Of a DNA stretch of 64,000 nucleotides, positions 1 through 64,000 are shown one piece after another (within the stretch, counting starts at the first letter, position 1; the number at the start of each line of letters is the position of its first letter). The DNA is from Branchiostoma lanceolatum (lineage: Eukaryota > Chordata > Leptocardii > Amphioxiformes > Branchiostomatidae): assembly GCF_035083965.1 (NCBI RefSeq), contig NC_089724.1, positions 5,628,001-5,692,000 on the forward strand, given 5' to 3'. The notes beneath the pieces were generated by a model. The model worked only from the letters and a program-made list of their open reading frames with translations, had not been told where the DNA came from and ran no database searches. The translations under genes were made by a program, and so were the position numbers.

Positions 1-1714
1 CTATGGTACTGCAGCTGGCTGTGTATGTATGTATGTGTGTTTATTTGTGGACAACCTAATTTCAAGATAGTGTGCATTGTCCTGCATGATATTCGGTAGA
101 TAGGAAGGGGTCGGGAAAGGGAAGGTCAAGTTCGATAATGGGCCTCTTATCGGGTAGTTACAGTACTGCAGCGGAGCTTCAAAGTTTGAGGTCAAATTTT
201 CTGCAAGTGCCAAGTTCATGATTTTTTTAGCAGTGAATAGGTCTTGTTCCTTATTGTTCCTTATCCTACTACCAAGTCATGCTCCCCTAGCAAATATTGG
301 GAGAGAACCGTTTACATAACGTTTTCGGACTGCTTGCTCCCTTATTGTTCCTTATCCTACTACCGAGTCATACGTGTACCCTCCTAGCGCGTTTTGGGCT
401 GACATTACAGCTTTATTTACCTATCTATTGAAAAGGATTGACATAACAGGTGACTATCAGCTTTTCAAGAGGTCAACCCGGACCAGACGGTGTAAGGTTT
501 GATCCACTAACGCCGGGACGGACCCCTACTCTTTTCGGTAAGGTTAGGAAAAAGGTCGACAGAAAAACTCAACGATCTTTTCTCCCAATCCGGTATCTGC
601 TTTAGATTCACTGATACAGTTGTCGGGACGGACATCCGTAGGCTGGGTCAAAATGGTTCGAATAGATAGATAACACAGTTAAAGCTAACCCTAATTTACG
701 AAAGTATACCGTCCTGGCTTACGTTAACCCACTGATACAGTTACTGGGGCACATGGTGACATCATCTAATGGACGTCACCGCCCGGCTACACGTCATATC
801 CTAGATCTAGACGTCATATCCTGTTCCCAACGGGTCTAGATCTAGACGTCGACGTCCCACCCTGTCCCTAAAGAGTCTATGACGTCACATCCTGTCCCGA
901 CGGACCTGTGACGTCACATTCTGACCTGACCGGTTGTAACGCACAATGAGGTAAGCAGGGCGAACCGAGACTGACCAGTGGACTGACCTACTTCTTTAGT
1001 AGCCTCCACCAGGCGTATCGATAGTAGAATTCGGCAAAAAAATGATGAGTAAATTGGCCAGTAGTCACGTCCACCGTAAGGTTAACAATGCGCCTGCAAA
1101 TGAAACCCTCTGGTGGCCAAACTTCCCTGGCAAATATTCCCCCTATAGTCGGCGTAGTTAGTTTGGTAGAGACTACTTCTTTAGTCGACACCCTGGCACG
1201 ATGTGTTAATGTCATCGTTTGAACAAATACAAGAGTTAGACGTGCTCAGGAGTACTGGAAAGAAGTCTTCAATCATCTTCAAGTTGATCTAGTTACTAAT
1301 GAAAGTAGTGTTTCACACAAAGCCGTCTTATAAAATGTCCAGTTTCAGAAATAACGCCTTGTGCGACTTACATTACAAATGCCAGAGCGAATATCAGAAC
1401 TTGACAGAAAAAGAAAAGGCACAAAGGATATTTCAGTCAACAATAATTTTACTGCAATGTATGGCATCTACTGGTACATAACTACAGTTTCATAAGTCGA
1501 ATCTATCTTATACAAGAGTGTATAGTATGGGATGTCGGATGAGAATGAGCTTTCACAACCACTGAAAGAATCTCTAACGTCTAGACATTCTTGAGTAAAA
1601 GCTGTTGGTGTGCTGTCACACAATGTGACCAGAAACCGGTTAACCAGCTGCTACAAACTACAAATTGAAACCGGACGTCATAACCGCACTCCCCTGTAAC
1701 AACGAATATATGTA
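1..1714. other. Repeat-rich intergenic region, no gene recognised
   Basis: No coding exon is recognisable on either strand; the short ORFs have no family motif and no convincing splice context. A segment of about 30 bp (CCTTATTGTTCCTTATCC and following bases) occurs at about 250 and again at about 339. About 476-560 resembles the start of the SINE-like repeat seen at 27445 and 41990. An array of degenerate ACGTCA units lies at about 765-935. Confidence 0.6.
765..935. repeat. Degenerate tandem array rich in TGACGTCA-like motifs
   Basis: Imperfect units of roughly 35-45 bp, each carrying ACGTCA(C/T)ATCCTGTCCC or a close variant, are repeated about five times. Several units contain TGACGTCA, the palindromic CREB/ATF-type site, and TCTAGATCTAGACGTC also recurs. 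It may simply be a decayed minisatellite; a regulatory role is inference from the motif alone. Confidence 0.5.
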
Positions 1715-1722
1715 GGTATTGT

Positions 1723-4700
1723 GGCGGAGCTTCCATGTAAGACATCACGAAATCGCCGGCGAATGCACCCGGATACACGGCGACATGCCGACCTGCGTGC
1801 CGATTACCGGCGCTACGAACGTCCCTTGCTCGCACGTAAATGTTGCCCGACTTGTGTGGGTCCACGTCACGAAATCGCCGGCGAATGCACCCAGACACAC
1901 GGCGACATGGCGACCTGCGTGCCGATTACCGGCGCTACGAACGTCCCATGCTCGCACGTAAATGTTTCCCGACTTGTGTGGGTCGACTTCTTCTTCGGGG
2001 AAGACGGAGCTCTCTTCCGCCTAAGTCGAATTTGGCACCCGATGGTAGAGGAGGTCACTATTCTTAAACGAGAGAAGGAATAGGCATCGCTATTCTAAGG
2101 CTTGTGGTATAAGTGGTACATGGTGGTATAGGTGGTTTTCATACTGAGACGAGCGAAGGAATAGGCATCGCTACTCTAAGGCTTGTGGTATAAGTGGTAC
2201 ACGGTGGTATAGGTGGTTTTCATACTGAGACGAGCGAAGGAATAGGCAGCGCTACTCTAAGGCTTGTGGTATAAGTGGTACACGGTGGTATAGGTGGTTT
2301 TCATACTGAGACGATCGAAGGAATAGGCATCGCTACTCTAAGGCTTGTGGTATAAGTGGTACACGGTGGTATAGGTGGTTTTCATACTGAGACGAGCGAA
2401 GGAATAGGCATCGCTACTCTAAGGCTTGTGGTATAAGTGGTACACGGTGGTATAGGTGGTTTTCATACTGAGACGATCGAAGGAATAGGCATCGCTACTC
2501 TAAGGCTTGTGGTATAAGAGGTACACGGTGGTATAGGTGGTTTTCATACTGAGACGAGCGAAGGAATAGGCATCGCTACTCTAAGGCTTGTGGTATAAGT
2601 TGTACACGGTGGTATAGGTGGTTTTCATCATATACCACCGTGTACCACTTATGGCTTGTGGTATAAGTGGTACACGGTGGTATAGGTATTTCATACTTAG
2701 ACGAGTGAAGGAATAGGCAGCGCTACTCTAAGGCTTGTGGTATAAGTGGTACACGGTGGTATAGGTAGTTTTCATACTGAGACGAGCGAAGGAATAGGCA
2801 TCGCTACTCTAAGGCTTGTGGTATAAGTGGTACACGGTGGTATAGGTGGTTTTCATACTGAGACGATCGAAGGAATAGGCATCGCTACTCTAAGGCTTGT
2901 GGTATAAGAGGTACACGGTGGTATAGGTGGTTTTCATACTGAGACGAGCGAAGGAATAGGCATCGCTACTCTAAGGCTTGTGGTATAAGTTGTACACGGT
3001 GGTATAGGTGGTTTTCATCATATACCACCGTGTACCACTTATGGCTTGTGGTATAAGTGGTACACGCTGGTATAGGTATTTCATACTTAGACGAGTGAAG
3101 GAATAGGCAGCGCTACTCTAAGGCTTGTGGTATAAGTGGTACACGGTGGTATAGGTAGTTTTCATACTGAGACGAGCGAAGGAATAGGCATCGCTACTCT
3201 AAGGCTTGTGGTATAAGTGGTACACGGTGGTATAGGTGGTTTTCATACTGAGACGAGCGAAGGAATAGGCAGCGCTACTCTAAGGCTCGTGGTATAAGTG
3301 GTACACGGTGGTATAGGTGGTTTTCATACTGAGACGAGCGAAGGAATAGGCAGCGCTACTCTAAGGCTTGTGGTATAAGTTGTACACGGTGGTATAGGTG
3401 GTTTTCATCATATACCACCGTGTACCACTTATGGCTTGTGGTATAAGTGGTACACGGTGGTATAGGTGTTTCATACTTAGACGAGTGAAGGAATATGCAG
3501 CGCTACTCTAAGGCTTGTGAAATAAGTGGTACACGGTGGTATAGGTGGTTTTCATCATATACCACCGTGTACCACTTATGGCTTGTGGTACAAGTGGTAC
3601 ACGGTGGTATAGGTGTTTCATACTTAGACGAGTGAAGGAATAGGCAGCGCTACTCTAAGGCTTGTGGTATAAGTGGTACACGGTGGTATAGGTGGTTTTC
3701 ATCATATACCACCGTGTACCACTTATACCACAAGCCATAAGTGGTACACGGTGGTTTATGATGAAAACCACCTATACCACCGTGTATCACTTATACCACA
3801 AGCCTTAGAGTAGCGCTGTCTAAGTATGGAACACCTATACCACCGTGTACCACTTATACCACAAGCCATAAGTGGTACACGGTGGTATATGATGAAAACC
3901 ATCTATACCACCGTGTACCACTTATACCACAAGCCTTTAAGTAGTGCTGCCTATTCCTTCGCTCGTCTCAGTATGAAAACCACCTATACCACCGTGTACC
4001 ACTTATACCACAAGCCTTTAAGTAGTGCTGCCTATTCCTTCACTCGTCTAAGTATGAAACACCTATACCACAGAGTAGCGCTGCCTATTCCTTCGCTCGT
4101 CTCAGTATGAAAACCACCTATACCACCGTGTACCACTTATACCACAAGCCTTTAAGTAGTGCTGCCTATTCCTTCACTCGTCTAAGTATGAAACACCTAT
4201 ACCACAGAGTAGCGCTGCCTATTCCTTCGCTCGTCTCAGTATGAAAACCACCTATACCACTGTGTACCACTTATACCACAAGCCTTAGAGTAGCGATGCC
4301 TATTCCTTCGCTCGTCTCAGTATGAAAACCACCTATACCACCGTGTACCACTTATACCACAAGCCTTAGAGTAGCGATGCCTATTCCTTCGATCTTCTCA
4401 GTATGAAAACCACCTATACCACCGTGTACCACTTATACCACAAGCCTTAGAGTAGCGATGCCTATTCCTTCGCTCGTCTCAGTATGAAAACCACCTATAC
4501 CACCGTGTACCACTTATACCACAAGCCTTAGAGTAGCGATGCCTATTCCTTCGCTCGTCTCAGTATGAAAACCACCTATACCACCGTGTACCACTTATAC
4601 CACAAGCCTTAGAGTAGCGCTGCCTATTCCTTCAATTGTCTCAGTATGAAAACCACCTATACCACCGTGTACCACTTATACCACAAGCCTTAGAGTAGCG

Positions 4701-5389
4701 ATGCCTATTCCTTCGCTCGTCTCAGTATGGAAACCACCTATACCACCGTGTACCACTTATACCACAAGCCTTAGAGTAGCGATGCCTATTCCTTCGCTCG
4801 TCTCAGTATGAAAACCACCTATACCACCGTGTACCACTTATACCACAAGCCTTAGAGTAGCGATGCCTATTCCTTCGCTCGTCTCAGTATGAAAACCACC
4901 TATACCACCGTGTACCACTTATACCACAAGCCTTAGAGTAGCGATGCCTATCCCTTCGCTCGTCTCAGTATGAAAACCACCTATACCACCGTGTACCACT
5001 TATACCACAAGCCTTAGAGAAGCGCTGCCTATTCCTTCTCTCGTTTAAGAATAGTGACCTCCTCTACCACCGGGTGCCAAAGTCGACTTAGGCGGAAGAG
5101 AGCTCCGTTTGCCCCGAAGAAGAAGTCGACCCACACATGTCGGGAAACATTTACGTGCGAGCATGGGACGTTCGTAGCGCCGGTAATCGGCACGCAGGTC
5201 GCCATGTCGCCGTGTGTCTGGGTGCATTCGCCGGCGATTTCGTGATGTGGACCCACACAAGTTGGGCAACATTTACGTGCGAGCAAGGGACGTTCGTAAC
5301 GCCGGTAATCGGCACGCAGGTCGGCATGTCGCCGTGTATCCGGGTGCATTCGCCGGCGATTTCGTGATGTCTTACATGGAAGCTCCGCC
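1723..5389. mobile_element. Large fold-back DNA transposon with internal inverted minisatellites
   Basis: The left end begins GGCGGAGCTTCCATGTAAG and the right end is its reverse complement. Both ends are flanked by the same 8 bp, GGTATTGT, at 1715-1722 and 5390-5397, which is a target-site duplication. Each arm starts with about 360 bp of unique inverted sequence, including two copies of a 122 bp unit with the GAAATCGCCGGCGAATGCA core. It then enters an 81 bp minisatellite that runs in one orientation to about 3720 and in the other to about 5040. No transposase is visible, so it is non-autonomous. The 8 bp duplication fits hAT, P or Merlin type superfamilies; the sequence does not decide between them. 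ORFs in the arms mirror each other and are not treated as genes. Confidence 0.85.
2090..5040. repeat. 81 bp minisatellite in two opposed arrays
   Basis: The unit starts GGAATAGGCATCGCTACTCT and ends CATACTGAGACGAGCGAA; successive starts at 2158 and 2239 give a period of 81 bp. Units run forward from about 2090 to 3720 and in reverse complement from about 3740 to 5040. Local switches of orientation occur inside the left array near 2628, 3019, 3409 and 3556, where the segment TATACCACCGTGTACCACTT appears inverted. The higher-order arrangement suggests repeated unequal exchange or template switching within hairpins. Confidence 0.9.
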
Positions 5390-5397
5390 GGTATTGT

Positions 5398-6316
5398 AAT
5401 TTAGATAGGATAGAGAATGAGCAACACTTTGTATTTGAATATAGTTTATGCAATGAAGAGAGAGCTGAGCTTTATAAACAAGCACAATATATGTTTCCCC
5501 ATTTCATACACCTAGGCAACACGGAAAAGTTCTTATTTCTAATGGCTTTAGACAAACCCTTGATTATTAAGCACATCTTTACATATGTTTATACCATTAC
5601 TAAGAAGCGAGAAGGGGCCAAATTAACGTTATTTGTTAGACTAGTGCTAGCTTGCTATATATATATGTATATGAAAACTGTGACTTTTCTGTTGTGACCT
5701 GTACTGAACCCATTGGGTATGTGCGTACAATAAAGGTCTTCATTCGTTCGTTAAAGCCTGCCAGAAAGAAGTGCCCGCATTCAAGAGACAGGACAATACG
5801 AAGTGACAAAAACTTAACTATTGGCACCCACAGTTACAATTGCAAACTGGGCTGAAGATCCAGATTAACATGCCTGTGATTTAGGCTAAAGGTGCCAGCG
5901 ATTTGTCGTCTATTTTGGGCACAGATAAGGATTGAAGGTGTCAAACTAATCACCTGTAAAAAAAGGGTCCGATTACCCTAAACACGCCACTGGGATGAAA
6001 TGTTTTGGAAAGATTTCCGTCACATTGTGGTAGGATCACGTCAAGAAGTGGTCGGACTGGTTACCTGAATGGAGGGAAATTATCGCCCATACGTCACGGA
6101 TTTTACTATGAATGAAAGATTATTTCCGTCAAGTTAAGTTTCGTGACTGGGATCAGTATAAAGATGTTCAAACTACGGCTAAATCTCAGTCTCCTGAAAT
6201 CGGGAAGAAGAAGAGGAAGAAGAAGAAGTGGGACTGGATCGTCTACTACCGCCAATTCCTGACGACTTTTGCCTGAGAGTTTGTAAGCGTTTTGTACCGT
6301 ATAGTATTGACTAGAG
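5398..6316. other. Intergenic region between fold-back element and LPMO-like gene
   Basis: No exon or known repeat was recognised. It presumably carries the promoter and 5' UTR of the gene starting at 6317; no clear TATA box or initiator was identified. Confidence 0.4.
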
Positions 6317-9126
6317 ATGAAGCTATCTAGAAGCACTTTTCTGAGCGGGTTGGTCTCGCTGCTGCCGGTTCTGGTGGCCGGGCACTCCTGGGTCGCCTGC
6401 ACGGACTACACGGAGATGAACGGCGCGGACTGGGACGCCGGGAAGTGCCGGGCCTTCCCTCGGTCCGCCCACGAGTTGGTGCCGAAGAACGTTCCGTTCG
6501 GCACCGATAAGGGGTACAACTTCCACGGGAAGGAAGACCAGCCGTGCCGCACGACTAGGAACGACGCCGGAGCGTACACGGCGGAGCACCCGATGGCGGT
6601 GTACTACCCCGGGCAGAAGGTCGTCTTCACACACCCTACCAAGGTAAGACTAGTACTGCGGCTTGTTATCATGGTCTGCCTTTTGGATACTTTGTCCTTA
6701 ACTATAAGGCTGTGGCCTGTTATGGTCTGCCTATTGGTTACCTCGTCAGACGATGCACTGGTTTTCTCGGCTGCCCTAGTTCTAATTCGCCGCCTACTTC
6801 GATCGCCTGCTTACCTCGACATAGCTTGTTTTCAGCTAGTCCGACTTAGCATTAGGGCCAGAGTAAGATTGACTGCAAAAAATATAATACACGGTTTGCA
6901 TTTAGCTACGGTCTACCGGTACCCGACCATCTAAGATTTTGTGAGCCTGTCAAACTTGCAAGAAGACCGGCGATTATAGCTTTGATTTTATTCTTAATGT
7001 GTCTTTCGTTAGCTATCCCATAGATTGCGTTCTCCGACGCCTGACAACTATACTAACCACGTTATTATTTTCCCGTGACAGAACCACGTCGCCGATCCCG
7101 GCTGCACCAACAACAACATCCCCGACAACGGCAACCAGATCTTCGTCGGCCCGAAGGATGCCGACGCCGACCCGAAGTTTTCCGAGTTCGATCTGCTGGA
7201 GGACCTCGGCGTTTCTCCGACGGGGAACCAACCCGAGTCGGTCATGACGTCATACCCCAAGCCGGGCTACCAGAACGCGCCCAAGTTTTGTGAGAACACG
7301 GACAAAGCTCTGGCCACGGGCAACTTCACACTACCGACCGACATGCAACCAGGTAACTACAGCAAACATTTGCTATGTCAACGGGATATGTGGGATTGGT
7401 ATAGCTTGTCACAAGACACGTAATGATTTCACCAAATCTCTCGTAACTCTAATGTTGAAGCTTGTTTGGCCAAAGACAAAATAATTTATCTACGCAACAA
7501 AATGTTTACAAATGCAAGGCAAATATATGGAATATCATTTCTGTACGTCTGTTTTTTTCACCTCTTACATTTCCTTAATGATAAACGCATCAAAACTTTT
7601 GTTGCTTTTCCTCCGCCTGAAATTGATATCAAAACTCTCGTTTTCGTAATGATCTTCTAAAATGTTTGATTTACGATTTATTTACTTATGTCCTCTCTTT
7701 TTGGGTTCTCAGGCCGCTACACGTTCCTGTGGGCCTGGAGCTTCAACGGTCCCGAGGACACGTACACCAGTTGCTGGGAGGCGGACGTCGTGGCCTCGCA
7801 GACCGAGCGGGATTCCCGCCTGCAACAGCGCGGACAGGTCAGCGGCGACGCCTGCGACTTCAACACGAACTGCAACGGCGGGAACTCCGGCGGCGGCAAC
7901 GGCGAATCCGGTGGTGGGTCCAGTGGAGAATCCGGAACCGGAGAGGAATCCGGAAATTCCGGAGAAGAGACGGAGGGTTGTGAGAACTGCCTAGAGTTCG
8001 TCTACAAAACCCTGAAGACTAACGTGGCGATCGGAGAAATCAGCATCTCCGAAGACTTCCCGCCACCGCGGGCCGACCCGGACCATCCCGGGCAAGTGGA
8101 CGTCAAGTTCCCGTTCCCAGTCAACAATGCTGTGGTGAGTTGAGTTTTGAAACTGACAGAAACATATTTATCAAGGGCTTGTTCACTTTGTCACATGTGT
8201 CTCTTTCCTAAATTATCACAAGGACACTTTTGTAAATGTAAGGAAATAGCGTTCACATTTTTGATAAAGATATCAATGTTTGAAATCAAAACTTTTGTAA
8301 ATCATGATAGGATTGGGACGCTTTTGTGAAGGAGATAGCGTTCAGATTAAAAAAAAAAGATATTACTAGTAATCTTTGAAATCAATACGGTTTTGAAACT
8401 GACAGAAACTTAATGATTAAGGGTTTGTTGCATGTGTCTCTTTCGTAAATCATGATAGGATCAGATGGCCCATCCGATCCGGCCAGGGACATTTCTGCTG
8501 AAGAAATAAAGTTCACATTTAAAAAAACATATCAATGTTTTTGATTAAAACTATCTACACATTAGCACTTGAAAGATCACAATGGTTCTCAAACTTAACA
8601 ACTTTTGTCTCTCCAACAGTTTAAGATCGGCAGGAGCACGATCGTCCCCTCCACCCAGACGACCGACGGCGTGTTCGTCCTGAGCGAAGAGGACCTGGCC
8701 CCGCTGGCGGGAAGCACGCTCACGGTCACCGTCAGGTTCAACCGGGGCGCCGGGCCGGACTGCTTCAGCCAGGCGGGGAGGGTGCGCATCGAGCACGTCG
8801 GCTACGTCGCCCAGACCACGCTGGATATCTTCTACGAGCAAGAGTGGAACGGCGGCGGGATGGGGCGCATCGTTCTCCCGGAGAGCCGTCGGACCCTGCC
8901 CGGGGACTGGTGGGTAGAGGTCCTGTTCCCCTGCCCGGATCTCACCTTCCAGGTGTGGTACGGCAACGACCAATCAACGGGCGAGCAGAAGTCAGCTGGT
9001 CAGTACGTCATCAGGCAGCCCGAGTGGGAGACGCAGAACACCGACCATATTGGATTCACTGTGCAGAACAGCGCATGCGCCGAACTAGATGAGGTTGTAG
9101 CGCACTTGGTAACTGCCCCCAAATAA
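6317..9126 (+). CDS. Secreted LPMO-like copper protein (putative)
   Basis: Four exons, 6317-6643, 7082-7352, 7713-8134 and 8620-9126, join in phase to 508 aa; all three introns are GT-AG. Residues 1-22 are a signal peptide, and predicted cleavage leaves His23 as the mature N-terminus (HSWVACTDY). An N-terminal histidine is the hallmark of the copper histidine brace of lytic polysaccharide monooxygenases. H91, H106 and H111 (KNHVADPGC, across the first splice junction) are candidates for the second ligand, H111 being the most LPMO-like. The domain ends in GRYTFLWAWSFNGPEDTY then SCWEADV, typical of the last strands of LPMOs. A Gly/Ser/Glu linker (about 254-288) leads to a second, unrecognised domain (about 290-508) that could bind carbohydrate. 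If active, it would oxidise extracellular polysaccharide. The family assignment is inference and it matches none of the named AA families I know closely. Introns argue against bacterial contamination. Confidence 0.75.
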
Positions 9127-9638
9127 TGTGTTGCCATGACGATATTTACAAATTTCACACGATATAAACGTCGATCAGTTTGGATATAACCTAAATGAAA
9201 TGTACAAATGGTATTATTTTCAATTTGTACCTACACATGTATGTCCACATGCTTTGGCAACGTTTCACAAATTCTCGGAAGATGCAGCTAGATTTGTTCA
9301 ATGCGTTAGGTGCTAAAGGACTAAGTCTTGTTTTTACTGTTTTTGATATGATTGCATAGTTGCAATATAGTTGAGTCACTGGTAGGGATATTCTCATTAA
9401 ACATTTTTAGAAGTATATAGTATTACGTATAAACATGTAACCTCGCATGTACATGTAACTATGCTGGCCATTGTTAGAGGTTTTCTTTTGTATAAACCAG
9501 TTTAGAGCTTATAAATTCAAGATAAAATTTGTCATGGGAAAAACCAATGTTATGATATAGTTGTAATGTTGATATTATGGTTGTGCATTGTTACCATAAT
9601 GATTGCCCTGTGAAGACATTGTCAATGTTAGATTGGTA

Positions 9639-9644
9639 AATAAA
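9639..9644 (+). promoter_or_regulatory. Poly(A) signal of LPMO-like gene
   Basis: AATAAA lies about 510 nt after the stop codon in AT-rich 3' sequence. No closer canonical hexamer was noted. Confidence 0.45.
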
Positions 9645-9739
9645 CTACTCATTATACAATTATCTGTCAAGTTGTCTTTGTAAAATATGAGGTAGATATA
9701 GGGAAGAGAGGGCAGAGCATTGTGATTTATGTAAAAAAT

Positions 9740-12700
9740 TTCAGCACTCATTAGCAAATACAACAAGACCTACCCACCTACCAAATATCAAGACAATCCA
9801 TCCAAGCCTTCTTGAGTTATGCTGGTCAATTACACACACAGACACACACATACAAACGCTACCCTCTGCATAACGTTCTCGGCAAAGGTAAAAATGTCCC
9901 AACACACTTTGTTAGATTGAACCTCACACCGCTTACACTTCAAGATGAAATTAGAGCAGTCCAAAAAAGTTGAAATGGCAAAACATGCCTTTTGGAAAAA
10001 AAGGCATACAGGTACCAAAAACAAGCAGACCATGCAAACCCCCGCTTTGAAACTTAAGGTATCTTGCGGAGTTACGAGCCAATAGCAGGTATCCTGACTT
10101 CTCACTCTAACTGGTCTAAGAAACAAGTTGTTTGGTTGGACAGGCCTGCATAATGCTTGCTTCCTGTCAAATCCCCTGGCCTGTAGGTTTCAAAGTGTAT
10201 ACTGGAAAATACATTTGCTTTTGCAGTGGTTTTGTTTTCCACTTGTATGAAGAAACAACTTTGAAGTACAGTATAATTAGAAAACACATAGTACAATTGT
10301 TATGATTTTAGGGTCAGAGGTCAGGTCACCGAAAAAAATGTAAAAATAAAAGCACTGCAAACATTTCATGATTTACAGTATTTCAAAGAGCAGAAAAAAT
10401 TATCGTCACAATCGAATGAATCCAAATAAGGAACTGATTTGCATAATTTGCATAATTAACACAAAAATGGCAAAACCCCTTAGTCCTAAATGATGGGAAA
10501 TTCATACTTGTGACATGTGTAAGTTAGTTGAAGGTGAACATTACCATGCATAGATTATGTTAATGTGCAAATCGTTTGCATAATATTCACAAAGGCAAAA
10601 AATATTTCATGGAGGAATGAGGTCGCCAAACTTTTAGTTTTGTATGTTTTTTTCATACGGTAGTCTGTATGTCCGTATGTATTTTTCATTCTGAACCATT
10701 AGGCTAAATGGTATCACAATCAATACAATCACATTGGAATAATTTCAATTCTTTATTCTTTATTTCCCAAACAATCAAAAGAATCGAGACAATAAGCACA
10801 CCAAATCAACCTGAAAACATACATTATGGTACACAAAGTACAATAAACAATTTATTAATACCTTACCAGTTACCAAGCAGCACTTAAGTATCATAAACTG
10901 TTGCATCATTCATATAATACTTGGTACTTCTTGTATTACCAAAAAGATTTTATGAAAATTACTCTTAACAGAAACGTCAGACTAAAACATTTAATTCAAC
11001 TTCTTAATATAACAATTTAGCCCATTTAGCTCTTGAATTTGAAAGTTTGATAACTTTTGGGTACAGTAATTTTCCTGATTTTGTCAGACTCAGAGCAGTT
11101 CAATAATATGACAATAGTAGAATGTGCACCAGTATATTTTCCCTCAGTAGCACAAGAATCCTCACCGATACTTATGAGTGCCAATGTAATGACAATCTTA
11201 CTGTATCTGGATAAAATGTCCAGCTGTATTTATGTACAAAAGTAAGAGTAACTCTTTGAGTAACTTCGTTTACCAGTTTTGGCCTCTCAGCTTTGCTTTT
11301 GTCACAAAGCTAATCAGACAGCACTGGTAAGCAAAGATACATATTAAGTACTTATCAAGACATCTACACGTACTGTACTTGCTTTGTAGTGGAACAATGT
11401 AACATACTAAGAACCTTCCAGACTTTTCATCCCATCTACAAATGTCTCTTGTAAGTCTCCATTTTATTTCTACCTTTTGTTACTTTGTCATTTTTCTTTT
11501 CCATTGACATAAAAAAGAGATGTTGGGATTTTTGCCTGCTACAAAAAGAAAACGCATTGTTAACAGATCACTCTTTTTTTTACACCGTAAAAAGCGTAGA
11601 CGGCAAGACATGGGGCGGACATTTACATGACAATGTAAATGATAAATAAATGTGGTACTATAACATACAGCCAAGTTAAATACATGTTGTGCAGCTTGCT
11701 GGAGAGAACGTGTATACCATTTACACTGGCATAGGAAGCCTTGCGTATGTACATAATGCGTGCAGTAACTTAGCAATCACCCCACCTACATGTATACGAA
11801 ATTCTATGTCCTGGTCTAGAACCTAACTGTAACAATGAACACGTTCACTAGGCTATTGAAAGGCAACCAAAGCAATATTAGGGACAAAAAAATTGACACT
11901 GTCTAGCACATTTATGTAATAACTTCATACTTTGAGCATTTTAAAACTGCGCAAAAACATGCCAAACAATGATCTCCTTAGTTTTGCGAGCCTACCAAAA
12001 CCCTGCATGGCGACGTTTTTCACTGAGTTCTCACATTACAACGAAGTCGTATTTTTACATCATGGACGTTGCTCTACATTGTGATAGTGTTGTTTGAACT
12101 AATCACAATGTATAGAAATGACTAAATATATTGACTTTCATTGGGCCCTTATAATGCTTGGGTTGCCTTTAATGTTATTCAGAAACAGTGACAGCTCTCC
12201 GGTGTCAAAGAAAGGTGGACATTTGGTTGGGAACAACATCTTCAAGGCAAGGACATATTATGCAGAGGCTCAAGAATAGAACAATAATTAAGGGTTAATG
12301 ACCCGCCCCCAGGTGTATATGGTGTCATAACGCCTGGTCATGTGCTATAACCACCGAATAAAACCACCGAGTGAGCGAAGGAAGAGGCGGGTCATTAACG
12401 TTATTATCATATAGCTTATCCAAACTGACCCATATAAGAGTAGACAATTCCTGTATGACGCATAGATCCCTTATACTATTAAGAATGCATTTCAGAATTT
12501 ACATTTGTCCTTTTCGAACAGAAGATGATAGATTTCATTTTGAAAACCAACATTTCTAAAGATAATATTTAATAACATCGCAATATTGGCATGTCAAATC
12601 TTTTTCAAATCTAGTATCTATTATCATCATTCCTCCCTGCTGAGTGTCCTGACAATGCAGTGGGCGGCTCCACTTACAGTTCCGGCCGATTTGACTTGTA

Positions 12701-13111
12701 TTGAAATGGTTTATTCTATTTTGTCATTATGCTTACAAAAGATTTGATTTATTCTAAGATAGTTAACATTTTGGGGAACAAAAACATTATACAAATGTTA
12801 ACAATAAGATGACCTCCCCCCCTATAATGGGAGGAATGATGATCACGGGTGTGTTATCCTCTACAGAATGGGAGGAATGATGATCATGGGTGTGTTGTGG
12901 CGATTAACACATGGGCAATGGAGGCTTCTGATTGGTCGACGCCATCTGGCTATGTGATAATAAATGTTATACATATCTCAGCACTACAATTGAAAGACTT
13001 GCTTCCGACACAAACCTATACATATCCCTGTACTGTTTATTACTGTACAGGAAAACGGCAATAATGATCGAAACTTGTGTCTGCGTCGTAGAACTCAGAA
13101 GAAGGCGGTCG
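9740..13111. other. Intergenic region between two convergent genes
   Basis: This holds the 3' flanks of the LPMO-like gene (+) and GMPS (-). Transposon-like sequence lies at about 9740-9900, and 10741-10800 resembles the AATTGAAAT-type LINE 3' end in minus orientation. A small TIR element lies at about 12294-12399. No coding sequence was recognised; the GMPS 3' UTR must occupy part of the region next to 13112. Confidence 0.5.
12294..12399. mobile_element. Small MITE with 14 bp TIRs
   Basis: GTTAATGACCCGCC at the left is matched by GGCGGGTCATTAAC at the right, about 106 bp apart outer edge to outer edge. There is no coding capacity. The target duplication was not resolved. Confidence 0.6.
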
Positions 13112-16100
13112 CTACTCCCATTCCGTGGTGCCGGGCGGTTTGGCCGTCATGTCGTACATCACGCGGGAAATCCCCGGAACCTTCTCGATCTCCTCAGCCA
13201 TCTTGCTTACCAACTAGGACAAAAAAGCGAGCCCAGCATTACAACAACATAGTTAATAATTAAACCTGCCAAAAAGTTTGAAAACTTGTGCTAGGTCATC
13301 ATATCTCAGACATGGTGCTCATCCCACAAATGCAAGATTAAGTAGACTAACCCTAATCCTTATCCTAAAAAATATTTCGGAAAACAGATACTGATGTCGT
13401 AGAATGCTTAAGTCAATCCTAAAGTCAAAGAAGAAATTTTGAAAGAATAAAAATGAAACCTGTATTTCAGTTTTCCATACTCTGTGTGTTTTGTTTTGTT
13501 CATCCTTCCTAATGACGTAGATTTCATAATGAAGGCAACTTTTTTTTTTTGCGAAACCTTTTTTTTCCCGCATGCTCGCATCAGTTTTGGGGTTCCTACA
13601 GGATGTCATCCATATACTGTAATTCTTGATTTGTTAACTGTAACTTAATTTTAGCTGATTTAACGATCACTAGCCAACAGCTAAAATTTCATCATCACTA
13701 ATTTTTGATCACTTATATTTGAGACAGTGATGTTTGTTCCCACCATTAAAATTAAGTGCCGTAACACTCACTTGTGGTAACGTACATCCATTTTCCCCCA
13801 ACCGCTACATGTATATTTTCCTGCCGCTATATCAAAGTGATTTACAGTAATCAAATCAACATGGCCTAAAGCGAAACAATAGAAGTGCACTTACCTCCAC
13901 CGGTATGTGGTCCCCGGGGACAGCGGGAATTCCCGTCATGAAGTCGTTGGTGATGAAGGTTCTGATGACGACGGAGCGCTGACACGACGCCTGTCGTAGA
14001 ATCGCGTCGCGGCCGAAATGCAGCGGCACCAGGATGATGGGCATCTGGCTCAGTGTTTTTGTGTGACCTGCAGTTTCGGTGATATAGGACAAGCATCAGA
14101 AAAATTCCTAGTTCTACATCTTTCAAGCAACTTATACAATAGTTATACAATATACTGTAAATGCAGAAATGTTTGTGGTGGTTTTATGTTCGCGGTTTAA
14201 ACTTAAACTGACAGATTTCAACAACATAATTCAACAATATGGGCTAAAAAGAAATTAAGTGGAATGGAAAAAGATTTAAAGCTGGAGTCAGCCCTGGTAT
14301 AGTTACTGGTTAACAAAGTTCTTTGTGCACAAACAAAGAGTTTTAATATATCTATAGTTATTGATGTTCCAGTGACTGTCTGTCACCCTCCTTAGGACAA
14401 ATTCTTCCAAACACTGAGCTAGTCTTTGTCCAAAGAACTTTGTTAACTAGTAATTCGCAAAGCTGATGAAACCATTCTCAAATATAATTTTTCAGTTATA
14501 TTTATCACCAATTATTTTCAGCTGACAAGGACACAACAAGAAGAGGAGTAACCATAAGCTCAGAACTCACCACTGTCTTGAAGAACTTTCTTGGCGATGT
14601 GGTCAGCCTGACGGAGGGTGCTCAGCACACCTGTAGTCAGGAACGTTGGCGTTACGTCAGGAATGACGTCCTTAATGGGGTCACCGAACAGGAACACAAC
14701 CCTGCAACATACATGTAGACATACATGTGCAATGTAGTCTTTTCCAGTTGCACAGGGCCAAATGTTCATGGTAAATAGGAAATAACATATACATTGTACA
14801 AACATTGTCATCTATGTGTACCATAAAGGCAACGGTTCAACAGTTACCAGGGCAGGCTAGAAAGCAGTGACTTAGCAAGAGGATGCAGATCCTACCCCTT
14901 CCCTTGAAGCAGACTTTTAGAAAAATTGAAGCAAAGGTCAGGCATTCTAAGGCTTAAAGAGAGAGAAACTACTGTCAGCCAAATCACAGTTGAAAACTTT
15001 GACCTTCGCTTCTGTCAGAATCTAGAAGTATGAAACAATGATTGCTCAATTTGCAACTGTTTCCTAGATTAGAAAAAAAATGCAACCCCACTAATCCACC
15101 TCTCTACTTATCCTCCTAACCATGGTCAACAAAAGCCAAAGGAAAGGAGGTATTTTACTTTTAAGAGAAAACGTGGAGGTTACCTGTTGACACAGCCACA
15201 TATCCTGGGGATGATCTTGGCCAGTTTGAAGAGGGTGGGCCAGTGGGGGGGTTCGCTGGAGGAGATGGCAGCCACGTAACTGTACGTTCTGCAGTCACCC
15301 TGGAAACGGAAATGGTACATGTCACTTACAATCACTCTCCCAATCTTGCAAGGGTCAGATGGCTTTCACATGGATGTCATGTCTTGATGGCAGACTGCAA
15401 GGTGCCTTTTTCCTTATGTAGGCTAAGACCTCGCTCCTTCAGGACAAAAAGAAACCCCCAACCTCTTTTCAATTATGATGAATCTAAACCTTGATTGTGT
15501 TCTTGCTCTAGACCATACACAAAATACATGTACTAATAGTTGTACATCATTACAACCCAAAATTATCTTTGAATTACTCTTACAATATTTTACTAGACCT
15601 AGCTCCATGGTTTTCCAGTTTCTCAAAACCCAAGCTCTTTCTGTATTGGTAGCTGATTGAATAGGAATAAGCATGACATCCACATGCATGTAAATTGTAA
15701 GAAAAGAACGTCTTAAGGATGTACAATAGACCTTTTGTTTTCAAGCTTCTCAATATAGGATTATGTCTTTACAGCTTGTATGATATAATATCCAACCATA
15801 CGTAAATCACTTTAAGTTCACGGTAGCAAAATTTCACTGTGTAACAAAAATTGACAGTTTCACTGAACTTTAACTTCTAGGTGGTAGAAAGTGATTTACA
15901 GAAGGGATGTGTAGAGAAATCATAAAAAGGGTTTTCACGGTGATGATAAGTTCATGGTACAGAGGTGACAGTGAATACAGTGAACTTAAAGTTACAGTGA
16001 AAGAAACAATAATTACAGTATAGACCTAGTGTGGTAGAGGTCTTAGGAGCAGTAGTCAGATCGGTTACCTGGACTCCCACAGACTTGATAGGCAGCAGAG

Positions 16101-19100
16101 TGGACATCATGGGGTGTTGTCTGGTCATGGAGGCCAGCATGGTTCTCTCCTCTTCTGTCGTGCTGTTCTTGATCCGCTGCAGCAGAGCGTGGGGCTAGAA
16201 CGGGAAATGAAAACTTCCAGTAGCACACATTCGCTTTTCTTAAATAAACAATCAAGGACAACATTGTAGGAAAACAAGTTTATTAGAACTTTATTTGCAC
16301 GACAACTGTACAAGGTACAATGTGTATTCATTTGTGCAAAGACTGCAAAAGGATGAAAATGTACAGTGAAAAAAGGGTCGAAATACAAAAGTCATAAAAG
16401 TTCACATAACTGAAATTTAAGGTCGACAAAAAGTTGATAAAATACATGCTTTACTTATCCAACTACCAATTGAAAGAATTGTTGAAAATAGTTAATAAAA
16501 TACATAAACATGTAACACATCTTGATGGTAGAAATTATAATTCTAAGTAATTTCAATGACTTTACATCAATGGACGGGGGTGAAACCGTAGGTAGGGAAA
16601 AAAAGATACATACATAGTTTACCTTTTCTAGCGTGTCGGCAAACTTGACGATGAGTCGGAGGATGGTGTGGGTCTCGTTGTAGTCGTCGCAGTGATACGG
16701 CTCGTCAGCGCAGATCACGCGGATGGCCAGGCCTGGACCTGAAACAGGGGAAAATTAGAAGTCCGGAATCATTATTCTGCACTGAAGTCCTTAGTCATAC
16801 ACTGTAAACTTTTGTGGTGGTTTTATTTTTTGCAGTGACCTCTCCACCACAAATTATTGACACTGCCAATATGCCTTAGGCCACACCAATTTAATTTCTT
16901 GGTTAACGGATTAAAAAAAATATAAACATAAAAATCATGAAAACAGAAGGCTGGGGTGAAAACTTGCACCTCACCATGTTCACTCCCTGAAACTGTGTCC
17001 ACCAAAGTACAAACTTTCCTCTGAGATTCTGTTTTCCTGTTGATTTTCCAATCTAGCATTTCTTTTTAAATTCTGTTAACCAAGAAATTAAAATGGTGTG
17101 GCCTTACCTTTAGAATTGTTTTTTTAACTAAATCTTAAACACCTCGAAAACTTATTTTTCAATTCTTACCACAAAAGTACATGACTTGTGTACGACGCGT
17201 GCAAAAGAATTTACATTACCAGTCACTGGACTTACTTGTAGTAAGCAATATTTTTGCAAAGTGCAACAATCACGTATCCCCAAAATTGACAGTACAGCTG
17301 GACTTCCCCACAAAATCACACCCACTTGTAAGTAATCTCCAGGCAGATGAATGGGTTATATTATGTTGGTCTTTTGTAGCCTTTTTTGTGTTTCTACCTC
17401 TTTCTCTCTCGAGTGATCCGCGTGTTCTTGGGGCTAACCTCCCACTAGCTAGTTTGGAGATTATAATCATAACTACAGGGGATTTTCTAGAAAAATTGAA
17501 CAAGGGGGAGCACACACAGTAGAGGGCGCGAATTCTATGTACTTAAGGAAGAATCAATTGCAGCGTGTATGCTGGATATTAAGCTAAAATCTGAATTCAA
17601 CAAGGGGCACTGGGCTGAAACAAGAGAGCGCAGCGCCCCTGTAACTACAAGTCTGACCGACCTGGGAAGGGATGTCTCTGTACCAGGTCCTGGGGCAGTC
17701 CCAGGTCGCGCCCCAGCGCCCGCACTTCGTCCTTGTGGAAGTCCTTCAGGGGCTCGACCACACGACCCTGGGGGAAAGCAGACAGTTTGTGACATGGTAA
17801 GTGTTGTTGTGCAACACCAAGAAGGCAGATATAGAACAGAGCTTACTAATGGTAACAGTACTTTTAGATTAAGCCACCATGACAGAGCAATCTCCACCAG
17901 GCTTTTCTAAGTGATCATGGTAAAATTCAACAAAAATATGGTAAATGCCTACAATGTAGGAGAGTGAGGCACAGTAAGGGTCTCTTTTCCCCTTGCAGGT
18001 AAATGAAAACCTATGGCGGCCAAACTCCCCTTGCAAGTTACATGTACACATGAATTTTCCCTACAGCCAGAAATCTAATAGAGACGAATTACAGGGACTC
18101 TAACACTCACATTGAGTTTTTCAGCCATAGCACACACACACAGGCACACACTGACATACACTTTACCTTTACCTAGTCCCATCCTCATGCCTGAGGGTCG
18201 GGGACCATGGTAGCCTCCAGTATCAGCCTCCTCCACTTTCTCCTGTCTCTGGCTCTGTGGGTGCACTCCGCTAGTGAGAGTCCTGTCCATTCACGGATGT
18301 CGTCCCCCCACCTCCTTCTTGGTCTCCCACGGCTCCTCCTACCGTTGATCGTTCCTTGCAGTATGTGGGTGGTGATGTTGCCCGCTCTTGTGACATGCCC
18401 AAAGTATTGAAGTTTCCGCCTTTTTATGATGTTAAGCAGTGTTCTTCCCACTCCCAGCTCTTCTAACACAGAGTCGTTTGTGCGGTGTTCAGTCCAGCTG
18501 ATACGCAGTATCTTCCTGTAGCATTTCATCTCCAGGGCTTGTATCTTGCGGATGTCTCTGGCATGTAACGTCCATGCCTCACAGCCGTAGGTTACCACAG
18601 GCCAGACAAGAGTCCTCAGCACTTTCAGTTTAGTGACTGTCTTGAGGGCCCTGTCTTTCCAGATTACATCTAGGCTTCGGAGGGCTGCACGGGCTGCTCC
18701 TAGGCGTATGTTGATCTCATGGCTACAGCTGGCTGTTTGTTCTAATGTGGAACCCAAGTACTTGAATCTTGGGACCTGTTGAAGCTAGCTGTTCTCCCCG
18801 GCAAGTGGCTGTTACTTGAGTAGGTTCCTTGGCTACGGCCATCACTTTGGTCTTCTTGGTGCTAATTTCCAGTTGGTACTCACTGGAGGTGCTGTCTGTG
18901 GAGTCCAGCAGTTCCTGGAGTCCTTCCGGTGAGGTAGCTATCAACGCTATGTCATCGGCGAAGCGGAGGTTGTTGATGTTCCTGCCACTTACGTTGACTC
19001 CAATCGTGGGCTGCTCCTCCACAGACTCCCTCATTACCGCCTCTGAGTAGAAGTTGAAACACATCGGCGACAGCAAGCAGCCTTGTCTTACCCCCTTCTT

Positions 19101-22100
19101 GACCTCGAACCACTCTGTAAGGTCCTCTTCTACTCTCACTGCTGCTTGCTGATCCCTGTACAGGTTGCTTAACAACTGAACCAAGTGCCTTGAGACTCCC
19201 ATAGTTTCCATCACCTTCCATAGTGTCTGATGTCTAACTGAGTCGAAGGCTTTCTTATAGTCGATAAAAGCCATGAAGAGCTGCACATTGTTTTCCCTTG
19301 CCTTTTCCATCAGTACCCTTAGGTTGAAGATCTGGTCCCTTGTCCCCACTCTCTTCCTAAAACCCATCTGCTCCTCTGCAAACTCCTGCTCTGCCACTCG
19401 CTCCATACGCCGTAGGAGGATTCGGAGAAGGACCTTGCTGACATGGGATATCAGGGCTATAGTGCGGTGCTCCGAACAGTCAATGGTACCGGGTACCTTG
19501 GGGATGGTGATGAAGACAGACTTTACCCAGTCGGATGGCCATTGTCCAGTGCTGACGATCTTGTTGCAGAGTTTACACAGTAGCTTGGCTGTTGTTGGGT
19601 TACCAGTCTTCAGTAGCTCTGCGGGGATGTCATCTGCACCCGCTGCCTTGTTCTTTGGTAGTCGTTGGATCGCTTCGTCCACCTCGGCCTCCAGTATTTC
19701 CGGGAAGGTGTCACTAGCAGACAGGCTCCCTTCATCCCCTGGCGTGCTGTGCATCTCAGACTGGTTGTCCCCATCCTCTGTGTTGTCACTGTACAACTTC
19801 TCGCAGTACTCCTTCCATCTGTGAAGTATACTCTCAAGGTTGGTCAGTATACGGTTGTCTTCTGCTTTAATGTTCCTTTGTCTGGGCTGAAAGCCTCGCC
19901 GCAGTTTCTTGATGGTGGAGAAAGACTTCCTTAAGGTGCTGTTACCTTGAAAACCTTGTTCAATGTCGGCACACTGTTCTTCTAGCCACTTTGCCTTGTC
20001 GTTCCTTGCTTCCCTCTGGATTTGTCTATCCAGCTCCCTGTAGTGAAGGTCCCCGTTGACTGTGGTGTTACGCTGGGTTTTCAGGACCCGCCTTCTGTCC
20101 ATGAGGTCCAGTGTACTTTGTCTTATCCAGGGGTGGTTCGCTCTTCTGGGTGCTTTACCGAGGGTCTTTGTTGCTGTGGATTTTAATACTTCGTTGAAAG
20201 CTGTACAGAACTCGTCCGGTGTGCTTTCCTCTTCCAGCAGGTTTAGTGCTTCAAACCTATTGTTGACTTCAATGTTGTACTTCTCCCGCACTGCAGGTAC
20301 CTCTAGGGCTGCCAGGTTCAGTTGGTTCCTCCTGTTCCTCTGGGAATTCCGCTTGATCCGGAGCTTCAGGGTTGCAATTACAGCATTGTGGTCAGATCCA
20401 CAGTCCAGTCCAGGGTAAGAACGGCTGTTTGTGACACACTTACTCCATCTTCTGTTGATGAGTATATAGTCTATTTGATTCCTATATCTTCCCCCTGGCG
20501 CCTGCCAAGTGTAGCGTCTTCTTGCGTGGTGCTTGAATCCAGTGTTTGTGATGTACAAACCGTTGTCCTGACAGAATTCCACTAGGCGCTCTCCACGTTC
20601 GTTCGCTGTTCCTAGGCCAAAAGGACCACACACCTCCTTCTCGTCTCTGCCAGCTCCTACTTTGGCGTTAAAGTCCCCTGCTACCAACACCATGTCCTGG
20701 CTTGGGCAGTCTTGCAATATCTGTTGTAACTGGTCATAGAAGGCTTCTACGTCTTCGTCTTGAGCGTCCGCAGTGGGAGCATACACCTGTACGAAGGACA
20801 AGTTGAAGGGAGAGGCCATGATGCGCACGTAGAGGAGTCTGTCGCTTACTGCTTTGTAGGCCAGCATGCTCCTGGCAGCTACTTTAGACAGCAAAACCGC
20901 TACTCCCCTCCTGTGGATGTCCCCTCCTGAGTAGACCACAAGTTCCCCCCCTGTTGTGGTGAAGTATCCTGTACCAGTCCAATGAGTTTCGGCAACACCT
21001 AGGACACTGATGTTACACCTTTCCATTTCCCTGGTAACATTGTCCAGCATCCCTGCTTTGTACAGTGTACGCACATTCCATGTTGCAGCTCTTATGGTTG
21101 AACGTAGGTTGATTCTGCCGGGATTCTCCCTTCCGTCAGTAGTGGGCCTCCCGTCATCAGTATTACGTATACCATCTGGGTTTGGGTCCACCACATCATC
21201 CTCTGTCCTTGGGTGGATACCGACAGCATCCCCCTCTTCTCCAGTAGCCATTCGGGCGGGATTCAATCTCCTGGAGGGACCAAGACTCCCGTCCATCACT
21301 CTTCTTGCTGATACTGTTGTGCTTCCATAGTACTCATGGGAATTTTACGCCAGTGGGTTCCCAGTCCTCTTCTGGCAGTGACACCATTAGCTGGTGTCAC
21401 CCCCTCACGTACTTTAGCCCGCCTGCTGAAGCGGTGTACCGGGGTGTGGCGCTTGGAGCCAGCACGTGAGAGTTAGGGGATGAGTGAGGTACAGTGGTGC
21501 CTGTCCACCCTACTGATGGTCGGTCGGGTGCAGCAGACAGGCACCAAAGAAGCGGACCAAGGTACGATGTGCAAGCCCACGGTATGAACCGTGGTACGGT
21601 GTGCAAACCCGAGGTACAGACCTCTACTGAGAGACCTCTACTGAGAGCCCCCTACACCCCTGACATACACACACTGGCACAAATGGACACAAGAGATGTG
21701 AAGAAATATCATCTTCTTCAAGAACAGAGCCTTAGTTTCTTAAGACTGGAGAATGCCACTAATGAATGAGTGAATGGATAAGATAGAAAGAGATAGAACA
21801 GGATAAGGGAGGATAGCGTAAGATAGAAGATAGATAGAGTTTGCTCTTTTTTAGGACATGTAAGTAGTCTTACCTTATCCCTGAGCTCCCGTACCAAGTT
21901 GGTATCATTGTGATGTGTTTTGATGGCGTCTGCATTCTTACTAGCTAAGCTGGAGGCACTCTCAATCAGATCAGGTCTTAGGGTACCTACATTTGTACAG
22001 CATGTCAGTCAAGCTCACAAAAATACTTCCCAGAAAATATATAAACATTCTATAATATCCAGTTTCCAGTCTGATAAAAGAAACGTCCAAAATTATCTGA

Positions 22101-25100
22101 CATAATTGATGGTGAATCATTAGAAATTACTTAATGTTAAGAAAATATAAAGTCCAAGTCAAAGTGTTCTCAAACCAGTTTATCTCACTAAAGAGCTACT
22201 CTTCCACTGGTCGTGACAGAGAAGACAGACGCTATATCCAGTATTTACAGGTTCATTGTACATGGGAAATTCCCCTAGCTCTTTTCGACAAGTATAATGA
22301 CGAACAGTGGACCTGAAGTTGAAGGCTTAACGTCCCGTCTTAAGGACTGCAACCCTTTCCAGTAGCATGCGTGTCGGGTGAGCGACAACAGCCGGGATTC
22401 GAACTTACGAATTCTTGGTCCAGAGGCAGGGTCACTGACCACTGGACTATGCATGCAACTTCTAAGAGAATGGTTCATTAAGCACCAAAGGACAGTTCTC
22501 CCACCTTGTGCAAGGAAAACTTCTTCTGGGTTCAAGTTCATCTCAGAGATGACTTCATCTGCTACCTAAAAGCAAGTAAAAACAAAAAAATCCACTTCAA
22601 TATTACGTTGTCTTTAGCTTTATCTTATCACTAAGGAGGCGAATAGGAAGACATAATCTTTAGGGAAAACACTGTCAAACTCTTTTCAGATCCTCTCGAC
22701 TCTAGTCTAAATGATACAATTCGAAGCTGAAAAAAACAGATCATTCGAAGTATCCGATATCTCCGTAAGGTTGTCTAAATTAAGGAATCCACCGAAACTG
22801 AAATCATCATCAAACACTCATCATCGAAAACATGGGACTTTTTATCTTCCACTGCTTTCAAAGTCAAACCCCGCCTTAGATATAGAACCTTATTCTAGAC
22901 TAGCAATGTACATGTAGCTTAATCTTTGTCACTGTATCACATGTATGCCTTATGTTTCCCTCTATGTTTGTGCATTGTCATTAATTGTTGTCAATTTGCG
23001 ATTAGCCTATGGGCATGGATTTGCAATAAACTTGATTACAATATCCAAGTCACCTTCATGAATGTGTCCCCTATTATCCTTCTCTTGTCCTCAGGATTTG
23101 TTGTTCTGTTCAGCTGATCCGTCTCCCGTTTCTTCCCCTTGGGTTCGGCCTTGTTGATGGGGACGTAAGTTTTGCCATTGTAGAACTGGTGGGCTGCATT
23201 TACCACTGGGGGAAGAGAGAAGCAATATGACATTTTAAGGAAGGAATGGCAAAAAATCTCTGAAGGTAATAATAGCTAAGTTCTGTCGATGATCTTGTCT
23301 AAATAATATGCTGGCTGAAAATCTGGCAAAGGCTGTAAAATGTATCCAAGCCAATACAAGTCCAAATCCAGCTTGTTTTACTACTTTCAGTATCACTTTA
23401 TCTAGGAAACCTTACTTAGCCTCATACATGATTGTGTACCTACAATTACCACCCCAAAGCTGCTGAAAGGTGACTTCAGAAAAGCAAGTTTTCTAACAGA
23501 AAAGTTTTGACTATGAATATGTACTTGGAAAAACAGCACTCAAATTCTATCTGCAGGAATATTGGCATTCCCAGATTTCTTTTGATACTATAAATGCAGA
23601 AATGTTTGCGTTGATTTTGTTTTCCCTGTTATCGCAGCGACCGTTTAACCGCGAACATTTTTGTCCAATACTGTTAGCAGTGTGTGACTTAAGCGCTGAT
23701 GCAAACTTAAAAACACCCCATTTCCCCCTTAGCGCGAAATAAAAACCACGCGAACTGAAATGCATTTAAGTATCCTTAAAGCAACATGTAAGTGATCACA
23801 TGTACATATATTAAACTCAAGGGAGCACTGAAATTTCCTCACTTTTCAGGTCCAGTCCCAGCCTGGTCAGCGACTCGTACACCATCTGACTCTCGTTTTT
23901 CCGCATGAAGCCGTTGTCGATGTGCACAGCGATCACCTGATCTTTATCCAAGGCCTGAAAACAGCAAATATTAACCTTTAGCACACTGAAGTAGCCGTTT
24001 GGCTACCAATTCTCTATTGGTTACAGGGTTAGACAGCAGGGAGAAGGTTAACAGAACCAGTACATTTCAGGCATTGTATAGAGCACACAATAATATGGAT
24101 GGCAGGTTTCTACTCATGTAACATGGTTGCCTTCTGACTTTAGTTGACTGGTCTTACACAGCTGAAATACATGTACATTTTGTATGGTTAGGACTACATA
24201 TGTAGCACACTTAGCCAACCTTGGCCTCCCGACCTGGCACCGGTCAATGGCCTAGTTGAGGAATGGTTGGGAGGAAAGTTGTGGGAAGGTCCTGAATGCG
24301 AGACAGGGGCTTGACTAACCTTGTGTAACAGGGCAGCACACACTGCAGAGTCCACCCCCCCGCTGACCAGCACCAGGACTTTGTGTTTCCCCACGGCCTC
24401 TCGGATCTCCTGGATACAGCTGGTCTCACGACAGTTCATGGTGTAGGTACCATGGCAACCACAGGCCTGGGGAGGAGATTGGTAGGTGATTGATAAGTGA
24501 TTGACATGTGATTGATAGGTGGATCACGGGTGATTGACAGGTGATTGATGGGTGACTGACTGACAGGTAATTGACAGGTGATTGACAGGCAATTGATAGA
24601 TGATTGACAGGTGATTGATAGGTGATTGACATGCGATTGACAGGTGATTGACAGCAGCTCCTCGCTTGAAAAGTACCACTTTTAATGCAATAATAGATCT
24701 GAAAATGTTGGAAGTACATCTGTAATGCTAAGATGATTATGGTAGGTTGAATGTATCCATTCGTTGACCTGTTTGTCACTTTCCTGTATCGAATAATACA
24801 TTTACTCCGTAACATAGCTAACACTTACCACAATGTTGTGTATTACTGGGGTTATATGTTTGAAGCAGGTTTTATTCTTGAAGTATGATAAAAGAAAATC
24901 ATACTCAAACCTGGATAAGCTGGTTGTGGAAGTACATGTATATGACTTCATGTCAAAAATAGGTCATCATCATCATAGCTTGTCGCTATGAAAATAGGTC
25001 ATTAAAAGATTTTATCAGTATTTTGATCATGGTACATAAAATCACCTCAATAATTTTAAAAAATGGTCTGAAAAACTGACCTGGATCAGAAAGTTCTTGA

Positions 25101-28100
25101 GCATTTGTTGTCCGTTTTCTGTGAGGTCCACCTCTGGGTGAAACTGCACTCCGTACAGTCTTCTCTTCTCATCAGCAATAGCTGTAAAATTGAAACATAT
25201 TCTTTCAATTCTTTATTAAGAATATCATCATTGCAGACATACATATTTTCTTAAAGGCAGCCTGAATGATATTGATATTAACAGCTAAAATACAGATTAA
25301 CACACAAATATACACATAGACCATACATTCCTGACATGACAGGTACACATTGTTTTATCCTGAAGTCCGATTACAAAGTCTGATGGATCGGTGTAGAAAA
25401 GAGTCCTGTAATCGTTTGTTCTTGTTGGGGGGATGGAGATGGTGTGTTTGTTCCTGAGCGAATGTCCAGTAGCTGTGGATCTGGGGGGAGGGGGGACAAG
25501 GTCCTGTGGGGGGTGGGTCATCTTGGAGAGTTTGATAGCGGCATCCTCACGCCTAGACTTGAGATTGGGTAGTTTGGGCACATCAGGCTGGCCCGCTCGG
25601 CTGATGATGCGAAGAACTTTTCATTCAACAATGGCTATGAAATGAAGAACTGCATTCCTTCGAGTAAAAAGCTACAAATTAAGGTACAGTACCAACTAAG
25701 ACGATCAAGAAGACAGCACACTGACCTGCTACAATGTTCCCAGACTTTGCAATGACCTTGAAGCCATCCGCGACCTTGTCAATACTGTCCCCGTGGGTCA
25801 ACAGAACTTTTTGTTCCTTCTTTAATCCCCTAAAGAAAGCAAAAAAATCCAAAGTCAAGATTCCTGCATCTAAAAGTACATATAATTAGTATAACATCCT
25901 AGAGCCAAAGAAAAAAAGGAAAGTGATCTTGATCCAGTTTTAGCTCGCTGAAGAGCCAGTCTTCCACTGGTTGTGACAGAGAAGACAGACACTGTGTACA
26001 GTATTTACAGGTTCATTGTACCGGGGAAATTCCCCAAGCTCTTTTTGACAAGCACAATGAATACTGTCTTAAGGACTGCGACCCTTTCCAGTAGCAAGCA
26101 TGTCGGGTGAGCGACACAGCCGGGATTTGAACTCGCGGCTTCCAGTTCCAGAGGCAAGATCGCTAACCACTGGACTGCGCACTCTACATCTAAGAGCGCC
26201 TATACGAATTTTGGATTTAAACTGTGAGGTCAAAAATCATGATTAAATGTGAACATTGATGTAACACCTATAACATTCCCTACTTGAAAGGCAGAGCTGA
26301 GCTCTCCACGGTGATGGTGAACTGTCCGTCCTCGCGACCTGTGTTCCCCTGGACACTGCCTCCAAATGTGGAATTCAGCATCTACAGAACAGAAATCACT
26401 AGTTTTAGTTTCAAACATAATTCTTACTACCTACATATATGTGTACCTTGTTATTACATGTGCAGAAATTATACAAACTACAGTAAACTGTGATTCTTGT
26501 TTAAAAAATAGTAAAAAAAAAACCTACCTGCATGCCATAGCAGATACCAAGGACAGGTAGACCCATTGAGAAGATACCGGGGTCATAGCTGGGCGCATCT
26601 TCATCATTCACACACATGGGGCCTCCTGAGATGATGATTCCTCTGTGTGGACATAACATACAAACAGTTATTAAGGTTCTGCGTGACAGCACATCTGTGT
26701 TGGTAGAATTTTAGAAGCTAGTCATTATGAAATGGATTATGAATAAAAAGACTCTTTTTACACAACCAAGAGATTTATTCCACCGACATTTTGGCGACCA
26801 TCTGTCACCTTCTTCAAGGCAATTCCGACTGGTTCACAGCCAGTGACTTACCAACCCTGATGAAAGTATTCCCGAAATGGATTATGATTATGGACAGTAA
26901 TGTGTCCATATTGGCACATACGGGACTAAAAGTAGCGGATTCTTTTGTAGCTTTGTGTCTAAATTTTATAATATGAATAAAAAGCTGGAGCTGCACAGCC
27001 GAACATTTGAGTCCAATTCCAGTGTAGGATGAACTTGGATCTACAGCTGTGTTAGCCTGAGTACCAGCCTCCGTAGTGACCGCTGGCTCAAAAAAAATTT
27101 GCTTGCTATCCATGGTTAGGTAGGAGGCTGGTACTCAGGCTAAATCTGTGTCACAGTCACATGGCCTGTTCTATTTTACAACATGATGGAGTTGATCTCT
27201 AGCTTGGTATAGTAAATACAGTACAATGTATAACTGACCTGTATCCCGCCTCTTTGATTTTCTGGGGCGAGGTGTCGAGCGGGAGGATCTCCGAGTCCAC
27301 GCAGAGCTCACGCACCTTCCTGTCAATCACCTGGGACGTGAAGAGACATTAACTTGATCACAACCATCTTCCTCTTTGTTATTACATGCTTAACCTCATT
27401 AAGTTGAGGTCTCTAAGTACGGTACATAAGACGTACACAAGACTGTATGGTTTGATCCACTCACACCAGGAAGGACCTCTACTCTTTTTCATAAGTGTGG
27501 TGGGTTCTTTAGTGTGCTCGAGGTATGGCTCTCTTCAAACACGGAACCTCAATTCCCCAATGGTAATACAATCATTTCAATTCAATTAGCTTATCAAAGT
27601 TTTCCCAATTGGTTTGTCAAAGTTTGCTCATGCTAAATACGGGACTTGACCATAAATACAGGATTTTCATATCACACCATTTTTATCATGTTGGAGTGTA
27701 AAATTGTATGTCTGTTATACCAAAATGCTGCCGTGGAAATGGAACAGTACTTCAGCTTGGTCACCCGAATAAGCTCGTTCACACTTCCTAGAACGCATGC
27801 GCGGCGAAAGAAATTGTGGGTATAAAATTTCAATCACTATGAATATGACACCAACAAAAATCCTGCACAGAGATGACCGTACACCGCCAAGAAGGGAACA
27901 TCCGCTGATCTTTTCTAGGGCTTCTAAAAAATAAAGTATATCTTCCATCTGATTAGCCTGGGTACCATCCTCCGTAGTAACTGCTGACTTGATCTTTTCA
28001 CTTCCATGGTCAGCAACAGAAAAGAATGAGCCAGCAGTTACTACAGAGGATGGCACCCAGGCTACCATCTGATAACATGCACCAGACATAGACACAGCCA

Positions 28101-30329
28101 TACCTTCCCATATTGGGCACCAGCGTCTAAGATGATGACTTTCTCCAAGTCTTCCACCTGGCTCAAGGCATCCCCGGCGGCTGCCTGTATTGAAGAAAAG
28201 AATTTTAAGGTATCAAAAAGTACCTCCTACACTGTTGAAACACACAAGGCAAGTAGAAAAGTCTCCTGGCTCCCGGGAATCGAACCTGGGCGGCCAGCTC
28301 ACGAACCCAACGCATTTACCAGTTACCACTAGGCTAAAAGGTCCAGACCTTTTAAACTGGTCAAGAAGTTACGCTTGAACCCCACTGTTACACTACTCCC
28401 CTTTTCTTTTTAGATCCATCCTCGAATCTCTGGGTTCGATATCTCCGTGCCGCACATTTTGCAATTACTCACAGGACCAGTGTGGGAACCACTGAAACAC
28501 ACGAGGCAAGTAATACAGTACTACTAGTCTACTGGCTCTCGAGAATCGAACCCGGGCAACCAGCTCAGGAACCCAAGGCACTTACCACAAGGCTAAAAGG
28601 TCCGGACCAGTTAGACTGGTCAGTAAGTGCCGCTTGAACCATACTGTCAACCTGTCATCAGAGATCAATCTACAACTCCAGTTCACGATAACATAGGCAC
28701 TTTGTTGTATTATTCAGATACAAGAGGGCCTGCATGGGGGGGTCCTGACAACGCTCTACGCTAAATTTAGAGGGCCGGCTACGCATTACGCTAAATTCAG
28801 GTAGCCTCTCTACGCTAAATTCTGAAGCTTCCCAATGCATTATGCAGGACTCAAAAACCTAGCGGCTGAACTAAGACGTCAAAGTTGGTAATGTATGAGG
28901 TTTGGAGGTGATATTAACATAGTCTTGGACATATCATATAAAGTAACAATGATAACGGCCAGCTCCCTATATAACTGATGCTGGAACATTTGGGGCACGG
29001 TCGTTCATGCATCAAGAAGAAGAAGAATACTACAGGCTGGCCTCCATTCTCAGTCAAAGGCTCTCCCGCACACTAGCATAAGTGTCAAACTTCTAAAAAC
29101 AACTGTATCATCAAACAAACAGATGAGGGCCTGCATGGGGGGGGGGGGGGGGGGGGGCGGTCCCGAAAACGCTCTACGCTAAATTCGGAGGGCCGGCTAC
29201 GTAATACGCTAAATTCAGAAAGCCTCCCTACGCACTTCGCTAAATTCAGAAAGCCCCCCCCTACGCTCTACGCTAAATTATGGAGTGGTCGGCAATGCTC
29301 TACGTAAAATTAAAACGCCCGATTACGCTCTACGTAAAAGGGGCATGCAGGCCTTCACAGATGAGAATTGAGTCCATGTTTTTTCTTATCTTTGCCATTC
29401 ATTGGTTTCAAAAGGGTCAGACGCAGGTTGACACGGTTTACTATAGATAAATAATTACGGAGGGATCATTCGGGAGACTGTGATGTCGCAAAGCTGAACC
29501 TGCACATATCTGCTCTACCCATGCTCATAGCCAGGATTTTGTTCATTTTTTTGGTAGATTATGGCACAAGCGAGCGTCGAAGGCGGGCGATTTATAGGGG
29601 GGTCGGAAAATTTTCAAAATTCAACCCTCTGAGATGACAGTTCCTACATTTTGAGGATTTCAAAGTAAGAACCGAAGGCTGTCAATAACAGACAAGTGAG
29701 AATGCATTAATTGACGTTTCTAACAGAAACCCCTTAGGTCTCTTCTGGCAAATGGTGGGACTTCAGCCAGAAACAGCGGCGCATTTATAAGTAATCTTAA
29801 GATCACAATGGGATCTTTATATAGACCCCGACTGTTTGCGTTGCAAGCTTTGTTTGCGCAATTTCCAACCTTTGAGATCACAATCCATGGATTACTTCAC
29901 GCGTGACATTTTTAATTAGGTCAACGACCTACAGGATGAGTCTCTTGGACCTTTACGTAAAATTAAAACGGCCGATTACGCTCTACGTAAAAGGGCATGC
30001 AGGCCCCCATACAACGGTGAACCATCATCGACATAATTATCATAATGCTCCTGACGACTTGATCTGATGTGGAACACTTGTCACTTAACGTTTCTTGGAG
30101 CTCTAAGAGTAGCCAACATTTGGTAGATTATATATGGCCTCAGGGAAGACCTTGAAACCTGAGGTACGCACGAAGAAAACTGTAACTCGCCGGGTGGGAG
30201 GGGGGCACCATGTGCATCGAAACCATACCGGCTACTTCTTTATGTCCGCCCTGAAAATTCCTTACAGTCCGACATAAAGAATTCCTACAGAATATACAAG
30301 CGTCTCACCTTGCCGTTACAGAAGGCCAT
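13112..30329 (-). CDS. GMPS: GMP synthase (glutamine-hydrolysing)
   Basis: Nineteen coding exons on the minus strand (high end-low end): 30329-30309, 28184-28104, 27330-27239, 26642-26528, 26381-26284, 25829-25726, 25181-25081, 24466-24320, 23954-23843, 23205-23054, 22565-22505, 21986-21874, 17767-17662, 16738-16623, 16194-16069, 15299-15184, 14701-14571, 14067-13895, 13213-13112. They total 2067 nt and 688 aa, close to the 693 aa human enzyme. The enzyme converts XMP, glutamine and ATP to GMP in purine synthesis. The glutamine amidotransferase domain has its nucleophile in GICYGMQ (Cys99) and the His-Glu pair in QFHPE (His185, Glu187). The ATP-pyrophosphatase P-loop is SGGVDS (239-244). The C-terminal XMP-binding domain ends in the conserved GTTEWE. 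The first exon encodes only MAFCNGK, matching the animal MALCNG start. The intron between 21874 and 17767 carries a LINE in the same orientation. All junctions keep frame with GT-AG borders. Confidence 0.97.
14151..14205. mobile_element. Partial copy of ACTGTAAATGCAG MITE family
   Basis: TATACTGTAAATGCAGAAAT followed by the GTGGTGGTTTTATGTTCGCGG section matches one end of the fuller copies at 32168 and 38450. The other terminus is missing. It lies in a GMPS intron. Confidence 0.6.
16878..17103. mobile_element. TIR element in GMPS intron
   Basis: GGCCACACCAATTTAATTTC at 16878 is the near-perfect reverse complement of the segment ending at 17103, giving inverted ends of about 32 bp around a core of about 160 bp. 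A GTGGTGGTTTTATTTT segment of the ACTGTAAA MITE family lies just outside at about 16800. There is no coding capacity. Confidence 0.65.
18155..21665 (-). mobile_element. Nearly full-length non-LTR retrotransposon (LINE), frameshifted
   Basis: The main ORF (21299-18723) encodes an apurinic-type endonuclease ([29 protein letters not shown]) and then a reverse transcriptase ([21 protein letters not shown], catalytic FADDIALI). The expected C-terminal part continues in another frame at 18757-18185 ([12 protein letters not shown], then [14 protein letters not shown]). A net frameshift near 18781-18790 separates the two, so this copy is inactive as it stands. The 3' end carries two GTAAAG units, a short tandem tail of the RTE type. 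About 360 nt of likely 5' UTR lies above 21300. The organisation and RT sequence resemble RTE/BovB-like endonuclease-reverse transcriptases, but clade assignment needs a tree. It lies in a GMPS intron in sense orientation. Confidence 0.88.
22185..22465. mobile_element. tRNA-related SINE copy
   Basis: The minus strand carries an RNA polymerase III B-box-like GTTCGAATCCCGGCTG and an A-box-like stretch near TAGTCCAGTGGTCA. The whole segment, including the GTGACAGAGAAGACAGACGC part, recurs at about 25938-26195. It lies between GMPS exons, 40 nt from the 22505-22565 exon. Confidence 0.65.
23587..23771. mobile_element. ACTGTAAATGCAG-family MITE
   Basis: It starts ACTATAAATGCAGAAATG and ends CTGAAATGCATTTAAGTA, with internal CGCGAAC segments shared with the copies at 32168 and 38450. 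It lies in a GMPS intron. Confidence 0.65.
24480..24655. repeat. 11 bp minisatellite (GTGATTGACAG)
   Basis: About fifteen imperfect units of GTGATTGACAG or GTGATTGATAG lie in direct orientation, beginning 14 bp beyond the acceptor side of the 24320-24466 GMPS exon. Confidence 0.85.
25200..25640 (-). mobile_element. LINE 3' fragment
   Basis: The minus-strand ORF at 25581-25297 contains [20 protein letters not shown], which resembles the degenerate C-terminus of CR1/jockey-type reverse transcriptases. It is followed by 3' sequence ending in AATAAAGAATTGAAAG, shared with repeats at 52371 and 52816. The copy is 5'-truncated and decayed, and lies between GMPS exons. Confidence 0.5.
25938..26195. 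mobile_element. tRNA-related SINE copy
   Basis: This is the second member of the family at 22185-22465, sharing GTGACAGAGAAGACAGACAC, the ATTTACAGGTTCATTGTAC segment and the tRNA-like part with GCCGGGATTTGAACTC (B box on the minus strand). It is not a functional tRNA because the cloverleaf is not intact. Confidence 0.65.
27052..27143. mobile_element. Palindromic MITE (TAGCCTGAGTACCAG)
   Basis: TAGCCTGAGTACCAGCCTCC at the left is inverted at the right end (GGAGGCTGGTACTCAGGCTA) with a core of about 50 bp. A related element lies at 27953-28066. It is non-coding and intronic in GMPS. Confidence 0.75.
27445..27565. mobile_element. Truncated SINE related to 41990-42290
   Basis: TTGATCCACTCACACCAGG, AAGTGTGGTGGGTTCTTT and GTGCTCGAGGTATGGCTCTC match the element at 41990-42290, but the tRNA-like part is absent. 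It lies in a GMPS intron. Confidence 0.55.
27953..28066. mobile_element. Palindromic MITE (TAGCCTGGGTACCATCCTC)
   Basis: TAGCCTGGGTACCATCCTC and its near reverse complement GAGGATGGCACCCAGGCTA bound about 114 bp, ending 38 bp from a GMPS splice donor. AGTAACTGCTGACTTG and CCAGCAGTTACTAC extend the stem inward. Confidence 0.75.
28255..28345 (-). mobile_element. tRNA-derived SINE head
   Basis: Read on the minus strand it has an A box (TAGCCTAGTGGTAACTGG) and a B box (GGTTCGATTCCCGGGAGCC) spaced as in a tRNA. A second copy at 28540-28625 has GGTTCGATTCTCGAGAGCC. It is a tRNA-like repeat and not a tRNA gene: the 5' and 3' acceptor halves do not pair. Confidence 0.65.
28540..28625 (-). mobile_element. 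Second tRNA-derived SINE head
   Basis: Diverged repeat of 28255-28345 with the same A/B box layout and the shared AAGGCTAAAAGGTCCGGACC end (plus strand). The two copies are in direct orientation about 285 bp apart. Confidence 0.6.
28725..30015. mobile_element. Repeat cluster with CTCTACGCTAAATT units and GGCCTGCATG ends
   Basis: GAGGGCCTGCATGGGGG at about 28730 and again at about 29126, and GGGCATGCAGGCC at about 29341 and 29992, look like inverted termini. Between them lie many degenerate units with TCTACGCTAAATTC and GGCCGGCTACG, later CTCTACGTAAAATTAAAACG. A G-homopolymer of about 20 interrupts at 29139. This looks like nested or fragmented copies of one non-autonomous family inside the first GMPS intron. 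No ORF with known motifs was found. Confidence 0.55.
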
Positions 30330-31551
30330 GCTTCCTTGAGTCCCTATGTTGAATCTTCAAGGAGGGAGAGGATAAGGAACCCAAAAGCGCTGCTTCGTAC
30401 CCGCCAAAATCGCCAAACCTGAGGTCGGACGATTCTATTACGCTTCATGGTCAAGGGAGGGATCTATATTTTGTATGACACAAATGATGATTTTTAAAAG
30501 ATTCTATGCAAAGAAAAGAATATCTAATTACAATTCTAACATTTTATTAGAATAAATGATTAAACTGTTTTTTTGAATGAAATTTTGTTGTATATTAGAC
30601 AAATATCTATTTTATCACAACCTATGGATATTTTGGTATATTCCTTAACAAGGTATTCTGGGATAGGTCGCCAAAGGTCATGTTGCAGCGGACGTCTATA
30701 TTTTGGTCGGTTTTTGTTTATTTTCCTCGCTTATAAGCACATTCATAGCCATATTGTCACCTCAGATATGTTTATGTGAGCTTTGCCTTTTGTTTAAGAG
30801 CCTGATGACGTAATCGCAATGTCGCATTTCGAGTTTATGATGGGTTTGCGTGGACTTTTCTGTTGCACGTGAGATGTGCTGCTGCTCACTTGTGGGAGGG
30901 GGGCAGAGTGATATTTTTCTGCCAGTTCTGTACAGTTCTACTAGTTCTAGTACTACTCAGCCATTTGGATTTCCAGGCTAAATGATTGCCAATGAGAGCT
31001 ATCAACTCACTGACATAAATCAATGGAGAATGTTTCCAAAACGGTCTAAGAAAGACTTGGGCTCATTGAAGCACACGTTGTTTTTGGAAAAAAAAATTGT
31101 CACTGCATGGCCCTTTCACAACCAGTAGTTGTATAAACCAAATTGTCATAAAAATAATACCTAGCACAATTAAATATTAGCTCTAGAACTTAAGAGGATG
31201 TTCCCTAAGTCAGAGTGGGTGGCTGGTACAAATAACAAGGTAAATCCAGGATGACTGGCACTGATAAACAGAGACGACTGCATGGCACATTTCACATCCC
31301 TACTAATAATGCACTTCGGAAAAGGACAGAAAAGAACACAGAAAAGCCATAGAAAACCACCAATCTGCCTAGAGAAATCTCAGCCATAAAAATGAGAAGT
31401 TCTGATTGGCTGACTGAGCAACACTTTGTCAATAGCATTTTTTCTTTGCCCTGTCAACATGGTCAATAGCCATGACAAATGCTAAAACCTTGTCATCTTC
31501 TCCCTCTTCTACAACAGGAGGAACACAAGGACTAGTGCAGCCCTCTGCACC
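30330..31551. promoter_or_regulatory. Divergent intergenic region GMPS / MRPL51
   Basis: The two start codons, 30329 on the minus strand and 31552 on the plus strand, face away from each other across 1.2 kb. Both promoters must be here or in nearby 5' UTR. No strong TATA box or CpG-rich core was pinned down, so a shared bidirectional promoter is an inference. Confidence 0.4.
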
Positions 31552-34224
31552 ATGAATGCCATCTGCAGATCGCTGAGGACCGTCGCCGGTCTTCACCAAC
31601 ATCAACAACTTCTGACAAGGCCTTTTTCTATAGGTAACAGTACATGTCATCTCTGTATCTTTATCTGTATAGCCAGCCTTTTTCTATATGGAACATTGCA
31701 TATCAGGTAATTAATTGTATGGGATGTTATGACACAGATCATAAAAGAACCCAACACACTTATCAAGAAGACTACGGGTGATCAAGAGTGCTTGTGACCT
31801 GCAGCAAAGCCACATTGCACTACTACTAGTACTAGTGCACTACTCGTGCACCTAGCCAAAAAATTATCAGTCCTCACCGCAGTTGAGGATGACTGTTTTA
31901 CCTAACACATCATTATGCATAACAACAGTAACTATGAATACAATGCAGATAGTGTTCTGGAAATCCTTTTAATTCATGTACTTTTACTGTGTTCTTTTTG
32001 CAGTGGAAAGAAAATGATTTTTTTTAAATTTTTAATTTATTGTAAAAGCGATTCTGTAGTACTAGTACAGTGTAGTCATACAAGGGAGACATCTTATCAG
32101 TGTCATGAATTCTGAGTGGAGAGGTCACCGTGAAAATGACACCACCGCAAAAGGTCCAGACTTAGGGTATACTGTAAATGCAGAAATGTATGCGGGAATT
32201 TAATTTCGCAGCAGGGAGAAAATTGAGTGTTTGAAGTGGTATTGAGTTTGCATTTGAAACGATAGTAGCGCTACAGTCACACAATGGAAGGGCTTTTTGC
32301 GGTGGTTTTAAGTTCACGGTAAAGAGTTCATGGCCAAAACTGTGAACATTAAACCACCGCGAACATTTCTGCATTTACAGTATACCGTAACCTTCTTCAA
32401 AAACCTGCCCACCACAGCCCCAGTTCTGCTGTACTGGAGAAAACAGCCGCGCCCGGTGATGCCAGAGCCACGCCTGCTGGACGAGTACGAGGACCACGCC
32501 TTCAGGAAGGTGTGGGCGCGGACTCCTCCTGGGCCCAAGACGTCTCCCAAGGACCAGTGGACCAAGGAGAAGGCCATGTTTGGTTGCTATGACTACCAGG
32601 ATATCTTAGGCAAGTACAAGAATTTAGAAAGACTTGTTGAGCAGCACAGAATGGTTCATATCTGGAACTCTGCTAAAGTATATAGCACAAGTGTGCAAAC
32701 TTTCTGTGAGGTATTACTGTATTCATAGCTTTAATCACATGGTTTACCTATTGGAAATCTGCAGTATAACCTTTAGCACACTGAAGTAGCCGTTTGGCAC
32801 CGAATTTCCCATTTTTCTTCCGCTGTTTCGACAGTATATCTGACAGTGATTTAATCATTCATGTCTGATAACCTGTTGCAGGTGACCACCCGTACATCCA
32901 CCCTCGCCACCTGTGTCTGGAGGGGCCGAAGCACGTCAGAGGTTTCCGTGGCAACGAGCTGCAGAGACTCATCCGCAAGTACGTCCACCACTGGCTCTCC
33001 TATTTCCTGCAGGGCTCGAAATACTGGGTGCATGTGCACCTTCGAAATCCCCAAAATTAGAGATGTGTACCTAATTTTTTATTTTAGGTGTACTGGTGCA
33101 CCTAGATGTCTTTGTAGGCTATAGGGTAAAGGTGATATTATATACAGAATATTCCTGAAATTTAAGTATCAGAAAAAGTAGTAGTGATACAACCTTTAAT
33201 GTACTTTGATGTATCACTTTAAAATTTTGAAGTTACAAAATGTCAGTTTGAAGTTCTTAAGCAGTAGGGTTTGCAAATATGTTTTGCTGACATTCTACTT
33301 TATCTTATGTTGTGTACCCCCAAAATTATTTCTGTGCACCTAAATTCTAAAGAATTCCCAAAAATGAATTTCGAGCACTGTGACCTGGCATAAATCATAT
33401 GAAACTGTCATATACTGTATGGGATGAAAATGCAATATTTTGTGTGATTGCATGTGACTTCAGAGCTGCCTTGATGGTTGGATGTATTGAATCAGATGAA
33501 TTACTCACAGTAAATACATCCATCACTGCATCTTTTCTCCCCTATTTCCTGACATAAAGCATCTGGTACAAATGCTAACCATGTAAGGGTGTTTACGTGT
33601 GACTGCACGCCTGCCTTGATGGTTGGATAAACCTAAAGAAAGTCATACCTATAAATTTATGAATACTTATACACACTCACTCACACTCACTATCCGGTTT
33701 AGCATCTTCTTTTTCCCATCATCTGGGGGTTTGACGTACTTGCACGCGGATGGGGAAGCTTGGTGGCCGCTTGCCAGGTGCCTCTGTCCTGTGGACTCAC
33801 ATTGTGTAGGTTAAGGTGGTGGAAGTCCTCCTTGATGTTATAGTAATACATATTCAACTTTACATGGCAAGTTACAGGTTGGATTATGGAGGACAATACT
33901 TAATCGTACTGTGAGCACAGACAACCTATATAAAAATATGGGAGATGAGCATCCTCCTCTTATACATGTAGCAAGGGCTCCATATTTGTCTATGTGTTGG
34001 ACAACTCTTCAAATGGTTTTTCTCAACTTTTTTTCATGTACCTGGGCTGAATGACTTCTGTATTGTGTGCACACTAAAATGGTAACATGTTTTTCATTTC
34101 TTTCCTATTTTTCAGGAAATGCATGGCAGGGAAATACATGGGAGAAGAAGACTGGAAAAACCTTCAGAAGAGGATCAACTACCTGTATAGAAAAATGAAC
34201 AGAAAAGGAGTGTACAGAAATTAG
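31552..34224 (+). CDS. MRPL51: Mitochondrial ribosomal protein L51 (mL51)
   Basis: Four exons, 31552-31633, 32418-32609, 32882-32978 and 34116-34224, give 480 nt and 159 aa; human L51 is 128 aa. It is a component of the large subunit of the mitochondrial ribosome. The N-terminus (MNAICRSLRTVAGLHQHQ) is basic, Ser/Arg-rich and lacks acidic residues, as in a mitochondrial targeting peptide. Family motifs are KAMFGCYDYQDILG, GPKHVRGFRGNELQRLIRK and the basic C-terminus LQKRINYLYRKMNRKG. The second intron starts with GC (TTAG|GCAAGT) and ends in CAG; only this donor keeps phase. The acceptor chosen for exon 2 (CACCACAG|CC) is the one that fits phase, and it lies about 33 bp after a MITE. The exon 1 to exon 2 junction is the least certain part. 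Confidence 0.9.
32168..32384. mobile_element. ACTGTAAATGCAG-family MITE next to MRPL51 exon 2
   Basis: TATACTGTAAATGCAGAAAT at the left is mirrored by CATTTCTGCATTTACAGTAT at the right, with TATA at both edges suggesting TA-type insertion. The interior is TIR-extended with CGCGAACA segments. It is a full copy of about 217 bp. Confidence 0.8.
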
Positions 34225-34289
34225 CGTTTAAATTGTCCAAGTTTGTTGACATAAACTATTGTTGTTGGTCCAGATGTCAGTAGGTATAA

Positions 34290-34610
34290 AAAAAACTAGA
34301 GTCCGTAGGACACAATCCTCCATGAAGTAATTATGGTGTTTGCACTGTGGCTAAGCTGTTTGATACCCTCTTTATCTATTGACATGCCAAATTTTAGACA
34401 AATCCATCAGAACGATCTTAATTTATAGGTGCAAAGACAAGGATTTAGTGTGAAAGTTGGAAAGTCTCATCTTAGCAAAGAATGCTATAATTGATTCATT
34501 TTCTCATAGATTATCTAAATGAGTTATATCTTTGAACGTATGGACAAGAGTGACTATAATATTCGTTCAGGAGGTGAACCTCCTTCATGGAGTAACTAGC
34601 TAGATGTAAG
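34290..34610. mobile_element. Repeat-like segment with CTCCATGAAG / CTTCATGGAG ends
   Basis: ACAATCCTCCATGAAG near 34311 and AACCTCCTTCATGGAG near 34591 are inverted to each other, bounding AT-rich non-coding sequence downstream of MRPL51. The exact boundaries were not resolved. Confidence 0.4.
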
Positions 34611-34870
34611 TATGTAGTAGTAGTAGTAGAATCCAGTATTTTGATTTTAACTGCTGCCAGGGTCCTTGACACAGGGGCGGGCAGCAGCCGGCTAGTCGTC
34701 ACACCCCTCTTCCATGCAGCTCTGTCCAGGGGGTTCACGCTGGTCAGGCCGCACACCTTCATGTCCTTCCTGACACACTCCATCCACGATTTCCTAGGTC
34801 TACCACGACCTCTGCTGCCTGGCAACTGCATTTTGGTGATGGTGTTGATGCAGCCACTGGCACATTCATC
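34610..34870 (-). mobile_element. 5'-truncated LINE C-terminal fragment
   Basis: The minus-strand reading GRGRPRKSWMECVRKDMKV then NPLDRAAWKRG is the typical tail end of a non-LTR retrotransposon ORF. It ends near a (TAG)n run at 34616-34630, the likely 3' tail. It is missing everything upstream. Confidence 0.75.
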
Positions 34871-34961
34871 TCCATGTATAAAGTACATAATAAAAGTATG
34901 GGACTAGAGACACTCCTATGAAAGCCGGTGGTCTTTGTTGAAAGGAAAATGAAGCCGCCCC

Positions 34962-34967
34962 AATAAA
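34962..34967 (+). promoter_or_regulatory. Possible MRPL51 poly(A) signal
   Basis: AATAAA in CCAATAAATAAACG lies 740 nt past the stop codon and downstream of inserted repeats. Another AATAAA-like hexamer lies near 34888. The true site is undecided. Confidence 0.3.
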
Positions 34968-34989
34968 TAAACGTGTCCCTATGCTTTAT

Positions 34990-36258
34990 ACTGCATGTGT
35001 CTTTTTATTTAGGAGTTTTTGTGTACATATACTTTCCTGTTGCGTTCCAGACTAAACCTTGAGTAAAGTGGGAATTGGGTGCCAAACAGCTACTTTAGAG
35101 TCCTAAAGGTTAAGACAGTTAAGTTAGAGTATATAAGATTTTCTGCTCTCTTGAAATACTTACAGTGCCAGTAAGGAATTAGGTCAGGGGGTAGTGAGTT
35201 GTCTTGCCAACTTGTGCAATCAACTATATCTCTGACCGCAATTGACAATAGAATCTATTCAAGTATTTTGTATGCAAAGCTAACTTTAGAATACGACCGA
35301 CAACTAGAGACAACATCTGTCACCATCTTTATTGAAGAGAACAAAAAAGAATCGTTCTAATCATCTGTCACCACTTATATCATCGAAGAGAACAAAGAAA
35401 ATAGTCATTCCAACCATATTCACAAAGAACATGTACTCTTGTCGGTTAACCATGCGCCTATTCATACACCCCCGCAAATCTTCAAATGCTACATAAGAAT
35501 GTACATGTGTTACATGGGCGATACCGGTTATCACAAAATACACACAATGTAGCAACTATTATCTTATATATGTATATCATGACATATCTTTCTCAAGGCC
35601 CCGGAATTCGAACCTTTCATATCTCAGTCCTACAAATTGTTGATGTCTACTTAATAAAGAGCAAAAATGTTTTTGTTGCACCAGTACTGTTTAATTTTCT
35701 ATATCTGACAACGTAAAGTTCACTCGAAAATAATGATAAAACACTTGGAAGCAAACAAACATTACTGTCAAATGATTCAGCTTCCCTATACCGGCAGTCA
35801 TATATAGCGTGCAGGGATACTTAGCCTCTTTTTAAAAAGCATCAAAGCTTTGTTATATTTCAAACGAAAACACCGTTAACATGTACAGGCACTGCTCAAG
35901 AAACAAACCGTACACCAAAAAAACTCGCCTTTGTATTTCCCCATGACTTATCGAGCTGTCTTGTAAACACGGTTAAATTTCTGCCTGGCATGACAGTGGC
36001 GTGAAATTTAGCCCCTATCTCACTGGACTCGCGGCACGTTGGCGACCTCTCTGCGACCGAGTGATTTGACAGTCCGCTAAACAAATTTCATCGAAAGACC
36101 CTTGTCTTTTTAATCATACTTGTAAATGTTTGCATGATACATGTATTCGGGTTATAAAGTCAAGGGTAATACTAGTAACACAAATCCAATTTAGGATGTA
36201 GCGAGGCCGCCAACGTACCGCGTGTCCAGTGAGATTGAGGCTTTGGATCATTGATTCT
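34990..36258. other. Intergenic region, MRPL51 to BRICHOS gene
   Basis: No coding exon was recognised. An imperfect direct repeat of about 57 bp (CATCTGTCACCA...GAAGAGAACAAA) occurs at about 35315 and 35372. The 3' UTR of the minus-strand BRICHOS gene should lie just below 36259. Confidence 0.45.
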
Positions 36259-39119
36259 TTACTTGCCGTAAATACTAGGCCAATGTCCCAAACACGGCCA
36301 ATAGCGGCAGGAGAAGTAGCAGCGACGCCACCCGCGCCACCAGTAGTAATAGAGACACCGACAGCGATAGTACTCGCGGCAAGTCAATCTCTTCTTACGG
36401 CTCTTTGCACCTGAAATTATAAGATAAATATAGAAGAACTTTATTGCGCGACTATTGTAGCAGGTACAAAGTATGGCAACAACAGTAAACATAGAACAAG
36501 ACATAAGTATGGAATAAAATTTAACTACAACAAAATGACTATCTTAGGTTTTACATGATTCAAGTTGGGCTAATTTTGAGTATCATTATTTTTTCTATAA
36601 ATAACAAAACAATCTTTTAAATATCTAATAAATATGAATAAGCAAACAAGACAGTGAATAGATCAGCAATCATCGATTTCACGTCCTTGTGAAAATCTAT
36701 TGTACAAAACTGATTCACGCTGACAATGATATGACAGTCAATTTTGATTCTACACAAACTGAAAACTTCAGCTTATTTACATGTGCATGTAGATATTGAA
36801 CTTAAGATTTAAGTAACAAACGCATTGATATCTAAGTTCAATATCAATGCATTTGTTGTGAACTGTTTGACTATAAAGACCTGGGTCGTTTGAATAGTAT
36901 TTCCAATGTTTTTCCCTCCTGAAAGCAAAGGAAAGGCGAATACTGATCATGAACAGTCAAACCGACTTTAAAATTTAACTTAACTGCTTTTTTTGTAATT
37001 GTTGTTATTCATATCATACTACTTCCTATTGGGCAGCAGCTTCGAGTTTTGATGACGTGTGAAGACTTTTGCTGACACTTTTAACATACTGTACGAACAT
37101 TTTAAGATATTGCAAGGAAAGGGCCCTAATCAAAAATCGTTGCTTTTTCATTTAAGTTGTGTTGTTTTGAAGAAAACTAGTATCACCGACACCTCCCTAG
37201 GGGCATTTGAACACATCAAGAGCGGACTGTTTAGTCGTTTTTAGCAGAAGTAATTGTCCTTACCGTCAGCAGCAGCCGCAGGCGCGTTGTCCGATGCCGA
37301 GGCGACTTCTCGAGTGACGGCCCAGTAGACTTCACGGGACTTACAGAATTCAAGCATGTTCTCGCTCAGGATCGACTTGTCCACCTGTCCTCGACTTCCA
37401 TCCAAGGTGAGGTTCAGTCCTTCGCCAGCCTCAGCCTCCTCTACTTTGTCCTATACAGAAGAAACAGGGCTGTTCTCATAACGTTTTATGTGTACTGGTA
37501 TTCTTCTAACGAAATGAAATGCTTTTTTCACGATACAGACTGAGAGAAAATCGTTGTACCCTTACCTCGTCGCCTTTGTCAATCTCATTTGCCAGCTTTT
37601 CAACAGCGTCCTCGTTAGATGCACTGCCCTCGACGACGAAACAGATATGGAGGCCGGAAAACTTGTATGCTGTCAGATCCTACAACAGAAAGAACAGAGT
37701 TGGGTATGTACCTGTGACTGGTGAGAACTCGACAAAGCGTCCCAACGTGGCATGAAAATTTCAGCGGAGAAATAAATAAGAACAAGTTAAGAGGGGTCTA
37801 AGAGGAGTACACTGAAGTCAGTAAAAGACAGACAATGATTATCAAAGATGCCCATGTAGCTTTCGTCGGGGTAACTTTTACTCACGTTTTTGGTGTCGAA
37901 CATGACGGCAGTCTCTCCATCCTCGCTCTTGGTGTAGAAAGCCTCAGTCTTCAACTCCACATCAACTTCTATCTTCTCTTGGATGACCTTACCGTCATAC
38001 TTCAGCTTACGGTTGGTCTGTTAGTCGGTGTCAGAGAGGAACAATCACAACGTTAACATCTTAATCTGAATTGTTTAGGGCGCCATTTGTCGTAACACAC
38101 CAGCTTTGTCACTACGTTAACATTAGTATGAAGCCTGATTGTTCAGCCAGTAAATTCAATTCTCATTCAGCGCATTACACACGGGCCTTGCAGGCATGCG
38201 GTGGCGGCTGGCTGATCATAACACCAGACAACTGCACTAATCTACCGTACGTGTCTGAGGACAACGAGTTCCATTCTACTCCCCAACATATACATGTCAA
38301 TGTTTCTTGTGGCCACGTACTCTGACCGAGGCACTTCAAGACTACATGTAGTTGTTATCAGTTTATCTTGTACATTTATTTTTACAGTCGACGCCACAAG
38401 CACACGCATGATCGGCGCCTGAATACCAAGCTTTAATGAAAATCCCGGTTACTGTAAATGCAGAAATGTTCGCAGTGGTTTTCTGTTCGCGGTTTTCGCG
38501 GTGAACTGTTTACCGCGAATTTAAACCCACACGGTAAAAAGCTGTTCCATTGTGTGACCGTAGCGTGCGCTACTATTGTTTCAAAGGCGAAGTCAAAACC
38601 GCCGCGCACACTTCAGTTTCTTCCGTCCGCGAAATTAAAGCCCCGCGAACACTCCTGCATTTACAGCATAGGCTACCCTGCGGATTTAGGCGAAGTAGCG
38701 TTACATACGAGAGGCGTCTCACCGTTAACTTGTTGTTGGCGTCCCTGGACAGGAACACGCCGAGCAGGGTGGCTCCAGTCACCAGCAGCACGAGGAACAC
38801 GGCCCCCGCTACAAGCCCGGTCTTCAGTTTCTCCTGATGAGCAGCAAGGTTCTGAGGAGGTAAATGAAAAGTAAGCGCTCATTAAAGTTTATTATTAGAT
38901 TCGACGACGCGACTACTTTCTGTCGTCAGACATAAGATATAGATACTCCCATTTGTGTCTCAGATTACACAGCACACACAGATCCTGTATATGTTTAAAG
39001 CATTGAAGCTACGATTGAAAAAAACAAACACGAAAGCCTAATACCTTGAAGTCGTCCTCAGGATCTGCCGGCGGTCCCGCGTAGGGGGGAAGGGGCTTCT
39101 TGTCCTCGGTATAGCTCAT
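36259..39119 (-). CDS. BRICHOS-domain type II membrane precursor with Cys-rich cationic C-terminus
   Basis: Six exons (39119-39045, 38851-38723, 38017-37886, 37679-37566, 37450-37264, 36410-36259) give 789 nt and 262 aa; all borders are GT-AG and in phase. Residues 1-35 are a cytosolic Pro/Asp-rich head, 36-59 a single membrane span, and about 68-200 a BRICHOS domain with its conserved aspartate (D109, FDTKNDLTAY) and two cysteines (C125 in HICFVV, C186 in LEFCKSREVYW). A furin-type site RKKR (217-220) precedes a 42-residue tail with six cysteines (223, 229, 231, 243, 247, 252), eight Arg/Lys, one acidic residue and 14 aromatics. Two known precedents fit: chondromodulin/tenomodulin, where a Cys-rich domain follows BRICHOS with C-x3-C-x5-C spacing (here C-x3-C-x4-C), and annelid arenicin-type antimicrobial precursors. 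The BRICHOS call is firm; which class the tail belongs to is inference. A splice acceptor just 5' of the ATG implies an upstream non-coding exon. Confidence 0.88.
38450..38667. mobile_element. ACTGTAAATGCAG-family MITE in BRICHOS intron
   Basis: TACTGTAAATGCAGAAATGT at the left and CTGCATTTACAGCAT at the right bound a 218 bp non-coding element, with long imperfect inverted ends carrying GCGGTT/AACCGC stretches. It sits 56 bp from exon 2 (38723-38851). Confidence 0.78.
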
Positions 39120-39459
39120 TCTTCTATCGTCCTGAAACAAAAACAAAAATTACAATTTCTTGACTCGCTGTTACTTAAGATTTTTGTTTATAACCAAGAA
39201 ACGAAGTCAAAATATATACGAGGATATGGACGTTGTTTAGTTACATGCAGGAAATAGGTATAGTTTCCCAACCAAAACATTCAAAATTTATGCGGTACTA
39301 AAGAATCTTCTCACAAAACCTGAGTACTGTTAGTCTCAGTACCTGTTTAACAATGAGAGACAAATAATGACCTACCGATAGGCCGCCGATTAAGACGTAG
39401 AACCGTTGCAGACTGTCAGAGGGATCGATGGACCGCTGAGATGCAGGGCTGAGCACAGC

Positions 39460-39512
39460 TTGGTCGGTCGGTCGGTCGGTCGGTCGGTCCGTCTGTCGGT
39501 CGGTCTGTGGAG
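39460..39512. repeat. (GGTC)n microsatellite
   Basis: A run of GGTC tetramers, becoming imperfect GTCTGTCGGTC, lies upstream of the BRICHOS start and may fall in its 5' UTR or promoter. Confidence 0.85.
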
Positions 39513-40558
39513 ATCTTTTTGGTCGTCGTCGTCTCCCGCCGCCAGGATCTGTCCCAAACTGCGGCACAGGTGCGTATTTATGGGCGACATAAACAATGGG
39601 AACCAGTGTCTGATAAGAAAACGATATTTTGCAAAATAGAGTAATTATAAATTCAAATGACTGGGTGTTCCGTTGACTAGGCAAAACGTGCGCATGCGTC
39701 ACACGACCTTTCTAATCTGCCAGAGGGGCCAAGTGAAGGATTTAGAATCAATGAAGAAAATGTTGCAGACCTTTATATTGGCTGGGGGAAAAGTCTGTAT
39801 TTATACTTAAAGGATTTGTCTTCATAACATCTATCAAAATCTACTTTGCATTTGTATGGTTCACATCTGTAGGGGACTCTGGTGCTCCGCCATGACGTCA
39901 CCAGACGAATAACTTTACAGCTGTTACTTGTACTTCAGGGCATGACACTGTTTCCTTAATATATATATATATATCTTTTCACCAGAAGGCGGTGTTATTT
40001 TCCACTAGATTATGTATCAATGAATACATAATCAGCCGACTTTTTACAGAATTTTGCTTATGGTAGATTACACAAGGTGTGTTTTTTAAAACAATATGAT
40101 ACTCACTAAACCCTTGCAGACCCTACCCATGTATTCCCTATGTGTAAACATACATCTTACGGTGAATATTTTTGGCATAGATGAAGGGGGTTAAGCACAA
40201 TAAGATGGCCAATTGTTAATAAGATATAAAAGAACACAAGGCAAGACGAGTTTTTCTTAACCACCCTGACATTCTTTTTGTAATCTAACTTTTGTCAGGC
40301 ATTGTCAGGCACATTGTAATAAGCCATAGGCTGAGGTTGTTTAATTTAATTAATCAGAAAATAGAGGGTCATCTGGGGAATTCGGTAGAATACTGAATGC
40401 TTTTTGATGCGCATTGGACTAGTGGGTACTTTATCGTATACTGTAAACAGTATTCGTTTTTACTTCCTAAAATTATCATCTATTGGAAAATAACTCCCCC
40501 CTCTGGACTTTAGGACTCCTTTAACAAATGGTATAATCTATTGGCCTCTACCAACTAG

Positions 40559-40720
40559 CCTGGTATTCAAACCTGTTATAGCTCCGGAGTCTCCTTCTCT
40601 CCGCAAATAGAGGAGAGGAGGGAGCTATAATGATGTTTTATTTGCAAGTTCTTGCCCGAGGGCTGATTGCAACATGAAACATTGCATAGGGAGGGTATAT
40701 AAGGTTTGGATACCAGGATT
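40559..40720. mobile_element. MITE with CCTGGTATTCAAACCT ends
   Basis: AGCCTGGTATTCAAACCTG at the left and AGGTTTGGATACCAGGAT at the right are near-perfect inverted ends; AGCTCC and GGAGCT further inside extend the stem. A related half-copy lies at 51770-51870, 80 bp before an esterase exon. Confidence 0.7.
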
Positions 40721-41989
40721 ATTCTATTTGTCCAACTCACATATCTATCCGTACATCTGATGTTATCTCCTACGTCGTCGGGGGCAAATCGTAGAAAACT
40801 GAAGTGCTAGAAAACAGAACTGATTTTGCACACACAAAAAAGGCGTGAAACATTGAGAACGAGCCGGTCCCTTGTTGGAGACCAGGAAGCTTTTGTCCTA
40901 CATAGGAACAGGCAAAATATGGAAATAATCTTTTTGAATTGTAAAAAAAAAAACGTATTTGTTCTTCGTTTCTTGATAGAAAATGCAAAACAATGTGTGC
41001 TTCTTTAAGTAAATGTGGACTTGGAAATTCACACATCATTTGAAAAAAAAAGCGAGGCAGCAGTATACCGGCAATATATATTTCTGGAAGTGACTAAAAG
41101 AAATGAAATATGGTAAGGTATATTGTTGAAGGTTGACCGTTTATCTTTATTTGTGACCTGAATACAAAACGCTCTTTGCACACTACCAAATGTTTTATTC
41201 CACCGACATTTTAGTGACCATCCCAGAATTGCCATGAGGAAGGTGACAGACGGTCACTGAAGCGTCAATTTTCGTCCTTGTGACTGGGGCATTAGCATCT
41301 CACAACACGACTAGGTTGGCCACAGAGTTGCTGTAGTTCTAAACCCATTTAGTAGGTGGCGCCACTGTCTGGGAAATAAGTCTAAATAAAATGTTCATCA
41401 TACCGGATACGATAGAAACTTGGTATTAACTGCTGGTAAAATCTAATGCTGTACTGTAAAGACTCGCGGCTGCAGACATCATCATTTTAGTAACAAATTC
41501 CACGGCTATGGAACAGTTACATGATAAGCAGATATTGGTAACAGCCACTGCTGTTCTCCTTCTCCCGAACTAACCTCATTTGCAGGTCTTCTAGTGGGAT
41601 GCCGGCGTTCATTTTTGGTTGTGGATGGTGGTGGGGCTTTGATTACACTGATTCGCAGTTTTCAACATACCGGGGCCAGGTCCTTTTACCAGGCCGCAAG
41701 ATCATTTTGCCGCCATAGGGCTAGGAGGCTAGTCCCGAACACTCAGCCATCCTCTCAACATCCTGCCTCCCTTGGGCGGTGTACACGTAGGGCAACAGGC
41801 TGGCGATGGGTGTTGTCGGTTGGCTGGGTTGTGTAAAGAGGCTCGGTGTCGCAGCGAAATCGCCAGGACAGCGGTCGTTGTTTGAGGAGCCGGTCCTGCG
41901 GGGCACTGTAAAGCGGACTGATAATTTGTTGTATTGCATACCCGGTAAACTGTTTCGTGGCGCAACACACCTGGCTTCTACTGACCAGT

Positions 41990-42290
41990 ACAAGCTGCAT
42001 ATCCGGACAGATTTACTTGATCCACTCACTCTTCTCGATAAGTGTGGTGGGTTCTTTTACGTGCTCGAGGTGTGGCTCTCCTCAAACACAGGACCTCCGT
42101 TTAACGTCCAATCCAAGGGACGTCCCTATCCGAAGCTAGGTACTACTCATTACCACCTGAGTGGAAATTCGTGTTTTAAAGTGCATTAACCCCAGGGCAA
42201 AACGTCAATGGCGCATATCAGGATTCGAACCAGGGACCACTGTTTTCTGGTCCAAACACCCTACCATTACGCCACAGCGAAGCCACAATT
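41990..42290. mobile_element. tRNA-related SINE
   Basis: The body (CTTGATCCACTCACTC, AAGTGTGGTGGGTTCTTT, GTGCTCGAGGTGTGGCTC) is shared with 27445-27565. The distal part, read on the minus strand, has GGTTCGAATCCTGATATG (B box) and an A-box-like TGGCGTAATGGTAGGG. Confidence 0.6.
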
Positions 42291-42299
42291 CTTGACAGA

Positions 42300-42560
42300 T
42301 AACTGACGACCAGATAACTAACATCACATACCGGACACAAAGCGCTCTGGGTGTCAAGTATCTTTCAAACTGTTGTATAAACTTTCACAAACTGGCACTT
42401 TGTTAAGGCACACTGGCAAGGCAAAGTTCAGGTAAATGTCACTGCCCCTCGCATCAATCAAGAACAGGACCACTGTGATGGTTGAGTTGTCGCCTCCGTG
42501 TGTCCTTTATACGGGTCGGTAGTCAGGCATCCAAATATTGCACCATCGGACGTTCTCTCA
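42300..42560. repeat. Duplicated segment, copy 1 (see 47230-47520)
   Basis: A segment of about 260 bp shares long identical stretches with 47230-47520, e.g. GAACAGGACCACTGTGATGG and CGGGTCGGTAGTCAGGCAT. It lies upstream of the small peptide gene at 43381, so it may include its promoter. Confidence 0.8.
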
Positions 42561-43380
42561 GGCTGTTTTTTATCTGTTAACGAACGTTTATTGACAACAA
42601 CTTGGTGCTACCAAAAAATCAACAACTTTAACATAACGACAAAGCTCGTAAAGCCATGCATATGTTTTACATGGGGAGAAACTTGTGAACCAGATCACGC
42701 TCAGAGCGCCCTGATCTGTACTAAACAGCATTTTCGCTGAGTCATCCCATTAGAATAGGCCGTTCTGAGATTGAAGCTCTGATTGGCAAATCTAGTTAGT
42801 TCAAATCAATAACCTGTAAGCTGATTGGCTATCTCTACGAGTGCCCTGGCCTAACTTCTAAGGACGCCCTGCTTAAAGTAGAGTAGAGGGTACAAAAGCA
42901 AGTCGACGCCGCTCTCTTTTCATTCACCCACTTTTGACTGGAAAGGTCGAAACCGGTGATACCGTTGCACCTCAGCAGTCATCCTTCCGGCGCCTTCTCG
43001 ACTTTGTGAACAAGATCTCTGGGTTCTTCAGGCTTTTCTGCAGGAAAGGACAGACGCTTCTTTACATTCTCCGCAGGTATGAGTTTTTATCACAATTTTC
43101 CGTCGCTCTGACTTTTTTCACGCCAGCAGAAAGGTAGTAGATATATCAATGTCAGCCACTCCACGTTACCATGGGTGGTTAAGAAGGAACAGTTCGCACA
43201 TTTTGCTACCGAGATCGTTTTTAACAGCTATATTGACTATCGCCAAATCTAAGTTTGACTCTGATACCGAATGATAAGAGCGGTTGATCTGAAATGATTT
43301 ACTGACCACAATTAACTTTTTTTTTAAATCCAGGAGCGTTACCGTTAGCGTCGTCTGATTTTTTTATTCTTCCAAGCACG

Positions 43381-43990
43381 ATGAAAACGACCCTGGTGTT
43401 GCTTCTTGTTGTCCTGGTCATCTCTTTCGTGATGATGGCAGCGGAGAGCTGTGGTAGTACAGGCAATGGTGGTGCCGGCGGTGGCCACAGTAGTGGGGTA
43501 AGTTGTATTTTTGGCGATGCCTCAGTGGCGAGCCAAATGATGTAGTATTGTGTGCAGTTTGCAAATATGCTAGAAATTGCACAGGCATTTGTCTACAGGA
43601 ATATTAATCCCAGAAGAATGTTTAGAATGTTAGTCAGCAGCACAAAGGATAGAAAGTGGGTCATGCAGCCCCCTGGGGGCATTCCTCCCAGAGAACCTAG
43701 ACAGGCAGCTACATGTGTTAGCCAGATGTCAGTCAGAGTCAGGCTTATGTATACATGATCCATCTAAGACCTCAGATCTAGAGTTGTATTGTTCGTTTCT
43801 AAAACAGTGTGTGGCTGTTACAATATTTTTTTAGATGTCTTGATGCTGCTTCTTTCAACTGTAACATTTAATGTCTTTCTTCTGGCAACGGGTCATAACT
43901 GCATCAAGTTTGTACTGATACAGATTGTGCACACGCTGCTTCAATTACCTATAACGTTACAAGCTGAATAGCTAAAGGGCATTAACCCCG

Positions 43991-44044
<54 letters not shown>

Positions 44045-46146
44045 GTGTGTGCGTGTGTGTTAGAATTATGTGCTTGTGTTTTTTTGTGTCCGTTTTGTGT
44101 TTGTAGGTTTGCGCGTGTTTGTAGGTATGTTGATGTGTGCGGAGAATTATTCTGAGTAGATGTTGAAAGACCATTTGCAACAAAAAAGATCTAGATTAAC
44201 GTTACGAAAGCGTCGTTAACACCTTTTTAGAGATTTTGGAGTGAATTTAATTCGACACTAGTGGACGGAATTCAATTATATTTGTCTGCTTGTGTATGAA
44301 AGCAAAATAGGCATGATTGGATGCAATATCAGTTGTTTTATTGGTGACATTTTCAAACCCAGGAGGGGCGTAGGAGCGTGAAGGAGTGGTTGGCCAACCA
44401 CCAGGCCGAGGACGGGGACCGCCAAGAGGAGGTGGACAACGACGTGCCTTCCTAAGGGAAATGATTAATGAAAAGGTAAAAAAAGGGCAGTACTACATAG
44501 TTTCCTATGACGTGTTACTTATGTGTGCACTCCAAGCATATCTCCCGGTGGCAGAATCTTTTTTAAAGGCAAAGAGAGTGTCCTGTATGCCACCGGGGAT
44601 CTGCCTGCACTCGCAAGCCTGCCGGACATTGTCTTTGCCTATATAAAGATCTGCTTGAATATAAAATACCTTAGCCCCATGTCTTGCCGAGATCATTCTT
44701 GTCCAAACAATCCTCCCCCAAGAACCAATGAGACATTTACATACATGCATACGGATTTTCCGGCTCATAAAACCGAAGATGTACGTTTTCTAAAAATGAA
44801 GTGTCTGGTATTAAAAAATGTAACTAATGTGGGCATTGATACATTTTACCAGTTTTTTTTACCGTTTATTTCAGTGTATAGATAACGTTGGGTAACCTAA
44901 ATTCGGGATTTTTCCGATAATGGTTGACTGAAATCAATCTAGCAGAACAATAAACCATCCTTTTTTTCTATTATTCTGTCAGTATCATGTACTATCTTTG
45001 CACTAATCATATATATGGTAGATTTTGTCTCTAGTCGTGCTGACACCATAATATTTCAACTTGAAACTATCGTCCGCCGCACGCACAATGACAGTGCTGT
45101 CGGACAGGGGGGCACATTAATTCGGGAGAGAAGATTCGTCTTGAATATCTTACCGCTAATCACATTTTATACAGCAGCTATTCGTTCTATCCTTGGCTTG
45201 AGGAGAGTGCTATGGATATAGACGTGTCCAAGTAAAAAAAAATACACGAAAAAACGGCCGTACCGCACACATCAGGCCAGTTCCGGAACAACCCGTGTGT
45301 TGAGTCGGTAGAACTTCACTCAAAGTCGGCCCATCGTCATCATCGGGCAACGTGTAACGTTACATTATTCATGGGAAGTTAGCTGGATGCCGTAGCAATG
45401 GTAATACTAACTATGTCCATGTGTTCCTTGTTGTGTTAGGAGCAAACTTTGAGGAAAACATCTTCCTCAGTCCACTATCACACGCAGCATTTAGACAAAA
45501 AGTGTTCCTCACAAACCTTTGTCGTCTGCTTGACAACAGGATTCTGGTTAACAATATGGCGGCGGGAAAATACACGTGCCGTAGGTTGTAGCAACAGAGA
45601 GGAGTTTTGATGATTGATCACACTTAGAATCCAGTTGCAGGTTAGCAAAAGAGATTGTAATAAGTTGTCTTATAAATAATTGTGTTTAGCAGGCAGGAGA
45701 TGTGACATTTGTCTTATAAACCAGCGAACAACCGTGCAGTGTGAGTCTCCCACGAAGCCCCCAGACTCTGTCAATAAGGGACAGAGAGTTTTTGACGTCG
45801 CCAACTTCTAATGCATGGTTATCGAAGCTTTTCAGCCAGTGTTCTGAATACGTTAGTCTATCTGCTTTGCATTGCTGGCGTTATAACTGATTTTGCATCT
45901 AGCACATATCCCTAAATACCCCGTTTTCGAAAAATCCCGACTTTAAGTACCCCACGAATTTAGGTTACCCAACGTTATATATTTTAGTGGTTGTAGCTTT
46001 TCACATGCCCTGAAAGGTGCATGTAAGACTTACGTAGAGGATTTCTAAAAGATCTAAAAGTCCGGTGTACACTGCTCATGGTATTTTGTTGTATTTGTGT
46101 TTTTGTGCAGGGCAGTCGGGGTGACTATCACGTGCCCTCAACGTGA
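43381..46146 (+). CDS. Small secreted peptide, unrecognised, two possible last exons
   Basis: Exon 43381-43497 encodes 39 residues: a signal peptide (MKTTLVLLLVVLVISFVMMA...AES) then CGSTGNGGAGGGHSSG, ending in phase 0 at a GTAAGT donor. Two downstream exons fit. Exon 44363-44455 gives EGRRSVKEWLANHQAEDGD and more, then a stop (69 aa total). Exon 46111-46146 gives GSRGDYHVPST and a stop (50 aa), including an RGD tripeptide. The distal exon has a strong acceptor (TTTTTGTGCAG), an AATAAA 337 nt after its stop, and a diverged duplicate at 48062. I do not recognise the family; a bioactive or defence peptide is possible but unsupported. A likely non-coding 5' exon ends at about 43075 (CGCAG|GTATGAG). 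Confidence 0.55.
43991..44060. repeat. (GT)n microsatellite
   Basis: A run of GT dinucleotides with a few GC interruptions, in the first intron of the small peptide gene. Confidence 0.95.
44882..45978. mobile_element. 1.1 kb non-autonomous TIR transposon
   Basis: ATAACGTTGGGTAACCTAAA at 44882 is exactly inverted at the right end (TTTAGGTTACCCAACGTTAT, ending 45978), with about 24 bp of perfect TIR and partly matching subterminal sequence (CGGGATTTTTCCG / CGAAAAATCCCG). TATA-like sequence borders it. The paralogous segment at 47925-47960 lacks it, giving an empty site. No transposase ORF was recognised. Confidence 0.8.
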
Positions 46147-46482
46147 TCACTGACCGCCGTCAAGAACTTCTCTGGCATAGTCCTTTGTTAACATTAGCGT
46201 TGCTAGCTGTAGCTTTGCAGATTTAAAATGAAATGCTTAATACGTGTGTAAGGGATCGCTTGAGGTGCATAATTCCTAACCGATTATCAGGAACAATGGG
46301 AATAAGAGATTCAACACTTTGTCTGTAGAACTCTGACAACATATGACACGATTTGAATGCATCATCACTGCAAATCTATTAAGTTGTAATCTTTCTAGTT
46401 AAATCTAAGAACCTATATACGATTCGCAACTGCGTTAAGTCGCGCAAAGATATGTCAGGTCACCCCGTGCCAAACTACGGCA

Positions 46483-46488
46483 AATAAA
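46483..46488 (+). promoter_or_regulatory. Poly(A) signal of small peptide gene (distal exon form)
   Basis: AATAAA in GGCAAATAAAGG lies 337 nt after the stop at 46146. It supports 46111 onward as a genuine terminal exon. Confidence 0.5.
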
Positions 46489-46739
46489 GGCTAAATCTTG
46501 AAACTAGCAGTATGACGTCTTTTTGCTGTTGTGTATAAGCCTTAGGATGTTTTCTTGTCTACGTACCTGAAGCACTGATTTTTTAGACAAAACTTCCGAC
46601 AAAAGCGTTTCTGGCAAATCGTATTAGCATTTACATTGAATGCATACATTCAGAGTGGGAAGATTCGTCGTGTAAATGCAAGCAAACAGATGGGGGTAAC
46701 AGTTGCTGCTAAGGTGAGTAATAATAAGTAAGGCTGCAC

Positions 46740-47130
46740 CAAGTAATTTTTATGGATGACGTCCTTTGGAGACCCTAAATCTAATGCGAGAGCGCGAAAA
46801 AAAACAAGAAGGGCCGAAAAAAACAAGATGCCTAGATTTGAAATATAATAGTCGACGACACATGTTAGGACACAAACTGAATGAGAGAACACAGTGTAAC
46901 AACTAACGATTATTTTATTCATCATGAAAACAGCAATAATTTGAATAAATCAGTTGAAGTTGAACAGCAGTTGTTGTCCTGTCCTGTTTCTTTCCATATC
47001 CCATCGATTTGCGGCACTGTCGTAACTCTTTGGTCATAGTTACACGAAGAGGAATTCCTTGTTTTTTTTTCTGGGAACAGACCAAAATCAATGCGCGCGC
47101 GGACGTCATCCATAAAAATTACTTGCTGTG
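46740..47130. mobile_element. TIR element with AAGTAATTTTTATGG ends
   Basis: AAGTAATTTTTATGGATGAC near 46740 is inverted near 47125 (GTCATCCATAAAAATTACTT). The interior is AT-rich with no recognisable protein. Confidence 0.65.
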
Positions 47131-47229
47131 GCCTAACGAAAGACATGACGACAAGATGACTATCAAGTTGAACACATTCTGGACACGAGAAGGGAGCCGA
47201 CCTTGGGTGCCTGGCTCCCGCGGTACTGT

Positions 47230-47520
47230 AAATGTCACTAATAATAGTTGACAGACAGCTGTCGACAAGATAACTATCATCACATTGTGGACATGTCGAC
47301 ACAAAATGCTCTGGGTGTCAAGCATCTTGGAAACTGTTGTGTAAACTTTCGTATCTTGGTATTTTGGGGGGCGCACTGCACTGGAAAGGCAAAGTTCAGG
47401 GACATGTCACTGTCCCTCGCATCAATGAAGAACAGGACCACTGTGATGGTTGAGTCGTCGCCTCCGTGTGTCCTTTATACGGGTCGGTAGTCAGGCATTT
47501 AAATATTGCACCATCGGACG
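47230..47520. repeat. Duplicated segment, copy 2 (see 42300-42560)
   Basis: Matches 42300-42560 over about 260 bp. The coding first exon that follows copy 1 at 43381 was not found after this copy. Confidence 0.8.
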
Positions 47521-47879
47521 TGCCCATGGGCTGTTTTCTTGTCTGATAAGGAACGTCGATTATATAAAAAGTTGGTGTTGAGATTCATGATTAAGAGCCA
47601 TCGCACAAGAAAATCAGGCAAAACCAGGCAGAGGTCGGAAGATGGGGGTCGGCCGAATCGACTCATACTTTCCACGTGTGATAGGTATGTGGAACTATGA
47701 ACAGCCATATGATTGAAACCCTCCAGCTATTTTTCGTTATAGAGTTCTGGGACACCCCCCCCCTTCCCCCGGAACTCTCGCAAATCAAACAATTTCTGGC
47801 TTAAAATTACGAAATTGCGATGGCTACAATGATAAATCTGCTAACGATACAAAAATAAGACTTATATTGCCATAGGTAA

Positions 47880-48330
47880 TGTTGGCATTTAATGAATTTA
47901 ACAAGTGTTTATCTCACTGTTTATTTCAGTGTATTATGATATGTTTCAGTGGCTGTATCTTTTTACGTGTGCTGAAAGATAAGACTAAGAGAATTTCTAA
48001 AAGATCTGAAAGTTCAGTGTAAACTTCTCATGGTATTTTTGTTGTATTTGTGTTTTTGTGCAGGGCAGTTGGGGCGATACTGACGGCCGTCAAGAACTTC
48101 TCTGGCATAGTCTTTTGTTAACATTAGTGTTACTAGCTGTAGCTTTGCAGGTCTGAAATGAAATGCGTAATAAGTGTCTAGGTTAGGGTTTGCTTGCGGT
48201 GCATGGTTTCTAATCAACTATCAGGAACAAGGGAAGCAAGAGATTCAACACTTTGTCTGTAGAACTCTGAAAACATGACACGATTTGAATACATCAACAC
48301 TGCAAACGATCTATTTAGTTACGCTATAAT
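47880..48330 (+). pseudogene. Diverged duplicate of the small peptide gene's distal exon
   Basis: This segment parallels 44810-44880 joined to 45979-46400, i.e. the same locus without the 44882-45978 transposon. The acceptor TTTTTGTGCAG|GGCAGT is kept at 48062, but about 23 bp containing the YHVPST codons and the stop are deleted relative to copy 1, and RGD is lost (SRGD becomes SWGD). No first exon was found upstream, so it is probably a relic. Confidence 0.6.
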
Positions 48331-48985
48331 CTTTTGTCAGTAGACACGCAAAATCAACCTAAGGTATGAAAGATTTGGAATACAAATGTGTTGTAACTAA
48401 TAGCTGTTTTGGCATGACAGAAGTGTATACCAATTTTCCGTTCCTGAATTTGAGTCTAATCAGAAGGTTCAAGAACAGCATACTATTAGGCTTAATGCTG
48501 GAGGTGAATAATGTTCAAACCTTTTTGGTGTTTTTTTTTCTTTCAATAAACATGGTGACTGATTTCAAGAAGTTGCATGAGTCATCACTTCTTGTCGACC
48601 GTTTTTCTCAGTTAGATTTGCCTTCAAAATGAAGTTTTTTGTTACCATGGGTGTTTACACAAGTTGACTAGAAAACTTACTCTCCCTTGTAAGTACACAG
48701 CAAATAGAGCAAAACCCTATCTTTGGCTAAGACATAAAATTTGTGTTTCAATCAAGATTCGATCAGCCCCAAGTAGACAATAGATAAAACATACAGCCAG
48801 GGCTACCCGACTACCTGGCTGCTATTATAAAGGGCTAGCCCTGGTAACTGGAAAATACATAATAAACAATACAAACGGTTACAACAATGCACAGTTCAAG
48901 GAGTTAACAGGGCATTTCTTCTTTATTACGTAGGTGATACAAATCATGCAAAACAGGGAGTTATTTTAGATACGGAGACGGTCTA
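48331..48985. other. Intergenic, no feature recognised
   Basis: AT-rich sequence with short ORFs of no recognisable family. Confidence 0.4.
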
Positions 48986-48993
48986 GGTTACTT

Positions 48994-49161
48994 ACTCTCC
49001 AAGCAGAGGATGGGTTCCGGCAGGTTTTTGACGTGTTTTTAGGCGTTTTTGTTGGCCTTTCTACTTTTTCATTTTTTTCGTCTCTATAAACCTGAAAGGC
49101 CGACAAAAACGCCTAAAAACACGTCAAAAACCTGCCGGAACCCATCCTCTGCTTGGAGAGT
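48994..49161. mobile_element. Near-perfect hairpin MITE, 68 bp arms, 9 bp target duplication
   Basis: Arms 48994-49061 and 49094-49161 (ACTCTCCAAGCAGAGGATGG and its inverse) pair with essentially one mismatch around a 32 nt loop. The direct repeat TAGGTTACT flanks it at 48984-48992 and 49163-49171. A 9 bp duplication with long TIRs is typical of Mutator-like elements. If transcribed it would form a long dsRNA stem. Confidence 0.88.
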
Positions 49162-49171
49162 ATAGGTTACT

Positions 49172-50000
49172 AACCTCCCGACAGGTTTTTCCATTTGACC
49201 AATTCCATATCTATCCACACACCGGCAAGGTCTTGTCTTCTACGTAGGAGAATCGTTTTAAAAAGTGTAGTTCTAGAAAGTATGTCGCAGAAACAGGCGT
49301 AAAACATTGAAATGAGCCGGATCCTCACATCTACTTGGAGATTAGGAAGAGTGACAGAAACACCGGATTGATGACGTAAAAACCTGGCGGTGGTTCAAGT
49401 CATGGCCGGTCGGGCCAATAAGGTCATATCCTGCATACCGGGACAAATATTGGATGAATAATATTAGCAAACAAAAGTGCGCGATGATCCTAGTACTCAC
49501 GTCACGTAAATGACAATCCAGTTATAGCTGTGGAGGGGTAAATATTTCAAACAATACATCAGGAAGGTAGAAAAATTATAACAACGGTTGCTGGGTAAGG
49601 GTACAATGACAAAGATCTGTAAAAAATGCAACAGACGTTATACAGATTCCCAGAGGACCCTGAGTAGCCACTCGTTTAGCTCTCTCTACTGGTATGTCGT
49701 CATAGAATAAGTTGGAGAGCACAGGTTGGGTCGGGTTGTGTGTATGGGGGGTGGGGGGTTCTTGAAGTCATTTTCTGCCAAACTTATTAGCAATGTTTTT
49801 TAAATGTTTCTTTGTGATATAAACCATAATTTTATTTGGCTACCACTTTCTTCGAACACTTTGACCAGTTTTGGTAAAAGCCCATGAAGTTGCCAAGATT
49901 GCGTACGTCACCAGTGCACGTGATTACGTTGGCAGTGCACCTGCACACATCCAAGGTCAACAGCAGGTGGCGCTTCAAGTTTACCGTACGTTTACCCCTC
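49172..50000. other. Upstream region of esterase A
   Basis: No coding exon was seen. It contains a G-rich run at about 49747 and leads into the TATA-box promoter at 50001. Confidence 0.4.
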
Positions 50001-50007
50001 TATAAAA
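50001..50007 (+). promoter_or_regulatory. TATA box of esterase A
   Basis: TATAAAA lies 57 bp before the ATG at 50064, which has a strong initiation context (TTCACCATGGCC). A start site near 50030 and a 5' UTR of about 35 nt are inferred. Confidence 0.65.
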
Positions 50008-50063
50008 CAGAGTTAAGTGCAAGGGCACAATACAGTAGTTCTTGTCCTACTCTAGACTTCACC

Positions 50064-53000
50064 ATGGCCGTTGATAGTATCGTCGTGTCCATCCTACTCG
50101 TTTTCTTTGCAGCTTCAGATGAAGCCATTGGAGCGGACCCGCTAGGTTAGTTTTCTTAACATTTTCATTCACTTTAAATGTGTTTTTTTTGTTGGTCACT
50201 TAAGATTTTAATTGCCATTTGCACGAAGAATGCGGCCCATCATGCGGCAAGGAGTGGCAGAGTTTTTAAAGGGGTCATAAACTCTAGAGGGGGGGGGTGT
50301 GCTATTTTCCAATAGATAATAATTCTACAAATTGAAATATGCTCAACATTCAAAGTATGCCATAAAGTGCCCGCTGGACCTTGCGCATCAAAAAGCATTC
50401 AGTATTTTACTAAATTTAACTAGACTCCGGAAAAAACCGCGAGCAGAAGAGAGAACCGGAGCTAGAATAAGATACATGCCCGATATATCCAATACCCAAT
50501 CTAAAGACAAGATGTAAGCATACGAATTGTCTGTGGATGACAGTCACACTGCAAGGCCTATGTTGTAAAAGTCAACACTTGTAATACGGTAGCATAGTAC
50601 AAAATAGAGGTATAGAATAAAACTTAACATCCTAATTATAATACGATAAGAGCTAGCATGATTCTTTGACGTAGCGTTACAATCGAGTGAGTCTTATCAT
50701 TAGTTTCAGTATTTTTATTAAATGGCAAAGCAGTCTTATATACATTTACCTATCTTAACATTATGAAGGTTGTTGCATCTAAATATACATTCACATCTGT
50801 CTGTAGCATTAAGACTCTTTAAACAATTGTTGTATTTGATTTGACCAACGTGAATAACTTATTACGTAAAACACCATATCTAGAGCATATCATTTGAGGA
50901 CTGGGAGTGTGTACCTTCTCAAGATACCTGGTAAGGTCGGTCACTCGGCCTTTTCCGGAGGTCACTCGGCTTTTTCCGGAGGTCGATGTATTTTTGAAAT
51001 CATCGCCATTTTCCGAGATACCCTCGGTGGGAAATGTCAGGCTGGGCGTGACGGGCACGCAAATATCTTTATCAGATATCACTGAGACAGGCAAACAGTA
51101 TGTTGTAACGTGACGCAATGTCGCGGCGGTGAAGATGGGTGGTATAGAATTTATCCTTTCATGTTTCAAATACAAACAGGTACTGATATCCGTATGGTAA
51201 AGACTACAGAACACATCATTTGGTAAGAATATTCAATAATCTCACCCCCCAACACACACACACACATGAGCTTGAGTTTATTAGGATACACAATTAGCTT
51301 AACAGATACTCTTCCTGTGGTCCATTCAAAAACATGACTGGACAAAACTACATGACACACATGAACACCACAGAATTTACATATGTACATGGTTCATGTG
51401 TTCGAGCAGTACTGTACAGTAAAGGGCTACTCCATAAGGCCACCTTTACACTAGAAGGCGATCTGTAATAAGCGACTATACAGGGACCAAAATTACATTT
51501 TTTAATGGTAAGAATATGATGCAAGATGTTAAGGTATGATTAAAAAGGCAGCAAAATACACAAAACGTTTGAAAATTCGCTCTATATTTATGGAATTAAT
51601 TGAGCGGTTTGCCAAATCGTTAATCGCTCAGTGGTTGCAGAGCGGTCGCAGTCTTTAGCGGATATAGCATGTAAGCAACGGTAAAAGTGAACGAGCGAAT
51701 AATTAGATGGCGCCAATTATAATCTGCAAAAATATCATCTTGACCCTAGCTGCACTTGTCTTTAAGCCCAGTATGCAAATATAATATAGCTACCGAGTGT
51801 TCTCTCCGCTTTTTGCGAAGAGCAGACTCGGGAGCTATAATAGGTTTGGATACCAGGATACTTGTCTTTTTAACTGGAAAAATGTTCTTTAAACCTGTTC
51901 GAACAATATGTCTAAAAGCTACCCACTTGTTCGTTTCCTGCATGTGTCCAGAGAGCCGTCGAGCTGACCCTGACCTTGTGTCTATATCCGGGTTCTCCTC
52001 CGGCGGGTCCTTCGCTGTGCAGTACCATGTGGCGCACTCGCAGAGCATTATGGGAGCTGGCGTCCTTGCTGGAGGTACGCAAATATTCTTATTTCATTCT
52101 TTTTTCTCCAAATCCATGACCTTAACCCTTGTCCTGCTGGCGTTTTTACGCAGTTTATCTGAACTATTTGAATTCTTAATCAGGCCATTGGTCCTTGACC
52201 TTTCTGCGCTGCTGTGGCATAGTTACTTCCGCGTCTGGTGCGCATCGCTGCGGTGTGACGCGTTCAGTTGAGAAATACCCCCCAGCGGCACATATACGGG
52301 ACCCGCAAACAGGCACTGTGCAACCCATATATGGATATGAGCGCAGCTGGACAAGGGTTTTAACTATCTCAATTCATTTCAATTCTTTATCACCATAATC
52401 AACATCTCAGACATACATTTTTTTCTAAATCTCTAGTGATTCATCACGTTGATTTGTAACAAGTCTCCTGAAATAAGTTTTGTTGCTTCATTCATTCAAT
52501 CAACGACGCACTGACTTCCTCTCTCTCTTTTAACCTTCCCTTTCATATATGTAGTACATATTCTACATTCCATCAGACTATTATCTTCATAACAAATGAC
52601 GCAAACTATTTGTACGTTATATAGCTTTTTTTGGCTTCTATATCAAATGCATTCAAAAAATGCCAACGTGAAGCGAGTGTCATTTGACATATACATGTAA
52701 ATGCTGCCATATTTGAATTTGGGTGTATGCATACTTCATTTCGGTTATCATGTGTTATATTTTAAGAAAATGTTCTCTTTTTTCCGTGATTGTCCAGCGC
52801 CTGGACAAGGGTTTTAACCATTTCAATTCATTTCAATTCTTTATCAACATAATCAACATCTCAGACATACATTTTTGATTTGTAACAAATTAAATCCCCC
52901 CAAATAAAATTTTGTTAATTTATTAATCCTAAGTTACAATTCATTTTTTGTAGTCCAGGTGATTTGTCTTTGTAGTTTCAAAGGTGTATACCGGGTGTTG

Positions 53001-56000
53001 TCTTTTTTTCCGTGATTGTCCAGCGCCTTATCACAGCAGCGGCACCATCCTGTTCAACATCCCCGGTCTTCAGCACGACACGCAGACCTTCTTCCAGGCC
53101 AACCTCGTGGACGATCCGTCCAACATGGCGACCGACAGGGTCTATCTCTTCCACGGCTCTCACGACCTCATGGTGCCGGAATGTGCGCGGGCTTTACATT
53201 CGCTTGATATAATGATGGTGTTTCGCATACAGTCACCATACGTATTCCACTTTTAAATAATGTACTACGTTCAGGTTGCAAACAATGGCGCCCCTCACAT
53301 GCTAACTAGTCTCTACCAGACTAACCGCGCCGGCTATAGGGAGAACATTTGCCGGGGGACTTTGGCCATGGAGGGTAACATTCGCAGCTGCAGTTATGTT
53401 GGACCCTATCTCCATAGCCGACTCCCTTCACATAGTTGACTCTATTTGTCCAATTATGTTGAGCCCAACATACTGTTGGGCGCAACATATTGTGTTCGTA
53501 TGGTTTCTTTCTCCTGTCAAATCTTGTAATCGACTCAGCTCGGTCGTCCCTGGACCAACTGAGCTGAAATTTGGTATGCAGGTAGAGTGGGTAAATACCC
53601 TGGGAGGCTTTTTTCAATTTTTCGATATTGACCTTGAAAGTGATTTTATTGATTTTTTTTCTGACCAAAAACGTACATTTTGGCCTCCTGTGCCCTGGAA
53701 ATACATCCAAATGACCTGAAATTTACTATGGGGGTACATTGAACAAATATTCAAAGAATCCCATGCGCACTTTTGGCATACAACACTTCAAAATACGATT
53801 TAAGAGGGTATTTTGGGGACAACATCGGCTATTTTCCTCATATGGGGTCACTGACCTTTAGGTCACATCTTTATTCATCTGGCCAGGTGGACTAATTCGG
53901 TCAGCCAATGAGAGAGCACAGATTTATCAAGCTCAACCTGATTGGTTGAAATATTTCTTATTTTAACACTGCATGGAAACAAAGATTTCTAGAAGTTTGC
54001 AAGCTTGGACACTATGGTGAAACCTGACATTTCCTCGCTATGTACACGAATTTTCTACCCCTGTGTAACCAAGATTTGACACACAATAGTGCAGACAATA
54101 GTGAACACAAAGTGTCCAAAGTTTCCCACCTTAGGAAACATCCCGTGTCGTGACGTTGACAATAACATTAACAATAAAAATAGAGAGTTGTGAAGTGCGT
54201 GAAAATTTACCTTGAGCAAGGAGGCCCTTGCTTTGAGTAATTGTTTAAAGTTTTTGGCTAAAAATGACGTAAACGATTTCAAATACCAACATTGCAGACA
54301 TACAACAAACGTTAGCCTCTATGCCAAAGTCGTTTTTTGCATGGGGAGGGAAATGGGCGAAACAGTGTTGCATTTGCTCCCGCAAATGTTGCCTTTCTAG
54401 TTTCTACTATTTCCCCAGCGACCCGGGAGGCTGGTAGAGTTACATGTTAACGCGGATTTTCCATTCTACTATGAGTAGGTTACAATTGCGCCGGTGCCCG
54501 TACGGGAGTGTAGTCCCGGCCGGGCCCAGAAGCCCCATTTTTGTCCCGTTGGACTGCCGGGTACCGGGGGATACGTCCAGGTGCTCGCACAATTACCCCA
54601 CGGCGTCGATTTGTTACCGGGCCCCGCGTTGATTTTATGTCCGAGTTAAAACTGTTCGGGGTCCCGGCCGGGCCCCCAAATTGCCCGGCAGCCACAGGGT
54701 GTCCCATGGGGCCACGTAGGGGTCACATCCGTCAACTACTTAGCGGGGGACCTTTTCTAATTGGGACCTAAGCATAAACAGGCTCTGAGATAATGTTTTA
54801 GAGTGCTAAATATACAAAATCCAGGCTGCTGTTCTATGTCCGTATGGCCATATGGGTGAAGAAACAATGATTTTGTTTGCCTGTTATTTCACAGATGCCA
54901 TGACTTCTTTGAGAGAATACTACAAAGGATTTGTGGACAACAACAACATCAAGGAAGTGCTTGACGTGCCTGCATTCCACGGATTTGTGAGTCGTTAAAA
55001 CTGCGATACTGTATAGCTTACCGAGCTATTGAGATCAAGTAGGGTAAAAGTTTTTGAGTTTTGAGTTTTTTAAGCTTTGTAATTAGCGTAACAGATTATT
55101 AATAATTGCGGCAACAAAGTCATCAAAACCGCATTTATTCAGTCCTTAAACCGCGTGGCCCGATGACCTAAACCATTTCATCGGGCATTCGGCGTGGTCG
55201 AACTTGAGGTGTATGTCGTTTTGCAGATGGAGTTGCTTTGCTCAATGGATAGACAATTGACATAAGCCGCGAAAAGCCATATCTCTCTCTCTCAAAAGGG
55301 TTTTTTTCTCACCTCATTTTAAAACGTTTTTCCACCAGCCGACCGCGGACTACGGCGGGGAGTGCGGACATCTTGCCGCACCTCTGTACCTCAACAACTG
55401 TGGTTACAACGCCGCATTTGAAGTCCTGAACCATATCTATGGAGGGCAGCAGCCTCTGACGGTCAGCAGTAAACATTTGATACATTGCTGCGTGTCAATT
55501 TTGACCCTTCATAGCAATCTCCAACCGGAGTGGGGGGGGAAACCATTTGGGAATCCTATATATCAAATTGTATTGAATACTGTCACAAAATTAAATACAA
55601 ACTCATTTTATTTTTGACCATGTCATCATCATGTTACTTTCTCAACTTGAGACAACTTGTTACCAACACATGCTTGTAAAGTGTAACACATTTTTTTCCT
55701 TGCATGCAGAAACCCGACGCTTTCAGTCACGTGGCAGCCCATGGAGAGGTATCGTGATTTATATCTATTAAGACTTATCCGTAAGAAAGAAAGAAAGAAA
55801 GAAATTGTCCCTGTACAACTTTCCTCTCTCGCTTTGTATCATTCTGTCGACATAGTAGTGTCTATTCTTTAAAAAAGTTAAGTTACATATAAACACCAAC
55901 CTCCCCAACGTTCATAATCCTAATTATGCGTTGTTGCCATCTGTTTCTAGAATGATGAATCGGATGCATTTGCTGGGCGGTTGAGCCTACAAGAATAAGA

Positions 56001-58667
56001 CCTGTAAATTTACATGCGCTTAACGTCATAACTTCCTGAGGGTGATTACATTCAAATGTACCTCTGAGGTCCAACCATCCAATGATACGTCATAGACACG
56101 TGAGTTCAAACACCCAATCAGATCCAACACGTTCATACATGTGTGCTCCCATTGGCTCCTGCAGTTTAAGGCGTTTGACCAGGGCGAGTTCACGAGGTGG
56201 CTCGGTACTCTGGACCACGGCTTTGACAGTCAGGGGTACGTGTACATCCCGTCAGGATGTGCCAGCAGTGTCTCGGGTAAGAACGTCAACAATCGCCTCA
56301 AACAAACGTGATGTGTGCTCCTTTTTCTCCCCGACCAATCGATCGCTTTGAAACTCAGATTTGAATCAGCCATGACTCGACAAATTGACTGCTAGTTTGC
56401 CTTAACGACTTTTAAAACATGTTTTCAGATTGACAATTTTTGCACTTTGGAAAGGACAGAAGCTGACCGCGATTTAACGTTTAAACAAAAGTAGTAGAAA
56501 CTATTTTTTAAACGTTAAATCGCGGTCAGCTTCTATCACTTCCAAAGTGACAACATTGTCATTCTGAAAACACCCTTTAAAAGCTGACACCTTCCAGCAT
56601 CTCGCTGTTTTGTCAGATTAAGTCGCGAATCTGAGTTTCAAAGCGAATCTGAGTTTCAAAGCAATCGATTGGTCGGGGTGTACATATTTTGGTTGGTGAT
56701 GTGTAGGTTTTCCACTGAAACATGTACCAGCGGTACCTAAAAGAAAGAGCCACAGACTTCAATTGGTCATATATCACATGTGTAAGAAGTACTAAGAACG
56801 CCTAGCTAACGATCATCCCAAACAAATATAATTACCAAGTGCAAGCGGACGTGTGATCTGTAATTATGTGTTCGCGATCGCTTTGAGACATTTTTCGGAG
56901 GATGTTGCAGGTTTCCTCTGAAACACAGTACCTAAATGACTGACAAAGCCACTGGTCATTGGTTCCTAGAAACTTGAAAGTTACTAACGAAAGAAACACA
57001 AATTGATTAAACAATAAGTAGTAATCAGTTGCAGGGTGCTGAGCTTTACTCAATGATCTACCATATATGTTTCCCTTTCGATGGACACTAATTCTCGACA
57101 ACACTTGCAAGGACATCCATATAGGTACTGACATTGTTATATTTCAGACTGCAAGCTGCACGTCCATTTCCATGGGTGCTTCATGGGAAGGTACGTTAAA
57201 TACGCGAGATCACCTGATATGATCACATTTTTCATAACCATGGCAAATACGTAGAGACTCTATACCAAAGTTAAAGACTTAGCGTCCCACCTTTCTGGCT
57301 AAGAAATTTCAAATATCCCACATGCACATTCAATAACGTTACATTGACAATTCTTATATCTTTGGTTCCTTGAATTTTCATCCATTTTGTTAGTAAATAG
57401 GTATTGGCCTTAAAATGTTTTTTTAAAATGTTTTGGTGCCTTTAGCAGATTTCGTCGAAAAGCCTTTTGACTTAAAACTGCATATTGTAAGCCCACAAAT
57501 CTTATAACTTCGAACTTATTCTACCTTTATCATACATAAATCACGTTATACATATTTCTACAGGAACCCATGAACACACACATAATCTACTCATGACATC
57601 TTCTTCCTACAGTTCATTCGTCGGTGACGAGTTTGCCCGTAAAAGCGGGTACAACGAGGTGGGGGAGCTGAATGACATCATCATCCTCTACCCGCAGATC
57701 AAGGGCGGCCTTTTCGCCGTGGACGCCTCTGGCTGCTGGGATTGGTCAGTTACATTGTCATCTTATGACTAAATTAAGACCTTCCTTTTATCTATCTATT
57801 TCAATCCCCAGACTCATAGTAGCTAAAGCTTTTGGGGGGTTACAAATTTGGCATTTTATACACATGAAACATTGAGGTACTCCCCTTCCATATTGATGTA
57901 ACGGACTCATACGACTACGGCACAAAAATGAATTTCATTAGACTTGTATACATATGCATATTAAGTATACAAGGTACTTCTTATCATCAGTGAATAGTTT
58001 CATTAGGTTGGTGTTTTGTTCAACCGAACTTTTGGTGCCCATTCTTCACCTTCCACAGGGCAATTCTTACTGTTTCCCCGTTGCACCATAGCACAGGTGT
58101 CGCTGCTTATAGATGCGTTCCCAGACATGTACTACATATTAAACTCCTGTACGTTTGGGGCCGCACTGTAGATACCGCTCCCTGTAACAGTGTACTAGTT
58201 TATAATTTATGTAAATACTTTTCGTTTTGAAAGGCATGTATAAGCAGCGACACCTGTGCTGCAGTGCAATGTGAACCAGTCAGAATTGCCCTGTTGAAGA
58301 TCACAGGTCGTCATCGAAACGTCGGTTGAACACACTTGGTTGTGTACAACGAGTCTTTTTATTCCATAATTTCATTAGACTTCGAGATATATGCATATTG
58401 CTGCGAGTATACAAAAAATAACTTTTTATTATGTTGGATTGTAAAAAGCTATATTGTTTGTGGTCCTTCTCCAGGACGGCGTATACCAACGAGAATTATG
58501 GTAAGTGAAGAAAACTTAGTGATTGAATTTTATTCCGTTTTCTGCATTTTGTGACGTGTTATGATATCAACGTTTACGTATCGAACTATTGTGTATTTTT
58601 TCCAGCAAACAAAAATGGCGTCCAGATCACCGCCATCCATCGCATGATACAGCGCCTCCTTGAGTAA
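50064..58667 (+). CDS. Secreted polyhydroxybutyrate-depolymerase-like esterase A
   Basis: Eleven exons (50064-50145, 51952-52074, 53024-53182, 54895-54986, 55339-55461, 55710-55748, 56165-56276, 57148-57190, 57613-57744, 58475-58500, 58606-58667) total 993 nt and 330 aa. Residues 1 to about 23 are a signal peptide. The alpha/beta-hydrolase nucleophile is Ser43 in SGFSSGG. Asp116 (GSHDLMVP) and His150 (FHGF, followed by PTADYGG) fit the rest of the triad. LHVHFHGC resembles the oxyanion-hole strand of the Esterase_phd family; in bacterial enzymes HGC comes before the nucleophile, but here it comes after it (exon 8), suggesting a circularly permuted order like that of some fungal and intracellular depolymerases. 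Substrate is unknown; short-chain polyesters are the family precedent. The exon 3 donor (GAAT|GTGCGC) is weaker and was chosen by alignment to gene B. AATAAA follows at 58749. Confidence 0.82.
51770..51870. mobile_element. Half-copy related to the 40559 MITE
   Basis: GGGAGCTATAATAGGTTTGG followed by ATACCAGGATA matches the right end of 40559-40720, with an inverted AGCTACCGAGTG upstream. It lies directly before esterase A exon 2. Confidence 0.5.
52342..52500 (-). mobile_element. LINE 3'-end fragment, copy 1
   Basis: CTGGACAAGGGTTTTAAC, TTCAATTCATTTCAATTC and AATCAACATCTCAGACATAC are shared with the insertion at 52801 and, in part, with 25200. On the minus strand this reads as a LINE 3' terminus with an ATTGAAATGA-type tail. 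It lies in esterase A intron 2. Confidence 0.55.
52801..53005 (-). mobile_element. LINE 3'-end insertion that duplicated a splice acceptor
   Basis: An insert of about 200 bp is flanked by a direct repeat of about 25 bp containing CCGTGATTGTCCAGCGCC, at 52776-52800 and ending at about 53027. That repeat is the acceptor and first bases of esterase A exon 3. Long duplications of this kind are typical of target-primed LINE insertion. The downstream copy is the one in frame. Confidence 0.72.
54480..54770. repeat. GC-rich island in esterase A intron 3
   Basis: About 290 bp of markedly GC-rich sequence interrupts AT-rich intron. GTCCCGGCCGGGCCC occurs twice (about 54511 and 54661) and many CCCGG/CCGGG runs could fold. 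It has no coding motif; it may be an inserted repeat. Confidence 0.5.
56327..56680. mobile_element. Palindromic element in esterase A intron 7
   Basis: The outer ends CCCCGACCAATCGAT and ATCGATTGGTCGGGG are inverted, as are the inner arms GAAGCTGACCGCGATTTAAC and GTTAAATCGCGGTCAGCTTC around a short loop at about 56490. CGAATCTGAGTTTCAAAGC is doubled on the right side. It is non-coding, a MITE or fold-back. Confidence 0.75.
58010..58345. mobile_element. TIR element in esterase A intron 9
   Basis: GTTCAACCGAAC with CAGGGCAATTCTTACTG at the left and CAGTCAGAATTGCCCTG with CGTCGGTTGAACAC at the right are inverted, with CACAGGTGTCGCTGCTTATA and TATAAGCAGCGACACCTGTG inside. Related ends occur near 26765 and 41190. 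Confidence 0.75.
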
Positions 58668-58748
58668 CTGCAAAGTACTGCAGAATCAAACGGGCACATC
58701 AGCTCTGTTTCTTAATGATGTCGGCAGAAACCCCTTAGAAGCAGTTGC

Positions 58749-58754
58749 AATAAA
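58749..58754 (+). promoter_or_regulatory. Poly(A) signal of esterase A
   Basis: AATAAA in TTGCAATAAATGAC lies 82 nt after the stop codon. Confidence 0.65.
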
Positions 58755-59158
58755 TGACAAATGATTAACTGACGTTTTACCTTGATTTCTTTGCCTGTGT
58801 GCGTGTGATTTGTGAATATTTATTAACTCTCTAATTAAGAAAGCATGCCATGTACAATATGTCCGTGCTACGTATTTCGTCCCATTCAATTATTATTATT
58901 TTTCACATAACACAGCACAGACCCATGTCCTTCTCTTTAATTCTTGAACTTTATTCCACTGTTGATTTCATGCCATAGTGATTTTACCGCACGCATTGTA
59001 TATACGCCACACGTACGTCACACCTTTCACTTGCTAGATAACCGTCGTCCTGCCACGATTATCGATCGGTGTGTCTATATCGGCACTTTCCTGCCAGTGA
59101 ACTGGACAGGACATTTGCTCGAATTGCTATAGAACACGTTCGTGTTTGTTTGTGAACG

Positions 59159-62100
59159 ATGTGGGCATTTCTACTTCTGTTGGCGGCTTCTGGCGTTGTC
59201 TTGGTCGATGGAGAATCCTTGGGTATGTTCTGTTTCACATTTTACATTTTTCAAATGAACAAATGCATTTACGATATAAACTATGCAATTCATCTGGGAA
59301 TTTTCTTCGGCTTCGGTGACCATATGGTAAACGTTTAGAATGATTGCAAGGCTGACAAACATTGAAATGTCGTGAATGTCGTGAGGTGTACGTATAGATT
59401 CTACAGTGCTTACAACATTTCTTTGTATCTAATGTATTGTCAAATATAAGCTTAGTTTTTTCAGGCATGTTTTTTCTCAATACTTGTCCCGATACAATGC
59501 ATATGTCCCGAGATACAATGTATATGTACTGAACTACGAGTGCAAATATTTAAATTGTCCTTGGGAAGGAAGCCATATGTTGAGTCATGGGACGAAAAAA
59601 AACAAGAGCAGAGGACTGCAGATTGCTGTGCTATATAGGTGCATGTTTAAAGGGGCGATCTAAAAGATTGACCAAGAACTACCAAGGCATCTGCATGCAT
59701 TCAACTTCAGTACAGCCCAGTCTGTGGCGTTGTTGTTAGCCTCCTTTGCAGGCTCGAGCTCCACGGAGGTATGTTTTGACTTAAAAAATGTTGTGCCTTT
59801 TCCTGGCTGTATATCTGTTCTGATTGTACCCTGTTGCTTTTAGGCCAGAACTAATATACCAAAAAAAAAAACACGTTTTGAGCCGGTACAGCCTGGTAAG
59901 GAGCCTACGATGTTGTGTCCATGTTTACGTTACTATCATGATTAGAGAAAAGATTGGCACTTTATTTGTTTTTAATAGGACGACACAGAGCGGACCCTGA
60001 CCAGGTTTCCGTTTCCGGTATGTCATCCGGGGCCTGCTTCGCCGTGCAGTTTCATGTCGCCCACTCCAGGAGCATCATGGGAGCTGGCATTTTTGCCGGA
60101 GGTTTGTTTGTGAAAAATCAAGTTCTATAAAAGATTATAATTTTTACCTGCTTCATCCAAGGACATTGCTTCATCCAACATGATATTGGCGCATCAGGTA
60201 TGCAACAAATTCTTAACGGAAATGTTGACTAAGAATATCATTGTCTGCTAAGACTTTTGTTGTCAATGGCAACAGCAACAGACAAAATGACGTCATAAGA
60301 TGACGTCATATATCTTTTAGCTATCGGCCATCTTGGGTTCGCCATCTTGAGTCCGCCATCTTGAATTAAAAAAAAAAATTTAATTGACTGACATTTTCCA
60401 CAGCTCCGTACCTTTCTTACGGCAACCCGCTGATTGATGTGTCCGTGCTGGAGACCAGCACCAACGCCGCCGCCCTGACCTTCAACATAGACGGAACCAC
60501 CAACATGCGGGGGGACAGGGTCTACCTTTTCACGGGAGCCAATGACGTGGTGGTACCATCAGGTGGAAAAAGCCCCAGCGTTTCTTTTAATCCTTCGAAC
60601 CGTATGTTAAGATGGCCGTGAAATTTGAAATTTAGGCAGACAGCATGGGAGGAAGAAAGGAAGGAAGGAACGAAGGAAGGAAGGACAAAAGAAAGGAAGG
60701 AAGGAAGGAAGGAAGGAAAACAGGAAAGAACGAGAAATTGAGTGATTGATTGGTTGATTAATTGATCGATTGATTGATTGAGCGAGTTAGTGAGTGAGGG
60801 ATCATGAGTAAGTGAGTGAAAGAACAAATAGATATATGTATGAATAAATGATTGATTAGAATAGGTGTATAAATCACGACTATATTTAGAGTAACAAGGG
60901 CACTTAGCTAAATGTAATCATGCCAGTGCCAGGCATTTGGGAAATCTAGAAACTAAAGAAACGAATAACAACGTTAATGGATGCTGTATCTGCTGCACCT
61001 AGCCAGTAGCGACCATGCTGAGCAACAAGGGCAATCATACCAGTGGCAGGCATTTTGAAGAAACAAGAAATTAAACAAATGAATAACATTTTCCTGTATT
61101 TCATCACTAGCGACCATGCGCCAGACGTGGGAATACTACAAGGCCTACGTCGAGAACAACAACATTCAATTTGTCGCCAACTTGCATGCTACGCACGGCA
61201 TGGTCAGTGTGTATCATATACAATTACGGACTGCTTCATTTTCCAACATAGTCTTAGTCAGTGAATGTTTGGGACCAACTTCACGTCCTTTTACAGGTTA
61301 ATGATAGCGAAACCTAAACTCGTCCGCACCGACGGGCGCCGCCAACTTGGGATTCTGACACATTCCCTTCGCCATCTTTTTTTGGGTCCAAATATAGGCC
61401 AGACAGTTCCAAGTTTGCAGTACCATAATGGCTTACTAGTCGGCGCTTCAGTACCGTAGAATTTCAAAGTTGTGCCTTCATGCAACAAATAGACGGTACT
61501 GAATCGCCGACTAGTAACCCATGGTGGTACTGCAACGTTGGAACAGTGTGGCCTACATGACGCACTTTCATGTCATGATACGATTGGTCATGCCTTTTGT
61601 TTGAATATCCTACAGCCCACCGCGGATTACGGCGGACAGTGTGACCAGACCAGCCGGCCCAACTACCTGAACAACTGTGACTACAACGGTGCATACCACG
61701 CGCTCAACCACATCTACGGCTCCAGCCAGGATCTTGTGGTAGGAGATTTATTCCCACACCTATGGTGCTGTGCTTGGTGGTCTCATTCTCGCTTCCTATC
61801 GACACACAACAGAACAACATCTCTTGTTACTCTCTACTCACTGAAAGTAATTCATTGCCGTAACAGTGCTTTTGTTCGTCTCTCCGTGTTTTATTCCTGG
61901 ATCGAAATACAGAAAGTGCGGTTAGGTAATTTCAGTTTCTCAAACGACATACTTTTAAGTCAAAATAGTTCTAACGGATTGATCTTAATAAGTGTTCATT
62001 CGCGAACATAAATCTCAGTCAACTTTTCTGCCCGTTTGTTTTCAGAAACCCGATCCTTACAGTGACGTCGCTACCCGTGGACAGGTAAAGATTCACCTGG

Positions 62101-62536
62101 TTTTTTCATCAGCATTTTTATGACGAAAGTTCTTTTTAACTACTTTCTTTGTACGCTCAGACTCGTTCAGACCACTGTAGTACCTAGTGGCACACAAGTC
62201 AGCAAGTTTTCTTGCTGTTTCAGTAGCAGGGTATATTTCTACAGGGAGAGGTTGCTATCCCCTCCTTGATGCTTGAGGCATCTCCTTGAACATGGGACCC
62301 GTATTTTACGTACCTCCCGAAAGACGAATTGAACCCGAATCTAGCAGTAAGCAACTAGCGTTTAAATATAGACTATTGGATTGTGTCATATTCCCACTAA
62401 ACGTATCTCATCGCTCTCATGCAGTTCAGAACGTTCGACCAGGGGGAGTTCTTCTACTTCACTTCGCCGTCCGCGTACAGCATGGATGACGAGGGTTTCG
62501 TGTACATCCCGTCTGGCTGCGCCGGCAGATACTCTG
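59159..62536 (+). CDS. Secreted polyhydroxybutyrate-depolymerase-like esterase B, 3' end outside window
   Basis: Seven exons are visible: 59159-59222, 59979-60101, 60404-60562, 61111-61202, 61616-61738, 62046-62084 and 62425-62536. Exons 2-7 have exactly the lengths of esterase A exons 2-7 (123, 159, 92, 123, 39, 112) and the same phases, so the two arose by tandem duplication. MWAFLLLLAASGVVLVDG is the signal peptide. Ser37 (SGMSSGA), Asp110 (GANDVVVP) and His144 (THGM, followed by PTADYGG) are the expected triad. The part equivalent to A exons 8-11 (HFHGC region and C-terminus) is not in the window; the intron after 62536 contains a CA repeat and a LINE. The gene starts 492 bp after the stop of gene A, on the same strand. 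Confidence 0.82.
60650..60785. repeat. Simple repeats (GGAA)n then (GATT)n
   Basis: An imperfect AAGG/GGAA run followed by GATTGATT-like units lies in esterase B intron 3. Confidence 0.9.
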
Positions 62537-62728
62537 GTCGGTAACTAATTTACTACGTCCTTGTCAAGTGTATGTTTCCTATCTCTCTACCACATATTTG
62601 TCCACGTACCCGCAACTGAGAAACATTCGGGCAAAAATTGGCAAATTCCGTTTACATGAATTTCGATGCAAATTTTTCGGTGGCAATATCGTAACTGCTG
62701 AACAAGACAGCGCGACCAGGCACTGAAC

Positions 62729-62850
<122 letters not shown>

Positions 62851-62983
62851 CCCTGTCCCTGGTACTGAACGATTTTAACACACACATCCCTGTCCCTATC
62901 ATCTAACATTATCTACACATACATCCCTGTTCCTGGTGCTGAACAGCATTCACACAAACATCCTGTCCCTTGTACTTACTTAC

Positions 62984-64000
62984 TTACTGCCCTTTATGCC
63001 TCCCGGCATGTAGGGCAGCAACAAAAGTTCGCCAGTTCCGTCTGTCCTGGGCAAGGCTCTGGATGCTGTTCCAGGTGTGGCCAAAGCACTTCAGTTCTCC
63101 TGCTACTGTTCTTCGCCATGTGTTTTTTGGTCTGCCTTGTTTTCTCCTCCCTTCCGGGGTCCAGTGCATTGATACTCTTGCTATGTCGTTTTGATCTTTC
63201 CTCAACACGTGCCCTATCCATTTCCATCTCCTTCGGAGGATGATTGTTTCCATGCACTCTTGTTTACATTTGTTTAAGAGTTCCTCATTTGAAAGAGTCT
63301 TTGGCCAGAAGATGCGAAGAATTCTCCTCAAACTTTTGGTGTGAAAGGTTGACAGTTTTTGCAGATCTTTCTTTGTCATCCTCCAACATTCTGAGCCATA
63401 TAGTAGGGTTGACAGGACACAACTTTGGTAAAGTTTAAGTTTTGTTTTTGTAGAATACTTTTGTGACCTCCATATGTTATTCAGTATGTGAAATGCATTT
63501 CTTGCTTTGTTAAGACGGTTTTTGATGTCTTTATCTGCACCTCCATCATAACTGACAGTGCTACCCAGGTATGTAAAGATCTCAGTATGGGGCAGATTTT
63601 CACCGTTAGCCTGAATTTGGGAAGGATTTGGGATATTCAAGGTCATGACCTCAGTTTTCTTTTGGCTTATCTTCAATCCAATTGTTCGACCAAAGTCACC
63701 AAGACGGGATGTTTTCTCCTGCATGTGGCGATGGGTATGCGTGAGCAGTGCAAGATCGTCTGCGTAATCCAAGTCTTCCAGAACTGAAAATAGTGTCCAT
63801 CTAATGCCTCTATTCTGATCTTTAGTTGTTTGTTTCAGGACCCAGTCAATAGCAATGTTGAACAGTAATGCTGACATCACACAACCTTGTCTAACACCTG
63901 ATTTAACATGGAAAGTTTGTAAGCTATTTCCAACTCTGCATATGAAGTTGTTGTAAAAACTTTTGATGACAAGAATTATTTCTTCAGGTATTCCATACAG
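62984..64000 (-). mobile_element. Non-LTR retrotransposon, RT and C-terminal part, runs off the window
   Basis: A single open frame from the window edge to 62984 encodes RT motifs GVRQGCVMSALLFN and the catalytic YADDLALL, then YGSECWRMTKKDLQ, RRRWKWIGHVLRKD, GRPKNTWRRTV and a terminal DRRNWRTF. The stop codon TAA is itself the first unit of a (TAAG)n 3' tail (three units), an RTE-like feature. No disabling change is seen in the visible 338 codons, so the copy may be young. The endonuclease end is beyond the window. It lies in the intron following esterase B exon 7, opposite to the gene. Confidence 0.88.

Follow-up and report, generated by a model that had tools for sequence, protein, structure and literature searches.

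Organisation of the BRICHOS gene

The window, the whole stretch of DNA analysed here, comprises 64,000 nucleotides of Branchiostoma lanceolatum contig NC_089724.1 and has a GC content of 42.75% and a CpG observed/expected ratio of 0.74. A gene on its minus strand has six coding exons, which in the model built from the sequence form an open frame of 262 amino acids with AG/GT at all internal borders. Intron phases are 0-0-0-0-1, phase 1 being restricted to the last intron, and exon 5 joins exon 6 in frame. The product is a predicted type II membrane proprotein. The following features were assigned:

39045..39119, minus strand: exon 1, coding part; residues 1-25, short cytoplasmic N-terminus; ATG at 39119; donor GTATTAGG
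38723..38851, minus strand: exon 2; residues 26-68; in frame, AG/GT borders
38750-38821, minus strand: hydrophobic span in exon 2, about residues 36-59; located by eye and taken as a type II signal anchor
37886..38017, minus strand: exon 3; linker and start of BRICHOS with the conserved D109
37566..37679, minus strand: exon 4; BRICHOS with the first conserved cysteine, C125
37264..37450, minus strand: exon 5; end of BRICHOS with the second conserved cysteine, C186, and the motif LE-x-C-x4-VYW, then an Ala-rich spacer
36259..36410, minus strand: exon 6, the last of six; GAKS-RKKR, mature peptide and stop; phase-1 intron ahead; acceptor TTATAATTTCAG
36388-36399, minus strand: RKKR, furin/proprotein-convertase motif read from the sequence; putative cleavage site
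36262..36387, minus strand: predicted mature peptide of 42 amino acids; cysteines at 3, 9, 11, 23, 27 and 32; ends Y-G-K
36259-36261, minus strand: stop codon TAA of exon 6

Since an acceptor-like TTTCAG is located 12 bases ahead of the ATG of exon 1, a 5' non-coding exon is likely. A scan of the 853-base intron 5 revealed no in-phase additional exon of at least 30 bases that has a GTRAG donor. A second copy of the gene was not detected in the window by tblastn, and a tandem antimicrobial cluster there was rejected on this result. Immune promoter motifs were not found in the sequence examined, where chance expectation is also few.

Other features of the window

Two similar repeat copies with a MITE-like look, whose frames begin with MQKCS(R/Q)WF, are located at 32162-32374 (minus strand) and 38458-38680 (plus strand), the latter within the second intron of the BRICHOS gene. 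Both are presumably amphioxus elements. An exon of the mitochondrial ribosomal protein MRP-L51 (32312-32728, plus strand; PF10244, E 6.6e-8) lies nearby and could serve in synteny comparisons. A GMP synthase-like gene, named by eye, has exons at 24194-26710 (minus strand), with a glutamine amidotransferase class I match at 26504-26710 (E 3.1e-9) and weak ATP-pyrophosphatase-type matches below the cut-off at 24197-24523. A multi-exon gene at 6311-9126 (plus strand) has a possible mature N-terminal histidine (VAGH-SW); three joined pieces weakly match AA11 lytic polysaccharide monooxygenases (E 0.026 and 0.054), and none of four exon pieces matched a Pfam family at E 0.01. The frame at 43381-43500 (plus strand) begins with MKTTLVLLLVVLVISFVMMAAESCGSTGNGGAGGG, resembles a signal peptide and is soon followed by a GTAAGT donor. 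It may be the initial exon of a small Gly-rich secreted protein and had no match in Pfam. Exons at 52963-53256, 55261-55617 and 61493-62011 (plus strand), two of which have the motif PTADYGG...YLNNC-x-YN in common, are tentatively taken to be PHB-depolymerase-like; for the first and the third, Pfam had no match at E 0.01. Long reverse-transcriptase-like frames (873, 199 and 338 amino acids) at 18185-21344 and 62984-64000 (minus strand) were assigned by eye to non-LTR retrotransposons. An array of 81-base repeats in two opposite orientations (2068-5044, within 1745-5370) has duplications of 122 bases on either side (1745-1984 and 5128-5370).

BRICHOS domain

The earlier note had proposed a BRICHOS precursor, and this is borne out by six in-frame exons in which RKKR and the peptide follow a match to PF04089 (residues 103-193; 37 bits, cut-off 25; E 4e-9) in the Pfam profile search. 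D109, C125 and C186 fall in alignment columns invariant across the window protein, CNMD and TNMD; the protein thus has the conserved Asp and two Cys by which BRICHOS is defined (PMC2751770). The superfamily order of N-terminal hydrophobic segment, linker, BRICHOS and C-terminal region is also present in the spliced model, the hydrophobic span being judged by eye. CNMD/TNMD were the best BRICHOS match in a comparison set without annelid precursors. The net charge is +7 for the peptide, -12 for the BRICHOS domain and -14 for the pro-region. For ITM2, the literature reports an acidic BRICHOS region set against a basic C-terminal part (PMC2751770); the proregions of annelid antimicrobial precursors are reported to be anionic (PMC6265681).

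The six-cysteine peptide

The 42 residues after RKKR (LTCREYYRCRCLYYYWWRGWRRCYFSCRYWPCLGHWPSIYGK) have exactly the composition first noticed, with six cysteines, 14 aromatic residues (F/W/Y), eight K/R and one acidic residue (E), and the C-x3-C-x4-C spacing (C23, C27, C32), WWR and YYYWW are all found in them. Among the 721 ORF ends of the window that have 42 or more open codons, 12 have at least six cysteines and one has at least 14 aromatics. Only one combines both, which is the peptide of the BRICHOS gene, and a chance ORF was rejected on this composition. The aromatic share of the peptide is 0.33, compared to 0.15 for CNMD and 0.17 for TNMD, and its inner loop (LYYYWWRGWRR) exceeds the Cys83-Cys99 loop of CNMD in Tyr and Trp content.

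Of five single-sequence AlphaFold2 models, the best (pLDDT 74, the lowest of the five having 54) shows a two-stranded hairpin and is too weak for placing disulfides. Foldseek returned no match to the hairpin model (E up to 10), Pfam had none to the peptide by itself (E up to 1), and the single match of a PDB sequence search (E 0.2) was dismissed as chance. The terminal Y-G-K is possibly an amidation signal, or it may correspond to the ...LG-x-V tail of CNMD/TNMD; because CNMD/TNMD end in this way, its Gly may be inherited and not an amidation signal.

Cysteine pattern and charge compared to CNMD and TNMD

The comparisons used human CNMD and TNMD sequences. In the MAFFT alignment, five of the six peptide cysteines (C3, C9, C23, C27, C32) are placed on CNMD C283, C293, C313, C317 and C323, while C11 stands two columns ahead of C297; for TNMD, the number aligned is four of six. 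In the pairwise alignment, C3 falls on C286 and C9 on C297 instead, and because of this disagreement the mapping onto CNMD is not firm. C282 and C286 of CNMD pair with each other, and these two of the eight cysteines were dropped from the spacing test by choice on account of this pairing. With this choice, the spacers of the peptide (5-1-11-3-4, tail 10) and of CNMD (9-3-15-3-5, tail 11) correlate at 0.96, which was equalled by 193 of 20001 random placements. The register sum is a weak test of nested disulfides, passed by 14851 of 200000 random placements. The sequence alignment with CNMD is marginal (matched by 50 of 2000 full shuffles and by 76 of 2000 Cys-fixed ones) and that with TNMD is at chance level (469 and 553 of 2000, respectively). 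For seven control peptides, the counts ranged from 189 to 1956 of 2000 in full shuffles and from 121 (hBD1) to 1961 of 2000 when Cys were kept in place.

The charge of the cysteine domain is +4 in CNMD, +8 in TNMD and +7 in the window peptide. Basic charge therefore fails to separate an antimicrobial from tenomodulin, and the earlier argument that charge favours the former was not upheld. A basic furin site ahead of the mature form is present as in CNMD (RKKR versus RERR, PMC11173128). The eight cysteines, or four disulfides, described for CNMD (PMC11173128) are not found, as the peptide has six, and the hydrophilic glycosylated domain (50 amino acids in CNMD, PMC11173128) is absent, with only L-T separating RKKR from the first cysteine. 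On these two features, the gene is classed as a variant beside the CNMD/TNMD family and not a member of it.

Descent and function

The combination of CNMD-like descent and a secreted host-defence role is the reading that explains the data best; it is held tentatively, at somewhat less than an even chance. The gene would encode a type II BRICHOS proprotein that is anchored in the membrane and whose descent is chondromodulin/tenomodulin-like. On its way through the secretory pathway, the basic, strongly aromatic and strand-prone C-terminal segment might be shielded by the acidic BRICHOS domain (net -12), which would allow its three disulfides to form. A furin-type protease would cut after RKKR and free the peptide of 42 residues, and processing of the terminal Gly-Lys would leave 40 residues with an amidated end. 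Three nested disulfides (C3-C32, C9-C27, C11-C23) might staple a beta-hairpin displaying the LYYYWWRGWRR loop, similar to the aromatic CNMD loop closed by Cys83-Cys99, and such a cationic aromatic hairpin could bind membranes or microbes. The peptide would then be a compact CNMD-type domain minus the glycosylated half, released by furin and probably serving defence.

A relative of CNMD/TNMD with a matrix or cell-signalling role, acting on a receptor via aromatic loop and tail to control growth or migration and without any antimicrobial function, would draw on the same BRICHOS and cysteine evidence and is somewhat unlikely. Mature ascidian (Ciona) ChM-1 of 110 amino acids is reported to alter mammalian cell growth and tube formation (PMC5852487), and the Tyr/Trp-rich Cys83-Cys99 loop of CNMD is described as required for activity and its tail for full potency (PMC3492907). 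Against such a role, the glycosylated domain of mature CNMD is missing, two of the eight CNMD cysteines have no counterpart and the aromatic share is about double.

The earlier note had weighed an arenicin-like antimicrobial against an early CNMD/TNMD form, an interpretation that is supported in part. The charge argument for the former has fallen, and the peptide departs from CNMD proper in its number of cysteines and the absent glycosylated domain; CNMD-like descent is the more likely of the two lines. An annelid-type BRICHOS antimicrobial specific to its own lineage, whose CNMD likeness would be convergence in a Cys-rich hairpin, is unlikely. It has the same layout, including the cationic C-terminal peptide (+7) behind BRICHOS and a dibasic site (RKKR); moreover, the alvinellacin gene is described with five introns and the antimicrobial in the last exon (PMC5431198), as here, five of 13 BRICHOS precursors of Heteromastus filiformis are reported as transmembrane (PMC10745061) and AmBRI-44a is a defensin-like BRICHOS peptide with four disulfides (PMC11767717). 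The best BRICHOS match to CNMD/TNMD speaks against it, within a set lacking annelid precursors, as does the count of none to two disulfides in the annelid beta-hairpins described. Because the CNMD-like defence reading and the annelid-type antimicrobial both count towards it, a defence role across the two descents has a chance of about two in three.

That exon 6 encodes no functional released peptide, through read-through of exon 5 (stop after GKDNYFC) or decay of the copy, is very improbable given the consensus splice sites, the open frame, the furin motif, the six cysteines adjoining the BRICHOS end and a composition found in one of 721 ORF ends, with the lack of relatives in the scanned viral and prokaryotic contigs on its side. 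Those searches returned 0 relatives among eight pattern stretches (viral contigs, protein as query), 107 stretches (viral contigs, alignment A1) and 134 stretches (prokaryote contigs, alignment A1), which is expected as the gene is an animal one.

One review restricts CNMD/TNMD to vertebrates (PMC11173128), although an ascidian ChM-1 has been studied (PMC5852487). A survey from 2009 assigned amphioxus and echinoderm BRICHOS proteins, which may or may not include the product of the window gene, to a small divergent cluster close to ITM2 and group A and not to LECT1/TNMD (PMC2751770). An amphioxus gene annotated as LECT1, which may not be the window gene, was the most poly(I:C)-induced one (log2 ratio 13.78, RNA pooled over time points; PMC5752451). 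Its authors treat it beside LECT2, which is not homologous to LECT1 (PMC11173128). The open-access literature on amphioxus BRICHOS/LECT1, as far as it was available, contained no description of the window peptide, which may be in print elsewhere.

A peptide of 42 amino acids that can be cut out and combines traits of CNMD/TNMD and of worm antimicrobials offers a concrete molecule for asking whether chondromodulin began as a defence peptide, and could connect the BRICHOS antibiotics of worms with vertebrate cartilage proteins. The report of the amphioxus gene annotated LECT1 as the top poly(I:C)-induced one (PMC5752451) makes this question directly testable. The gene might even be a living intermediate, in which a minimal CNMD-type domain is still an inducible host-defence peptide; CNMD/TNMD, the angiogenesis inhibitors of cartilage and tendon, would then trace back to an antimicrobial hairpin chaperoned by BRICHOS, the glycosylated spacer and the fourth disulfide being later gains in vertebrates. 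This extension is speculative and, taken as a whole, unlikely.

Comparison with known systems

With CNMD (LECT1), the window protein has in common the type II anchor, BRICHOS, a basic furin site and a Cys-rich aromatic C-terminal domain, furthermore CR-x2/3-PC and a short tail with Trp and Gly. CNMD differs in its glycosylated domain 1, eight cysteines, a mature form of 120 amino acids and seven exons, with the C-terminal domain encoded by exons 6 and 7 (PMC11173128), whereas the window peptide has 42 amino acids, six cysteines and about twice the aromatic share and the gene model has six coding exons. With TNMD, the peptide aligns no better than shuffles do and shares four of six cysteine positions. 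ITM2B/BRI2 is likewise a type II BRICHOS protein from which a furin cut frees a short C-terminal peptide. Arenicin, alvinellacin, capitellacin, HfBRI and AmBRI-44a, which belong to the BRICHOS antimicrobials that seem confined to marine worms according to one review (PMC6780910), are alike in the acidic BRICHOS proregion, the dibasic or furin cut and the small cationic C-terminal peptide. They are unlike the window peptide in having none, one, two or four disulfides and, for the most part, signal peptides.
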